From assembly GCF_036711975.1 (NCBI RefSeq), contig NC_091973.1, forward strand, positions 19,282,001 through 19,346,000: DNA of 64,000 bases, written 5' to 3'. The notes beneath the pieces were generated by a model. That model had not been told where the DNA came from and made no database searches. It saw only the letters and a list, made by a program, of their open reading frames with translations. How positions within the stretch are numbered: position 1 is the first letter of the stretch; every line of letters starts with the position of its first letter. Positions 1 through 64,000 of this stretch are shown one piece after another. Origin of the DNA: Onthophagus taurus. Taxonomy: Eukaryota; Arthropoda; Insecta; Coleoptera; Scarabaeidae. The position numbers and the translations under genes were made by a program.

Positions 1-792
1 GATGTTCGGTTAATTACAAGTTGGGATGACATTTGCGGAAAAGGTAGGTCAAAACCCGGAGCTCGCAGTCTAATCGCTAAATTAAATTTTAAAAATATTA
101 AGATTTTTACTGAAACATTTTCGGCAATTCAAATGGAGCGACTTCGTGTTGTTTACAACAAACCTATATACGTTGGTTTTACAGTTTTAGAAATTTCAAA
201 ATTGTTAATGTATGAATTCTATTATAATTTTTTAAAACCTAAATATAATGAAGCAATTCGATTGTGTTATATGGATACGGACAGCTTCACTGTACATATT
301 AACACCGATGACCTATATGAAGATATTAAATTAAATTTAGATAAATTTGACACCTCGAATTACCATCTGGATAATCAATTTAAGATCCCGCTTAAAAATA
401 AAGCCGTATTAGGTCTTATGAAAGATGAGAATTGCGGTAGAATTATGACGGACTTTATAGGGTTACGATCGAAAATGTATGCAAATCGTGTTATTGATGG
501 TCGTGTTACAAAAAAAGCTAAAGGTGTAAAAAAAGCTGTTGTGAAACATAAAATTAAATTTGAAAATTATTTCGATTGTTTAACTTTGAAAAACACTATG
601 TTTGCAAAACAAATTTTATTTAGAAGTTGTAATCACACCGTATACACGGTATTACAAAATAAATTGGTCCTTTCACCGTACGATGCCAAGAGATTTATTA
701 AAGATGATGGTATAGATACGTTAGCTTGGGGTCATAACCGTATTGTTAGTAGTAGTAGTAGTGAGGGTACATTACCAACTCTTAAACCTTAA
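1..792 (+). CDS. Maverick family B DNA polymerase, C-terminal part (truncated by window start)
   Basis: The reading frame is open from base 1 and ends at TAA 790-792, giving 263 residues. It aligns by eye to the C-terminus of the complete polymerase at 40596-44588: motif C YMDTDSFTV lies near residue 91, followed by FIGLRSKMYANR and the basic KKAKGVKKAVVKH stretch conserved in both other copies. Motifs A and B would be upstream of the window. The last 20 residues, with a Ser run, are unique to this copy. The enzyme would replicate the element from a protein primer, as known for Polinton-type PolB. No internal stop is seen, so this end may have been intact recently. Confidence 0.9.
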   Translation, partial: DVRLITSWDDICGKGRSKPGARSLIAKLNFKNIKIFTETFSAIQMERLRVVYNKPIYVGFTVLEISKLLMYEFYYNFLKPKYNEAIRLCYMDTDSFTVHINTDDLYEDIKLNLDKFDTSNYHLDNQFKIPLKNKAVLGLMKDENCGRIMTDFIGLRSKMYANRVIDGRVTKKAKGVKKAVVKHKIKFENYFDCLTLKNTMFAKQILFRSCNHTVYTVLQNKLVLSPYDAKRFIKDDGIDTLAWGHNRIVSSSSSEGTLPTLKP

Positions 793-825
793 ACGTTAGC
801 TTTTTTTAGTATTGAAACAGTCGTC

Positions 826-1554
826 ATGGAGTGTAGTTTGTTTGTAATTCAAAGTGATTTCTATAGAAAGTTGGAACATACCTACTTCTATCATTTAAGA
901 AACTTTATCAAAGAAAATAATCTTGATGGTGTTAATACCATATTGGAAAAAATAATTATCCCAAACCAGATTTTAACATATCGAAATCTACACCTAGCTT
1001 CTGTTGAAATTTTAGAAGTAATTCTTAATGAAAAACTGAATTTTGATCATGTTGTTAAGCAATCATTAGAATCGCTTAATTGTTACGAGCGAAACAACAA
1101 CAATGAATTGAAGGTTAAAGATCTAGAATCACTGACTAGTAACGTAAGTATTAAATTTACTGATGAAATGTATAAAAAATATTTATTAACTAATTTATTC
1201 GCTGATAACGAAGGAATTGTTTCTATTAATAATCTTATATGTAAATACCGTAATTTACATTATTATTGTGATAAATTGATTTGCGATGCATTGTATTGTG
1301 CAGACAATGAATTTGTAAAAAGATGTATACAAGTTTTCAAAGCACTCAACTATGAATTTAACTTTGAGCCACTGTCGCGAATATCACACCAGAATATAAT
1401 GGCATGGTTAATAAACAACATGAGAAATGGAGCTAAAGGGAAACCAGTTGGATGGCAATCCGGTCCTGATTCGGCACATTGGCCCTCTACAAACACACAA
1501 GATTATGTAGATGTTTTAAACCTAATAGAACCATACATAAGATTACATATTTAA
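826..1554 (+). CDS. Unrecognised Maverick cargo gene, 242 aa
   Basis: An uninterrupted reading frame begins at ATG 826, 33 bases after the PolB stop and on the same strand, and ends at 1554. The product is Asn-, Leu- and Ile-rich and probably all-helical. Short helical pairs such as NNLDGVNTILE and ADNEFVKRCIQVFK hint loosely at a degenerate ankyrin-like solenoid, but I do not recognise a family. No signal peptide or membrane segment is evident. The AATAAA overlapping its 3' end faces the poly(A) signal of the convergent small gene at 1588-1782. Because it lies inside the element between PolB and the TIR, it is probably Maverick cargo. The function is unknown. Confidence 0.55.
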   Translation: MECSLFVIQSDFYRKLEHTYFYHLRNFIKENNLDGVNTILEKIIIPNQILTYRNLHLASVEILEVILNEKLNFDHVVKQSLESLNCYERNNNNELKVKDLESLTSNVSIKFTDEMYKKYLLTNLFADNEGIVSINNLICKYRNLHYYCDKLICDALYCADNEFVKRCIQVFKALNYEFNFEPLSRISHQNIMAWLINNMRNGAKGKPVGWQSGPDSAHWPSTNTQDYVDVLNLIEPYIRLHI

Positions 1555-1587
1555 ATAAATAATATATTAAATACCATTTAAAGTGTT

Positions 1588-1782
1588 TTATTTATTTAAT
1601 TTCTCATTTTTTTTACGTAATATTTCATACAATAATTTTTCAGTTTCTTCAATACGTCTCTTAAAACGATACCTATCTGCAGCTGCTTGCAACCATTCCG
1701 ATCCGTTTCTAGCATTTTTGCTATATTCGTCTTCATCAATATAATACACATCTAAATCTTCTTTAAATTTAACACGCTTCAT
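1588..1782 (-). CDS. PPP1R15/GADD34-like protein phosphatase 1 targeting subunit, 64 aa
   Basis: The 64-residue product opens with MKRVKF, a PP1-docking RVxF motif (KRVKF), followed by an acidic spacer containing VYYIDEDE. It ends in a block with W at residue 30, then ADRYRFKRRIEETE at about 35-48. An RVxF motif, a Trp, then (A)DRxRFxRRI is the signature of the PPP1R15 core, which recruits PP1 and actin to dephosphorylate eIF2-alpha. The same core is used by the herpesvirus ICP34.5 and asfarvirus DP71L families. Homology is by eye from the motif pattern. The role (reversing translational shut-off during element or virus activity) is inference. It lies convergently 33 bases from the preceding gene, just inside the right TIR, and is intact. 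ATG 1782 is the only start. Confidence 0.75.
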   Translation of the reverse strand: MKRVKFKEDLDVYYIDEDEYSKNARNGSEWLQAAADRYRFKRRIEETEKLLYEILRKKNEKLNK

Positions 1783-2204
1783 TTCAATGTATATTACTCA
1801 CCTTTAAAATACAAGTTCACTGTAACGTTTGTTGTTTTTTTTTTTTTTAATTCTCCTTTCACTTTCACACACTTAGTCCTAATTGTAGCACGAATCATTA
1901 ATCGTAATTTTTATATATTGACGGTCACCCTACTTTTATTTATATTAAAAAAATTTGCATTCCCTCCACCCTCAGTAGTACCAACATAATTGAGATTCAT
2001 TGCCAACATGTAAAATGAAAATCCCTAAAAGTTACTAAATTTTTGACCGCCATATTGGCATTTCAACCAATCACAGAGCGCAAGATATGGGATCCTGCTC
2101 CAGAACTCTCCTTCTTATACTACTGCCTGCCACGTCCACAATTCGGTCATGGATCGGGTTAACCAAATTCAAGACCGGGTTTAATGAAAATCTTTTTTAT
2201 CAAC

Positions 2205-2338
2205 TAAAGCTGAAAATTAAATCAATGGAAGAACTTGACAAATTTTGTGTGTTAGCGTTCGATGAAATGTCCATAAAAGAATATTTGGAATACGACCAAT
2301 CTGTGGATTTCATAGAAGGTATTCAAGATTTGGTGTAA
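2205..2338 (+). pseudogene. P-element-type (THAP9-like) transposase fragment
   Basis: The frame reads a helical segment followed by FDEMSIKEYLEYD and a G-x-x-DL ending. This matches the start of the RNase H-like domain of P-element/THAP9 transposases, where the Asp of DEMS is the first catalytic acid. Only about 45 residues remain. The coding similarity stops at GIQDLV, just before a stop, which could mark an old exon end. It lies just outside the right end of Maverick 1, so it may be the sequence that element inserted into. Identification rests on one motif, so certainty is moderate. Confidence 0.45.
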
Positions 2339-2826
2339 CAAACCGCCCTGTGTATTAAATTCCGTTTTGTATAATTATTTTGCTTAAGTCAGCTTTATCG
2401 TGTGAGGCGTTGGTGCGCCACAGAGTTCGACTCGGGGAGTCTTCACCTTGAGTTCACTTCATTTTTCTTATTTAATTTAAATTGTCAATACTAAATTCGG
2501 AATAGCTTCTAAATGCGCTGGTGGTTTGTCCTGGGTAATTTGCTAGAGGAATCGAATCCTCCTTTCGAAATTGTGACTTGAAGCTCTTGAAGCGACCGAA
2601 TCCCGGCAGAAGAGCGTCGTTGTGGCGTAAAAAAAGTAAGCATAATCAAAAATTGACGTTCCATGATCCAAAATTTTTTTTTTCTCTTTAATATTTTAAC
2701 TTAATTTTCTCGTTTATTTTACCTTTCTATTTTTTCTTTTATACAGGGTGTATCAGGTATGAGTAGAAAAAATTTGAGGGGTTATAGGTCCCCTTTTTGT
2801 GAATAAAAAATTCTTATAACAAAATG
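2339..2826. other. Non-coding interval with a tRNA-like, possibly SINE-derived stretch
   Basis: No gene is seen. Bases 2396-2660 contain two short segments resembling a polymerase III B box (AGTTCGACTC near 2425 and GAATCGAATCC near 2550) and finish in an A-rich tract. That could be a decayed tRNA-derived SINE, but no A box or cloverleaf can be drawn with confidence. Confidence 0.2.
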
Positions 2827-3240
2827 TCATGAAGAACTCCTTTTGAACAAATTGTGTAAGAGTACACAAGTTTTTGCAATATTTGATATTGATTCAATAT
2901 TTATTTCAAGCGGTTTATTGAAAATTCTGAATTTTGAAGCTAAAATTCCAAATACATTTTCTACATAAACTGTACAGCTGGACAACTTGTAATAAAAAAT
3001 AGGGTTTGGTGTACCTTTTCCATGATTTCCAGGATAAGGTTTCATTAAATTTGTACCTAATTCAAAAGCTCCATCGCCTAGAAAAACGTAACAAGGGGTA
3101 TGCAAATTTAAATGTGTGCTAATTTTTTCCATACCAAAGAATTTCTGAACACACCACCGGCACTTATTCTCCTTTTTGCTCCGATATCAGCAAAAATAAA
3201 GCGGTAGTCACTGTCGACAAGAAGGACAATACTAAAAGAT
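2827..3240 (-). pseudogene. PIF/Harbinger-type transposase, C-terminal fragment
   Basis: On the minus strand the frame carries DIGAKRRISAGGVFRNS (near 3150-3195), then FLGDGAFELGTNLMKPYPG, and then a VENVFGILASKFRIF motif and a late LHNLF. This is the order of the DDE domain in PIF/Harbinger (DDE_Tnp_4) nucleases: the second Asp is in GDGAF and the catalytic Glu is in VENVFG. The upstream half of the transposase and the Myb-like partner are not visible. The piece contains no internal stop but lacks the first catalytic region, so it is a relic. Confidence 0.75.
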
Positions 3241-3851
3241 CTCTTGTAATTGTGGTAATCTGATGTTGAGTTAGTTATGGTAAGGTCACAGATATTTTGG
3301 GTCTAAGCCCAAGTAAAGAAGACTGTATTCTTTCGTTTCTGTGTCTTATTATTTCTTTTCACTTTCTATCTCTGTTAGTGATAGAAGAGTGTCTGTACTA
3401 CCCCCTGTAGCAAAAATAAATTACGTATTTAGGCCAAGGGTAACGCCTATCAAAGCCAGTTTCTACTCAGTCTGACGTCTCCGAACATGGAGCTTGGAAC
3501 AATTGCTGGTTGTTAAGGTTTTTTGAAGATTGTTATCAAGTAATTCATTGGTTGATCATTTGAAATTTTTTTATTATCATTTTTAAGGAACTGGTATTGA
3601 ATGTAATGGAATATAATTATGTTTGGATTGTATAACTTTATAATTTATCATGGTGTATGAAAAGAGAAAGAAAAAAATTATATATAGTTGCACTGTATGT
3701 TTCTGTCAATTGTGAATTAAATTGAGTATTTTTGTTATTACAATTTTATTCACAAAAGGTATATAAATGTTTAGTGGAAGTTACCCGTTCAATTACTCAT
3801 TTTGGAATGGACAGCCATTCGTCTAAATAACGTGGTGGACTTAGTTCCTAT
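3241..3851. other. No gene recognised
   Basis: AT-rich sequence without coding signal. Possibly non-coding remains of the neighbouring Harbinger element or of an LTR. Confidence 0.3.
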
Positions 3852-4214
3852 GTGTATACTTTGGGCGCTGAAGATTGCAAGAAGATGCATTTGTTGAAAT
3901 CTCTTAATATGATGGGTAGACATCTGATACATAATATAATACCGAATTCTACGATGGCTATTCCCTTACTTCTTCATGGTATGTTCGATAAAGTAGGAAA
4001 ATGTAAAGGTGAAACGTTTATTGCGAACGGTGAAACGTGGCCTGACGTTTTCAACGCTTGGAAACGCTTTCACCCATTGAAAAAGATATTATACTTACGT
4101 GTTAATTTTGTAAGTGGAGCCGACTATTTAGAAAAATTATTAATGAATTTCCAATACCAATCAACTAAACCAAGAAAAGCTCAAATCTCTATCGTATTTT
4201 TAGAAATCGGATAA
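3852..4214 (+). CDS. Unrecognised 120-aa open frame
   Basis: An open frame with plausible amino-acid composition (for example NGETWPDVFNAWKRFHPLK) but no family I recognise. It precedes the decayed retroviral protease region on the same strand, so it could be a fragment of the same LTR element or chance. No signal peptide or membrane segment is seen. Low certainty that it is a gene. Confidence 0.15.
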   Translation: MYTLGAEDCKKMHLLKSLNMMGRHLIHNIIPNSTMAIPLLLHGMFDKVGKCKGETFIANGETWPDVFNAWKRFHPLKKILYLRVNFVSGADYLEKLLMNFQYQSTKPRKAQISIVFLEIG

Positions 4215-4389
4215 TGTTCTAATTTATCTGGATCCGGTTGCATTTCTTTATTCGATAGTATATGTCCCAAATATTTCGCCTGATCTACTATTACTATTTT
4301 CTCTACTATATTGCTATTTATATATACCTACTATATCTACTATTTTTGCAACGCGTAAAGTACCAAAAATATTTTTAACTGTTTTAAAT

Positions 4390-4668
4390 AATCGTCAATT
4401 CGTTTAAAAATTTTTAGATGTTTTATATGAACCATTTACAATAAAAACTCCGCATGCCTCGTCACAACATAATTATATAATCGAAATACCGTCATTGGCC
4501 ACGTTTAATGCACACAACCAGTTGCGTAAATTTAATATTTTTGATTTTTCTGACAAATATGACGGGTTACGACTTTTATAACAACTAGAGGCCACAATAG
4601 ATATTAAAAATAAAATATTACATATAAAATTCGGTCAAATTCCTATTCATTATGAAATAGATATGTAG
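4390..4668 (+). pseudogene. LTR-retrotransposon protease remnant
   Basis: The frame reads a beta-rich stretch with a YDG... motif, one internal stop, and then DIKNKILHIKFGQIPIHYE. That pattern matches the C-terminal part of the aspartyl protease of Gypsy/errantivirus-like elements, where a Gly-Leu-Asp-Phe loop is followed by 'ID(L/I)KN'. The catalytic D-T-G region is missing. It is on the same strand as the integrase-env remnant at 5004-5660 and probably belongs to the same element, with reverse transcriptase deleted between them. Confidence 0.45.
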
Positions 4669-5003
4669 TGTTTTATAATAAATATTATTTTGGGTTAAGA
4701 ATAGCGCAGGAATAAACGTTTTTTTTATATACCTCCGTAAACCCCTATGTTGATTTTTTTAAAATTTATTTTATTAATAAATTTTGATTTTATTTCTTAA
4801 TTTATGAACCGCATGTTTTTATTTTTCACCCTCTCTCAAACACCCTGAATCTCCGACTATAACCCCCAAAAGCTTCTTGGAGGCGAAAGAGTTCCTTAAC
4901 TCTCTAAACATAAGGTGGCACCCGAGACCGTTAACATCCTAGGACCGAACCAGGAAAGGACGTCGCAAACGATTATGTAGAATAACACAGAAATCGTCTA
5001 AAG

Positions 5004-5660
5004 ATGTTATACCAAAAAATCAGCCAAGAAACTCAAACCACAAAGCAAAAAAGAATAAAACAGAGAAATGAACACCTAAAAAACATAAACTTAAATGTAG
5101 GTCACAAGGTTTATATTAAAATTGACGCTCCAAAAAGGAAAGGAAAACTGTCTAAACTTTTTGAAGGTCCTTTTAAAATTTCAAAGATAAATGATAAAAA
5201 TACCGTAGTGGTGCTTAATGATAAGAATAAAGAAAGAAAATGTCATGTAAAAAACCTAGGAAAAAATAGGAACTTTTTCAGATTCAATCAGAAGATAGGA
5301 ATTTTACCTATTAGATTAGGAGTAGGTTTTAATGTTAAGACACATTTTAATATAATTAATATGTTTCCGATTAAAGGAATATTGAAAGAAGCAATCAAAT
5401 TAAAAAAGAGCATAAAGTTATTCTCGTCAACCGAAGCGAGCGCAAGAATTATTAATTTTAACCAGATTTTGCAATATAAATTAGAACGGTTGGACGACCA
5501 CCTCGAACATTTGCAATAAACAGCTAACACTAGATCGAAACGTGGTGCTTTTAATGTGGTAGGCAACATAATTAAATCGATTACTGGAAATTTAGACAAC
5601 GAAGATGCTCAAAGGTATCACAAAGCGGTCAGCAATTTAAATGAGAATCAAAAAACTGGT
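5004..5660 (+). pseudogene. Env-bearing LTR element: integrase C-terminus joined to env N-terminal part
   Basis: Residues 1-95 of the open frame (5004-5519) resemble the C-terminal domain of Gypsy-group integrases: a VGHKVYIKIDAP segment, then LFEGPFKI and VVVLNDKN beta strands. The frame then continues into an envelope-like start containing GILPIRLGV. A stop at 5517-5519 is followed by a furin-type site RSKR and a hydrophobic fusion-peptide-like stretch beginning GAFNVVGN. The minus-strand env at 54995-56640 has the same order (GILPIRLGV, then RHKR and a similar hydrophobic start), which supports the family. Both resemble insect errantivirus/baculovirus F-type envelopes. The gene is broken after about 5660. 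Confidence 0.7.
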
Positions 5661-5728
5661 AAAGATTTTCTTCAAGGTTCACTGAGATTCAATTTTTTGT
5701 GTTTTAACCGTCGTTTTTTCGATACAGG

Positions 5729-6966
5729 TTGAATGTTCATGAAATCATATCGGCTTTAGAAGAGGACAGCCCAATAATATCAGCAGATATATTTATCACG
5801 CCACCGGAAAGTGTTGAATTGAGGGATGAAGACAGTGGAGATGAGGATTCAGGGGACATTCACAACCTTGCTCATCGACAACTATTGGCTGAGGCTGAGG
5901 TGCAACGGTGTAAAGTACCATCGGGGGAACGATTCCTGGAAACCATCGAGATATACTATGTTTACTGGAGTGCGTGCTTTGAGCTAGAAAACGAGCCGGC
6001 CTCCCCCACCCCATAACGGCAAAAAGCTTCAACGTAACATACGGATAAAAAAATTATATATATTTTTTTTTTCCTAACTATAATAACTTAAATATGTATT
6101 ATTTGGTATTTTTCATCATTATTGAATAACATTATTTGAATTACTTAGTAAATATTGAATAAATTCATGCTGAATTATATCCATTAGTTAGTACTATTTG
6201 TATTTCTTGCCGTTATGGGGTGAGGGAACATGCTGGCGAATCGGACCGTTTTCTCGACCAAGCGAATATCGTGAGCACGTACTCCAGTAAATTATATGTA
6301 TCTCAATGCTGGAAACCTATGAAGGTATGCCGCATATGCGTCAGGATGAACAGCAGACACAACCATTAACATCTTCGCCTGTGGAACCGCCTGGTAAGAA
6401 AGCTAAGAGTGTAGTCAAAAGAAAATGGAGACAAAATGATACAACACCAAAAGAAAAAGAAGCCTGAAGAAGAATCTATTGTACCAGATTTCGTTCTAGA
6501 TAACACCACATCGATAACGATGTTTATGAATTGTTACGCTCTTCTACAGAAAACAATGCCATAACCAAAGGGCAGGTCATTTTTCGATCGACTATATGTA
6601 AAGAATTTTGTGGGCATTTTACTCGTAAAAGGTTACAAGAGCGCCTCACGGTATAGACTGTACTGGGATCAGAGTATTGATACCCATCATCCAGAAGTTG
6701 CTTCATGCATGACTCGTAACCGTTTTGAAGAACTCCTACGCTATTTTCATGCTTGTTACAATAGCCACCTCTCTCCTGATGATAAATTTGCCAAAGTTAA
6801 AGCACTATGGAATATGATGAATGAAAGATGGTTGAAGTATCACCCTGGAGATAAACTTTTATCAATAGATGAGTTAATGTTGCCGTATTTCGGGAAACAT
6901 GGAACCAAGCAATGTGCTGCTTGGTGGTGCTCGGTTGCAATTGCAAACCAATACGTTTCGGCTTGA
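5729..6966 (+). pseudogene. piggyBac-derived transposase, decayed and interrupted by a MITE
   Basis: A polypyrimidine tract and CAG at about 5727 precede an acidic N-terminal region (DEDSGDEDSG) typical of PGBD-type transposases. After a 364-bp insertion the frame resumes with a basic linker (KRKWRQND) and then the PGBD core at 6610-6960: GILLVKGYKSASRYRLYW, MTRNRFEELLRYFH, DDKFAKVKALW, and SIDELMLPYFGKHG, where the Asp is one of the catalytic acids. Stops and at least one frameshift separate the pieces, and the C-terminal half and Cys-rich domain are missing. Family identity is clear; activity is excluded. Confidence 0.8.
5945..6308. mobile_element. 364-bp MITE in the piggyBac remnant, 9-bp target duplication
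   Basis: The two ends are imperfect inverted repeats: about 80 bases from ATCGAGATATACTATGTTTA pair with the reverse complement of the end at 6308. Both arms include GAAAACG and CACCCCATAACGGCAA. The element is flanked by an exact 9-bp direct repeat, CTGGAAACC, at 5936-5944 and 6309-6317. The 9-bp duplication is typical of Mutator-like insertions, which is the likely class. It has no coding capacity. Confidence 0.75.
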
Positions 6967-7304
6967 CTTGTTGTCGTTAATTTAATTAGTGTTTTTGGTC
7001 TGGATATCATCTTCTCTCTTTATAGATGTCTTTTTGAGGACTTTCTATTCAACATCAATATACTAATGTAACAGTTTTTACATTTTAACCTCTAAATGTA
7101 AGACTTGAAATGTTAGAATTACGTGTAACGTTCCCTTCATCTCTTTGTAGCGTACCCTGACCAAGATAAGAATATATTTATCGAAAGCTTGGTCCAATTA
7201 CAGGAGGTTTTTTGATTTCTTCCCCGTTTTGGTTGATTTCCCAATAATTAAACTTAACTCTTAACATTGTACAACCAGTACTTTCACGTCTCTTCTACTT
7301 CAAG
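6967..7304. other. No gene recognised
   Basis: AT-rich sequence leading into the Penelope remnant. The last 60 bases may be the 5' leader of that element. Confidence 0.3.
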
Positions 7305-8420
7305 ATGGGATTTTTAAACGATATCAAAGCTACGTATGGGGACCAGACCGTCTCCGATATCAAGAAACTTATGAAGGCTATCAAGAAGTTAGCCAACTTT
7401 AACAATAAGAAGCACTTCGTCCTCAAGGGCCGGAGAGCAGGTATCGTTTCAAGACATATTAAAGATAACTCTAAACACCTTTATAACACCATCTATGGAT
7501 CGTCCAGACGGATGCCAGAGAGGATTAACTAATTAATTAGGAAGAATGTCGCACCACCAGACATCTCATTAGAGAAAGGGTTAGCGATAAGCATTTATTA
7601 TAAAGAACGCATCTATAATACATTACAGAAACAAGGGAAATGTAATGGAAACGCTCGAAAATTACGAGGTAACAAACAAGATAACAAATTCAAGTTTTAT
7701 AACCCACACATAATATGTCTCAATGACCAGATCACGACAACAACAAGACCATTATACACCTATTTGAAAACACCATACACCCCTCCCCGAAAACACCCGG
7801 AAGAACGGGGATTTAAATCCACGGTTGCAGCTTAAAATCGCAACTATCCGGGTCCCATGGCAACCATTCCTCTCTTCTCCTCTTCCTTCCTTTCCAAACT
7901 CCTTTAAACAAAAATTAAAAGATTTTAAACCCTAACTCAAATGCCAAACATTCCTTCACAATTGCCGAACCTTCATATAATGACAGAAAAGATGTAGTTT
8001 TTGTTAAAAAAACCTTTATCCGTACCACAATAATTTACGGCATTATTTGAATTTAAAATGCGCGGCTATATTCACAAGATGGAATATAACCTATAAATAA
8101 AAATAAAATAACCGTTGTAGTGAATAACATAAAAAGAAGGTACAACACAAAATTAGAGACATTTTTGACAATATTTAACAACAAGGAATTTAAGAAAACG
8201 ATTATAAATAAGAAGATGAATACAGATTTTGAAAATTAAAAGTAAAGTTGACGTAAGATAATTTGTGTAAGATAACCTAAAAAACATGTGTTTTCTATCA
8301 AAAGACAAACAATTTTAATGTGTAGTTTTTAATTTGATTTTTATTATATATTAGGTGGCTAAAGCTCCTGAAGATGACTAAAAATAGTTGAAACTGGTTG
8401 AGCCGAAAATAAAATTTATC
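7305..8420 (+). pseudogene. Penelope-like element remnant (N-terminal ORF and terminal region)
   Basis: The frame from ATG 7305 starts MGFLNDI and continues with KKLMKAIKKLANFNNKKHF and GIVSRHIKDNSK. The complete Penelope ORF at 57117 starts MGFFDDI and has LSRLNIKLAKMNNRLTF and GVVPTHIRDCSR at equivalent places, so the two are relatives. The frame ends at 7530-7532, and no reverse transcriptase domain follows. At 8368-8393 a CTGAAGA ... GAAA element with a small hairpin recurs, as in the leader of the 57117 copy (56966-56994). This supports an internal deletion that left only the two ends. Confidence 0.6.
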
Positions 8421-8459
8421 TAATTATCTAATCATTTATTATAAAAACACCTCGACGCC

Positions 8460-8933
8460 GTTTTAAGTTAAGTTAGTTTTTATCCGTCGCATTGTCGTCA
8501 CTGTCGTTTGAATAAAAATTTAATAAATTAGTTTAAAGTTTTTTTTTTTTAACTTTGGTTTTATTGAAAGAACCTTAATTGGCGCAGTCAGTAGGATTAT
8601 TTCGTGTCAACAGTGCTCAAAACAAATCGAAGAAAATTGGGACTGGTGAATTTTAATTCATAGTGACGCGAACCTACACAAGAGAAAGTGACCTGTAGCG
8701 GAAACTAACCCAAAGGTCCAGACCTTAAATTGGTACGACTCAACCACAAGGGAGAAGCCGTTCTGCTTGTACCCCTACATCTTGAAGTGTTCTCAAAGAA
8801 GTACACAACATCCCAGCCAAAGTATCAACCTGTACCAGAGCCAACACCAAAAAGAAAACGAAACGAAGCAACAACCGCAAGAGAGAAGAATCAAGATTTT
8901 AGCGTAAGTAGTTTTAAGATTATTTTTGAGTGA
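8460..8933 (+). repeat. 5' LTR end, primer binding site and short gag-like start
   Basis: TTGGCGCAGTCAGTAGGATT near 8579-8598 resembles the tRNA-Ser-type primer binding site used by several insect Gypsy-group elements. The preceding T-rich sequence would be U5. A 67-codon open frame at 8730-8933, rich in Pro, Lys and Arg, could be the start of gag, but I do not recognise it. No other part of this element follows, so it is a fragment. Confidence 0.4.
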
Positions 8934-9477
8934 TTGTTAATTAGTTTTTCACTTACTTAAATAGAACGAAAGAATATTTCACTTATCACAATAAAAGAGT
9001 TTATTGACAACAGTTTACATGAATTTGAATTTGGGCTGAAAAAGAACACCATGCACATTCAACCACTCGGTTGCGAATTGAAAATTTTCTACTAACAATA
9101 AACAAAACAAAATTATCTAGGTAACATTTGATTTTTAGATTTAAATGATTTTAACACTTTTAAACAGTGATTTTGTACTATTGTCCTTTATTTTTGTAAA
9201 GCTGCTATCTAAATTCGTTATTAAGGTATATTTTTTTGACTTCACTATATATTCGTGTTAAAAATCCGCACAGTGGGAAGGCTGGCAATAAAAGAGAAAG
9301 AATTGACACGCGCACGGATATTAAATCCCCAAAAATTATTCAAAAAAACTCGCTTTCAAATAGCGCGTTACCAAAATTTTAAAACCCACTCCCTCCCTCT
9401 ATAATTGAATACGATATTTTTAATATGCACTAAATACACAAAAACTGTTATAGGATGTAATATAAAGATTACAGCAC
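8934..9477. other. No gene recognised
   Basis: AT-rich non-coding sequence. Nothing is supported here apart from the adjoining foldback repeat. Confidence 0.3.
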
Positions 9478-9619
9478 GGAACTTTTGTAACAAAACGATA
9501 CGATTTCCCCCTCCACGTGTTGTGACCACTCAGTGACGTCTGTAAAAAACAAGCCCAGAAAACTAGCCACTGAGAACAAGTGGAGGGGGGAAATCGTATC
9601 GTTTTGTTACAAAAGTTCC
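9478..9619. repeat. 142-bp foldback element (near-perfect inverted repeat)
   Basis: The left arm GGAACTTTTGTAACAAAACG (continuing through ATACGATTTCCCCCTCCAC, 9478-9516) is almost perfectly complementary to the right arm ending at 9619. The arms are separated by a central loop of about 65 bases. The high arm identity suggests a fairly recent foldback MITE. A clear target duplication is not visible at these borders. Confidence 0.65.
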
Positions 9620-9910
9620 ATGCCCTAATAACGATACACCTAAATGTTTGTTAGACAAACTTTAAACTATTTTATTTATTAACTTTTTGTTACAACACTA
9701 TCGCTTTAGCTTTCTTCTTCGTAACCGACAAAACATCGACCAACATTTGTATTTATAGCAGTACATAAGGCAGGTGGTAGGGGGACGGTAGCTTCACATC
9801 AGTAGCAAATACATCTGCTGTACATGTTCTAACACGACAATACATCGTGAGATGTCAGGCAGAATGCATAAAAATATTTTTAAAAACCTCCTCTAAGTAA
9901 CATGAACTCC

Positions 9911-10063
9911 TCCAGTTAATAAACCTCCTCCTCGAACGAATCACCCCAAAAAATTTGCCGATTCAAGAACCTCCTCCTAGCCCCAATAAATTTGCCGATT
10001 CAAGATCCTGCTCCTAGAATGCAGGTTCGTGGTGGAGGTTCCTAAATCGGCAAATACGTACTA
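9911..10063. repeat. Direct and inverted copies of a ~45-bp GC-richer unit
   Basis: AATTTGCCGATTCAAGA followed by CCTCCTCCTAG or CCTGCTCCTAG occurs twice in direct orientation (9951-10020). A partial copy in inverted orientation follows (GGAGGTTCCTAAATCGGCAA, about 10036-10055). The arrangement could form a stem-loop and looks like a small transposon end or satellite. Confidence 0.45.
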
Positions 10064-10086
10064 CTGATCTGCTCTCCAACACACAC

Positions 10087-10200
10087 ATGGGGGACCAAAA
10101 GCCGTCAGAATTTTATCGAGAGCTACTGGCCTCCATTGGAGACACTCAACTGGTGAGCGCAAATTTGCTTTTCAGACTGTGGCGAAATAGACTTCCGAAC
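10087..10200 (+). pseudogene. Gypsy gag fragment
   Basis: The frame reads MGDQKPSEFYREL, then a loop, then LLFRLWRNRLP. This matches the capsid region of Gypsy gag proteins, where '(G)D.KPSQF...L' is followed by 'L...W..RLP'. The frame closes soon after, and no other parts are seen nearby, so this is an isolated relic. Confidence 0.55.
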
Positions 10201-12214
10201 TCTTTCGAATTCCTCATTAGAAAACCAAAATGTTAAAACAAATTTCTCAGAAACTACTAATAAGAATTTCTAACCGCCGAAACTCGAATTTCCCTCCACT
10301 TCTTCAACAATGACTCCCATCCATGTTCACAACAGACAAACCTGAATGATGTATTAAAGGCATTTGACAATGTCACAACAAATATCGAGAAATATCTTTT
10401 CTATATTTTCACAAAAACAATTGTTATTTGTTAAATATGAACAAAGAATGTGATGTAATACCAACGAGAACATAACTTTAATTCGACAAACCACATTAAA
10501 AATATTTAAAAATTACGAACGCCTATATCTTAGCCTTTTATGTGTTTACACCTAAAATTTTTAAACGATTCATCATAATTTTTAGTCAAGTAGTACATAT
10601 TTGTGATTAAAAATATGCGAACACCTACAGAAACAGCCTGCTCACGCGGTGTAGATTTTGAAATATCGCACCACATAGTTTTCATTTTGTTTGATAATTC
10701 TTTACAGTTGTAAATGTTTTTTATTAAAGAAAATTATGTTGACAGTCAATGTGTTGAACATTAGTTATTATGAAGTTATGTGTGTTATATTAAATACATT
10801 TAAACCTTACATGTTAACTTCTTTGTTCAAAATAGACGAAATAATAAATAAATTTTAATAATAAGTAGAATATTTCATTTTATGTAATAATAACGTGAAT
10901 TTAAATTTACCGAAAAAATATCTAGTGATATTTCGCATTGTAAATTTAAGTTTTGTATTCAATCCTCCTAGTTTAAAAGGAAAGTATATGTAAGAATAAC
11001 CAATGCAACAAATGTCAACAAATCAACATTTGAATACGGCTATCAATTTATTAATTGCAGATATTAAAATTAAATATAACATTTACAGTTTCATAGTAAC
11101 ATTTTATAGAGAGCTTAGTGTAATTCTTTACATCAAGGGGCAGACGTAATTCTTTCAGAATTTCTTGCTGTTAATATCAAATATTCTTGCTCGGTATGTT
11201 TTATTTCCGTTTATGAGAACAACTCGAAGTTTCGGAGAGAGGGTTTCCGGTTTGTCTGGCGACAGCATGGCGGATGTAGAAACTGTTAACGTGATCCCTA
11301 CCGATACTTCAATACAAAATCTCAGATCAAAGTTGTAATTAACAACTTATATATAAAATAATGATAAAACCTAATTTTATACTTAATCGAAAATTATTCA
11401 TGTTTGTCAACAATATATTCTAGTATTTCCGCAGCATTAAAAGTGTATGTTTTAGCGTACAAAGTACAAAGTTAATTTCTAAGCCACGCCCCTGTATTAC
11501 ATCGTCAATCCTACCCCTATATAAACCGCAGACGGTTGTCCTTCTAATTCAGTCACCTCACCATTAGTTTAGACGTTTACACGTATTAAGTTTAGATTTT
11601 AACCTAGCCTACTGTCGCCTAGTTATTTACCATTTATTAAAGATTTTCTTCTTATTATCAAAGTTTGTGAGTAGTTGGGTTGGGTATGCACATGTAGATA
11701 TGGATATGTTGCTGGCCGCACGTAAAAAAGGTAAATTCTGCTACACTTTTTGGGTTTTATATTCTTCATTATAGTGTTTTTTAATTCAGTTGATGTTTTG
11801 ACGTTACTGTCAATATTGCCGGTATCGATGAGGGAGTTCCTCCGTCGGAGGAATGAGCCGTAGAATCTACTACGATCTTTGTCATCTGGAATTGGTAAAT
11901 GCAAAAATTATTCTTTAACGTTCAAGCAATTTAATTTATGTTTAAATAATCCAATAATGTATAGTATAATGTGGACAATCTTTGAAAATTGAACGCACCG
12001 ATTTTTTTCAAAATTATTATTAAATGGTTGCCAACTATTTGATTGTAGGCGTGGCGATTCAGTAACCCCTGCATAGAAATTAGAATTATTTAAAAAATCT
12101 ATTTGCATTTGAAAATTATATTTTTTTATTTGTTTCCAAGAAAACAAATATGTAGTGATTTTTATACAATTCATTCTGTGTTAACATTCCTATCTAATAT
12201 GATTTTACTATTAA
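10201..12214. other. Intergenic, AT-rich; possible LTR promoter near 11520
   Basis: No coding feature is supported in this 2-kb stretch. TATATAAACCGC near 11518-11530, followed by CAGTCA-type start context at about 11550, is consistent with the U3/R junction of an LTR upstream of the Gypsy pol remnant. A second LTR boundary could not be identified. Confidence 0.25.
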
Positions 12215-13794
12215 ATACATTAAGGATAAAGATAATGTTGCTGCAGATGCATTATCGAGAATAGAAATCTCTTCTGAAAAACTCAAAGAAATTAGTGTGA
12301 ATATGACTCAGATGATATATGCTATTACTAGAGCACAATCGATAAAATTTAATACCGATGTAGACACAAAAAACGTACCGCTCTCTCGGATTGATCACCC
12401 AGGAGTAGTGGAACTTATTAAACGTCCAAAAAATTCTTGTCTTTTACGAGTAATTTCAGAGAAAGAATTTATGAAAGAAACAAAGAATCGTACGATAAAT
12501 TTAAATAAAAAGCGCCAAAATTTTGGTATACCAAAAAGACAAAAATATTATGTATTTACTAAAAAATTCTCGATCATCGTCAGCACTCGAAGCGTCGGTG
12601 AGAGATTTATTAATTGCATGCAAAGAAAATAACGTTAAAGAATTAACAATTATAAAAGACGATAAGCGCGCAGAAATTCGTGAAATATTATGGAATTCCA
12701 AAGAATTAAACAAAAACGATATAAAACTCACTGTAGTTAAGAATCTGTTTGAAATATACGTCAAAGAGAAACAACAAATCATTTTAAACGATTACCACAT
12801 GTTACCCACAGGAGGACATGCTGGAATAAATAGAATGTTTAATAATATAAAGAAAACATACTTTTGGTCAGGACTGAGGAAAGATATCGAAGCATTTGTT
12901 AAAAAATGTGACGATTGTCAAAAATTCAAACACTCAAAACATAATATCGAGCCAATGAGTATCACAACCACAGCTTCCACTTCCTTTCAAAAAATTCACT
13001 TAGATCTTATAGGTCCATTACCAATGGATGAATGTGAAAACAAGTATGCGTTAACACTACAATGTGATTTAACTAAATACGTTGAGTGTTATCCGTTAAA
13101 AAATAAAGAAGCTGTAACGGTTGCTAAAGCACTGGTAGATAATTTCATATTACGATATGGTATTCCAACTGAAATTTTATCAGATCAAGGTACTGACTTT
13201 ATTGCTTCTACGTTAAAAGATGCCTGTAAATTTCTTCAGATAAAGCAGTTATTTTCTACGGCGTATCATCATCAAACGCTAGGTTCTTTAGAAAATTCGC
13301 ATAAGTCGTTAGAGGCATTTATTCGTATTCAAATTGCAAAATATCCGAATACGTGGAGTCATTGGTTACCGTATTGGTGTTTTTCATACAATAACAGTGT
13401 TCATACAGAAACGCAATACACCCCGTATGAATTAGTTTTCGGAAAATCAGCATTACTACCATCAAACGTAAAAAATTGTGTCGATCCTGTTTACAATTAT
13501 GACAATTACCCAATAGAGTTGAAATATAGACTTCAACAAGCTTGGGCAGATGCAGAACAAAATTTTAATACATCTAAATATAATCGAAAAATAAAATACG
13601 ACCAAAAAAGTAATCCATTAGATTATAAGGTAGGAGATAAGATTTTATTACGAAATGAAGCTGGTTCAAAGTATGAATCATTGTATAATGGTCCGTATAA
13701 AATTGTAAAAGTTAGTTCACCAAATGTAGTAATTAATGTTAATGGTAAATGTATTGAAGTACATAAAAACAGAATAAAATTGTATAATAAATAA
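12215..13794 (+). pseudogene. Gypsy pol remnant: RNase H end plus integrase
   Basis: It begins with the RNase H-to-integrase hallmark KDKDNVAADALSRI (12220-12262). After about 100 codons there is one frameshift near 12520. From 12523 a long intact frame carries the H2C2 zinc motif (H and H near HMLPTGGHAG, then CDDCQKF) and the DDE core: Asp in HLDLIGPLP, Asp in SDQGTDF, and Glu in GSLENSHKS. It ends with a C-terminal domain having VGDKILL and YNGPYKIV. All catalytic acids are present. RNase H and RT upstream are missing, so the element is dead. The relative at 17540-18038 shares the motif before HMLPTGGH. Confidence 0.85.
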
Positions 13795-13847
13795 AAAAAA
13801 AAAATTAGTCTATAAGAAAAAAATTTTTTTTTCAAGCGGTTAGGAGG

Positions 13848-14071
13848 TGTAGTGTAATAATAACAAATTGTTAAGTAGGTTAAGATAATTAATAGTAAGC
13901 ACTAAATGACGCACGTTAGGTATTGTGTAGCGGCGGTCATCGCTCGGAAAGAGAGTACGCTCAAGGTACTGAAAGGTGACACGTCGTGTAACTTAAGTGT
14001 TGTCAATAAATGCATTAATTAAGAGAAGCTATTATGCGTTTATTCTAACCCGGAGATCCCATCATTTTACA
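13848..14071 (+). repeat. 3' LTR of the Gypsy remnant (candidate, 224 bp)
   Basis: A purine-rich tract (GGTTAGGAGG) 50 bases after the pol stop immediately precedes TGTAGTGTAAT. A candidate 3' border is ...ATTTTACA at 14071, giving TG...CA ends. AATAAA near 14007 would serve as the polyadenylation signal. Without a second copy in the window the borders are provisional. Confidence 0.4.
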
Positions 14072-14138
14072 CCATCATCACCAACCATTACAATTATATT
14101 GTCTAGTTAGTAAAATAAAGAAAGTTAGTTAAGGAGTT

Positions 14139-15150
14139 TTGAGCTTTAATCAACTCCTACGAACTCACAACAAAATTTGGTGGCAGTGGTGGGATTCCAA
14201 AAAAGAAATTAATTTGGAATTCAAAAATTTACGAAGTCGATTCCAAAACGAAATTAATTTGGAATTCGAAAATCTACGAAGTCGATTTCAAGAGGCAGCT
14301 AGTGTTAAAAGTTACCTTCGAGTCAATCTTATACCTTTAAGTCAAGAAACCGAAGAACACAGCTGGAAAATTCCGATTTTCCCATCATGAGTATTATTGG
14401 GAATGATTTTTTTGTTAAGTACAAAGCTCATCTTAATTATGAATTGGATGAATTTTCGTTTACTTCTGGAGATAAAGAATTTTTTAATTATTTTAAAACC
14501 AATGCAAATCAAAGTTCCTGCCAGATCAGAAATCACTGCAAGGTTACCTATTAAACTAACAACGGATAAATTGTGTAATTGTAGCCAAGGAAATTAAACC
14601 AAGAATACACATTGGAAATTGTCTAATCCGATCTCATGAAGGTACTAGTTTCATAAATATTCTAAATTCTACACAAAATGAAGTTACTCTTGACGATATT
14701 TCCTTGGATCTTTTAGAATTCTCCGAATTTCATGTTTTAAACTTTAATACGCAAGTTAGTAGTAATCGCAAACAACATCTTGAATCCAGTCTTGACACAT
14801 CTCATATGAATCCGGAAGAAACAGGTTCCATTCTTGAAATTTGAAGCCAATTCGAGGACATCTTTCATTTACCTGGTGATAATTTAACATACACAGAAGT
14901 AATCAGACATAAAATTCTTTTGCTTGAGAATGTACCACCAGTTTTCGTTAAACCATATCGGTGGAAAGTGGATAAAATGTTACAAGACGTCATCATTCGT
15001 ACATCCAGAAGTCCTTATAACAGTCCTTTACTGATTGTTCCAAAAAAGGCTGAAAAAAGGTTCAGAAGGAAATAAACGATATAATTGATTTTCGTAAACT
15101 TAATGATCTTACAATTGCAGATGCTAGAACAAATATAATAATAGTAAATA
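14139..15150 (+). pseudogene. Second Gypsy remnant: PBS, protease and start of reverse transcriptase
   Basis: TTTGGTGGCAGTGGTGGGAT (14175-14194) looks like a primer binding site after an LTR end. There follows a decayed protease region with several stops, and from about 14850 an RT entry region: an LPGD segment, then PYRW, then IIRTSRSPYNSPLLIVPKK. The last string is the first conserved block of Gypsy reverse transcriptases. Coding similarity ends near 15120 and the catalytic YxDD is absent. The 14139-14290 stretch also contains a short internal direct repeat. Confidence 0.6.
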
Positions 15151-15556
15151 CAATAAATAAGTAGATGTTTATTACAAAATAAAGTTTGTTTCTTTTCTGT
15201 CTAGCGCTACTTGATATTTGGACAAAAATAACATCGAGTGTAAAACATTCATGCGCTACTAAATTAAAATGTTAGTTTTCTTTTTGATGGGGAAAGAAAT
15301 GCATTTTTAAGAAAAACAAAATACTATCGTAAAAAGAATGTTTTTAGGATCAATAATAAAAAAAAATTGCATTCCATTAAAAAAAAAAGTTGACTGTCCA
15401 TCAAAACGATATGATCAATAAATAAGGATTTTGAAGTTACCATCTGGCAGAATCCTCGGTGTTCTTCGACACGATTTTGCATTCCAAAAAGAACAAGATG
15501 TGTAAAGGAATCATCAGCTATTATTGTGGAGGAAAATGAATATGTAGAAGATCAAA

Positions 15557-16558
15557 TTGATACCATCATCAGTAAATATTGCCGGTAAAAATATATATGT
15601 AGAACAAAGGTTGCTGCAGACAATATTAGATGGGAAAATAGCTAACACGCTTGCGATGAATCCATCATCTCAAAGCTCTTATAATTATAAAGCAAAGCCA
15701 AGAGAAATGAACGACTTGAACGCTATCATGCAACGGGTTTGCAATGTTACTACCTTTGGATATGGACTGTTAACATTACATGTGCATATAAGGTTCTTTG
15801 AATGCTTGCTACACATTTCATACCGCTTGAACATAAAATCTTGGCAGGTTCGAGGACCTAACAAAGATGCATTCGAAGACAGGAAACGCGAAGTGATCTC
15901 CAAATTTCGGGAAGAAATGGGTTTGCTGGTGGATACTGTCAAGCAAAGCACTGGATCTACAAATGATGATAATACTGCTCGGCGATTTTTTAAGGATATA
16001 AGAAAATCAGCAAAAATTACTGGTGTTGATGAAACCTTAATCAGTCGTTTTGCTATCATCCATGAAACAATATCTTGCGGGTACAAGTTACGCACAGAGA
16101 CATTCTGCAAGTATATTCATGAAACTGCGCAACTTTTTGTAAAACTGTATGGATGGTTTTACATGCCAGCAAGTGTTCACAAAATATTATTACACGGTGC
16201 TGATGTCATTGCCACCATTCTGCTTCCAATTGGACTCCTCAGTGAAGAGGCTTTAGAAGCACGACAAAAAGATTGTCGCTATTATCGAGATCATAACACC
16301 CGAAAAATGAGCAGATACAAGAACATTGTCGACCTTTTTCGCGCACTCTTTTTGTCATCGGATCTGGTTATATCAAGCATGAGATACCTAAAAAAAAAGT
16401 AGGTACATTATCAAAAGAGGATAATGTACCTAAGGTACCTAATAGAAACCTCGCCAGCACTTGATAAACTACCCTCGCTAATAGATCTTGAATCCCAATC
16501 AGAAAGCCATGCAGATTCGGAAAGTGACTCTTCCAGTGAGGGTGATTTAGATTATTAG
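15557..16558 (+). pseudogene. Unrecognised conserved-looking protein, frameshifted near its end
   Basis: A 281-codon frame runs from 15557 to 16402. After a slip in an A9 tract near 16390, the original frame appears to continue as a Ser/Glu/Asp-rich tail (SESHADSESDSSSEGDLD) ending at 16558. Notable segments are GSTNDDNTARRFF (about residue 138), HKILLHGADVI (about 217) and SEEALEARQKDC. I have an impression of a protein family repeated in insect and cnidarian genomes next to transposons, but cannot name it. It is followed by a MADF/BESS exon on the same strand. Coding may also extend upstream to about 15430. Confidence 0.45.
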
Positions 16559-16659
16559 GTAATTATTATGAATTGATATCTGAAACAAACGTTTCAAATC
16601 AATATCAATCAAATTTAGTAATAATAGTTAATAATAGTAACATATTTTTTTTTTCAGGT

Positions 16660-17140
16660 AAAGCTGTTATGAAGAGGTGGGCAAATATCAGAGATTCCTT
16701 CCAAAGGAGTGAGAGAAAAAACAAATCTTTACAATCATCAGGAAGTGCAAAGCAGCCACCCAAAACATATATATACCACAAACAGCTGCAATTAAAAAAA
16801 AAACTAAGGAAGCCCGATCTACTGAGAACAGCTTCTCGGACGATGCCCCAGCCACACAGCCCCCCGAACATAGGGAAAATGAAGGTGACGGGTCAAACCG
16901 TAGCGCGGAGTCGGCAAAAGAAATTTTGACGTTTAAACAGTCCATGAAGAGAAGAAGAAAACCAGACCCAGTTGAGCTAGAGCTTATTAGTGCCATAAAG
17001 CAGAAGCCGAACCGCCATTCATCTTTTTTCAACGGAATTATTCCCTGACTGGAAACTTTTGATGACGACGAAGTAGTTGAATTACAACTAAAAATGCTAC
17101 AAGTAATTTCTGAAATAAAAAAACTCTTCTCTGAATGGCT
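16660..17140 (+). pseudogene. MADF-BESS-type protein, 3' exon remnant
   Basis: A strong acceptor (T-rich tract and CAG) ends at 16659. The following frame contains RWANIRDSFQRSE and YIYHKQLQ, the second half of a MADF (Myb/SANT-like) DNA-binding domain. An A-tract frameshift near 16796 follows, then an acidic linker and FFNGIIP with EVVELQLKMLQVISEIKK. That last part has the FF..(L/I)P plus helix pattern of a BESS protein-interaction motif. A stop falls after the IIP segment. MADF-BESS proteins are insect transcription regulators and are also carried by some DNA transposons. The 5' exon is not identified. Confidence 0.6.
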
Positions 17141-17539
17141 ATTCTCTACATTCAATAATTTTTTAGTTTTCTTTTTTTTTACCATCCGTCCATCCGTCCG
17201 TCGGTCTGTCTGTCTCTCTCTGCCTGAGTAATCATGCCTCTAACAGGAACCATCAAACGGAAAGATAATGCAATGGTTCAGGATCTTTTAGATTTAAACA
17301 TGATGTAAGATTTAAAGAATAACTAAAATACGATTACATAAATATTCCTTATTAATATATTGATTGCTACTACTCATCCTTCGCAATAATGACCGCCTTT
17401 TAATAACGAAAAGTGATTACGTTACATTATGGTCTATTACGAAGAATTTGCAATAGCGCACAAATGAATACTTAACCTACGTAACAATTAAATTAACAGA
17501 CAACATTGTATCGTCAATATATATTTATTATCGTCATTG
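17141..17539. other. Low-complexity T- and pyrimidine-rich spacer, no gene
   Basis: Includes a CCGTCCATCCGTCCGTC/TCTGTCTG microsatellite near 17180-17225. Nothing else is supported. Confidence 0.35.
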
Positions 17540-18038
17540 TTTGCGTTAAATGGACCCACTATATCCAAGAATACTTTTTCAAATGCAGTAGTGACCGTAT
17601 CGGTTCTTTGTTGTGTTTTGCATGTTTAAAACGCTGGAAATCATCACAACGTTTAACAAAATTTTCTATGTCTTTGAAAAGACTGTTCCAAAAATAATAT
17701 TTTTTGACAATATTAAACATACGTTTTATACCAATGTGTCCTCCGGTAGGTAACATATGAAAATCATTCAAAATAAGTTGTCGAATATCTTTATTATGAA
17801 CGTGTGAGAGGCCCTTTATGACAGATATATTTATGTTTACCTTTTTAAACAAATCTTGAAAGTTTATTAATTCTTTAATAAATTGACTAGTTATTTTATT
17901 TTTTATAATTACTATATCATTAGTAAAAAAAATCGCCCCAGCTAAAGCTGTCGCGATTTTATCATGCTTTTGATTTCGAGTTATTTCCATGGTAACAAAA
18001 CGTTCGTGTAAAAATAAAATTATCCGATTAAAAGTCAA
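17540..18038 (-). pseudogene. Gypsy pol remnant (pre-integrase and zinc region), minus strand
   Basis: On the minus strand the frame reads to LILNDFHMLPTGGHIGIKRMF, with the second half of the H2C2 motif CDDFQRF. This is the same arrangement as in the plus-strand copy at 12523. The second zinc Cys is replaced by Phe (CDDF for CDDC), and the integrase core is absent. It sits with protease and gag pieces at 18149-19437, so all belong to one minus-strand element whose RT/RNase H section was deleted near 18040-18140. Confidence 0.7.
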
Positions 18039-18148
18039 GCTCTTGTGTATTTACCCCCTAAAAATTTTATTATTTCACACCGGGACGGTATGCTGGTCAT
18101 GTTATCGACAGACGAAGCTAATGATACCGTTAACAATTGATCATTTAT

Positions 18149-18450
18149 CTAAAATGACATTAAAAGGTTTTCATAGTTTATCGTAACACCAAATTTCATA
18201 AGGAAATCTGAGATTAAAATTCCATCAAAATTACAGTGAAATTTATTTACAACTAAGAAATTATGACATACTTTAAAATTTTGAACCATTAAATCCAAAT
18301 TTGCTGAACCAATTGACGTTGGATACCCTCCTATACCATTTATCTTAATTTTATTACGGTTATCTATGTTTTCATTTTTTAATTTATCTAGAAACAACAC
18401 TTATTGATGCTCCTGTATCTATTAAAAATTTCAAGTCAAATTCATTATAA
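18149..18450 (-). pseudogene. LTR-retrotransposon protease remnant, minus strand
   Basis: Minus-strand frames spell an aspartyl protease. An IDTGASI-type start lies near 18410, one base out of frame with the main segment. Then follow FLDKLKN, beta strands containing GIGGYPTSIGSA, and a GILISDFLMKFG segment with the Asp-Phe loop. A frameshift near 18400 breaks the gene. Confidence 0.6.
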
Positions 18451-18610
18451 TTTAATGTTATCGTATTAACTCCATTTAAACTAAAAATTGATAAATAATG
18501 ACTATTTGATTCATTGTTCACGAAAAAACGTATTTAAACTTTGTTGTGTGTTATTTTCGATTTCATGTGGCAAAGTATTTGCTACGTAATCTCTAGATTG
18601 ATTATTATTG

Positions 18611-19437
18611 TTATGAAAATACGTATTGCCCAAATTCTACCTTGCTGATTACGATAGTTAGGTGCGCCGCGATTTCGTAATGCGTTGTACGTGTTATTAT
18701 TTGTGAATTGATACGTATTTTGTCTAAAACAATTGCTATTAGCTGCGCGAAAATTCTGATTTCGTGGATAGATGAATTGAAATTTTGTTGATAATGATTT
18801 TTGTTCATCTTTTGCACCTGCAATTGCGTCTTTAAGTGTTTCGTAATTCCTAGCCTTTATAATGGTTCTTAGTTTCGAACTACGTAAACCGTTGGCAAAT
18901 GTAGCAATTGCTTATTACTTATTTTCCATAATCATTAATTGATTTACTATTTTGTTTGATACTATGTAATTCAACAGAGAGCGGTGCAGCAGATTTTTGT
19001 GACAGAAGATGAAGTTTCATATCTCTAACCAAATCATTTATAAAATTGTATGTGCTATCCAATCGCAATTTTGCACTAATAGAGAGCCGTGTTTTTAAAA
19101 TATATTGAATCAATAACTTTTGACCAGCTTCATCCAGCATTTCTGAATATAGCTCAATTCCATCAATTAATTGCATAGTTACGCTTTCAGAATTTGTCAT
19201 AATAGGGTTTTTTACTGGATTATCTAACTTAACTGATTCTTTTCTTTCTAATAAAGTTACTCTACAATTATCTATATTTTCTCTAATTTTCCATACACTT
19301 TCTAAAATTACATCTGAATTCTTACTTCCTATTAAATTAAATTTTGATTCTAATTCGTTAAAATTTTCTTCTAACTTATCTAATTCCCTACTTTTCTTAA
19401 TTGTCAATTCTAAATTTAACTTTCTACTTTGATTATC
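18611..19437 (-). pseudogene. Gypsy gag remnant, minus strand, cut by a Maverick end
   Basis: The minus-strand frame from 19437 down to 18919 is helical and charged. It includes LYSEMLDEAGQKLLIQYILK and SISAKLRLDS, as expected of a capsid region, and then an Asn/Gln/Arg-rich segment (about 18611-18823) in the nucleocapsid position. The gag continues to the exact point where the AGTAGTATAG Maverick terminus begins at 19438, so its N-terminus was separated by that insertion. Confidence 0.5.
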
Positions 19438-19779
19438 AGTAGTATAGAAATGAGAGTTCCCGACCAGGAGCATGCTCCTGATGATGTTATAAGATAGGGA
19501 AAGTGACCAACCTAAATCAGCCTAAATAAAGGGGGATAGGTTGGTATTGGAAAAGTTACTAGATCTGGTAACTTTTTATTGCGTCACCTAGTGGCTGGTA
19601 GTATAGCTAAACCCAAGAGATTTCTGTACGCGGAAACGCCACCTGCCGGCGGTGGAACTCGCATATTTCGGGTTTTGGGTGGATAGAGTTCTGTACGGCG
19701 TTGAAAAATTTTAGAATGCGAGTTGCGCGGTGTTCAACAACAACTTAAACGTTTTTACGCAATTAAACAAATATAAAAT

Positions 19780-20232
19780 TTAATAATCGGTAAAATTAAC
19801 AAATATAGTATTTGCATTACGATACACATGACAGTAGTTATAATTGTAATACCAATCGTTAATATATTCAAAATCGGTTAAATTAATATCACCATTAATA
19901 ATTAATTTAACTGATTCGCTAACGGGAAAGTATTCATTATCTTTTAAGAAATCTTCAAATTTTTGACGATTTTCAAAGTCATCATCACTACCAACATACA
20001 GAATATCACCCTTTCGATAAACTCTCCATATATTATTGTCAAATTCTCAAAACTGTACAAATTGCGAATCGTTCATTTCATCACCGTCGAAGTCTTCTAT
20101 TCCTAGAAGTACGAAATCGAGCTGGACAATTTCCTCTGGAAAATTTGTGTTTAAGCACTGCTTCAAATGAAGACTGAAGTCGGTCCAAGACATTGTGATG
20201 GTGATGTGAACACTTCCATTTTTAATAGTCAA
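19780..20232 (-). pseudogene. Unrecognised 150-aa Maverick gene with one premature stop
   Basis: The minus-strand frame opens at ATG 20232 and reads to FVQF, a TGA (20047-20049), and then continues in the same frame (FDNNIWRVYRKGDILYVG...) to TAA 19780. The composition does not change across the stop, so a single substitution broke a gene of about 150 codons. The protein is acidic and Tyr/Asn-rich. I do not recognise the family. It lies just inside a Maverick terminus. Confidence 0.45.
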
Positions 20233-20745
20233 CTGAAGTAAATATGATTTAAATTTACAATTAAATAATAAACTGAGACAAAAGATTTAAAACACATTTT
20301 AGTACAAGGTTATTTACATATTTTAAAGTTAGCGTTAACGTAATATAAAATAAAGTTGTTATTTAATATAAATAATAATATATTATGTATTTTATTTTCT
20401 TGAATTTACGTCACACTTCGATTTATGTAATAGAAAATGCAAACCGAAATTTAAAATGCATTTTTTATTGCATATTTTAAAGTTGTTGATGTAAGTTAGC
20501 TTTATATCATCAACCATAAACCAATGTAATTCGCGTTTTAATTTGATTTTTGTGACTCTACGTCACACATTGATTTATGTATATACATTATGTGTAAATA
20601 GAAATTTAAAATACATTTTTATTGCAAGGTTATTAGCATATTTTAAATTTTTTTTATGCTATATTAGCGTTATATCAAACCAATTTAATTTGCGTTTTAA
20701 TTTGATTCTCATGAATCTACGTCACACATTGATTTATGTACTCTG
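20233..20745. repeat. Three diverged direct repeats (~165 bp)
   Basis: Each unit ends in TACGTCACAC(A/T)TTGATTTATGTA (20408, 20569 and 20720 approximately) and carries a preceding CATTTT...TATTTTAAA block. The first unit is the most diverged. No coding signal. Confidence 0.6.
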
Positions 20746-20879
20746 TTGGAAATAATTCACGAGCACACCCTGTATAATCTGAACGCGTGTGTCTAGCGCA
20801 ATAAAATTTGGTATGGAAGTAGTACTAAAGTAGTGTAACTTAGTCTCACATGGAGAGCGGCACAACTCTGCTGGGAGGA

Positions 20880-21142
20880 GAAACATCAATAGAGAGAGTA
20901 TCCCCCGTGAACTTCGCGTACCATCGCTACACGACGTGGCATGGAGTTTATAAGGCGCTGTATTGTAGCGAGAGGGATGGCCAACCATGCCACCTCAACT
21001 CGACTCCATAGCTCCTCAACGTTAGCTGGGGAGCCGGATAACGTTGAAGTCTCCGACCAGTCATGTCCCAAACATGTTCGATCGGATTGAGACCCGGAAA
21101 ACGAGCTGGCCATGGAAGCATTCTTATACGATGCTCTTTCAC
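20880..21142 (-). pseudogene. Tc1-like transposase C-terminal fragment
   Basis: The minus-strand frame reads MLPWPARFPGLNPIEHVWD, the hallmark surrounding the third catalytic residue region of Tc1/IS630-type DDE transposases. A frameshift follows near 20990, and the frame resumes as LATIQRLINSMPRR, the usual C-terminus. Only about 85 residues remain. The upstream side is cut by the Maverick-type terminus at 21155. Confidence 0.75.
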
Positions 21143-21154
21143 AAAGGTCTGTAA

Positions 21155-21460
21155 GTAGTATAGAAACGCCGATTCTAGACCGGAAATTGCTCCTCCGTGA
21201 CGTCATCAGCCCAATGTAAAAGGATAGGGATGGGTACCAACCTAAGGCGGAGGAGAAAAAAAAATAGGTTGGTATTGGAAAAGTAACTAGATCTGGTGAC
21301 TTTTAAAAAAAGTTACGCGCCACCTAGTGGTTGGTAGTGCAACTAAACTACCGACAAGGTAGACTGCTACTTTTTTGTTTAAACTCACCAGATCTAGCTA
21401 CCCACCTATTTTTTCCCCCAAGCCTTTGGTTGATACTCCTCCCCCCTATCCTTTTACATC
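21155..21460. repeat. Maverick terminal-repeat fragment folded into an inverted repeat
   Basis: It starts AGTAGTATAGAAACGCC and continues with GATTCTAGACCGGAAATTGC and CGTGACGTCA, as in the Maverick 2 terminus. Sequence 21218-21305 (AAAAGGATAGGG...CTAGATCTGGTGA) is repeated in inverted orientation at 21385-21455, so the segment forms a long hairpin. Maverick 2 later inserted 90 bp downstream. Confidence 0.6.
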
Positions 21461-21542
21461 GGACGGATCGCTTCGGTTTACCAACATCCTTTATTATTAT
21501 TATGCACGATACATTGATCTTGTAACCTTCTTGATCGATAAT

Positions 21543-21548
21543 ACCCTT
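21543..21548. repeat. Target-site duplication ACCCTT, left copy
   Basis: Six bases immediately before the AGTAGTG terminus of Maverick 2, identical to 35570-35575. Six-base duplications are characteristic of Maverick/Polinton integration. Confidence 0.9.
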
Positions 21549-21936
21549 AGTAGTGTAAGAATGCCGGTTCTAGACCGGAAGTTGCTCCTGCTGCTCCTGC
21601 GGTGACGTCACGCCTCAATGTATTAGGTATAGGGGGGGATACCAACCAAAGTTTGGGGGGAAAAAAATTAGGTTGGTATTAAAAGTAACTAGAGATCTAG
21701 GGATTTTTATAAAATTAAACAGAAAAATTTAAATATAATGACGCTAGCTATGATTGAGAATTGAACTGTAAATTAGCGTAACTTGAGCTGAAAACTTAAA
21801 TGGTGGTGGTGGTGGGAATATAGGATTAAAAATAAAAAAAATCATTACATTTCAAATTAACAATAAATTATATTAGCATAATATATAAAAAAACCAATAT
21901 ATAATATAATCTGTGATTAACTTGAAATGACTACAT

Positions 21937-22284
21937 TTAAGAAATAGATGCCGATGGAATTTCATCATTTGAACCAATATTCTTCTTCTTCTTCTTTATA
22001 AATTCAATCTTTTGCACAGTACATGTCTTGTTAAGTTCAAGTTCTCCAAGATATACCAAACACATTTCACGTAGTTCAACAATTTCAGCATCGGAAATCA
22101 CTTCAGCAATACGTTTAGGTAGAAACACAATAAATCCAGCTTCCAGTTCAACAATTACCATAGGCCAAGCTCGGCTTGGAATACGTTTAGCTGCTACAAT
22201 TGGATACGGTGTATGTAAATGTAAATCACTCACTTTTTTCTTAGGTAAAAATTCACACTGTCCTAAACGATTTAGATGTTCCAT
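21937..22284 (-). CDS. TIR-encoded small Maverick protein, left copy, 115 aa
   Basis: Intact minus-strand gene inside the left TIR, nearly identical to 34754-35101 in the right TIR (a few substitutions such as A/V, S/N, M/T and R/S). The core PMVIVELEAGFIVFLPKRIAE is beta-rich, followed by an acidic helix and a Lys-rich tail with a KKKKKK run. The paralogue at 23047-23397 and the pseudogene at 36583-36888 share the VELE..F.V.(L/I)P(K/R) core and an 'M(E/S)..(N/S)..G' start. This makes it a conserved Maverick family. The short beta-rich core would suit an OB-like nucleic-acid-binding protein, but that is inference. Confidence 0.7.
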   Translation of the reverse strand: MEHLNRLGQCEFLPKKKVSDLHLHTPYPIVAAKRIPSRAWPMVIVELEAGFIVFLPKRIAEVISDAEIVELREMCLVYLGELELNKTCTVQKIEFIKKKKKNIGSNDEIPSASIS

Positions 22285-22415
22285 CTTTTCAATAAGCGGT
22301 GTATAAACTTCAAGTGAACAGTTTGGAGTGTAAGTTCGGAATGAATAAATTTCGCACCAGGCGGTAGAGATAATGTAACCGCAAAAAAAAATAATGTGGT
22401 TAGACGCAGTAACAT
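22272..22415 (-). CDS. Possible 47-aa secreted peptide ORF upstream of the TIR gene
   Basis: ATG 22415 starts a hydrophobic, signal-peptide-like segment (LTTLFFFAVTLSL) in a short frame that overlaps the start of the 115-aa gene. In the right TIR the same frame is altered by substitutions and small indels, so selection on it is doubtful. It lies just downstream of a likely intron (34524-34590 in the right copy), so it may be only leader sequence. Confidence 0.15.
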   Translation of the reverse strand: MLLRLTTLFFFAVTLSLPPGAKFIHSELTLQTVHLKFIHRLLKRWNI

Positions 22416-22756
22416 CTCTCTAGATAAACAAATTTCCAATAACAACTGTTGATAAAATTAAAAAAAATAAAATTATCAAAAGGAAAATTCGAGAAACAAT
22501 AGATATTACTTACAGTATAAAAAATAAATCGATCCTAAGTGTTCCCAACACATCCCAATGGTTGGTAAACCATGTTCTCTACAATCTCAATATGATTTCG
22601 ATGGGCAACATCCCGTAAAGTTCAAATAGATGAATTCTTTTTTAGTCTTAAATTCACAACCTCGGCTGCTGAATCAAACAGGCTTGATGGCTGTTTATAA
22701 CTCATCTTTTTATAATTTGATGTTTATGTTCTGGTTTAGATTGAACTAATTCTATA

Positions 22757-22990
22757 ATGTCTTTTTCACCACATTTTATATTAATTTTCTATCTGTCCTA
22801 TTTCCCGATGTTGTCATCCGAAGAAATTTATCTGTTTTTTTGTGGTAATTTGTTTTTCGTGGTATTTCGTTTGTTCGTCACTGTATTTTTTGCAGATGTA
22901 TTTCTCAGTTGTGATAATTGCGGTTTTTGTGGTTTTACTTTATTATGCACGTGTTATTTTTTTATTTTATTATCTATTTACTTAGAATAA
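22757..22990 (+). CDS. Hydrophobic Cys/Phe-rich 77-aa open frame
   Basis: An open frame just inside the left TIR that is very hydrophobic, with several Cys (DNCGFCGF). It could be a small membrane protein or only T-rich sequence. No homologue is seen elsewhere in the window. Low certainty. Confidence 0.15.
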   Translation: MSFSPHFILIFYLSYFPMLSSEEIYLFFCGNLFFVVFRLFVTVFFADVFLSCDNCGFCGFTLLCTCYFFILLSIYLE

Positions 22991-23046
22991 CATTTTAATC
23001 AGTTGTGTCCCACAGATTGATTTCATCGGTTCTATATCGGTTAAAA

Positions 23047-23397
23047 ATGGAAAATTTTAATCAAATTGGTGCGTCATTGAATAGTAAACTTGATTTACTT
23101 AACAATATATATGCAAGATCCAGTAAAACCTTGGTTAGAGTCTCTCGTTTGGAGTGTAATAGAGTATATCGTATAATAGGAATTGAGAGACATGTTAATT
23201 CGAGTAGTACATATCCCAAAGTTTTAATTGAATTGGAGGATTTTAATGTCTATATACCTAAATGTTATGAAGATGAGATATTAAAGGATGATACGTTTAC
23301 AATTTTAACATTTTCAATCAATTCTATCGGATTGATCTTTAAAGGTTCTATCTATCTAATGGATATTTTAAATTTTGTAAATTTAAATGAAGTTTAA
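23047..23397 (+). CDS. Paralogue of the TIR-encoded small protein, 116 aa
   Basis: Start ATG 23047 is chosen because MENFNQIG parallels MEHLNRLG of the TIR gene; an in-frame ATG at 23005 exists but is less likely. The core KVLIELEDFNVYIPKCYEDE corresponds to the VELE..F.VFLPKR core of the TIR copies, followed by a KDDTFTIL helix and an end in NFVNLNEV. It lacks the Lys-rich tail. A fragment of a closer relative occurs in direct orientation at 34214-34381, next to the right TIR, where it is split by a probable 57-bp intron. The function is unknown. Confidence 0.65.
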   Translation: MENFNQIGASLNSKLDLLNNIYARSSKTLVRVSRLECNRVYRIIGIERHVNSSSTYPKVLIELEDFNVYIPKCYEDEILKDDTFTILTFSINSIGLIFKGSIYLMDILNFVNLNEV

Positions 23398-23608
23398 TTT
23401 TTTTTATAATGTGAGTATTTCTATTGTTTCTCGAACATTCCTTTCAATAATCTTTATTCTTTATCTTTTTATCTTTTACCAACAGTTGCTATGGAAAGTT
23501 TGTTAACCACAAGCGGATATGCGCGTGAAAAAACAACTATATTTTAAATAAAAAACAATGTATTAAATGAAAAAATTTATTTAAACCAATAAAATGTATA
23601 TTTAATCT

Positions 23609-24130
23609 TTACAATACATTTTCTTTAGAAATCCAACTGTTCTGAGACGAATCAAAACCTAACCATTTCACGTACAGTCTATCCCCTTTCCTCCTTCTTA
23701 TCACTTTTTCAACGAGATAAACGTCAGGTTGTTTAGATAAACTGAGCTCAAATTCATAAAATGCTCCTGAAATGGGTTGACCATTCATGTCCTCCAACAA
23801 ATATGTTACAGGGTTTGTTATCTGAACTTTAGCAATTTTAAACAATTCAGTAGTCCAATTTGGTAGGTATCCTTTATCGAAAACATGTTTATGTCTACTG
23901 ATTCGTACCGTTTCACCAACTTTAGACTTTCATTTACCAGTAATTTTTACGAAATTGTAGACTGTATTGAGAAGCTGATTTTCAATAGATTTAGAATTTA
24001 TTAAATTAGGAGCTAGGAGCTAGCTGTGTAGTCCTATGCTTTAAAGCGTTATAAATTTTAGCTACGTCATTCAAAAGATGTAACCATTTATGATTCCCGC
24101 AAAGACTAAAGTATTTATAGAGCCTTCTGT
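23609..24130 (-). pseudogene. Maverick retrovirus-like integrase with chromodomain, N-truncated
   Basis: On the minus strand, 24130-24030 reads GNHKWLHLLNDVAKIYNALKHRTT, the helix after the catalytic Glu in Maverick integrases ('YN..KHRT'). Stops at about 24010 and 23930 and small frame changes follow. From 23845 an open frame ends in a chromodomain: VYLVEKVIRRRKGDRLYVKWLGF and a final SWISKENVL. The catalytic DDE core is replaced by the repeat block at 24127-24600. The enzyme would have inserted the element and its chromodomain would bind modified histones, but this copy cannot function. Confidence 0.8.
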
Positions 24131-24600
24131 TTTATCTGACCAACCGCTTTTATCGGCACCGATACTTTTTCGAACTGAAAAGCGGTTGGATGGGTAAAAC
24201 AGATTGGTACAGATAAATGTTAACAGGCCGGTTTTAACCGATCTGTTTTATCTGACCAACCGCTTTTATCGGTTGTAACACCGATACTTTTTCAAACTGA
24301 AAAGCGGTTGGATGAGTAAAACAGATTGGTTTCTGATCAAATTATACCGTTGACGGATGGAATTCTTATAGTTACTGGGGGGACGTTAAGGGTTGTCGCA
24401 GGTTGTTATATAAACTGTTTTAACAGATAAATTTTAACAGGCCGGTTTTAGCCGATCTGTTTTATCTGACCAACCGCTTTTATCGGTTGTAACACCGATA
24501 CTTTTTCAAACTGAAAATCGGTTGGATGGGTAAAACAGATTGGTTTCTGATCAAATTATACCGTTGGCGGATGGAATTCTTATAGTTACTGGGGACGCTC
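24127..24600. repeat. Tandem repeat block with internal inverted repeats
   Basis: CTGTTTTATCTGACCAACCG begins units at about 24129, 24245 and 24457. Within each unit AAGCGGTTGG(A)TGGGTAAAACAG forms the inverted partner of the start, so each can fold back. A related single copy occurs inverted near 39680-39735 in Maverick 3. The block replaced the integrase core. Confidence 0.75.
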
Positions 24601-24769
24601 TACGGACTGTGGAGGATATGGTTGGAACAAACCCCATTAAAACAAGGAACCATACATCTGAACCTTTGCTTCAAGAGCAATATATAGCAGTAACAACCCC
24701 TTTAGAAAAAACAAATTCGAGACTGCATGTATACATATAAACCATTGAGTGGTGAGGTGTCGGTAATCA

Positions 24770-24910
24770 TAAACTAACAGGATATCCACATTGATAAAAA
24801 AATGTGGTCAACCACAGAGAAAAACAACTGTGCAGATGCAGGTGCAGGACGTTATAGACAAACAGGATATCCACAATGATAAAATGTGGTTAATCGTGGA
24901 AAAAACAACT
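24770..24910. repeat. Two ~60-bp direct repeats
   Basis: AAACAGGATATCCACAATGA and a diverged partner near 24775 (AACAGGATATCCACATTGAT) are each followed by AAAATGTGGT...AAAACAACT. They lie directly upstream of the gene at 24966, so they could be promoter elements. Confidence 0.55.
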
Positions 24911-24965
24911 ACCATTGACTATATATATATGTCGTCCATGCTATGCACACACATTAGTTACCATC

Positions 24966-25484
24966 ATGAAATTCAGACGTACGGCAGTTGTAGATATTCA
25001 AGGTGTTCAAGTCGATTCAGAATTTGAAGCCAGAGAAGTTACTCTCATAGATTTAGACACATCCCACACGTTACATCTACATCTTCAGTCAAGCAAACCA
25101 TTCCGAGCGCTGAACGAAAAGGACCAGAAGTCTTGTAGATATTTAGAACGACATTATCATCGATTGGGTTTTAACGATGGCTGGATCAGTCAAGGTATGG
25201 GTTTGAAGCTGCTCGATGATACCATTTCAAACTATGATCTCATCTATGTGAAGGGGAACCAGAAGGCACATTTTTTGAAAAATCGTCCATGTCATCCAAA
25301 TCGATGTTGTAGGAATTTAAAGATTATCGACCTATCGCTAGAAAAATGTAATGTAGCCGAAGAGATTAAATTAAATGTTTCGTTAGATGTGTGTTGGTGT
25401 CATAACGGGTTCCCAGCCGTATGTTCGCAAAACAACGCATTAATATTAAAAAATTATGTGAACCAATCCAAATTTATGCTGTAA
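24966..25484 (+). CDS. Conserved-looking Maverick protein with IYVKG motif, 172 aa
   Basis: ATG 24966 is preferred because the coding character starts with MKFRRTAVVDIQG; an in-frame upstream ATG at 24915 adds only a microsatellite-derived leader. The protein begins with two beta strands (AVVDIQGVQV, EVTLIDLD) and has an LIYVKGNQKAHFL segment near residue 100. It ends in a Cys/His-rich part (CHPNRCC, CWCHNGFPAVCSQNN) that could bind a metal. I associate the 'VVDIQG ... YVKG' layout with recurring insect viral or transposon proteins and suspect an RNase H-like fold, but no catalytic set is clear. It lies 97 bases upstream of the metalloproteinase on the same strand. Confidence 0.55.
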   Translation: MKFRRTAVVDIQGVQVDSEFEAREVTLIDLDTSHTLHLHLQSSKPFRALNEKDQKSCRYLERHYHRLGFNDGWISQGMGLKLLDDTISNYDLIYVKGNQKAHFLKNRPCHPNRCCRNLKIIDLSLEKCNVAEEIKLNVSLDVCWCHNGFPAVCSQNNALILKNYVNQSKFML

Positions 25485-25581
25485 ACCAATCAAAATGTAT
25501 TGTACTGTAAAAAATAAATGTATATATTTTGTAAACTATTGAACTTTCATTCATTCAGTCCTTAACGTCCAACAAGTTAAG

Positions 25582-27243
25582 ATGTACCTCCATATTAATT
25601 TTAAATCTATTTACCTGTTGATATATATATTGAAATATATATCTGGAATGTTAAACGACGATACTGATGATATTTATAACCTTCTTGTTAAGTATGGACA
25701 TATTTCGGCGGTGGACTTTGACGAACAACCCAATTTACATTTAGATCGTCAGGAAATATTAGCTGAAGGTCTATCTCACTTTCAAAATTACTATCATCTC
25801 CCTATAACAGGGGAGGCTGATAATGATACGTTAAAGCTACTGTTAAAACCCCGATGTGGTAATTTGGATGTTTATACAAATTTAAACTATAAACATATAA
25901 CGCGTAAGTGGAACTTTACTAAAATTAAATGGGGTTTGTTCCAACCATATCATCTACAGTCCGTAGAGCTATTTAGAAAGGCGTTTAACGTTTGGTCTGA
26001 GCATATAAATTTACAATTTCAAAAAACTTATCGAGATATTAACATTTTAATCGGGTTTCGAAGTGTGAATCATACACTTATCCAAAATCCTAGGATAAAT
26101 TGCCCCGCTAAATTTGACTGTAAAGGAGGTGTGCTAGCTCACGCAGAGTATCCGAGTATACATAAAGATAAAGTTGAAATTCATATAGACATAGACGAGA
26201 ATTGGAATTTCACTAATAATAACGAAAATGAAGTCAATTTATTACCAGTTATTATACATGAAATTGGACACTCTTTAGGGTTAGATCATAATAATCGAAA
26301 TGATTCCGTAATGTATGCATATTATGGTGGAGTTGAAACCTTAAGTCGGCATGACATTGATAATATACAGAGAATCTATGGACGTAAATCACTTGATAAA
26401 CCTAGTATCTCTACAACAACCTCGATTCCCACTACAAATAGAACTCAAACTTCGACTACAACAAGAACAACAACAACAACAGTAAGGCCATCACCATCAA
26501 CAACAACAACAACAACAATAAGGTCAACATCAGTTTCAACTGTCAACGTCTCCCATATATGCGATGTGGATGAAAAGTTCACAGCATTTTTAATTTACGA
26601 TAAAATAGTCTACGTTTTCTTTAAGCAGTGGGTTTGGTTAATTGATCTAAAGACTAAAAAACCGATTCAATCCGAAGCTGTAAACATTTTAGATTGGATA
26701 CACCCCTTGAGAGGGGTTTTAGACAATAGCGACTATGACTATGTAGTGTCAGTAGATTCAAATGGTCTATTCACATTTATTATCAAAAATGAAATATATA
26801 TAATTGAAATTAAGAGTTTAACTGTAAGGTATAAATATAGATTTTCTGAAACGGAATTAGGTTTAACTGATGCAAGTAAAATTAGAGGTGTGGTTACCAG
26901 TAACTACGGTTTGACATACATCTTTTTCGATAAACATTACATCATTCAGGTAGATGAGTACTTTTACAGAAGAAAAAAGATTATAATGTCTGCAGATGAA
27001 TTCTTTCCGGGAATTCCAAACAACTTCAGTGGTGTATATAAAACGTCTGATGGTTTATTAAATTTCTTTGTTGGGGATATAATTATCCGTTACAATGAAT
27101 ATTTAAAAGAGGTTGTGAGTAGTTCGGAAAAGAACCTATCTTTATTGGGTATATCTTGTCCCTATAAGTCTTTAATTGATCAACTCAAATATATATTGTC
27201 TACAATAATTTCATCAAATATCACAATTCCAGCGGAAAATTAA
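25582..27243 (+). CDS. Secreted matrix metalloproteinase carried by Maverick 2, 553 aa
   Basis: Domain order is that of a full MMP. A hydrophobic N-terminus (about residues 8-22) suits a signal peptide. A peptidoglycan-binding-like prodomain ends in the cysteine switch PRCGNLD (about residue 93). The catalytic domain has zinc site HEIGHSLGLDH (about 224-234) and Met-turn SVMYAYY. A Thr-rich linker (about 275-315) leads to a C-terminal hemopexin-like domain (about 323-540) bounded by Cys. Family knowledge: such enzymes cut extracellular-matrix proteins, and MMPs are also known in granuloviruses. All catalytic residues are present, with no introns or stops. Role in host tissue breakdown is inference. 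It sits between the IYVKG gene and PolB. Confidence 0.93.
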   Translation: MYLHINFKSIYLLIYILKYISGMLNDDTDDIYNLLVKYGHISAVDFDEQPNLHLDRQEILAEGLSHFQNYYHLPITGEADNDTLKLLLKPRCGNLDVYTNLNYKHITRKWNFTKIKWGLFQPYHLQSVELFRKAFNVWSEHINLQFQKTYRDINILIGFRSVNHTLIQNPRINCPAKFDCKGGVLAHAEYPSIHKDKVEIHIDIDENWNFTNNNENEVNLLPVIIHEIGHSLGLDHNNRNDSVMYAYYGGVETLSRHDIDNIQRIYGRKSLDKPSISTTTSIPTTNRTQTSTTTRTTTTTVRPSPSTTTTTTIRSTSVSTVNVSHICDVDEKFTAFLIYDKIVYVFFKQWVWLIDLKTKKPIQSEAVNILDWIHPLRGVLDNSDYDYVVSVDSNGLFTFIIKNEIYIIEIKSLTVRYKYRFSETELGLTDASKIRGVVTSNYGLTYIFFDKHYIIQVDEYFYRRKKIIMSADEFFPGIPNNFSGVYKTSDGLLNFFVGDIIIRYNEYLKEVVSSSEKNLSLLGISCPYKSLIDQLKYILSTIISSNITIPAEN

Positions 27244-27594
27244 ATATGTTATGTATGTATCAAATGTGATTTAATCTATGTAACGACAAACTTATTTGGG
27301 TTCTATGTAAATAAAAATTTTTCCACTTGTTTATACATTTGTGGTTTTTTTGTTTTTCGAAGTAGAATTAATTATTATCTCGTCCAACTGTCATCCGTTT
27401 GTGGTTTTTTTGTTTTTTTGAAACTACTATCTGTTTTTCACCGCAATTATCTACAACTTGTTTTATTATTTAAAGACAATAGATATATAAAGGATGCTCT
27501 GGTTACCGAAAAGTTAATAGCATTTGTTCGTGATCTCGTAGACACCGTGTTATTTTTTTTTATTTCCGAAAAGTGAAAAGAAAAAACTCTAAAC

Positions 27595-29830
27595 ATGTTT
27601 ATTTGTGAGTTCTGTCAAGTGTCTTTTACGGTGAAACGTAATCTTGACAGGCATATGCGAGATAAACATGGTAAAACTAATTTCGATTGTACCGTGTGTG
27701 GAGGAACATTTTCAAGACGAGATAACTTGAACGTACATCTGAAACGATCTCATGGGTTATCTATGAAACGTCAAGCACCACCACCACCACCACCATTACC
27801 ATCAACCATCGAACATCGATCAAATCTAGAGATGGAAGTTCCCGGTACGTCTACTAAACATCAATCAAATTTGGAGATGGTAGTACCAACACCATTAACA
27901 TCCCCACCACCACCACCACCACCACTAGGTAATAAACGTCATCGATATTCAGCACGTCTAGAGTCCATGATCGAAAACGATGGAAAGGTATGTCAAGTTT
28001 GTGGCGATTTACTACCATCACTTATCTTGCTTGAATGCCATCTTAGAACTGAGCATGTTGAAATAATCGATGATAATGTTAAAAAATTTAAGTCTTGCTA
28101 TAAAAATAGGGTAGTTTGCTATAGAATTGATGGAGCTCAACCTGATTGTGATATACCGTCATATCTATTGAAATGTTGTGAAACAGTGAATCGACTGATT
28201 GAACAACATCTCAATAGGAATGGTTCGGTAAAAGCTCAGATTGAGTTATTAGCAAATTATATTAAGTCCGGATTTGATGATGATGACGGGAATGAGGAAA
28301 TTATTATGTCGGAGAAAAATTTTAATACAAAATTTAGAATTATCACTGCCGCCACTGTGTTGAATGAGGTTTATGATGAGATGACTCGGGATATTCTAAC
28401 TCAAAGCGAAGAGTTTCAGGAGCGTGGGTCGGGGTGGGCTTTCCACTCTATATCTCACCTGCTCCTGAACATCAATAAATTTGAGCCCATACCCGGGTCA
28501 TCATATATTCGTTTACCTCATGATATCGAAAAGAAAAAGGCATGCATCAATATTAAGAACTATGAAGACGATGCATGTCTAGCGTGGTGTTTGATGGCAG
28601 CTCTTTATCCCGCAAAACTTCATCAAGACCGGACTTCAAGCTACCCTCACTATAGTGAAACACTTAATTTACAAGGTATTAGATTCCCCATTACATTTAA
28701 AGACATTGTTAAAGTGGAAAAGTTAAATAATTTAAGCATTAATGTGTATGAGTTAGTTAGGAATTCGAATAAGTATACGGTGGAAGGACCAATTTATTTT
28801 ACCAAACAAAGACGCGAAATTCATATAAATTTACTCTATTTATATGAAACCGGCGGGAAAAGTCATTTTGTATTAATTAAGAACCTATCCAGGCTTATAT
28901 CACGTCAGTTTTCACGTCATGAGCATTCTATACACCTTTGTGATGGATGTTTAACCCGATTTCCATCTGCTGAAAAATTAATTACACATCAGAATCACGA
29001 TTGTAATCATATAAAAACAATTGTTCCCACGATAAATTTAAAATCAAAACCTAATTATTTTGGCTTACACACTCCCGAAAATATTTTATCATTTAATAAC
29101 TATAAATTCACACAGATGGTCCCGTTCGTTATATATGCAGACTTCGAATCGATTCTACAACCCATCGATTTTTGTGAGCCCAATTCATCTAAATCTTTTA
29201 CCGAAAAAGTTGAGATGCATCAACCCTACAGTTTCGCGTATTATATCGTTTCCACGATTGATAGTAGTTTTAATAAATTTGAAACGTATACAGGACTTGA
29301 TGCATCTCACGTTTTTATCACAAAATTAATCGATGATGTTAAATCTATTTATAATAAATACTTGAAAACCGTAAAACCAATGATACTTTTAACAACCGAT
29401 GAGCAACGCAATTTCGATTCAGCTGAAAATTGTTATATTTGTCAAAATCCTTTCACATCTGACCAGCTTAAGGTACGTGATCATTGTCATATTGGTGGTA
29501 AATACCGGGGACCCGCCCATGCAAATTGCAATCTAAATTTCAAACTTCCAAATTCTATTCCAATATTCTTTCATAATTTTAGCGGTTATGATTGCCATTT
29601 ATTTATTAAAGAAATTGCTGATGCTGATGAATATGGACTTGATGTATTGCCGAACAATAAAGAAAAATATATCAGTTTCAGTAAAAGAGTGTTTGTCGAT
29701 AAATTAATCAATGAAGATAAAACTGTTGAAAATATTTTTTTAAAATTAAGATTTGTTGATTCGTTTAGATTTATGGCATCTTCATTAGACTCATTAGCCG
29801 GTAACCTCGAAATAAATGACTTTATCAATA
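27595..29830 (+). pseudogene. Maverick 2 zinc-finger PolB, 5' part, interrupted by Tigger
   Basis: ATG 27595 opens with two C2H2 fingers (CEFCQVSF...H, CTVCGGTF...H), a Pro-rich linker and a third finger (CQVCGDLL...H). The exonuclease-type region follows: YADFESIL, an endonuclease VII-like treble clef (CYICQNPF ... RDHCHIGGKYRGPAHANCN), and HNFSGYDCH. Coding is native up to the TA at 29829-29830, where the transposon begins; the open frame runs into it and stops at 29919. The copy at 40596-44588 continues past this point without a break. The product here would be a polymerase fragment without motifs A-C. Confidence 0.9.
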
Positions 29831-32308
29831 CAGTAAGGCCTCAACATTCGCGAGGGTTAGGTTCTGAAAATACGTCGCGAATGTTGAATCCGCGAATGTT
29901 GAAGCACTCGATCTTATAAAAGAGAAACTGCTTCTGTGCCATTTTAAAAAGTAAAACGAAGACGAAATAAATCAAATGGAGAGATGTTTTATTTAAAAAT
30001 AGTAACAAAATTAAAAATTTGAATAAGTATGATTTTTAAAATTAATAAAATTAGTTATGTTAAATAAAACACACACAATATTTCAAAATAAAACGACTAA
30101 ATTTTCTGCAACAATATTTGTATTCAAATATAATATGTACAGTAAAATAACCATTTAAAGTTAAAAAAATAAACTCGGACAAATAAAAATAAACTCAAAA
30201 ATAAATATCAAAGAAATAAACTAAGAAAAAAAAACAAATAAAAATTAACTTAACCTTTCATCAACATGTTCAGGCACTGATTTAGAACACGATGGTTTGA
30301 AAAATGAATGTATGGTAGGTTGTACAGCTTTATTTTGCATATCCTTTTGAAGCTCTTTGTAAGAAGCAAGAAGAGTATTTAACCCATTTTTAAATTTTAT
30401 GCTACGTTCCATTACGGGATCCATTTCTACGATCTTTTCAGCAAGATGATTTGCTTCTTGTATAAAAGAATTAAGTTCTTTCAACGATAATTTATTACAA
30501 GGAGAAATAACCTCATCTTCATCCGATCCTGATTCACTCTCTATCAGGAGTGCTTCTAAATCCGCATTGGATAACTCTTCGTTTTCTTCATTGACAAGAG
30601 ATTCTATATCAGCTGCTACCACCTTTTGAAAATCGTCTCCTGGTAGCAACCGTGCAGAGAGCACAGCTTTGTCTATTGCCTCATCAACTTCAGAAGATTT
30701 TTCGGTGTCTTTTTTTAACAATTTTTTCCATGAATTACTGACAGTCGATATTTTAATGTCATTTAAAGCACATTTTATATTAATAATAGCATGTTCAATA
30801 TTGTATAGTTTCCACACGTCTTTTATTGAAAGGGAACTGTCGTTTTCTAATTTCTCGTGTACAAATCCAAACGCGTGCCTGATGTAATGACTTTTGAAAG
30901 CCTTTATAACACCTTGGTCTAAAGGTTGTAACAAGGATGTTGTATTTGGAGGAAGAAATACTACTTCCACACATGGATGACCAAACTTGAGAACATCAAC
31001 TGGATGAGATGTTGCGTTATCCAATATCAATAAAACACGGAATGATAAATTTTTAGATTTTAGATAACGTTCCACTTCTTTAACGAAACACTCTTTATAC
31101 CATTCAACAAATATATGAGAAGTCATCCAAGCTTTTGCATTAGCTCGCCAATACACAGGAAGAGCATCTTTGTCCTTGTTCTTTAAAGCACGTGGATTAG
31201 CTGCCCGGTATACCAACATTGGCTTTGTAATAAAGTCTCCACTTGAATTTGCACACAATAAAAGTGTGACTCTATCCTTAGCTGATTTAAATCCAGCAGC
31301 AGTCTTTTCATTTTTTGAAATGTATGTTCGTGTTGGCATCTGTTTCCAATAAAGTCCGGTTTCATCCGCATTAAAGATTTGTTCAGGGCAATAACCTTTC
31401 TCTTCTATTAATTTTCTTATTTCATCAGGAAATTTTGCAGCTTGTTGATGATCAGCTGAAGCTGATTCTCCACATAACTTAACGTTATGAAGATTAAATC
31501 GAGATTTAAATCTTTCGAACCATCCTCTGCTCGCTTTAAATTTAGAGTCATCTTCAATATAATTTATATCACCCGAAAAATGACAATAAAGATCCTTGGC
31601 TTTATCCATTAATCTAGCTCTGGTTAATGGTATATTTCTGCGGCCGTTATCTTCAATCCAAATATAAAGAGACTTCTCCATTTTCTCAATATTCATATCA
31701 CGAATTTGTGATGTTACTTTTAATGATGAACAGATGCCACTTTTTACGCTATTCCTGATTTCATTTTCTTTTTTCTTTATAGATCTTATCGTTGATTCAT
31801 TTACACTAAAGATACGGCCCACTTCGGTAGCTTTTTTCCCTTCTCGCAGCATATCAAGAACTTGAATCTTTTTTTCTAATGTCATAACTGACTTTGCGCG
31901 TTTGGCAATTAAGTTTATTTCGTTCGCTGGTCGTTTTGTAGCCATGTTGAATAGAATAATAGTTTCTAAAAGTTTATAAGATTAATCGGATATAAGAAAT
32001 TATAGAGTAAAAAAAAATAAAGAAATACTAACCTGAGTCAAGTAAATATCACAGAAATAAACACATAACCTAAACACTAAAATCGATCGAAATTAAGGGA
32101 ATCCCCGTAAACCGTAACAAAACAAATTGTCAAATGTGCGTGATGGGAAGCTGGTTGCTTGTACAGCAGGCGCACCGTTTGAATAAAGAAAAAAGTGCGT
32201 ACATATTCGCGAATAATCGAATCGCGAATGTTGAAAAAGGTAGCAAAGTTTAAAACGCGAATACACGAAACCGCGAATGCTGAAGTCGTGAATGTCGGGG
32301 CCCTACTG
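29831..32308 (-). mobile_element. Tigger/pogo-type DNA transposon inserted in PolB (2478 bp)
   Basis: The ends CAGTAAGGCCTCAACATTCG and, inverted, CAGTAGGGCCCCGACATTC are Tigger-like terminal repeats flanked by TA at 29829-29830 and 32309-32310. Further inverted-repeat copies of the ATTCGCG unit lie inside both ends (29850-29905 and 32205-32290). The element carries one intact transposase gene on the minus strand. Removal at the TA would restore the PolB frame, which marks it as younger than Maverick 2. Confidence 0.93.
30245..31945 (-). CDS. Tigger/pogo transposase (CENP-B-like, DDE_1), 566 aa
   Basis: The N-terminal psq-type helix-turn-helix (LEKKIQVLDMLREGKKATEV, about 27-46) and a CENP-B-type second helix-turn-helix (about 80-150) bind the ends. 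The catalytic core has Asp in FNADETGLYWKQMP (about 198), Asp in LLILDNATSHP (about 307), and a third acid in SLLQPLDQGVIKAF (about 343). The C-terminal part is acidic and helical. There are no stops or frameshifts over 566 codons, the usual Tigger length, and both element ends are present, so it could be active or recently active. The direction is opposite to PolB. Confidence 0.93.
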   Translation of the reverse strand: MATKRPANEINLIAKRAKSVMTLEKKIQVLDMLREGKKATEVGRIFSVNESTIRSIKKKENEIRNSVKSGICSSLKVTSQIRDMNIEKMEKSLYIWIEDNGRRNIPLTRARLMDKAKDLYCHFSGDINYIEDDSKFKASRGWFERFKSRFNLHNVKLCGESASADHQQAAKFPDEIRKLIEEKGYCPEQIFNADETGLYWKQMPTRTYISKNEKTAAGFKSAKDRVTLLLCANSSGDFITKPMLVYRAANPRALKNKDKDALPVYWRANAKAWMTSHIFVEWYKECFVKEVERYLKSKNLSFRVLLILDNATSHPVDVLKFGHPCVEVVFLPPNTTSLLQPLDQGVIKAFKSHYIRHAFGFVHEKLENDSSLSIKDVWKLYNIEHAIINIKCALNDIKISTVSNSWKKLLKKDTEKSSEVDEAIDKAVLSARLLPGDDFQKVVAADIESLVNEENEELSNADLEALLIESESGSDEDEVISPCNKLSLKELNSFIQEANHLAEKIVEMDPVMERSIKFKNGLNTLLASYKELQKDMQNKAVQPTIHSFFKPSCSKSVPEHVDERLS

Positions 32309-34109
32309 TATACGTAAATTCTTTTCACACCCGGAACATTTTAAATTGTTAACGAAAAAGGGTGTATTTCCATACAATTATATAGCCTCTTTCGACAAAC
32401 TAAATGATACATCACTACCATCTAAAAGCATGTTTTACAACAAATTAAATTTAGAAGACATAAGCGATGAGCAATATTCGCACGCTCAATGTGTGTGGAA
32501 AGAATTTAATTGTCAAAATTTGAAACAATATTCCGACTTGTATTTAAAGACAGATGTTCTTTTATTGACTGATGTATTTGAAAAATTCAGGCAAGTTTGT
32601 TTTAAAACTTACGATTTAGATCCCGCGCATTATTATACGGCACCGGGGCTATCTTGGGATGCCATGTTAAAATTCACCAAAATTAAATTAGAATTATTGA
32701 CGGATATAGATCAAGTTCATTTTATTAAGAAAGGTATCCGTGGAGGTATTTCTCAATGCTCCCTACGGTACGCCAAAGCTAATAATAAATATATGGATAA
32801 TTATAACCCCAATTTACCATCATCGCATTTAATGTATTGGGACGCGAATAATTTGTATGGATGGGCGATGTCGCAATATTTACCGGTTTCCAGTTTCAAG
32901 TGGTTAGATGATACCCAAACTCTAAATTTTAATTTTAATAATATATCAGATACTTCAGATTACGGTTACATTTTAGATGTAGATATCGAATACCCCGAGT
33001 ATTTGCATGATACGCATAATGATTTACCTTTTTTATGTGAAAACATTTTACCACCTAACGGTAGATGTGAAAGCGATAAAAGATTGATTCCAAATTTATT
33101 TAATAAAACAAATTATGTTGTGCATTATAGAAATTTAAAGCAGGCCGTTGCTAACGGTCTTAAAGTTTCTAAAATTAATAGAGTTTTATCGTTCAGACAG
33201 TCTATCTGGTTGAAATCTTACATCGATAAGAATACAGCATTACGCCAATCCGCTAATAATTCTTTTGAAAAAGATTTTTTCAAGTTAATGAATAATGCGG
33301 TTTTTGGTAAAACCATGGAAAATGTAGATAAGCGAGTCGATGTAAGATTAGTGACCAGTTGGGATGATGTTCATACTAGCGAAATCTCCGGTCGTCCTCG
33401 TTTAGGAGCTCGGAGTTTAATTGCGAAATTAAATTTTAAAAGCATAAGCATATTCACAGAAACGTTTTCGGCAATTCAAATGGATCGTCTCCATGTCGTT
33501 TACGATAAACCTCTATATGTTGGTTTTACGGTTTTAGAATTGTCTAAATTGTTAATGTATAATTTTTATTATGATTTCTTAAAACCAAAGTACGGTGAAT
33601 CTATTCGCTTATGTTACATGGATACCGATAGCTTCACCGTACTAATTGATTCCGATGATGTTTATAGAGACGTGAAATTGAATTTAGATAAATTTGATAC
33701 ATCGAACTACAGTCCTGATAATCAGTTTGACATACCGTTACATAATAAAGCTGTTTTGGGTAAAATGAAAGACGAGAATTGCGGAAACATAATGGTTGAA
33801 TTTATCGGTTTGAGGTCTAAAGTGTATGCGAATAGGGTCGCTGATGGTCGGGTTACAAAGAAATCTAAAGGTGTTAAGAAAGCTATTGTTAAACATAACA
33901 TATCTTTTCAAAATTATTTAGATTGTTTAAATTCAAAATCGGTTTTATTTAAAAAACAAACGTTATTTAGAAGTTTCAATCATAACATATTTACAGCATT
34001 ACAAAATAAATTGGTTCTATCACCAAATGACTCCAAGCGATATATTTGTAATAATGGAATTAATACATTCGCTTGGGGTCATTATAGTATTAATGACGAT
34101 AGTACATAG
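32309..34109 (+). pseudogene. Maverick 2 PolB, 3' part with polymerase motifs A-C
   Basis: Native coding resumes at the TA after the transposon. It contains YLKTDVLLL (exonuclease motif III-like), motif A YWDANNLYGWAMSQ, motif B KLMNNAVFGKTMEN and motif C CYMDTDSFTV, then the basic KKSKGVKKAIVKH segment, ending at 34109. An ATG at 32292 within the transposon end opens the frame, so a separately expressed C-terminal product is conceivable but unsupported. Identity to the 40596-44588 copy is high by eye, so the split appears recent. Confidence 0.9.
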
Positions 34110-34213
34110 TTTAATTTTAAGTTAATTTATTCGTATTTATTGTAATTTATTGAAAAGTTCTCGATGGTTAATTGTTTATTCGCTTTACTTTCTGTTTACA
34201 TCACACTTTAGCT

Positions 34214-34381
34214 ATGGTTCAAATCTCATTGGTAAGTATGTTAATTTACACCATCGAGATTTTTTTTATTGTTTTAATTCAATTGCAGGATTTTAAAGTC
34301 TATATACCTAAACGTTATGAAAATGAGGCTTTAAAGGACGATACGTTTGCAATTTTAAAATCTTCAATCAATTCTTTGTGA
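34214..34381 (+). pseudogene. Fragment of the small VELE/PKR family gene with a probable 57-bp intron
   Basis: MVQISL at 34214 is followed by GTAAGTATG at 34232 and a T-rich tract ending TTGCAG at 34288. The next exon, DFKVYIPKRYENEALKDD, matches the 23047 gene at the position where that copy has no interruption. It stops at 34381, inside the TIR border. Either an intron was gained here or a truncated exon was captured. Confidence 0.5.
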
Positions 34382-35569
34382 ATTTAAGACTAAAAAAAGA
34401 ATTCATGTATTTGAGCTTTACGGGATGTTGCCCATCGAAATCATATTGAGATTGTGGAGAACATGGTTTACCAACCATTGGGATGTGTTGGGAACACTTA
34501 GGATCGATTTATTTTTTATACTGTAAGTAATATCTATTGTTTCTCGAATTTTCCTTTTGATAATTTTATTTTTTTTAATTTTATCAACAGTTGTTATTGG
34601 AAATTTGTTTATCTAGAGAGATGTTATTGCGTCTAACCACATTATTTTTTTTTGCGGTTTTGAATTATCTCTACCGCCTGATGGGAAATTTAATCATTCC
34701 GAATTTACACTCCAACCTGTTCACTTGAAGTTTATACACCGCTTATTGAAAAGATGGAACATCTAAATCGTTTAGGACAGTGTGAATTTTTACCTAAGAA
34801 AAAAGTGAGTGATTTACATTTACATACACCGTATCCAATTGTAGCCGTCAAACGTATTCCAAATCGAGCTTGGCCCACGGTAATTGTTGAACTGGAAGCT
34901 GGATTTATTGTGTTTCTACCTAAACGTATTGCTGAAGTGATTTCCGATGCTGAAATTGTTGAACTAAGTGAAATGTGTTTGGTATATCTTGGAGAACTTG
35001 AACTGAACAAGACATGTACTGTGCAAAAAATTGAATTTATAAAGAAGAAGAAGAAGAATATTGGTTCAAATGATGAAATTCCATCGGCATCTATTTCGTA
35101 AATGTAGTCATTTCAAGTTAATCACAGATTATATTATATATTGGTTTTTTTTATATATTATGCTAATATAATTTATTGTTAATTTGAAATGTAATGATTT
35201 TTTTTATTTTTAATCCTATATTCCCACCACCACCACCATTTAAGTTTTCAGCTCAAGTTACGCTAATTTACAGTTCAATTCTCAATCATAGCTAGCGTCA
35301 TTATATTTAAATTTTTCTGTTTAATTTTATAAAAAATTCCTAAATCTAGTACTTACACCACTCAATCATAGGTGGCGCCATTGTATTTAAATTTTTCTAT
35401 TTAATTTTCTAAAAATCCCTAGATCTCTAGTTACTTTTAATAGCAACCTAATTTTTTTTCCCCCAAACTTTGGTTGGTATCCCCCCTATACCTAATACAT
35501 TGAGGCGTGACGTCACCGCAGGAGCAGCAGGAGCAACTTCCGGTCTAGAACCGGCATTCTTACACTACT
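34376..35569. repeat. Maverick 2 right terminal inverted repeat (1194 bp)
   Basis: Inverted partner of 21549-22659. A CTCAATCATAG(G/C)TGGCGCCATT block near 35348-35430 is an extra copy that makes this arm longer. A probable intron (GTAAGTAATATC at 34524 to ATCAACAG at 34590) lies upstream of the small gene. Confidence 0.9.
34754..35101 (+). CDS. TIR-encoded small Maverick protein, right copy, 115 aa
   Basis: Same gene as 21937-22284, in the opposite repeat arm, with the reading frame equally intact. The few differences from the left copy are mostly conservative or isolated. A likely intron lies 165 bases upstream. Because it is duplicated by the TIRs, both copies would be transcribed inward from the element ends. 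Function unknown; see the left copy for the domain description. Confidence 0.7.
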   Translation: MEHLNRLGQCEFLPKKKVSDLHLHTPYPIVAVKRIPNRAWPTVIVELEAGFIVFLPKRIAEVISDAEIVELSEMCLVYLGELELNKTCTVQKIEFIKKKKKNIGSNDEIPSASIS

Positions 35570-35575
35570 ACCCTT
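35570..35575. repeat. Target-site duplication ACCCTT, right copy
   Basis: Identical to 21543-21548. The uninterrupted relative near 46990-47005 (minus strand) has ATCCTT at the same point. Confidence 0.9.
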
Positions 35576-35993
35576 AGCGAGCCTGATAAGTAAAAACGTT
35601 GAGAAGCAAGTCCCCCCCCGCTTCTAACTTCACCACAACGGAAGGTGACGACCATGCGCAGTTCGTAAGACGTTTTTCCATGAACAATAAATAGGGTAAA
35701 AGGGGTAAATCCAACTCAACTTCGAATAAATGTTTTCTTTGGTTTAAACTCACAAAGACTGAAAAAAGAGACGACTATGAGACATTGCGCGCGGTTTACG
35801 TTTGACGGGTAAATCCAACTTAACTTCGAATAAATTTTTTCTTTGGTTTAAACTCACAGAGACGTCTACGAGACATTGCGCGCGGTTTACGTTTGACACG
35901 TTCGGTTTCTAAAGTAAAACTGACTGATTCCTCGCCGGCGGAAGTGTCAAGTGACATAGCGGCTGCAATAATGCTGACCAATCGAATAATTGA
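35576..35993. other. Third copy of the Maverick 3 inner TIR sequence
   Basis: Reading on from 21548 across Maverick 2, this segment matches the inner TIR of Maverick 3 at 37020-37345 and, inverted, 46600-47060. Examples are CAATGTCTC-type, GCGCGCGGTTTACGTTTGAC and GCGGCTGCAATAATG blocks. It contains a ~100-bp tandem duplication (about 35695-35890). It therefore represents the target into which Maverick 2 inserted and next to which the Maverick 3 left end lies. Confidence 0.75.
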
Positions 35994-36129
35994 AGTAGTA
36001 TAATAATGAGAGTTCTGGAGCGGAAGTTGCTCCCAGTGCAGGAAGTGACGTCACAGCGCGGGAAATTTGGTGGGAAATTTGAAATTCAAAATTCATGTGG
36101 CGCCATCTGGTGGTGTGTAGTTAAACTTA

Positions 36130-36430
36130 AAAAAAGGGTTGGTTTACCTGATGAGAGATAGATGGCGCAGCTTAAAATTTACCTGATAATTGATAGATGG
36201 CGCAGCTTAAAATTTACCTGATGAACGATAGATGGTGCTGTCATCTTTTTAAGTTGGACCGGAAATTACTAACCATCGGGTAATTTAAATTTACCTGATG
36301 GGTGATAGGTGGCGCTGTTATATTTTTAAAATTTAAATTCACCTGATGGGCGATAGATGGCTCTGTTATATTTTTAAAATTTAAATTTACCTGATGGGAG
36401 GGATAGATGGCGTGCGAAAATTTAAAATCA
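36130..36430. repeat. Minisatellite in the TIR, about six units
   Basis: ACCTGATGGGCGATAGATGG-type units, each followed by CGCTGTTATATTTTTAAAAT or a variant, repeat about six times at 35-75-bp spacing. The right TIR (47430-47560) holds about three inverted units, so copy number has changed since the arms were identical. Confidence 0.8.
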
Positions 36431-36582
36431 TGGAAAAAAATTTGGTTGGTAGAAAAATATAAACAAAAATTATATGTTAATACATTTATCATTTAATTTT
36501 TAAAACAAATTTTATGATACAATTATGGTTTATGAAATTTATATACATACAGATGAACATCAGGGTCATCGGTAGGAAATTT

Positions 36583-36888
36583 TTACGTTTCAGGTTTCTT
36601 GATGAAATCCAATAAATATACAGGGTGAGTTTTACCGATGTCTTTTGCACCCTTATAAATTATGCACATTTTCCTGAGTTCGATGATTTCCTCGTCAGCA
36701 ATATCTTCAGCGATGCGTCTTGGTAAAGAAATCATGAATCCAGCCTCCAACTCAAGTACCACGGACGGTCAAGAACACGTTTTAAGACGTTTCGCGCACT
36801 TAATTGGATATGGAGTGTCCGGTTGAAGCTCAGAAATTGACTCTTTCGGTAGGAAATTACACTGACCCAATTGACTTAGACGAGACAT
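36583..36888 (-). pseudogene. Decayed TIR-encoded small protein of Maverick 3
   Basis: The frame from ATG 36888 reads MSRLSQLGQCNFLPKE, aligned with the start of the Maverick 2 TIR gene, then a TGA near 36771. It continues VVLELEAGFMISLPRRIAED and DEEIIELRKM and ends in LLDFIKKPE at TAA 36583. One premature stop disables an otherwise full 101-residue frame. The right TIR keeps only its C-terminal end (DIGKPKPAHIIEFVKK, 47060-47117). It shows the small gene family is shared by two Maverick lineages. Confidence 0.7.
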
Positions 36889-37668
36889 GGTTCGTTCCTT
36901 GAACAACTGTTTCGTAGATTAATAATAATAAAACGTAACTTGTTAGCTTACAAATAGCTGCCAAACTGAATAAATTATTAAGAACATGTAATTATATGCT
37001 TGAAAAAAGATTAACGACGAGACATGGTGGCTCGTAAGACGTTTTTTTCCATGAACAATAGATAGGGTAAATTCATCCAACTCAACTTCGAATAAATTTT
37101 TTCTTTAGTTTAAACTCACAAAGATCGTAAAAAAAACACAGAGACATTGCGCGCGGTTTACGTTTGACGCGTTCGGTTTCTAAAGTTAAACTGATTATGA
37201 ATTACGCGATACAATGCTTTCCTCGTCGGGCGGAAGTGGTGTAAAATTACAACGCGGCGCATCGCCAAGGTGCAATACACCTCGCCGACGGAAGTGTCAA
37301 ATTACCTAGCGGCTGCAATAATGCCGAGCAATGGAATAATTGACCTAAATGAAATGCTATTGTATAATTAATATTAAGGAAGTAAAAAAATAATACAAAT
37401 TATAAAATTGTTTTAATGCATTTTCAGTAACAAAAATGATGTACGTGGAAAAAAATACATTTAAATAAAAGACGGAAAAGGTTTAAATAATACAATTTAA
37501 TTTTCTCAATTAACCCAATTTAAATATATTGACACATTTTAAAATAAAAATTACAAATAGATAAAACTCATTTACTCATTTAATTGAATTTACACGGATT
37601 GAATTGATGGCTGTAAGGTGAAATAGAAACAACAAAATGATTTGTTTAAGAAATACATTTATTATTAT

Positions 37669-38812
37669 TTATTTTTTTAAGTCACTACATATCCTGGACC
37701 GCCCATCCCCATTACCTTGTTTGTACATCCTCAAACACAAAAAAGAAAAAATTAATAATAATATTGTAAAGCAAAAGAAAAAAACAAGGACTTACAATCA
37801 ACCTCCTCCATCCGATTAATTATTACCCCTCGTGAAGTTGGAGACGGGGATCTGGGGCTATCATATAACCCCACTATGAAAAAAATATTGAGAAAATAAA
37901 ATAATACTATAAAGCAAAATAAAAAAAAAACGACTTACGATCCCGCATTTCCATCTCGTCTATGATCCTCCTAATGTTGGAGGAGGATGAGGAGGAGGAG
38001 GAGGAGGATGAAGATTCATAACCATCTTCCTCACATTCCGCTAAGAAAAAAGAAAAAAAATAATAATAATATTGTAAAGCAAAAGAAAAAAAAAACAAGG
38101 ACTTACAATCAACCTCTTCCATCCGATTAATTATTACCCCTCGTGAAGTTGGAGACGGGGATCTAGGGCTATCATATAACACCACTATGAAAAAAGATTG
38201 AGAAAATAAAATAATACTATAAAGCAAAATAAAAAAAAATAACGACTTACGATCCCGCATTTCCATCTCGTCGATGTTGGAGGAGGATGAGGAGGAGGAG
38301 GAGGAGGAGGAGGAGGAGGATGAAGATTCATTATCATCATCCTCACATTCCGCTAAGAAAAAAGAAAAAAATTAATAATAATATTGTAAAGCAAAAGAAA
38401 AAAAAACAAGGACTTACAATCAACCTCCTCCATCCGATTAATTATTACCCCTCGTGAAGTTGGAGACGGGGATCTAGGGCTATCATATAACCCCACTATG
38501 AAAAAATATTGAGAAAATAAAATAATACTATAAAGCAAAATAAAAAAAAATAACGACGAGATCTAGGGAAATCTGTTTCAAATCCTCCACATTCCGCTAA
38601 AAAGGAAAAAAATAAAAAATAAATTCGAGAAACTTGTTGTTTATAAATTGTTTTAACGACTCGAAAGTTCAGGACTTCAAAATTTATTGAAAATATTGAT
38701 GATATATTTTGCAAAACTTACCTACAACCACTTCCACCTCAAATTTGTATTTCCGGATGGTCATTGTACCATCCGGATTTTCTCTAACGTGGAGTAAATA
38801 TTCAAGATCCAT
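37669..38812 (-). CDS. Probable multi-exon gene with tandemly duplicated phase-1 exon pairs
   Basis: Start exon 38722-38812 (MDLEYLLHVRENPDG...) ends in G|GTAAGT. Then come alternating exons with consensus GTAAGT donors and T-rich AG acceptors. Type A has 102 nt at 38251-38352 and 37939-38040, encoding ECE(E/D)D then a Ser run and IDEMEMRD. Type B has 78 nt at 38418-38495, 38107-38184 and 37796-37873, encoding YDSPRSPSPTSRGVIINRME. A diverged A-type copy begins at 38596 and has lost its donor. All splice junctions are phase 1, so exons can be skipped or added without frame change. The likely last exon ends at TAA 37669 (acceptor near 37707-37717, less certain). The product would be acidic and Ser-rich with no signal peptide. 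I do not recognise it; the structure is inferred from sequence only. Confidence 0.6.
37796..38495 (-). repeat. ~312-bp tandem genomic repeat containing the duplicated exon pairs
   Basis: The block ACTTACAATCAACCTC...CATATAACCCCACTATGAAA, the GATCCCGCATTTCCATCTCG exon and the GAGGAGGAGG microsatellite recurs with about 311-bp spacing (37796, 38107, 38418). GAGGA-repeat length differs between units. Confidence 0.85.
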
Positions 38813-40595
38813 TTTAACTTACTTTAATAATGATAGATGAAAATGATCACATCGTATTTATACTTAATTTTTACGTAAAAGAGGGGAAAAAATATTTCTC
38901 TTTTTTATATATTAGACTAGCAACATAAAGATCGGATTCGGTTTATTACATGAAAAAGGATCCTAGAAACAATATGTATTGTTACCGTATAAATTGTAAA
39001 TTAAACAGTTTTTGTTATTAGAATAGTGAGAAAGCATCAGATTTAGTTTATTACGGGAAATTGTATACCAATGACTTTTGAATTTCAATAAAATATTATT
39101 CCATCCGCTATCGATATAATTTGATCAGAAACTGATCTGTTTTATTCGACATATTCCTAAGCGGGAACTTAAGCGTGCGTATTCAAGCATCACAACTTAA
39201 ATTTCATGCGGTTATAATTTAAATCTATTTTTTTAATTTGTATTATTTGCATTACAGCCAACTTAAATGTTAATACAGTCAATTATTTTACATTTAAACT
39301 TTTAATTGATTGCGTCCTAAAATTGTAACTTAACACTTCGACAGCCGACTAATACCGAAACACACCGATCGGAGTAATCGGATCGTCACAGGAAATGTTA
39401 AGTTGCACAAAGAAAGAAACAACAAGTATTGATAATTATTATAATTAGGAAATAACTTTTGATAATCATTAAGTCGAATATAATATAATCATCAGCTTCA
39501 ACACCATGTTCCAATTAACAAAATGAGAGAATATCTCTTAACCACCCTCACGCCATTATATCTGTTTCAATATAGTATTTGTCACAAGGACTACTATATC
39601 AGGTAAAGATGTTACGAAAGCGATGGAAAGTATTTTAAAGGATGCAAACGTACTAACAAAAATCTTCAAACGGATCAAGAATAAAGTATCGGTGTTATAA
39701 GCGAACAAAGCGGTTGGTCAGATAAAATAGTGTAGAATTGTTAATAAAAAGACATAATAAAACAAAATTTTTATATTGTATAAACCAATTATATAACAAT
39801 ATTTTTCTTTTTCATTTTTCCATTTTCACGTTGGTTTGCAATTTATGCGAGATATTTTATCTAAGGAACCTTTAATTTCATACAAATTGAAAGTATTGGA
39901 TAATTTACATTTTAGTGATTACATTGATTTTATTATGAACCACCGAAACCTTTTCAATTTAATATTAAAAAATGAAGAAATATATAAAACTTACTTATTT
40001 AATTGAATTTAAGCTGATTGAATTGAAGGTGAAATACAAACAACAGAATGATGTGTTTAAGAAATACATTTATTATTATTATTTAATTTTTAAATATACA
40101 TAACTTTTATTATACAATTACATTTAAAAAAATATATATACATACAGATGAACATCAGGGTCATCGGTCGGAAATTTATTACGTTTCATAAGTAAAACAT
40201 AAATTTTATAAAACAATTAATATACATAAGTATGAACAATAGGGTATCAGATTACATATCAGATTTCTTGAAAAAAAATTTCTAGAAATAACAGGTGTTA
40301 TTGCTACATAAAATGCGAATTATGCAGTTTTTATTATTAAATTACCGAAGTTAAGTAAAGTTCATTGCACCTCACCAACACTTGTTTCAATTTGTTTAAA
40401 TTAAAATAAATACATTTTTTAAATAAGTTTTTATAACATTACATTTATTTAATATACTTAATCTATATGAAATCAAATAATCTAAATATTAAAAATATTG
40501 TGAACCTCCGACATACTAATTACAAAAGGTATTAAAACTGTACAATAAAACTATCAAACTTAATAATTATATACTTAAAATTATAGTAACATTAC
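38813..40595. other. AT-rich Maverick 3 interior with repeat traces
   Basis: No intact gene. A plus-strand fragment at 39588-39698 reads SGKDVTKAMESILKDANVL and ends at TAA. An inverted, diverged relative lies at 45091-45180. The CAGATGAACATCAGGGTCAT segment of the TIR is repeated near 40146. A relative of the 24127 repeat lies at 39680-39735. Confidence 0.5.
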
Positions 40596-43500
40596 TTAAC
40601 ACGTTATACTACCCCAAGCTAGTGTATTAATTCCATTATCACAAATATATCGCTTGGAGTCATTTGGTGAAAGAACCAATTTATTTTGTAATACAGTAAA
40701 TATACTGTGATTAAAACTTCTAAATAATGTTTGTTTTTTAAATAAAACTGATTTGGAATTTAGACAATCTAAATAATTTTGAAAAGAGATGTGATGTTTA
40801 ACAACAGCCTTCTTAACGCCTTTGGATTTTTTGGTAATCCGCCCATCAGCAACCCTATTAGCATATACCTTTGACCTCAAACCAACAAATTCGACCATTA
40901 TATTTCCACAATTCTCATCTTTCATTTTACCTAAAATCGCTTTATTCTGCAAGGGTATGTCAAACCGATTATCGGGACTGTAGTTAGATGTGTCAAATTT
41001 ATTTAAATTTAACTTCACATCTCTATATATATCATCAGAATTAATTAATACAGTGAAACTATCGGTGTCCATATAGCACAACCGAACATCCTCGCCATAT
41101 TTAGGTTTTAAGAAATCATAATAAAAATCATACATTAATAATTTTGAATGTTCTAAAACAGTAAAACCAACGTATACAGGTTTATCGTAAACGACATGAA
41201 GACGATCCATTTGAATTGCCGAAAACGTTTCTGTGAATACTTTAATACTTTTAAAATTTAATTTTGCTATTAAACTCCGAGCTCCTAAACGAGGTCTACC
41301 TGCGGCTTTACCAGTATGCACATCATCCCAACTGGTCACTAATCTTACATCGACTCGCTTATCGACGTTTTCCATTGTCTTGCCGAATACAGAATTATTC
41401 ATCAATTTAAAAAAATCTTTTTCAAACGCATTCTTTGCGGATTGACGTAATTCCGTATTTTTATCGATGTAAGATTTCAACCACGCAGACTGTCTGAACG
41501 ATAAAACTCTATTAATTTTGCAAACTTTAAGACCGTGAGCAACAGCTTGTTTCAAATTTCTATAATGGATCACATAATTTTTCTTATCAAATAAATTTGG
41601 AATTAATCTCCTTTCACTTTCAGATCGATTAATGGGGGCAATTAAATTCTCAGCTAAAAACGGGAGATCGTTGTGTAAATCATGCAAAGCTGCAGGGTAT
41701 TCAATATCTACGTCTAAAATATATCCAAAATCGGAATTATCGGGTATATTATTAAAATCTAATTTTTGTATGTCATTTTCACTCAGCCATTTAAAATTGG
41801 AAACGGGCATAAATTGAGACATCGCCCACCCATACAAATTATTAGCGTCCCAATACATTAAAAAGTTTGACGGTAAATTGAGGTTATAATCATCCATATA
41901 TTTATTATTGGCTTTAGCGGACCGTAGGGAGCATTGGGAAATGCCTCCACGGATACCTTTCTTAATAAAATGGATTTGATCTATATCCGTCAATAATTCT
42001 AATTTAATTTTGGTAAATTTCAACATTGCATCCCAAGAAAGTCCTGGGGCAGTATAATAATGAGCGGGATCTAAATCGTAGGTTTTGAAGCAAACTTGTC
42101 TGAATTTTTCAAATACAGCAGCAAGTAAAAGGACATCAGTTTTTAGATACAAATCCGAATAATCTTTTAAATTTAGACAATTAAATTTTTCCCACACAGT
42201 TTGAGCATGGGAATACTGCTCATCGGTTATATCTTCAAATGATAGTTTGTTGAAAAAAGCGTTTTTAGGTGGCAATGAAGTTACGTTTAATTTATCGAGT
42301 GAATCCATATAACCGTAGGGGAATATTCCCTTCTTGCTCAATAATCTAAACTGATCATTGTGTGGAAAGAATTTACGTATATTTATTAAATCAAATTCGT
42401 CAAGGTTACCAGCTAAAGAATCTAATGATGAGGCCATAAACCTAAATGAATCTACAAATCTTAGTTTAAAAAAAGTATTTTCCTCCTCCACTTGAGCTTT
42501 ATCGACTAATATCCGTTTACTGAAACTGATGTATTTTTCTTTATTATTAGGTAATACATCAAGCCCATCTTCATCCGCATCAGCCATTTCTTTAATAAAT
42601 AAATGACAATCGTAACCACTAAAATTATGAAAAAATATTGGAATAAAATTTTGAAGTTGAAAATTTAAATTACAATTTGTATGAGCGGGCCCACGGTACC
42701 TACCGCTTATGTGACAATGATCGCGAACCTTAACCTGATCTGAAGTGAAAGGATTTTGGCAAATAAAACAATTTTCAGCTGAATCGAAATTCCGTTGCTC
42801 ATCGACCGTTAAAGGTAGCATTGGTTTTACGGATTTATAGTATTTATTATAAATAAATTTGACATCATCAATTAATTTAGAGATAAAAACTTGAGGTGCA
42901 TCAGGTCCCGCATACGTTTCAAACTTATTGAAGTTGGAATCAATGGTGGAAACGATATAGTACGCGAAACTATACGGTTGATGCATCTCAATTTTTTCCG
43001 TGAAAGACTTGGAGGAATGTGGTTCACAATGATCGATCGGTTTTAAAATCGATTCAAAGTCAGCGTATATGACAAAAGGGACCATCTGAGTGAATTTATA
43101 GTTATTAAACTCTAAAATGTTCTGGGGGGTATATAAGCCGAAATAATTTGGTTTTGATTTTAAATTTGTGGAGGGTACAACTGTCTTTGTATGATTACAA
43201 TCGCTAATCTGATGCGCAGTTAAATGTTCAGCTGATGAAAATCGTGTTAAACAGCCATCACAAAGGTGTATAGAGCCGTTACGGTTCACACACTGGTTTG
43301 ATATTAGCCTCCAAAGATTTTTAATTAAAACGAAATGACCTTTCCCGGATTCATATAAATAAAGTAAATTTATATGAATATCACGTCTTTGTTTGGTAAA
43401 ATAAATTGGTCCTTCCACCGAATAACTTTTTGATTCCTTAACTAATTCATAAACATTAATACTTAAATTATTTAATTTTTCCACTTTAACAATATCTCTT

Positions 43501-44588
43501 ACACTAATGGGGAATGTAATCCCTTGTAAATTAAGCACTTGGCTATAATGAGGGTAGCTCGAAGTCCGGTCTTGACTATATTTAGCGGGATGAAGAGCCG
43601 CCGTCAAACACCACGCTAGACATGCATCATCTTCATAGTTTTTAATATTGATGCACGCCTTTTTCTTAACGATTTCATGAGGTAAATGAATATATGATGA
43701 CCCGGGAATAGGTTCAAATTTGTTGAGGTTTAACAGGAGGTAAGATATTGAGTGGAAAGCCCACCCAGACCCACGCTCCTGAAACTCCTCGCTTTGAGTT
43801 AAAATATCGCGAGTCATCTCATCATAAACCTCATTCAACATAGTAGATGAAGTGACAATTTTAAATTTGGTATTAAAATTTTTCTCTGACGTTATGATTT
43901 CCTCATTACCATCATCATCAAACCCGGACTTAATAAAATTAGCTAATAACTCAATCTGAGCTTTTATCGAACCATTCTCATTGAGATGTTGTTCAATCAG
44001 TTTATTAACTGTTTCACAACATTTCAATAGATATGACGGTATATCATCGTCAGATTGAGCTCCACTAATTTTATAGGAAACTACCCTATTTTTATAGCAT
44101 GACATCATTTTTGCAACATTCTTATCGATTAATTCGGCATGCTGTGTTTGAAGATGAGTTTCAAGAGACGTAAGTGACGGTAAAAACTCACCGCAAACCT
44201 CGCATGCCTTACCTTTGTTCTTGGTAATTGAATGTGGTAGTAGTGTTGAGCCTCGACGGCGTTTAGTGGATGGTGGTGATGATGATGATGATGATGAAGA
44301 ACCTCCCATCTCTAAATGCGATTGAGTTTCAATAGTTGATTGTGGCGGTGGTGCTTGAGTTGATGGTGGCGGTGATGTTTGAGTTGATGGTGGTGGCGGT
44401 GCTTGACGTTTGGATGTAATTGGTAATCCATGAAATAATCTTTGATGTTCATCCAATTTATCTCGCCTCGATAAACATTTTCCACACATCGAACAATCAA
44501 ATTTGGATTGACCATGTTTACTTCGTACATGTCTGTCAAGATTACGTTTTAATGTAAAAGATGCTTGACAACGCTCGCAAATAAACAT
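40596..44588 (-). CDS. Maverick zinc-finger family B DNA polymerase, uninterrupted, 1330 aa
   Basis: Start ATG 44588 (MFICERCQ) is chosen over the upstream in-frame ATG 44732 because it matches the Maverick 2 copy (MFICEFCQ). Two C2H2 fingers (about 4-54), a Pro/Ser linker and a third finger (about 129-150) precede the enzyme. It then has YADFESIL (about 509), an endonuclease VII-like clef DHCHISGRYRGPAHTNCN (about 622), HNFSGYDCH (about 657), YLKTDVLLL (about 816), motif A YWDANNLYGW (about 912), motif B KLMNNSVFGKTMEN (about 1066) and motif C CYMDTDSF (about 1171). All polymerase acids are present. By family knowledge it performs protein-primed replication of the element; the zinc fingers suggest added DNA binding. 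No stop or frameshift is seen, making this the best-preserved Maverick gene here. Confidence 0.95.
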   Translation of the reverse strand: MFICERCQASFTLKRNLDRHVRSKHGQSKFDCSMCGKCLSRRDKLDEHQRLFHGLPITSKRQAPPPPSTQTSPPPSTQAPPPQSTIETQSHLEMGGSSSSSSSSPPSTKRRRGSTLLPHSITKNKGKACEVCGEFLPSLTSLETHLQTQHAELIDKNVAKMMSCYKNRVVSYKISGAQSDDDIPSYLLKCCETVNKLIEQHLNENGSIKAQIELLANFIKSGFDDDGNEEIITSEKNFNTKFKIVTSSTMLNEVYDEMTRDILTQSEEFQERGSGWAFHSISYLLLNLNKFEPIPGSSYIHLPHEIVKKKACINIKNYEDDACLAWCLTAALHPAKYSQDRTSSYPHYSQVLNLQGITFPISVRDIVKVEKLNNLSINVYELVKESKSYSVEGPIYFTKQRRDIHINLLYLYESGKGHFVLIKNLWRLISNQCVNRNGSIHLCDGCLTRFSSAEHLTAHQISDCNHTKTVVPSTNLKSKPNYFGLYTPQNILEFNNYKFTQMVPFVIYADFESILKPIDHCEPHSSKSFTEKIEMHQPYSFAYYIVSTIDSNFNKFETYAGPDAPQVFISKLIDDVKFIYNKYYKSVKPMLPLTVDEQRNFDSAENCFICQNPFTSDQVKVRDHCHISGRYRGPAHTNCNLNFQLQNFIPIFFHNFSGYDCHLFIKEMADADEDGLDVLPNNKEKYISFSKRILVDKAQVEEENTFFKLRFVDSFRFMASSLDSLAGNLDEFDLINIRKFFPHNDQFRLLSKKGIFPYGYMDSLDKLNVTSLPPKNAFFNKLSFEDITDEQYSHAQTVWEKFNCLNLKDYSDLYLKTDVLLLAAVFEKFRQVCFKTYDLDPAHYYTAPGLSWDAMLKFTKIKLELLTDIDQIHFIKKGIRGGISQCSLRSAKANNKYMDDYNLNLPSNFLMYWDANNLYGWAMSQFMPVSNFKWLSENDIQKLDFNNIPDNSDFGYILDVDIEYPAALHDLHNDLPFLAENLIAPINRSESERRLIPNLFDKKNYVIHYRNLKQAVAHGLKVCKINRVLSFRQSAWLKSYIDKNTELRQSAKNAFEKDFFKLMNNSVFGKTMENVDKRVDVRLVTSWDDVHTGKAAGRPRLGARSLIAKLNFKSIKVFTETFSAIQMDRLHVVYDKPVYVGFTVLEHSKLLMYDFYYDFLKPKYGEDVRLCYMDTDSFTVLINSDDIYRDVKLNLNKFDTSNYSPDNRFDIPLQNKAILGKMKDENCGNIMVEFVGLRSKVYANRVADGRITKKSKGVKKAVVKHHISFQNYLDCLNSKSVLFKKQTLFRSFNHSIFTVLQNKLVLSPNDSKRYICDNGINTLAWGSITC

Positions 44589-44732
44589 TTTAGAGTTTGT
44601 AAATTTCGGAAATATCAAAACACTTGGTATAAAAGTTTTAGATAAAATAGGTGAAACTACTACGATGTTATCACAACCGCGAACGAATGGTATTTGCGTT
44701 CCAGTACGTGATGAGCATACTCTAATACTCAA

Positions 44733-45303
44733 ATTACATAAATTAGTATTGCTCGATCAAGGTCAAGTAAAGTCGAAGATTTCGGTATGTGACAGTATAC
44801 TTCAGATGCACTGTCCGACCGTTACCGACTAATGCCGAAACACTCCGATCGGAGTAATCGACAGTTTAACCTGTTAATATTCAAATTACATAAATTATTA
44901 TTGTTACATAAAACGCAAATTAAGCGGTTTTTATTAAATCACTCAGGTTAAGTAAAGTTCAATGCACTGTGGCAATCAGCGCGCAGCTGCAATAACGCTG
45001 ACTAATAGACTTATTGGTACAATAGGTTATTTGCGAACGTCCCCGCACCCCGGAGTAAAGGACCCCCCCCCCCCCCGATACTTTGTTCATGATCCGTTTG
45101 AAGATTTTTTAGTACGATTGCATCCTTTAAAAATACTTTCCATTGCTTTCGAAATATCTTTACCTGATATAGTATTGCTTTTGAACTTTAAGTTCAATTA
45201 AGTTGCACTAATGAAAGGATTATATAATCGGTTTATACAATAAAAAATTTATTTGTTTTATTATGATTTTTATTTTAACTAATTCTATTTTTTAAAAAAT
45301 TTT
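44733..45303. other. Spacer downstream of the PolB promoter side, no intact gene
   Basis: It contains the diverged inverted relative of 39588-39800 at about 45091-45240, and a CCGATCGGAGTAATCG block (44846) that recurs at 39366. A C15 homopolymer lies near 45062-45076. Confidence 0.4.
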
Positions 45304-45428
45304 TCATTTCACATTGTCATCCTCATTTACCACTATTTGAGTACAACAAGCTTGAAAGCCATCATCGTCATCCGGAAACGTGACTACTTTCCTCTTTTTA
45401 GTACTGTCTTGCTCTTCTTCTTGATCAG

Positions 45429-45466
<38 letters not shown>

Positions 45467-45492
45467 ACATCATTCAAATTAATTGCAACCAT
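45304..45492 (-). CDS. Small Asp-rich protein with basic nuclear-signal-like motif, 62 aa
   Basis: ATG 45492 opens MVAINLNDV, followed by a run of 12 Asp from an ATC/GAT microsatellite, an acidic EEEQDS stretch, KKRKV (nuclear-signal-like), a second acidic cluster, and an end in DDNVK. It lies downstream of the spliced gene 45612-45931, separated by a CAC/CAT microsatellite. It may be the displaced C-terminal part of that gene, since repeat-length change or a stop could have separated the frames. The family is unknown. Confidence 0.35.
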
Positions 45493-45507
45493 TCCTTTTT
45501 GTGATGT

Positions 45508-45538
<31 letters not shown>

Positions 45539-45611
45539 TGTCTCTTGAGATTTTTTCGATGACTTTCAATTTGGGGGATTGCTCATCCCCATCAACACTT
45601 AAATCAAAAAC

Positions 45612-45931
45612 TTATTTATGCATCACCGATGCCAACATCTGTACTTCCGTTTCATTTTCAACTCCCAGCCTCATATATTGCACTGGGAGGTTTCCGAACT
45701 TCCTCTTCAGCGTCTCATTTTTGGGTGTATACATTAGTGCGATGATCACGCAATTCCCCCTTGTTGCAACGCTTTTTAAACCATACCTAATTCAGTATTA
45801 TTAATAAAGGAAAAAAAAGAAAAAGAAACTTACCGGGAGAACAGGTGTTTGCACACTACATGTAATGTTTTTATTGGCACATTCATTATGTCAGTACTGC
45901 TAACCAGCAAAGTGCATGGTGGTGTAGACAT
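45612..45931 (-). CDS. Two-exon small gene of Maverick 3, about 90 aa (join 45834-45931, 45612-45786)
   Basis: ATG 45931 opens MSTPPCTLLVSSTD. The exon ends at 45834 with TCTCCCG|GTAAGTTTC, and a 47-bp intron with a long pyrimidine tract ends TGAATTAG at 45787. Exon 2 continues in frame (YGLKSVATRGN...VIIALMYTP, then KRKFGNLPVQYMRLG) to TAA 45612-45614. After that stop the same frame stays open for about 45 codons with acidic then poly-His coding, which hints that the stop is recent. I do not recognise the product. The splice signals and frame fit support the model. Confidence 0.45.
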
Positions 45932-46489
45932 TTTTTCTTTTGTTATAAAATTGAACTGTTGAAGGCTAAGTGCAGGTATGCTAATCGAACCGATTGAGAG
46001 ACATTTATACGTTGAATAATTTGCTAATTAAGCATAAATGTATATATTAGAGAATTGTCAATTTATGATTTTAAAAAATGCTGATTATCATGGTTTAATA
46101 ATAAAATTCAAATCCATTTCGAATGGTTAAGATGTAATTGTCATGGATTAAATTGGAATCGTGATCCGGATAACGAACACAACTTTCGGCTTATCGAAGC
46201 TTATGAAATAAAATAATTATGTTATTAAACTTTTAATTTTTTTACTTTTAAATTTCTATTTATCTGTATTTATCGGTTGACGCAAAACGCTAATTAGGAA
46301 TATTTCAAAAATAATACAATTTACCAATTAACCCAATTTAAATAATATATTTAAACATTTTAAAATAAAAACTACAATGAAAATAATACAAATTATAAAA
46401 TTGTTTTAATACCTTTTCATTAAAGGATTTATCCCACCTGCAAAATTCATGAAGTCATTCCATTAAGTAATAATAATTTATTTCAGATA
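45932..46489. other. AT-rich spacer, no gene seen
   Basis: Sequence upstream of the spliced gene and before the right TIR. It could hold its promoter, but no TATA motif stands out. Confidence 0.3.
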
Positions 46490-47711
46490 AATTGCGCAAA
46501 CAAAATTCTCAAATTAAATTTGCATTAAAATGCATTAAAACAATTTTATAATTTGTATTATTTTTTTTACTTCCTTAATATTAATTATACAATAGCATTT
46601 CATTTAGGTCAATTATTCCATTGCTCAGCATTATTGCAGCCGCTAGGTAATTTGACACTTCCGTCGGCGAGGTGTATTGCACCTTGACGATGCGCCGCGT
46701 CGTAATTTTACACCACTTCCGCCCGGCGAGGAAAGCATTGTATCGCGTAACTCATAATCAGTTTTACTTTAGAAACCGAACGCGTTAAACGTAAACCGCG
46801 CGCAATGTCTCTGTGTTTTTTTTTTACGATCTTTGTGAGTTTAAACCAAAGAAAAAATTTATTCGAAGTTGAGTTGGATAAATTTACCCTATCTATTGTT
46901 CATGGAAAAAACGTCTTACGAGCTGCGCATGGCCTTCCGTTGTGGTGGAATTAGAAGCGAGGGGGTTTGCTTCTCAACGTTTTTCTTTTACTTACCCGGC
47001 TCGCTAAGGATATTACCGATCAAGAAGGTTACAAGATCAATCTATCTAATAATAATAATAAAGGATATTGGTAAACCGAAGCCAGCTCATATAATTGAAT
47101 TTGTAAAAAAAGTACCATAACATTAAGGTTTTTATTATTTTTTAACTATTTATTATGTAATGTTTATTATTATAAAAAAAAAATGTTTATTAATACTTTT
47201 ATTGGGTTGATTGGGGGGGGGGGGAAATTAAATTGTGTTATTATTATTTTTCCGGAATATTCCCAAGTTCCTGCCTACCGATGACCCTGATCTGTTCATC
47301 TGTATATAAATTTCTTAAACCATAATTGTATCATAAAATTTGTTTTAAAAATTAAATAATAAATGTATTAACATATAATTGTTGTTTATATTTTTCTATC
47401 AACCAAATTTTTTTCCATGATTTTAAATTTTCGCACGCCATCTATCCCCCATCAGGTAAATATAAATTTTAAAAATATAACAACACCATCTATCGTCCAT
47501 CAGGTAAATTTAAATTTTAAAAATATAACAGTGCCATCTATCACCCATCAGGTAAACAACTCCCTTTTTAGTTTCTCTACACACCACCAGATGGCGCCAC
47601 ATGAATTTTGAATTTCAAATTTCCCACCAAATTCCCCGCGCTGTGACGTCACTTCCTGCGCATGCGCAGGGGGCGCAACTTCCGCTCCAGAACTCTCATT
47701 ATTATACTACT
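46490..47711. repeat. Maverick 3 right terminal inverted repeat (~1.2 kb)
   Basis: Inverted partner of 35994-37440. Its segment 46900-47060 (read on the minus strand) runs through TTGATCGGTAATATCCTTAG and CGAGCC without interruption. That is the same sequence that Maverick 2 split at 21548/35570, so it serves as an empty-site reference. A C-terminal piece of the small TIR gene lies at 47060-47117. Confidence 0.85.
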
Positions 47712-48745
47712 CATTGCGAAGAATTTACGTGCCAGATAAATTTAGAAAAATCATTTTCCAGAAATTTCACAATATTTCACATTTCGAAATACGTGCAACG
47801 GTTCATAACCTTAAATCCCGTTTCTTTTGGCCACATATGTCAAAAAATATTCAGTGGTGGACAAAGACATGTTTACCATGCCAACGAGCCAAAGTGAACA
47901 AATATACAAAATCACGTATCCAAAAAATCCCTATACCAAGTGGCAGATTTGATCACGTTCATATCGACTTAGTTGGCCCTCTTACACCTTCTAAAGGCTA
48001 TACGTACTTACTCACTGCAATTGACCGCTTCACTCGCTGGCCAGAAGCTTTTCCGCTCAAAGATATCGCCGCTTCAACGATAGCCGATACTCTCTTTTGA
48101 AATTATTTCTCTAGGTTCGGAATACCTCACACCATCACTCGCCAGATTCACACATCCTCTTTCCATCCGCAAAGTAATGGCATTTTGGAGAGATTCCATC
48201 GAACTCTCAAAACAGCCTTAATTGCCAGAGGTAGCAAGAGCAACTGGTATGACGATCTTCCCGTCGTTCTTTTAGGCCTCAGATCTTCCCTTTAGGAAGA
48301 CCTTGGCTGTTCCTCTGCCGAACTTGTTTACGGCCAACCTCTCCGACTACCTGCTGAATTCTTCATAAAATCACAACATTCGTTATAGACGAAACCCATT
48401 TTGCAGAATTTGCGTGAAACATTTTCAAACCTACAACCAATCGAAACGTCATTTCATTCACGAGACAAACCTTTTCTTCATAAAGATCTTTTTAAATCTG
48501 ATTACGTTTTTATCAAAATTGAAGGCATGCAACCTTCACATACCCCTCGTTACGAAGGCCCTTTTAAAATTCTTAAAAGGCTTCGAACGACATTCATAAT
48601 TTCAAAAAATAATAAGGACTTACCTATAAATATAAATCGTTTAAAACCCGCATTTTTACTTAATGACAAGTCAAATAACTGCCATAGTAACGACGCATTG
48701 TCTACCAAAAAACAATTCAAAGTTCACTTTAATTTTTCTTGTTAA
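47712..48745 (+). pseudogene. Gypsy pol remnant: integrase with internal deletion
   Basis: The frame starts inside the integrase zinc domain (HNISHFEIRATVHNLKSRFFW ... CLPCQRAK). It then has the first catalytic Asp in HIDLVGPL, RFTRWPEAFPL, and a stop after DTLF. The second Asp region is deleted: GIPHTIT joins directly to HTSSFHPQSNGILERFHR, which carries the Glu. Further stops occur near 48295 and 48385. The C-terminal part (YEGPFKILKRL, INRLKPAF) ends at 48745. Its upstream part is cut exactly at the Maverick 3 right terminus (47711). Confidence 0.85.
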
Positions 48746-48815
48746 CTTATCTTTTATTTTCGTACTTTTAATATTGCTTTTTTACATTTGGTTTTCTTGT
48801 GGAAGGGGGAGTAAC

Positions 48816-49314
48816 TGTAGCGTACACAGCCTACCTTCACATAGAAATTATAACTTTTATCAAATTACCTTATTAACATAAATTACCTATGTTACCATTT
48901 TTGTTGATTTCGATGTAAATATTATTCGATTATAAGCAATCAACCAGACAACACGTCTGTCTTTGCGTTTTAATTTTTAAAAAGAGTTAATGTTCACGCA
49001 TCACATTATTAGTTTCTCATTATTGTTTATTTTCGTTATTATTTGGTTTTGGTTCGTTGCATTGCTTGAGGGTGGGGGCGAACCAGTTCTTGTTTTTTTT
49101 GAGAAGTTGGTCTCAATTTTTGGAGACATTGTGATTTAATTTTCGGTCCATACCATACCCACGAATAAGATTTAAATTACCGTGTGTCGTTAAGATAAGT
49201 GAGAACTGTGTATTAAAACCGATCGAAGGGGAGAGTGAAAACAAATTGTGCGACTTGAAGAAAGGCTGTCCCGATTAACCGAAGTCTAGCTAGTGAAGAA
49301 AAGAACATTTAACA
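48816..49314 (+). repeat. 3' LTR of the Gypsy remnant (candidate, ~0.5 kb)
   Basis: The purine tract GGAAGGGGGAG at 48801-48811 is followed by TGTAGCGTACACAGCC. A possible 3' border is ...CATTTAACA at 49314. No second copy exists in the window to confirm the borders. Confidence 0.4.
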
Positions 49315-49429
49315 GCGTGGTTAATCAATGGTCGGTAAGTGAAACAGCCCTGTCCTCTAAAAAATCGTATTGAATGTTGCTGCACATAACAGTTAAAATT
49401 ATTTAATTACTTCAACTCTTTAGAAGGCA

Positions 49430-50324
49430 TTGAACACCATTCGAATGGTAGTGGGTATTCGGTGGGGAGCGGACTCGTCTGTGTTGTTGAGGCTTCATCA
49501 CGCTCTCCTGCTGCCGACCCTCGATTACGGGGCGGTAGCGTACGCGTCGGCGAGAGAATCACTGCTCAAAAAACTCGATCCGATCCACAACCTGGGACTG
49601 AGGTACGCCATCGGGGCCTTTCCCACAACCCCTACAAGCAGTCTATACTGCAAGTGTGGCGTACCGTCCCTGTGGAAAAGGAGGAAGAAGGCGCTATTGT
49701 CGTACGCCTCGAAAGTGACCGCGCGACCGCACCATCCGGTTCGCGGATGTATCTTCGAGGTGGGGCTGTGGTACGACCTTAGACCGACCATTACCCGACC
49801 GTGTGCAGTGCGTTCGGCCGACTTGCAGCGCGAGATGGCTGTTACATTGCCCGCGATAGGATCTATAGAAGCCGGGGGCCCCGAACCCTGGATCGAAGAC
49901 GCGGGGAACGTCCCGACGGTCGATACCGAAACGCCCGCTCCTGAATTGATAACTGTTCTGAACCACTTAAAACAGCGAATGACGGCGAGGTAGCAACAGG
50001 AGCTTTCGCGGGGTGAAGCCTGAGGTGGAGGGCTGGAGATTCCCCGTCTCTCTGTCTCGGGAGGACCAGGTTCTATACCACCGGCTCTGTCTGGGACATT
50101 CGGCCCTAACCTCCTCTCACCTTCTAAAGGGAGAGGAGCAACCTCGATGCGACCAGTGTGACGAGTCTCTGACCGTCACACATATTATCCTGAATTGTCG
50201 TCGCTATACAAGTCTCGGAGACCGCGTTAACATCAATTTCGAGGCCCCATTCAACTTATCTGCGCAAATTATTAAAAAAGTCCTATCGTTTGTTAAAGAG
50301 GCAGATTTACGTAATAAAATATAA
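49430..50324 (+). pseudogene. 5'-truncated Jockey/I-like LINE, C-terminus of ORF2
   Basis: The first frame (49430-49993) holds the post-RT region LLRLHHALLLPTLDYGAVAY, then LDPIHNLGLRYAIGAF and YASKV. After a stop the second frame (50013-50324) holds the terminal zinc-knuckle-like motif CDQCDESLTVTHIILNC in a segment typical of Jockey/I-clade ORF2 C-termini. RT itself is missing, as expected from 5' truncation. The segment is noticeably GC-richer than its neighbours. The 3' UTR and tail follow directly. Confidence 0.85.
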
Positions 50325-50339
50325 CTTAATTTAATTTAT

Positions 50340-50757
50340 TGAGTATTTATTTACCTATTTGTGAGTCCGTCCGTTTACACCTTTTATCTATTTATTTATT
50401 TACTATTTATTCATTATAGAGTATCTATTTACTTACATATTTGTCCGTCTATTTACATTTTATATATATTTATTATAGAGTTTTTATTTTTACCTACCTG
50501 TTTGTCCGTCCATTTACAGTTGTTGCTTATTTATTTATTACAGAGTTTTATTTTCACTTACCTGTTTGTCCGTCCTTTTACACTTGTTGCTAATTTATTA
50601 TAATTTTATTTTACTTACCTGTTTGTCCGTCCTTTTACACTTTTGTTCATGTACACAGTTACATTTAGGAAAGAGTCACGTCTACTAAACACTATGATGG
50701 CCTTAATGACCTTAGATGTCGATGGGCCTAAAAAAAATAAATAAATAAATAAATAAA
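50340..50757 (+). repeat. LINE 3' UTR with ~65-bp tandem units and (TAAA)n tail
   Basis: TTACCTGTTTGTCCGTCC(T/A)TTTACA-type units repeat about five times (50345-50645). They are followed by a unique segment and an A-rich AATAAATAAATAAATAAATA tail ending near 50757, marking the LINE 3' end. Confidence 0.75.
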
Positions 50758-51269
50758 GGTCTTTATTTCTCTTTCATTACAAAACACAAATACAGTTACA
50801 TAATCAACGAAGGGCGAGGTTCAGCCAGAAGACTGATCTTCTACCTAACCCTTCAAACGTAAAAGAAAATATACTAAAAATATCGAAAATGAATATAAAA
50901 TAAAAGGACAGCAAAAAAAAATTAAGTTATTAGATTGGTCGAGACCCAAAAAAATAGAAAAATAAAAGAAAAAAATGTTTAATATGTAGATTTACCCAGA
51001 AAAAGCAAAGCGAATTTCCATTTCATTTTATTACTTTATTCTCCCCCGCAGAGGTAGACAATCATATAGAATGGGATTTTTGGTGAAAAAAAATATTTAA
51101 GTACAAAACCCTTATAAAAAGGGGGTATTAGGAAATAAATAAAGTAATTAAAGAGAAATAAATGATTAAACTTACATTAAAAAATTTGAAATTCGAATAA
51201 ATCTTTAAGATCGTATTAAAGATGTGTTGGTGAGATGAGATGAGGCGAGACTGAAGAGATCAAGTTAGA
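50758..51269. other. No gene; possible 3' end of an inverted LINE
   Basis: GTCTTTATTTCTCTTTCATTAC at the start reads, inverted, like an A-rich retroposon end. Nothing further can be supported. Confidence 0.25.
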
Positions 51270-52829
51270 ATTATTGTTAAACTGTATAAGAGAGAGAGAG
51301 AAAATTGAAAAAAGGAGAGAGAGAGGGGGGGAGAGAAAATATAATCGGTCTATGAAATTTTAATTTAAAAAACGGGGAAAATAAAATATTTGAAGAATCA
51401 GATTTTAGGTACTTGAAAATAGGTTTATATAAGTTTTGAATTTGGTCATTAAGCAAAGTAAAGTTATTATTGTTATTCTGTCTATGGATTTCCAACAATT
51501 CCAATAGATCAAGTCTATAGCCCTTTTGGCATTTATGAATAAGTGAAATATTATTAAAATTAATGTTATGTCCTGTTTCAGCTCTATGTTTGTAAATATT
51601 TTATTGAATTTTAGTTTTATGTTCATTAATTCTATTTTCCAGTCTACGGCCAGTTTGATCCACATAAATACCGTTACAATCAGAGCATCCGATTGAATAC
51701 ACTCCACATTCCTTGAGAACGTCAAATTGTTTGCAATAATAATAAAATAATTAGATACAAGTTTAAGTAAAGAATTATTGTTAGAAAAAGCTAAGGTTAT
51801 AGTAAATTTTTTAAAAATATGTTAAACTCCATGGTAATGTGATTAAAAGAAATAGGTTTATAAATAGAATTATTATGAGTTTTAGTGAATAAGGAATCTT
51901 TCTGTTGTTGTATTCTATTATGTAGTTTATTGATGTCATTAGAAGGAAAACCAAAGTGAGAAGCTATGTTATGGATGTAGTTAAATTCTTTTATTCTGTT
52001 ACTCTCAGATAGAGGGTAGTCAAGAGCTGTATTTATTAAAAATCTGAAATTAGCTAATTTGCGTGACATTGGGTGAGAAGAGTCGTAGGGAATTGTAGTT
52101 GGAATAACTGTTGGCTTCCTAAAAATGTCATATGTAATAGATTCGGAGTTATCTCTGCTAACTGCAAGACCAAGAAAATTAAGAGTTTAAAATAAGAAAT
52201 AAGTTATTTAAGTAATTGTGAAAATGGTTTAACTCGGAAATACTCCCCTCCCAAACACAAAAGACGTCATCAACATATTTAATCCATTTATAAATATGGT
52301 TTTTGAAAGAATTATTGTTGTTAATTATATAGTTATTTTCAACATGATGTAGGAAGATGTCTGAAAGAAGACCGGATAAGGGCATGCCCATAGAAAGCCC
52401 TTCACTTATATGGTAAAATTCATTATTAAAAGAACAATAGTTTTGAGAAACGACATGTAATTTATTTAAATGTTCTGTAGTATTATTATTATTAAAAAAA
52501 ATTTTAAAAATGTCAGAAACGAGGTTCAAAGTGAAATCTATTGGAACATTGGAATACAAATTTGTTACGTCGAAGGATATTAAAATTTTATTGTTGTAAT
52601 TTAAATTTTGAGTTTGTTCAATGAATTTAATAGAATTATTAATCGAAAATTGAGGTTTGAAAGCTATAGTTTTGAAAATCTTTAATAAAAAACATGAAAT
52701 TTTTTCTGTAGGTGAGTTATTAAATGAAGTGATGGGTCGAATGGGCATGTTTTCCTTTTTTTTTGAAAGCGAGTACAACCTAGGTATCGTAGTAATGATA
52801 AGGTTTCTTCCAGCTTCATCGTGTTTCAA
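51270..52829 (-). pseudogene. Penelope-like element: reverse transcriptase plus GIY-YIG endonuclease, decayed
   Basis: On the minus strand, 52829-52180 carries RPITSFNNSP, ISFDVTNLYSNVPIDF, GLSMGMPLSGLLSD and KYVDDVFCVW, the RT core with its YVDD. After a frame break the frame continues (GLAVSRDN, RKLANFRFLI). From about 51720 the C-terminal GIY-YIG nuclease follows: GVYSIGCSDCNGIYVDQTGRRLENRINEHK. A stop lies shortly after, then KHRAETGH and the end near 51440. The N-terminus is missing and several frames are broken. It differs clearly from the Penelope at 57117. Confidence 0.85.
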
Positions 52830-53764
52830 TAGGAAAACAAAAGCCTATGTTTGGCTTGAACGATGTATTTTATTATTCATTAAATTCGATGCAACACGTG
52901 TTTCGCCGTTGAGGCATCTACTTGCACGACTGGCATATAAAATAAACAAAGAGTTTAGGACAACATATCATTAAAGCTACTTAATATAAAAAAGTTTTTA
53001 TAATTACCGTCATCGGTCAAATGATGAACATAACGAGAGAATCGAGACAAGAGAAACACCTTCCGAATGACGACATGAAAATTCGTTTTAATTTAAATCT
53101 ATGAAAAATTGTCTTGTATCATTGATTATACAAAACTGCAAAAAAACCGAAGTAAATATCTTAAACGAAAATTGCTATTATCCTTATATTTACCTCCAAG
53201 TCACTCACGCCTTGTATAACCTCAAAATTATTTCACTCAGATATAGCATTTTTACATGTTAAGCCAAAATATAATGAAATATATAACATTTATAAAAGAA
53301 CTAATTCGAAACAACGTTGATTAAATTTTAAATTTGGGTGGTTAATTAAATTGCAAAAGATATAAAATAATTAAACGAAAAATCTATCTTGAGTCACACT
53401 TATATTTCGACATCTTTAAGCAGACTGAGGATCAGCCGGTGGACACGCAATGGTAAAAAGTTTATCCTGCTTTCAGTGCCTCTATAGGTGTGACATGTGA
53501 ACTAATAAGGAGCGCGGTAAATCGGCGAGTTTAAATGAATTTAAAATCCTACTGCTGTAATACGTTTATGATGAAATAAATATATGAAAATAATACAAGT
53601 GCGTAAAATATTTAAAAATATCTATTTAAGATAAAATAAGTGGTATAATTAAGACATACTTAACACTATTGCAATAATTATTAAAATATATCAAAATAAC
53701 AATAATAACAAAATTAATAATACAAATCTGCAATAAAATATAACATTTTATCTGTAAAATGTAT
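52830..53764. other. AT-rich, no gene recognised
   Basis: Nothing supported on either strand in this ~930-bp interval. Confidence 0.35.
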
Positions 53765-54175
53765 TAACAGAGCATAAATAAAAAGGGTATATATAGCATT
53801 AATAAAAAAGCTGATGTATGATACAACATCAGCATGATACAACTATTATCAAGAAGAAGTTGAAAGTAATAACAGAACATAATAATAACAGACCATTAAT
53901 AACAAGCCTTTAACATTTAGGATGTTATGGTTGTCCCTTTTTCAGAAACAAGTTTAAAGCTATAAGAAGGCTTAATTATAACAGGGCGTAAATAAAAAGC
54001 GTATGTATAGCACTAATAAAAAAGGGCTTGACATTTAGGATGTCATGATACAACTATCATCAACAAAAAGTTAAAAGTAGTAACAGAACATAATAATAAC
54101 AGAGCATTAATAACAAACGTCTAACATTTAGGATGTCATGTTGCTCCTTTTAGGATGTTACTCCATTTAAGATGT
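53765..54175. repeat. Two ~210-bp direct repeats
   Basis: The unit with AACAGA(G)CATAAATAAAAAG, CATGATACAACTAT(T)ATC, AACAGAACATAATAATAACA and ACATTTAGGATGT occurs at about 53765 and again at about 53979. Shorter ATTTAGGATGT copies extend to 54170. Confidence 0.7.
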
Positions 54176-54981
54176 CTGTTGCTTCTACTGGCAAGTGTTG
54201 TTTGACCTGAAAATGACATTAACAAGAAATTGTATTTAATTACTAGGTTGTACTTAATTAAATATTTACCTATGCACCTCCTCGACTTAAGAGTCTCAAA
54301 TTCAGAAGACATGCAGGGAATGGGTGTACTGGGTAGAGGATTGGCAGATAACTTCTTCCGGGCTGAAGTTTGGAACTGATTGGTGTTGAAATGGCGTTCA
54401 CTGTGATAACTCCATAAGATCAGGCCTCCCCATTCTTTCCAACCATTCCTGCTGCAGATCGTCTGATCTTGGAAAGCAGAACTGTTGTTAATTTACTTTA
54501 CTTATTTCAATATAATTATATTATGTGAGGATAACAACATAAGAAAAGTTATTATTAATTACTTATGTTGAATCTGGTTGAATTGTATGATTCTGGTCAT
54601 GATTTATAAATTACAAGCTTAAGAACTTATTGAAAATTTTATCAACTTATCGGGGACATAATTAGTATACTTACTGCGATTGCAGGCATAATTACACACA
54701 GATTAACTTTCACTACTATTATAACACAATAATGTTATATAACATTTGTTTTTGAAGTTAAAAGTTTTATTTTTAAAAACTTCAAAAATTAAGTTATTTT
54801 TATTTTAGAATTAATTACAAAGTTCAAACTAACACTATAACGACGTCGAGTGAAATGAATTAATTATTAAGATTTTCGTGGCCTTTTATACTATTTTCAG
54901 AAGATTTATGCTGAATAAGGGCTTTTTTCTGGGGTTCTTCTTCTTGGATGATTCATGGTTCTCCTTCGATATGGTGACACA
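54176..54981 (-). repeat. LTR candidate at the 3' end of the minus-strand env element
   Basis: On the minus strand a purine tract AAAGGGAGGAG precedes TGTGTCACCATATCG, which starts at 54981. This is the expected polypurine tract and LTR start downstream of env. The other border could not be fixed, so the end given is only a limit. Confidence 0.4.
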
Positions 54982-54994
54982 TAACTCCTCCCTT

Positions 54995-56640
54995 TCTAAA
55001 TTAGACATTCTCCTAGATGTCTTCTTTTCTTGTTGTTTTATAATGTAGATATCTTCTGTGTAGATACTTATAAATGACGCATATTATAACAATTACAATC
55101 ATTATTATTGTTGCGTAAATTAATACATTATTTTTGTTTGCGTTTAAATTTAAATATGGTATATTATTTTCTATTCGGTAATATTTTTAACATTATTTGA
55201 GTATGTTTTTCAATTTTAATGTTTTCAAATTTTATTTTGGTTACAAAATTTCTTAATTTTTTGTTAATCTTAAAATAATTTTGTATTACGGTTCCTTTAA
55301 TGTTATACTGACATTTATTATTGTTTACAATTTGATATGTACCTTTTAATTTTAGGATTCTAGTTAATTTTCCACATGTTTCTTTAATTTCTACATTTTC
55401 TTTTAAAATTAGAATTGTTATATCTGGATGTTCTAGTATATTAATAGATGTGATATTTACTTCATATAATTTGCAATATTTTATACTACCATATGTTACA
55501 ATATTTAATTCACAATTTTCTTTATTGTATCGATTAATTTGATTGAAACATAAGAATTCGTTTTGTTTTAAACTTTTACATGGTTCGTTCATTAAAGTGT
55601 ACGTATCGTCATTAGCGGCTATAAATCGTAATTCTGGTTCGATTTGAACATATTGTGATGAACGTGTATTTTATTATCAAAACACAATTTTTACATATAT
55701 CATAGAATATTTCGGGAGCAGGTTCAAACAGAAATTCGTTAATTCAAAAATTCGACTTAACCCTTTTTTTGTTTATTTACTACTATCATTTCTTTTTTTT
55801 TTTGTTTCCATGACTTTTATTTTTTTATATTAACGCCACCTCTTAATACTATCATAAGTGATATTATTACAATATGTATCATTAATCAGTGTTGTTAATG
55901 GATACAATTCATAATATTGATACTCATTATTATCAATTATAGGCACCTGAATGATATAAACGTAAACGTTTCGTTTTTGGTATGCTTTTACGTTTAACAT
56001 ACTTTCAATTAAATACTCATTTTCAATTAATACTTCAAAAGGAAATTTATGATTATTTTCGAAATTAATATTTTTTATTTCTTCAATTAATTTTTCTGGC
56101 GGTATTAATAGTGAATGTAAAATATTTCTTTTTGCCAAATTTATGATTTCAATTAAATCACTTAATTTTACGTTAAATTCATGTAAATATGATATTTGAG
56201 CATGTAATTTATCTTGTTTTGATTTTCTTTTATTTAAATTATTGATTTCTTGACTTATTAGCATAAAGTTATTATTAATTTTATCAGTTGTTTCATTCAG
56301 ATATCTGATAGTATTCATATAATTGTTTGAAATATGATTTTGTGAATCACTGATTTTAGTAATTATTTAGCCATAATGTTCAGGATCAGTTTGATCTAGA
56401 TTTCCTGTGACAAACCTTATAGCGTTTCCTAATAGATTTATTAATCCTCTTTTATGTCTGGTTTTTAAATTTAAAACATTGATTTTATAAGAAATTTCAT
56501 TATCTACTTCTTTTAACAATTCTGTTTCAGTAAAGTTATTATTTTCATTTAAAGTATTATATGATTTCTTATAATTGTTATATAATTTCATTATATTATT
56601 TAGATCTAATTGGGTCATTATTTCAAAATATAATTTACTA
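54995..56640 (-). pseudogene. Errantivirus/F-type envelope gene, minus strand, broken
   Basis: Three successive minus-strand frames represent one env gene. 56618-56367 holds a signal-side segment and the furin-type site RHKR followed by a hydrophobic start GLINLLGN, then a stop. 56318-55830 is a helical coiled-coil-like part (LNKRKSKQDKLHAQISYLHE). 55592-55164 has paired Cys. A hydrophobic membrane anchor (IYATIIMIVIVIICVIY) follows at about 55110-55060, with a short basic tail. GILPIRLGV upstream (about 56685) parallels the plus-strand env at 5290. Such envelopes mediate membrane fusion in insect errantiviruses; this copy carries at least two stops. Confidence 0.7.
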
Positions 56641-56769
56641 TTGTATGCTACACCTAGTCGTATCGGTAGTATTCCTATTGATTCCGTTATTTCTCTTATA
56701 TGAGAGTAGTTTATAAGAGTTTTTTCAATTCTTAAACAGCACTTGTTATTTTAAATATAAAAGAGGTTT

Positions 56770-57116
56770 TACCTGTCAGACATCTTGTACACACGTTGAT
56801 TCATCCAGTTGTGTTAATAGTTCGCTTGATCCTTTATGATCCGTTAATTATGATGATGTTTTTCGGTTGTTCTACAATTGTTAGTTTCAAAAAATAAGTA
56901 AGTGTTTATTAAATTACAATTTATAACTCTAACTTTGTTAATCTCTTGTAGCAATAAAAAATGCTCTGAAGAAGGTTATAATAAATAACCGAAATATTAG
57001 CTTTTTAAAAAGTTGTTTCTTTAATTAAAACCTGGACCGTACACCCCGAATAGTCGCATTTACTTGTTGCTCACTTGTATCGGTCGTAGATACTTCTTTC
57101 CTGCATCGTTATAGAT
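56770..57116 (+). promoter_or_regulatory. 5' terminal region of the Penelope element
   Basis: A non-coding leader. At 56966-56994 it contains CTGAAGA, a 6-bp stem (GGTTAT/ATAACC) and GAAA, the same arrangement as at 8368-8393. Related Penelope elements carry hammerhead-ribozyme-like cores of this type, but stem III and a cleavage triplet are not evident here. Confidence 0.35.
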
Positions 57117-59147
57117 ATGGGGTTTTTTGATGACATCGCAAGAGAATTTGGGATAGAAACCACTAGGAATCTCAAACAATTATCAAGACTTAACATCAAA
57201 CTAGCAAAAATGAACAACCGGTTGACTTTTCTAATCAGTAGTAGAAGATTAGGAGTCGTTCCTACACATATCAGGGATTGCTCAAGAAATTGGACGGGAT
57301 TATTAGAGACCAGAAATTATGAACTATTAAGGAATATTAGAAAAACTGGAGAAAGGTGGGCGGCAAGTATTTTAAATTTAGAAATAAAGATTACATTAGA
57401 TGTTATAAAGAAAAGTAATAGTTCCATTAATGAATTATTTGAACGAGTTGGGCTAATTTTACCGGAGAATGCATTTCTTAGATTTATTGATTCATTAAAA
57501 TTTAAATATAACAAAGTGTTCAAAGTAACTAAAAACATTAATCGCAAAAAACTTGACCTCTTGTTGGCTAAGTCTAGAGAGGATAATAAGCTTTGTATTA
57601 ATAATAAAAAATGGTTAGTTAATTTGACTAATATTAATGTTCCTGCGGATGTGTCAACCTTACTGTCTTTAGGTCCTAAATTTCATCTACCAACAAATAG
57701 CTTTAACTTTAATTTAAAACGTTTGCTAATGTTCTTAGAAAATATTATTTACAATGTAAATCCGTCACAACGAAATATAGTAAGGACTAAATTAACGAAT
57801 ATTATCACCAATCATCAATGTTCCCGCGAAGCGTGTGATGGGTTGCACGGTAGACTAAATGAAATGTTAATTAACACAAAAAAATTCATTAAAGAAAACC
57901 CTTCAGTTATAATAACAAAAGCTGATAAGGGGGCTACTACAGTTCTTATGGATAGAGATTCTTATCTAAGAGGTGCCACAGAAATGTTGGGAGACACAAA
58001 AGTCTATAAGGTCCTCAACAAAAACCCTCTTAATAACATACAAAACAAAATTAATAACTTTATTAAACATCTGTATGAACAGAAATTCATCAATGATGGT
58101 GAACTTAAGAGATTGACTAAACATAATTCTATTCTGGCTAAGGCTTACTTCTTACCTAAGATCCATAAGGACGGAATACCATTAAGACCTATCATTTCGT
58201 CTATAGGCACGGCGTCGTGCGGTTTGTCGGGATACATGGCGGATTTGCTAAGCTCAGCTTTCAGCAAGAGGACTAACTACAATATCCGTAATACTTTTGA
58301 TTTTGTTAATGACTTTAAGGGTTACAAACTTCCGCAGGATCACATTTTGATTTCACTTGATGTCGTGAGCCTTTTTGCGGTTATTCCATTGGATTTAGTC
58401 AATAAGATTGTCGTGGATAAATGGGAGTTGATTGCGCAACATTGTAGTTGGATTGAGAACATTTTTTTGTCGGGTTTAAAGTTGATTTTTGATACCTCCA
58501 TTTTCACCTATAATAACGTAGTATATCACCAGGTTGAAGGTACCCCGATGGGCTCAAAAATTTCTCCGGTCTTAGCCTCACTAGTTATGGATTTTGTAAT
58601 TGATGAAGTTTTAAAATTAAACAACACAAATTTTAGAATTGATTTCATTAAGAAATATGTTGATGACTTAATTTTGGGTGTACACAGGGATGATATCGAC
58701 ATAGTTTTAGAATCGTTTAACAACTTTCATCCGAGCATTCAATTTACCATAGAGATTGAGAAAGACAATAGCATCCCTTTTCTTGATACTAAATTAATAC
58801 GTAATGAAGATAATGTCATTCTTTTCAATTGGTATGTTAAACCAACTTATTCGGGAAGGTATTTGCATTTTCAATCAGATCATAATTTTGGACATAAGGT
58901 TTCAACTATTTTGGCGATGAAGCACAGAGTGACACAGATATGTGACCCTATATTCTTTAAAGATAACCTAACTTTCTTAAGAGACACGTTTATTAACAAT
59001 GGTTATCCGTCCAATCTGCTTAACAAACTTTTGTTTTCATCAAATATACATAATCAACTTAACAACAACAGGATGAATGAACAAAACACTATAGTTAAAT
59101 ATAAAAAAGTTCCTTTTGTCACTAATTTAAGTGAAGAAGTAATTTAA
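57117..59147 (+). CDS. Penelope-like reverse transcriptase, 676 aa, lacking the GIY-YIG part
   Basis: An intact frame from ATG 57117. An N-terminal helical region is followed by SVIITKADKGATTVLMDRDS (about 263-282), PKIHKDGIPLRPIISSIG (RT motifs 1-2, about 348), LISLDVVSLFAVIPLD, VEGTPMGSKISPVLA, KKYVDDLILG (catalytic YVDD) and NSIPFLDTKL. After KVPFVTNLSEEVI the frame stops at 59147. Related elements continue there into a GIY-YIG endonuclease, so the 3' end is cut. The next bases are integrase coding of the surrounding LTR element on the opposite strand. The element therefore lies within that integrase gene. No stops occur in 676 codons. Confidence 0.88.
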   Translation: MGFFDDIAREFGIETTRNLKQLSRLNIKLAKMNNRLTFLISSRRLGVVPTHIRDCSRNWTGLLETRNYELLRNIRKTGERWAASILNLEIKITLDVIKKSNSSINELFERVGLILPENAFLRFIDSLKFKYNKVFKVTKNINRKKLDLLLAKSREDNKLCINNKKWLVNLTNINVPADVSTLLSLGPKFHLPTNSFNFNLKRLLMFLENIIYNVNPSQRNIVRTKLTNIITNHQCSREACDGLHGRLNEMLINTKKFIKENPSVIITKADKGATTVLMDRDSYLRGATEMLGDTKVYKVLNKNPLNNIQNKINNFIKHLYEQKFINDGELKRLTKHNSILAKAYFLPKIHKDGIPLRPIISSIGTASCGLSGYMADLLSSAFSKRTNYNIRNTFDFVNDFKGYKLPQDHILISLDVVSLFAVIPLDLVNKIVVDKWELIAQHCSWIENIFLSGLKLIFDTSIFTYNNVVYHQVEGTPMGSKISPVLASLVMDFVIDEVLKLNNTNFRIDFIKKYVDDLILGVHRDDIDIVLESFNNFHPSIQFTIEIEKDNSIPFLDTKLIRNEDNVILFNWYVKPTYSGRYLHFQSDHNFGHKVSTILAMKHRVTQICDPIFFKDNLTFLRDTFINNGYPSNLLNKLLFSSNIHNQLNNNRMNEQNTIVKYKKVPFVTNLSEEVI

Positions 59148-59390
59148 GAAGAAACATTGCATTATCAATTTTGAATAAATCTATATGCATAATCTGCATT
59201 GGTTTTGTTGGTGTTTCTGTTAATAATAATGGTGTTTTAATTGGGTGTCGCTCATATTTTGTTTTCTGACATGTTTCACAATTTCCTATGTATTTACTTG
59301 TCATTTGTTGTAAATTTTTCCACGAGTAGTTTCTTTTTATTTCATTAATTGTTTCGATTATTCCGAGGTAATTTTGTTTACCTCCTTAAA
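59148..59390 (-). pseudogene. Integrase N-terminal fragment of the minus-strand env element
   Basis: The minus-strand frame has the Cys pair CETCQKTKYERHP of the integrase zinc domain and then PTKPMQIMHIDLF, the entry to the catalytic core with the first Asp. Upstream residues (IIETINEIKRNYSWKNLQQM) are the preceding zinc-domain helix. Coding is broken at about 59148 by the Penelope and at 59390 by the LTR candidate. It is in the orientation of the env at 54995-56640, so both are probably one element. Confidence 0.65.
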
Positions 59391-60932
59391 TGGGAGAGCA
59401 GTTTATTACTTTTTGACCACGGTCGGAGAATGGGGACGGTGGGAATAAATTGACAAGACTTTGACTTTATAGTAAATGAGTTTAAATTAAACAAACAAAA
59501 AAAATGAGGCGGAGGTATAGGATACACCTGGAAACCTTCCTAAGGTGTAAAGGAACGGAATACTCGAAGAACCTTCCAAGAGTATTAAGGTTGGGACAAA
59601 ATGTACAAAAATTAATGAAAGTTAACAAAAATAAAATCAAAGTCTTTCAAAATAAATCGGACTTACGGTAAAGTTGAAATACGGGTATTTCTAAGAAAAA
59701 TTAGCGGGTGTCTTCGGAACTAATCACGGCTGTTGCGGACTGTTGAAGCTGTCGTAGAACTGATGAAGAACTGTTTCAAAATCAGAATTTTGGCCGGCTA
59801 TTTATACCATTTTGGGGGGAAAACTGGATTTTTCCGCGTGGGGGATCGTATCAGTACAAGTTATCAAAGACTAATTTACAATGCGCGGCGCTAATTAACA
59901 AAAATAGCAAAATTCTGACGGCGCTATCGGATGCGGGACACAAAATTACATAATTGCTGTCTTTGAACGGTTAAATCGGCTAAGGAACGGCGGAGTAATT
60001 AACAATTAATCAACAATAATTAACGGAAAAATTTATAACAGAAATCAAAAGATACCCTTACTTATACGGAAAATCACAAACATATTTTTAACAAAATCGG
60101 CCACTGTTTACGGCACTTATATTCACAAACGTTTTCCCGACCACGTGTTTCACGTTAAAACCAATTAATCGGTATTAATTTACGCGCATCTTAACACAAA
60201 ACAATTCCAGCAGTTGGGTGATGTTCGGGGCAATCCTACATGGGCAATATTTTCAACGGATGACCATCAGGAACGGAGTAATTTAATTAATTATGATGCG
60301 GGATGATTTTCGGTGAATTATTGTATTAATAATAAGCGGATCATCTTTAAAATCGTTCAACAGTTATTTCATGATATTTGTAAATGTTTGAAATTGGTTT
60401 GATCGGTCTACGATTTCTAATTCCGCATCATAAAAAATAGTCGCTATACGGTAGCTCGACGGTAGCTCGCTGGCTGCTGAAACTTCCTCGGGACGGTCGG
60501 CTGGACTGATAGAAACATGTTGCTTGTCGTGTCTTGTTTGGAAATTTGTTAATTTCGGAATTATTTAATTATTTGATAATAATTTTTCGGAGAGCACATG
60601 TTTTCGTGATTTAGCAATTTTATTAATTACTTTCATTTATTGATGATTCGGTCAGGGAACGTTGTTGGAATTTAAGATAACGGTTTCGAAATGGAAAACG
60701 GAGAAAATCAAAGTCTAATTAAGAAAATTATCAAAATTAATAAAATGTGAATTGGGTTGCATAAACGGGCGGTGATAAGGAGATAAGATATCTTTTTCGG
60801 AATTTCTACAAATCGGGTGGAAACTGTAACGTATCGAGGTATTGTGGGAAGTATACTCGGATATATTTAATTTTCGGTAATTTTTCGGAATATTCGGTTT
60901 TTGAAAAATAAAAATAATGTAACTTCGTTACA
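59391..60932 (-). repeat. Long LTR candidate (1.54 kb) of the GC-richer Gypsy element
   Basis: Plus-strand ends are TGGGAGAGC at 59391 and ...CTTCGTTACA at 60932. Read on the minus strand it starts TGTAACGAAGTTACA, a common Gypsy LTR start, directly after the truncated integrase. A minus-strand TATAAATAGCC box near 59800 would be the promoter. Borders are provisional. Confidence 0.45.
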
Positions 60933-63560
60933 GGATGGTAAATGGGGGTGGTCCAATGTAGGCAACCCCAACGGCGCAAGGCAGAGTCCCAGTCGATGTA
61001 GGTGCGGACCCATGAGATCGACGGCGATCACTTCCCAGGGCTGGGTTGGTGTCCTGGGCCGCAACGGGGCCCGTTCCTGCAGAGGGCCTCGTTTAAGGGA
61101 AGCGCAAGTCCAGCAACTTCGGACGTGATCTTTCACTTGCTCTTCCAGCCCGAGCCACCAATACTTCTTCAGAATGGCCCTCGTTGTTTCTTCGGCCCCA
61201 GGGTGTCCCGCGAGGGAAGCGTCATGGTAGGCATGCAGAACTTGTGCGTGCATGTCCTGCGGTACAATCAGCCGATTGCCGTCTGGATGTCGTCTCCATA
61301 GTAATCCCTCGTAGACGGAGTATTGGTCGACGATCCTAGCTTCGCCGGGATTAACAGGACCCGCCTGGTTGATCGTGTTCAGGGTCTGAATGAGATTCTG
61401 TGCATGAGGGTTTCGGCGTTGGCTTTCCTTCACGTCGTCGGCCAACCCTGGTACTTCTAGGCACGCAATATGGTGGCTTCGTCTATCTATCGATTTTTGT
61501 TCGGTGGGCAATGGTATGAACATCCGGTCAGTGTCCGGCACACTATGTTCCGTCGTCGATTCGTGAACTGGCTGTCGCGAGAGGAAGTCCGGGAGCTCGT
61601 TCTGTGTTCCCGGAACGTGTTCCACCGTAAATTTGAATTCCTGCAGGAGGAGTGCCCGTCGCGTTAGCTTGGCGTTCCTATCTTTCATTGTGTCCAGCCA
61701 TAACAGAGCCTTACTGTCGGTACGCAAGGTGAATCGACGATCTTCCAAGTTTATTACGGAAGTAACGCACCGCCCATATGACCGCCAGACATTCCTGCTC
61801 ATTGGCGTGGTACCGTTGTTCGGTAGGAGACAGCTTAGTGCTGGCAAATGCGACTATCTTTCTTCCGGGATACAGTACCGCAGCAATATCCTTCCCACTG
61901 GCATCTGTTTGCAATACAAATAGTTGGTCGAAGTTGGGGCGTCGCAGTTGCAGTGGATGATTCAGTAGCTGTTTGATCCGACGGAACGCTTCTTCTGCGT
62001 CCGAATTCCATTTAAATTTGTTTTGCCCGCGTAACAGGTTAGTGAGTAGCGTCAGCACCTCGGCACAACGAGGCACAAAACCGCGGAGCCAGTTACACAG
62101 GCCCAAGAAAGAACGAAGCAGCTTCTTGTTGGTCGGGCTCGTGGCGCTGCAGAGGGCGTTGATGTGCGTTGGCAGGGGCTCAACTCCGCCTGGCGTAATT
62201 CGGTGACCCAAGTAGTCGATGGTTGTCGCGCCCAGTTGACATTTTTCTGGCGACAACCGCAACCCGTGCAAGCGAAACCTTTCGAACACAAGGTGTAGGT
62301 GTTTGGGATGATCTTCCCACGAGTCGCTGTACACTATCACGTCGTCGAGGTAAACCAGCGCAAACCTTCGCAGATATCCCGGAAGCACTTCCTGAGTCAT
62401 CAACTTTTGGAAGGTGGCGGGAGCATTTTTCAAGCCAAAGGGCATAACCCGGAACTGATAAGCATTTACAGCCCCGTCCGGAGTTGTAAATGCTGTAAGA
62501 GCCCGGGATCCTCGCTCCATTGGGATCTGCCAGTACCCGGACCGCAGGTCGAGGCTTGAAAAAAACTGTGGCCTGGCTGAGGTCCCGCAGGGTCTCGTGG
62601 ATGATGGGAAGTGCTGAAGACTCGTCCTTAGTCTGCTGGTTCAATCGACGGTAGTCGATACAAAACCGGCTTGTGCCATCTTTTTTTTTTCACCAGGACA
62701 ATCGGGGAAGAATACGGAGAACGGCTGGCCTCGATCACACCGTCCGCCAACATCCTCTCTACCTCGCGCGCGATGAACTCCTTCTTGGCGGGAGAGCAGC
62801 GGTAAGGTGGTAGACGGAAAGGCCTTGCCCCTTCAAGGAGGTCCAGTCTGTGTTCCGTGGTGCCAGATGTGCTTTTGCGAGAGTCGGCAAACACATTAGG
62901 AAAGGCGCGAAGTACAGTATACAACGCCTCTTGGTACTCATCTGGAACTTGGTGGCGGATGGAAGAAACGTCAAACTTAGGTTGAGGAGTTGAAGAGATG
63001 TTTCGCCGGAAATACACTGTAGCGCGTTTCTCGTTCCCGAAATGGAAACAACCGCGTTGAAAGTCCAGTACCACTTCGTAATCGTGAAACCACGGATCGC
63101 CGAGTACGAACGGGGCGCTTAGACGCGGAACCACCAGGAACTGTTGTTCACATTGAACCCCGTCAATAGCGAACTGCACCACGGTCCTCCCGAGGATAGG
63201 GAGTAAAGCGTCTGGATCGGCTTGACTAGCGCGCTATAGCGGAGGAAACACACGCGGGGTCATACGATGGCACAATGTCTGATCGCACGAAATTGTTTGT
63301 GGATCCCGAATCGAGCAGCGCCACGCGGCGTCCTCCAGTAGTCGCAATAGTCACCGCGGAGGAACGCGTCGACCGGCCGGGTTCTTCTAATGTGGAGATT
63401 GCGGCCGCTCGAACTGTGCTGGGCGAACGGCCGCTGCTTCGTTTCCTGAAGAGTTGGTCTGTTGAAGAGGGCAATCTCTGTTCCAATGGTACTGTTCAGT
63501 CGTGTTTATGCATTCAACGCGAACGCACGCTTCTCAGCTGCGCTCGTAGTAAATCATAAA
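60933..63560 (-). pseudogene. Gypsy retrotransposon pol (protease, RT, RNase H, integrase start), minus strand
   Basis: On the minus strand the order is protease LDSGSTNNFVRSDIV (about 63300), the RT entry GVIEASRSPYSSPIVLVKKK, a frameshift at a T-tract (62681-62690), FCIDYRRLN, and the RT core with FGLKNAPATFQ and ALVYLDDVIVYSD. RNase H-type FVLQTDASG and NEQECLAVIWAVRYF are followed by a second frameshift (about 61745) and VPGTQNELPDFLSRQ. The integrase zinc domain (H...H, CWTCASLKRGP) and IAVDLMGP come next, after which the core is deleted. The sequence is GC-richer than surroundings, so it is probably a recent arrival, yet it carries at least three frame breaks. Confidence 0.88.
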
Positions 63561-64000
63561 TTACGGTGATAATTCTGCGTTTAAACGCGTGTTTTGTGTT
63601 AGGCCACGTTAAGGACCATTCTAGGTATAGTTTGTGATAGTTTAGTGATAATTAAGTTCAGTAGTTTAGTAATTATTAAGTGTTTTAGTTGTTAAAACCG
63701 CGTGTGTGTGCCGTAATGTCGAAAATCGCCCACGGACCTCGGGTCACTGTGTGACGGAAAAGGTCCGTGTTGGACGAAGATAACCGTTGTTGTGTTGTGC
63801 CCGTGAAGTGTTTTCCGGTGACGTCAGCTCGCCGAGTTAATACAGGGTGAGCGAAAATAACTAATATATAGGGTGGCTCGAATAAACCTTTATTTGGCCG
63901 TATCTCCTAAACGAAGGGTGCTAGCGTAAAAAGGACCTTATTTTTGACCCCCCGTAGACGCCATATAGCCGGGGTAGACTTTAAATTGGGGTGGGTCAAC
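63561..64000. other. No gene recognised; possible gag-side UTR and another element start
   Basis: GC-mixed sequence upstream of the Gypsy pol. ACAGGGTGAGCGAAAATAAC at 63842 resembles a DNA-transposon-like end, but no partner is in the window. Confidence 0.2.

Follow-up and report, generated by a model that had tools for sequence, protein, structure and literature searches.

A short PPP1R15/DP71L-type gene at the terminal inverted repeat of a Maverick element in the beetle Onthophagus taurus

Results

Organization of the locus

The window analysed here is a stretch of 64,000 nucleotides from Onthophagus taurus (contig NC_091973.1, positions 19,282,001 to 19,346,000), whose first positions contain the right end of a Maverick element with the following features:

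1..792, plus strand: C-terminal 263 codons of PolB, whose ORF begins in L010 (3845-7000)
826..1554, plus strand: 242-aa ORF belonging to this Maverick and convergent with the 64-aa gene; no Pfam or PHROG family
1554, plus strand: AATAAA for the convergent ORF (motif scan, consensus match only)
1587..1596, minus strand: AATAAA signals overlapping the end of the 64-aa gene (motif scan, consensus match only)
1588..1782, minus strand: PPP1R15/DP71L-like core of 64 aa with an ATG start (ORF list, Pfam, PDB and leave-out profile)
1712..2124: right terminal inverted repeat (TIR), 413 bp, ending in ACTACT on the plus strand and matching the reverse complement of L009 1079-1491
1909..1917, minus strand: TATA-like sequence within the TIR, around 135 nt 5' of the ATG (motif scan, consensus match only)
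2125..2130: 6-bp target-site duplication, gcctgc, identical to L009 1073-1078 at the left end

The first-pass annotation had reported an ORF with a KRVKF docking motif, a downstream Trp and an ADRYRFKRRI block, and we found these at residues 2-6, 30 and 35-44 of the 64-aa product. It had also placed the gene between PolB and the TIR, which is not simply so: the 242-aa ORF separates it from PolB, and the TIR, whose inner boundary (about 1712) was read by eye from the sequence, overlaps its first 23 codons. The promoter of the core gene probably lies in the TIR. The 242-aa ORF adjoins the core gene in another copy as well (L012). The PolB piece at 1..792 had no Pfam match on its own, and the preceding part of the ORF (L010 5303-7000) matched DNA_pol_B_2 with an E value of 4.6e-25.

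The carrier element spans 15,247 bp, from C8:19268878 (L009 1079) to position 2124 of the window. Its 413-bp TIRs show AGTAGT at either end when read inward, and gcctgc is present on both flanks; a target duplication of 6 bp is a trait of Mavericks. The element encodes an integrase (rve, 1.9e-13), a Pox_A32-like ATPase (7.9e-9), a double jelly-roll capsid protein (DJR, 1.1e-109) and PolB, together with a candidate protease with a weak Peptidase_C48 match (E 0.0028; 18.0 bits versus a cut-off of 20.7) and a PLA2-like ORF (L009 5008-5355; Phospholip_A2_4, 4e-15). The Maverick setting proposed in the first-pass annotation is therefore borne out by the TIRs, the target duplication, the integrase, the ATPase, the capsid protein and PolB. 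Because the TIR takes in codons 1-23, the left end of the element contains a truncated start of the core gene, and the TIR may have been lengthened by the copying of one end onto the other. A diverged copy of another stretch of TIR sequence (83% over 66 bp) occurs just inside the left TIR boundary, at L009 1496-1558, and suggests TIR turnover.

Long inverted repeats also mark two more Maverick regions of the window, at around 21500-35600, where there is an integrase match, and 36400-47450:

27577-29916 with 32292-34106: PolB ORFs of the first further region
21937-22284 (minus strand) and 34754-35098 (plus strand): small ORF starting MEHLNRLGQ, present in both inverted-repeat arms of the first further region
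40599-44756, minus strand: PolB ORF of the second further region

We found no PPP1R15 core in these two regions, so the core gene is not universal in Mavericks. The PolB of the first further region seems interrupted by a transposase-like ORF (30248-31981). The MEHLNRLGQ ORF is a further example of a gene within a Maverick TIR, and a similar ORF occurs in L067.

Homology to PPP1R15 and DP71L

The best Pfam family for the 64-aa protein was PP1c_bdg (PF10488), with an E value of 2.7e-5 and 24.4 bits versus a curated cut-off of 26.1 (1.7 bits short); three further families followed at E 0.017 to 0.034. The core of a sister lineage, C, reached 28.1 bits, which is above the PF10488 cut-off. Sequence searches of the PDB with the 64-aa protein returned only four entries at E<=1, namely DP71L (1.2e-5, in an alignment spanning 59 residues), two constructs of PPP1R15B (8.3e-4 and 9.1e-4) and PPP1R15A (0.18). 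The profile comparison suggested by the first-pass annotation thus yields PP1c_bdg, PPP1R15 and DP71L, with the lone Pfam score just below its cut-off. Some compositional noise is evident from weak unrelated matches, e.g. Hen1 at E 0.014-0.017; searches of PHROGs and NCBIfam produced weak noise only, and a single-sequence protein search with the 64-aa protein retrieved no relative.

A profile from the two lineages designated W, which includes the window gene, and B matched DP71L (8.1e-9) and PPP1R15B (2.7e-4) in the PDB, and a profile made from lineages C, D, E and F alone matched PPP1R15B (4.4e-10) and DP71L (9.1e-8); the W/B and C-F profiles matched each other with a probability of 96.8. A leave-out profile of 18 relatives, none from this genome and none a Maverick member, scored the 64-aa frame at 66.1 bits. 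The runner-up among the 1331 frames of the window scored 7.2, and the highest-scoring shuffle 13.2 (5000 shuffles were generated, and the output listed 4975 rows, the 64-aa protein itself included). This control is partly circular, because its 18 relatives came from profiles that include the window protein, and the Pfam and PDB matches are free of that circularity. In all, the assignment of the 64-aa product as a PPP1R15/DP71L-type protein in a Maverick is well supported by these sequence comparisons.

At E<=1, two successive profile searches for relatives elsewhere retrieved 11 and 120 proteins, most of them short; a frog PPP1R15 and the 'Protein DP71L' of Erinnyis ello granulovirus were among them. 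A relaxed VxF-Trp-D-RF pattern fits 77 of these 120 relatives, and every row of a 13-row alignment has the D, R, R, F, R, R and I of DRxRFxRRI. In a tree of 120 rows and 74 columns, W and B were nearest each other and no well supported branch linked them to host or virus sequences. A scan of viral contigs with five queries, which needs near-exact words of 8 residues, showed no relative.

We did not recognize a host PPP1R15 among the 84 PF10488 matches (24 opened) and the 150 of 197 frog-PPP1R15 candidates that were scored; its absence is not claimed, because the gene could be masked by introns or by the crowd of Maverick copies. Two host-gene candidates, C8:20676187 and C5:2191477, were rejected as Maverick pieces.

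Functional residues and predicted structure

The PPP1R15A residues that touch actin are F592, R595 and R612, of which R612 is described as less important; those that touch eIF2alpha are R587, R591 and R594, and D588 lies close enough to reach Lys79 of eIF2alpha (PMC8500838). Five of these seven published contact residues are kept in the 64-aa protein at PPP1R15A spacing. Trp30 corresponds to W582 in PPP1R15A numbering, and D588, R591, F592, R594 and R595 are present at identical spacing in both W and B, as are the Val and Phe of the VxF motif (V4 and F6, at W-26 and W-24), the former 26 residues before the Trp. The spacing of the VxF, the Trp and these five residues is therefore shared with PPP1R15A/GADD34 and PPP1R15B/CReP. 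In contrast to these, the 64-aa protein is without the long N-terminal membrane part, the R587 position is Ala (A35) and the R612 position is, in ungapped register, Glu (E60), although a gapped alignment puts R56 in a nearly invariant Arg column; neither R587 nor R612 was treated as family-defining. DP71L, in turn, needs V16, F18, L57 and L61 (PMC5346070), which in the PDB alignment are identical to V4, F6, L51 and L55 of the 64-aa protein; lineage B often has Val at position 51.

The W and A5 lineages keep R591, F592 and R595, while in lineages C to F the R594 position is occupied by K, N or T. Lineage D has KVRI at the docking motif, i.e. without the Phe of VxF. These changes make the function of C to F less sure.

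AlphaFold2 modelled the single chain with a mean pLDDT of 80.6 and a pTM of 0.42, predicting an extended N-terminal part, modelled with less confidence, then a short helix at residues 19-26 and a confident helix at 28-63. This model is compatible with a segment for docking that precedes a helix for actin and substrate, without being decisive: PPP1R15A has two helices with a sharp turn, whereas the model has a single long helix after the short one. A Foldseek search of the PDB with the model gave no match under E 5.

Copies of the W and B lineages

The 64-aa protein had 68 matches in the genome. We assigned 12 to full W copies (95-100% identity), 41 to lineage B (39-52% identity) and four to fragments of truncated W copies; the other 11 are short (25-26 residues) and agree with remnants of the left end. 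The frame was intact in 45 of the 51 W and B loci that were fetched (W, 12 of 15; B, 33 of 36). AGTAGT occurs 341-347 bp 5' of the ATG in 11 of the 12 W copies, with ten different flanks (L006 and L007 have one in common), and was not found within 400 bp upstream in the twelfth. These near-identical W copies point to recent activity.

Over 63 codons, W and B differ at 24 first, 14 second and 33 third positions, and the NG86 method gave a dN of around 0.41 and a dS of 1.1 to 2.1, near saturation. Bootstrap medians of omega were 0.29 and 0.36, with values >=1 in 0 of 300 replicates in each of two comparisons; their lower bounds are meaningless, because any replicate whose dS was saturated received a value of 0, and the estimate covers the whole history since the W/B split. 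Within these limits, the divergence of W and B suggests purifying selection. Distinct synonymous and nonsynonymous changes within families numbered, respectively, 4 and 6 in W and 16 and 24 in B, to be compared with neutral fractions of around 0.22 and 0.72. There were no stops within the W or B family sets, for which intact frames were chosen beforehand.

In lineage B the entire gene sits inside the TIR, so that elements L011 and L014 have it at both ends. The arms of their TIRs have, respectively, 99% identity over 219 nt and 100% over 623 nt, and in L014 integrase, ATPase and capsid ORFs lie between the arms. No PolB was recognized in the ORF lists of these two elements, which are about 9 kb long and contain capsid genes and an integrase, as if they were borrowing a polymerase.

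PPP1R15-type cores in further Maverick lineages

A search of the genome with PF10488 produced 84 matches at E<=1, of which 12 were W copies and 24 were opened, and a search with frog PPP1R15 produced 150 matches, with 150 of 197 candidates scored. Eighteen further places were opened from both lists (12 and 6), and all were Maverick loci or pieces, as deduced from their neighbours or sequence. PPP1R15-type cores thus occur in six or more Maverick lineages of this genome, bearing out the suggestion of the first-pass annotation that the gene be sought in other Mavericks. The core sits in one of three places: in or at the TIR, next to a PLA2 gene, or in fusion with another ORF. In lineage C (L061 and L068; truncated in L062), a 222-aa ORF follows the capsid gene and a 271-aa ORF, and its first 60 residues are the core, which continues in frame into a DxQGF-type ORF; L067 is a decayed copy with the C arrangement, a stop and an altered RR. 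In lineage D (L063, L064 and L069-L072), the core forms a gene of 74 aa that lies 5' of the PLA2 gene, and the cores of lineages E (L065) and F (L066 and L079-L083) are placed likewise wherever the PLA2 gene falls within the stretch. Lineage D has 58 equal-score matches among the 84 PF10488 matches; such equal scores only suggest copy numbers per lineage, because only a minority of the matches in the genome lists were opened.

Two other ORFs recur among these elements. PLA2-like ORFs occur in several Maverick lineages, those at L061 573-1490 and L064 3757-4659 being recognized by sequence only. The DxQGF-type ORF, of around 165 aa, is common to W, B and C (L010 1939-2457, L011 8104-8613 and L061 4968-5456; 27-32% in blastp), and its W and B members have no Pfam family.

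Discussion

We consider it quite likely that this virus-like Maverick carries a gene for a free-standing, minimal PPP1R15 core of DP71L type, which would keep translation on through the dephosphorylation of eIF2alpha. The extended N-terminal half would dock host PP1 through the VxF motif, the C-terminal helix would bind G-actin and the N-terminal domain of eIF2alpha, and the resulting complex would strip the phosphate from eIF2alpha, so that translation could continue while one of the host's eIF2alpha kinases reacts to the element. Action on eIF2alpha is an inference that we regard as likely.

Among the alternatives, a descendant of PPP1R15 that now steers PP1 to some other target, such as one of the element's own capsid or replication proteins, or that merely sequesters PP1, would fit the loss of R587 and R612 in W (in ungapped register), the variation of lineages C to F at the eIF2alpha-facing R594 while the W and A5 lineages keep R591, F592 and R595, and the fusion of the lineage C core to another Maverick ORF. 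We nevertheless regard it as unlikely, because W and B keep both the eIF2alpha-facing residues D588, R591 and R594 and the actin-facing pair F592 and R595, which a mere anchor for PP1 would not need. Still less probable is that the copies are relics, once functional and now just carried along by amplification of the element: six of the 51 fetched loci are truncated or broken and L067 has a stop, but the remaining 45 are intact, the W-B omega was below 1 in all 600 bootstraps of the two comparisons, even if this reflects the whole history since the split, and the near-identical W copies point to recent activity. Finally, a chance resemblance, for which the shortness of the ORF, its lone Pfam score below the cut-off and the weak unrelated matches such as Hen1 might speak, is scarcely credible and was rejected, given 66.1 bits versus 13.2 for the best shuffle and given that Maverick-only profiles put PPP1R15 and DP71L first in the PDB.

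Short stand-alone PPP1R15 proteins are already known from DP71L and a granulovirus, the latter a precedent absent from the first-pass annotation. Like the 64-aa gene, the short form of DP71L of African swine fever virus and the granulovirus PPP1R15 are free-standing cores of around 70 aa in a DNA virus; here, by contrast, the carrier is a Maverick with an integrase and a target duplication, and the start of the gene lies within the TIR. We take coGV to be a Choristoneura granulovirus. Viruses have co-opted PPP1R15, and the insect-virus protein coGV-gp036 has been aligned (PMC4394352). Published accounts count ICP34.5 of herpes simplex virus among the viral proteins that share this conserved segment (PMC8500838, PMC5346070).

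The carrier shows the traits of Maverick/Polinton (adintovirus-like) elements, i.e. an integrase, an A32-like ATPase, a double jelly-roll capsid, PolB, TIRs and terminal AGT repeats, alongside a candidate C48-like protease that scores below its cut-off. An AGT end motif and accessory regions have been described for Mavericks (PMC8097293); the element differs in having a PPP1R15 core among its accessory genes. The text of that source does not contain 'eIF2', and a limited literature search, with subscription papers mostly outside it, found no description of a PPP1R15/DP71L-type gene in a Maverick, Polinton or adintovirus. A Maverick as the carrier of a PPP1R15-type gene is thus likely, though not proven, to be new.

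Whether PPP1R15-type targeting of the eIF2alpha phosphatase is a recurrent, selected function of Mavericks we regard as evenly balanced, considering its occurrence in at least six lineages and three positions, in both TIRs of one element and in an in-frame fusion. A kept recruiter of the eIF2alpha phosphatase points to a productive phase of Mavericks that is opposed by the host, because it would be useful mainly where the host shuts translation down; according to the abstract of PMC8097293, Maverick particles had not been observed. The 64-residue protein is directly testable, and the lineages offer natural variants, with K, N or T at R594 or without R587, of a structurally understood holophosphatase. 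The proposed activity would extend a mechanism of herpesviruses, an asfarvirus and a granulovirus to integrating virus-like elements. If the function is indeed recurrent, translational shut-off by the host would be something that Mavericks face routinely, just as in real infections, and these elements could have served as a reservoir for such genes moving between hosts and larger DNA viruses.
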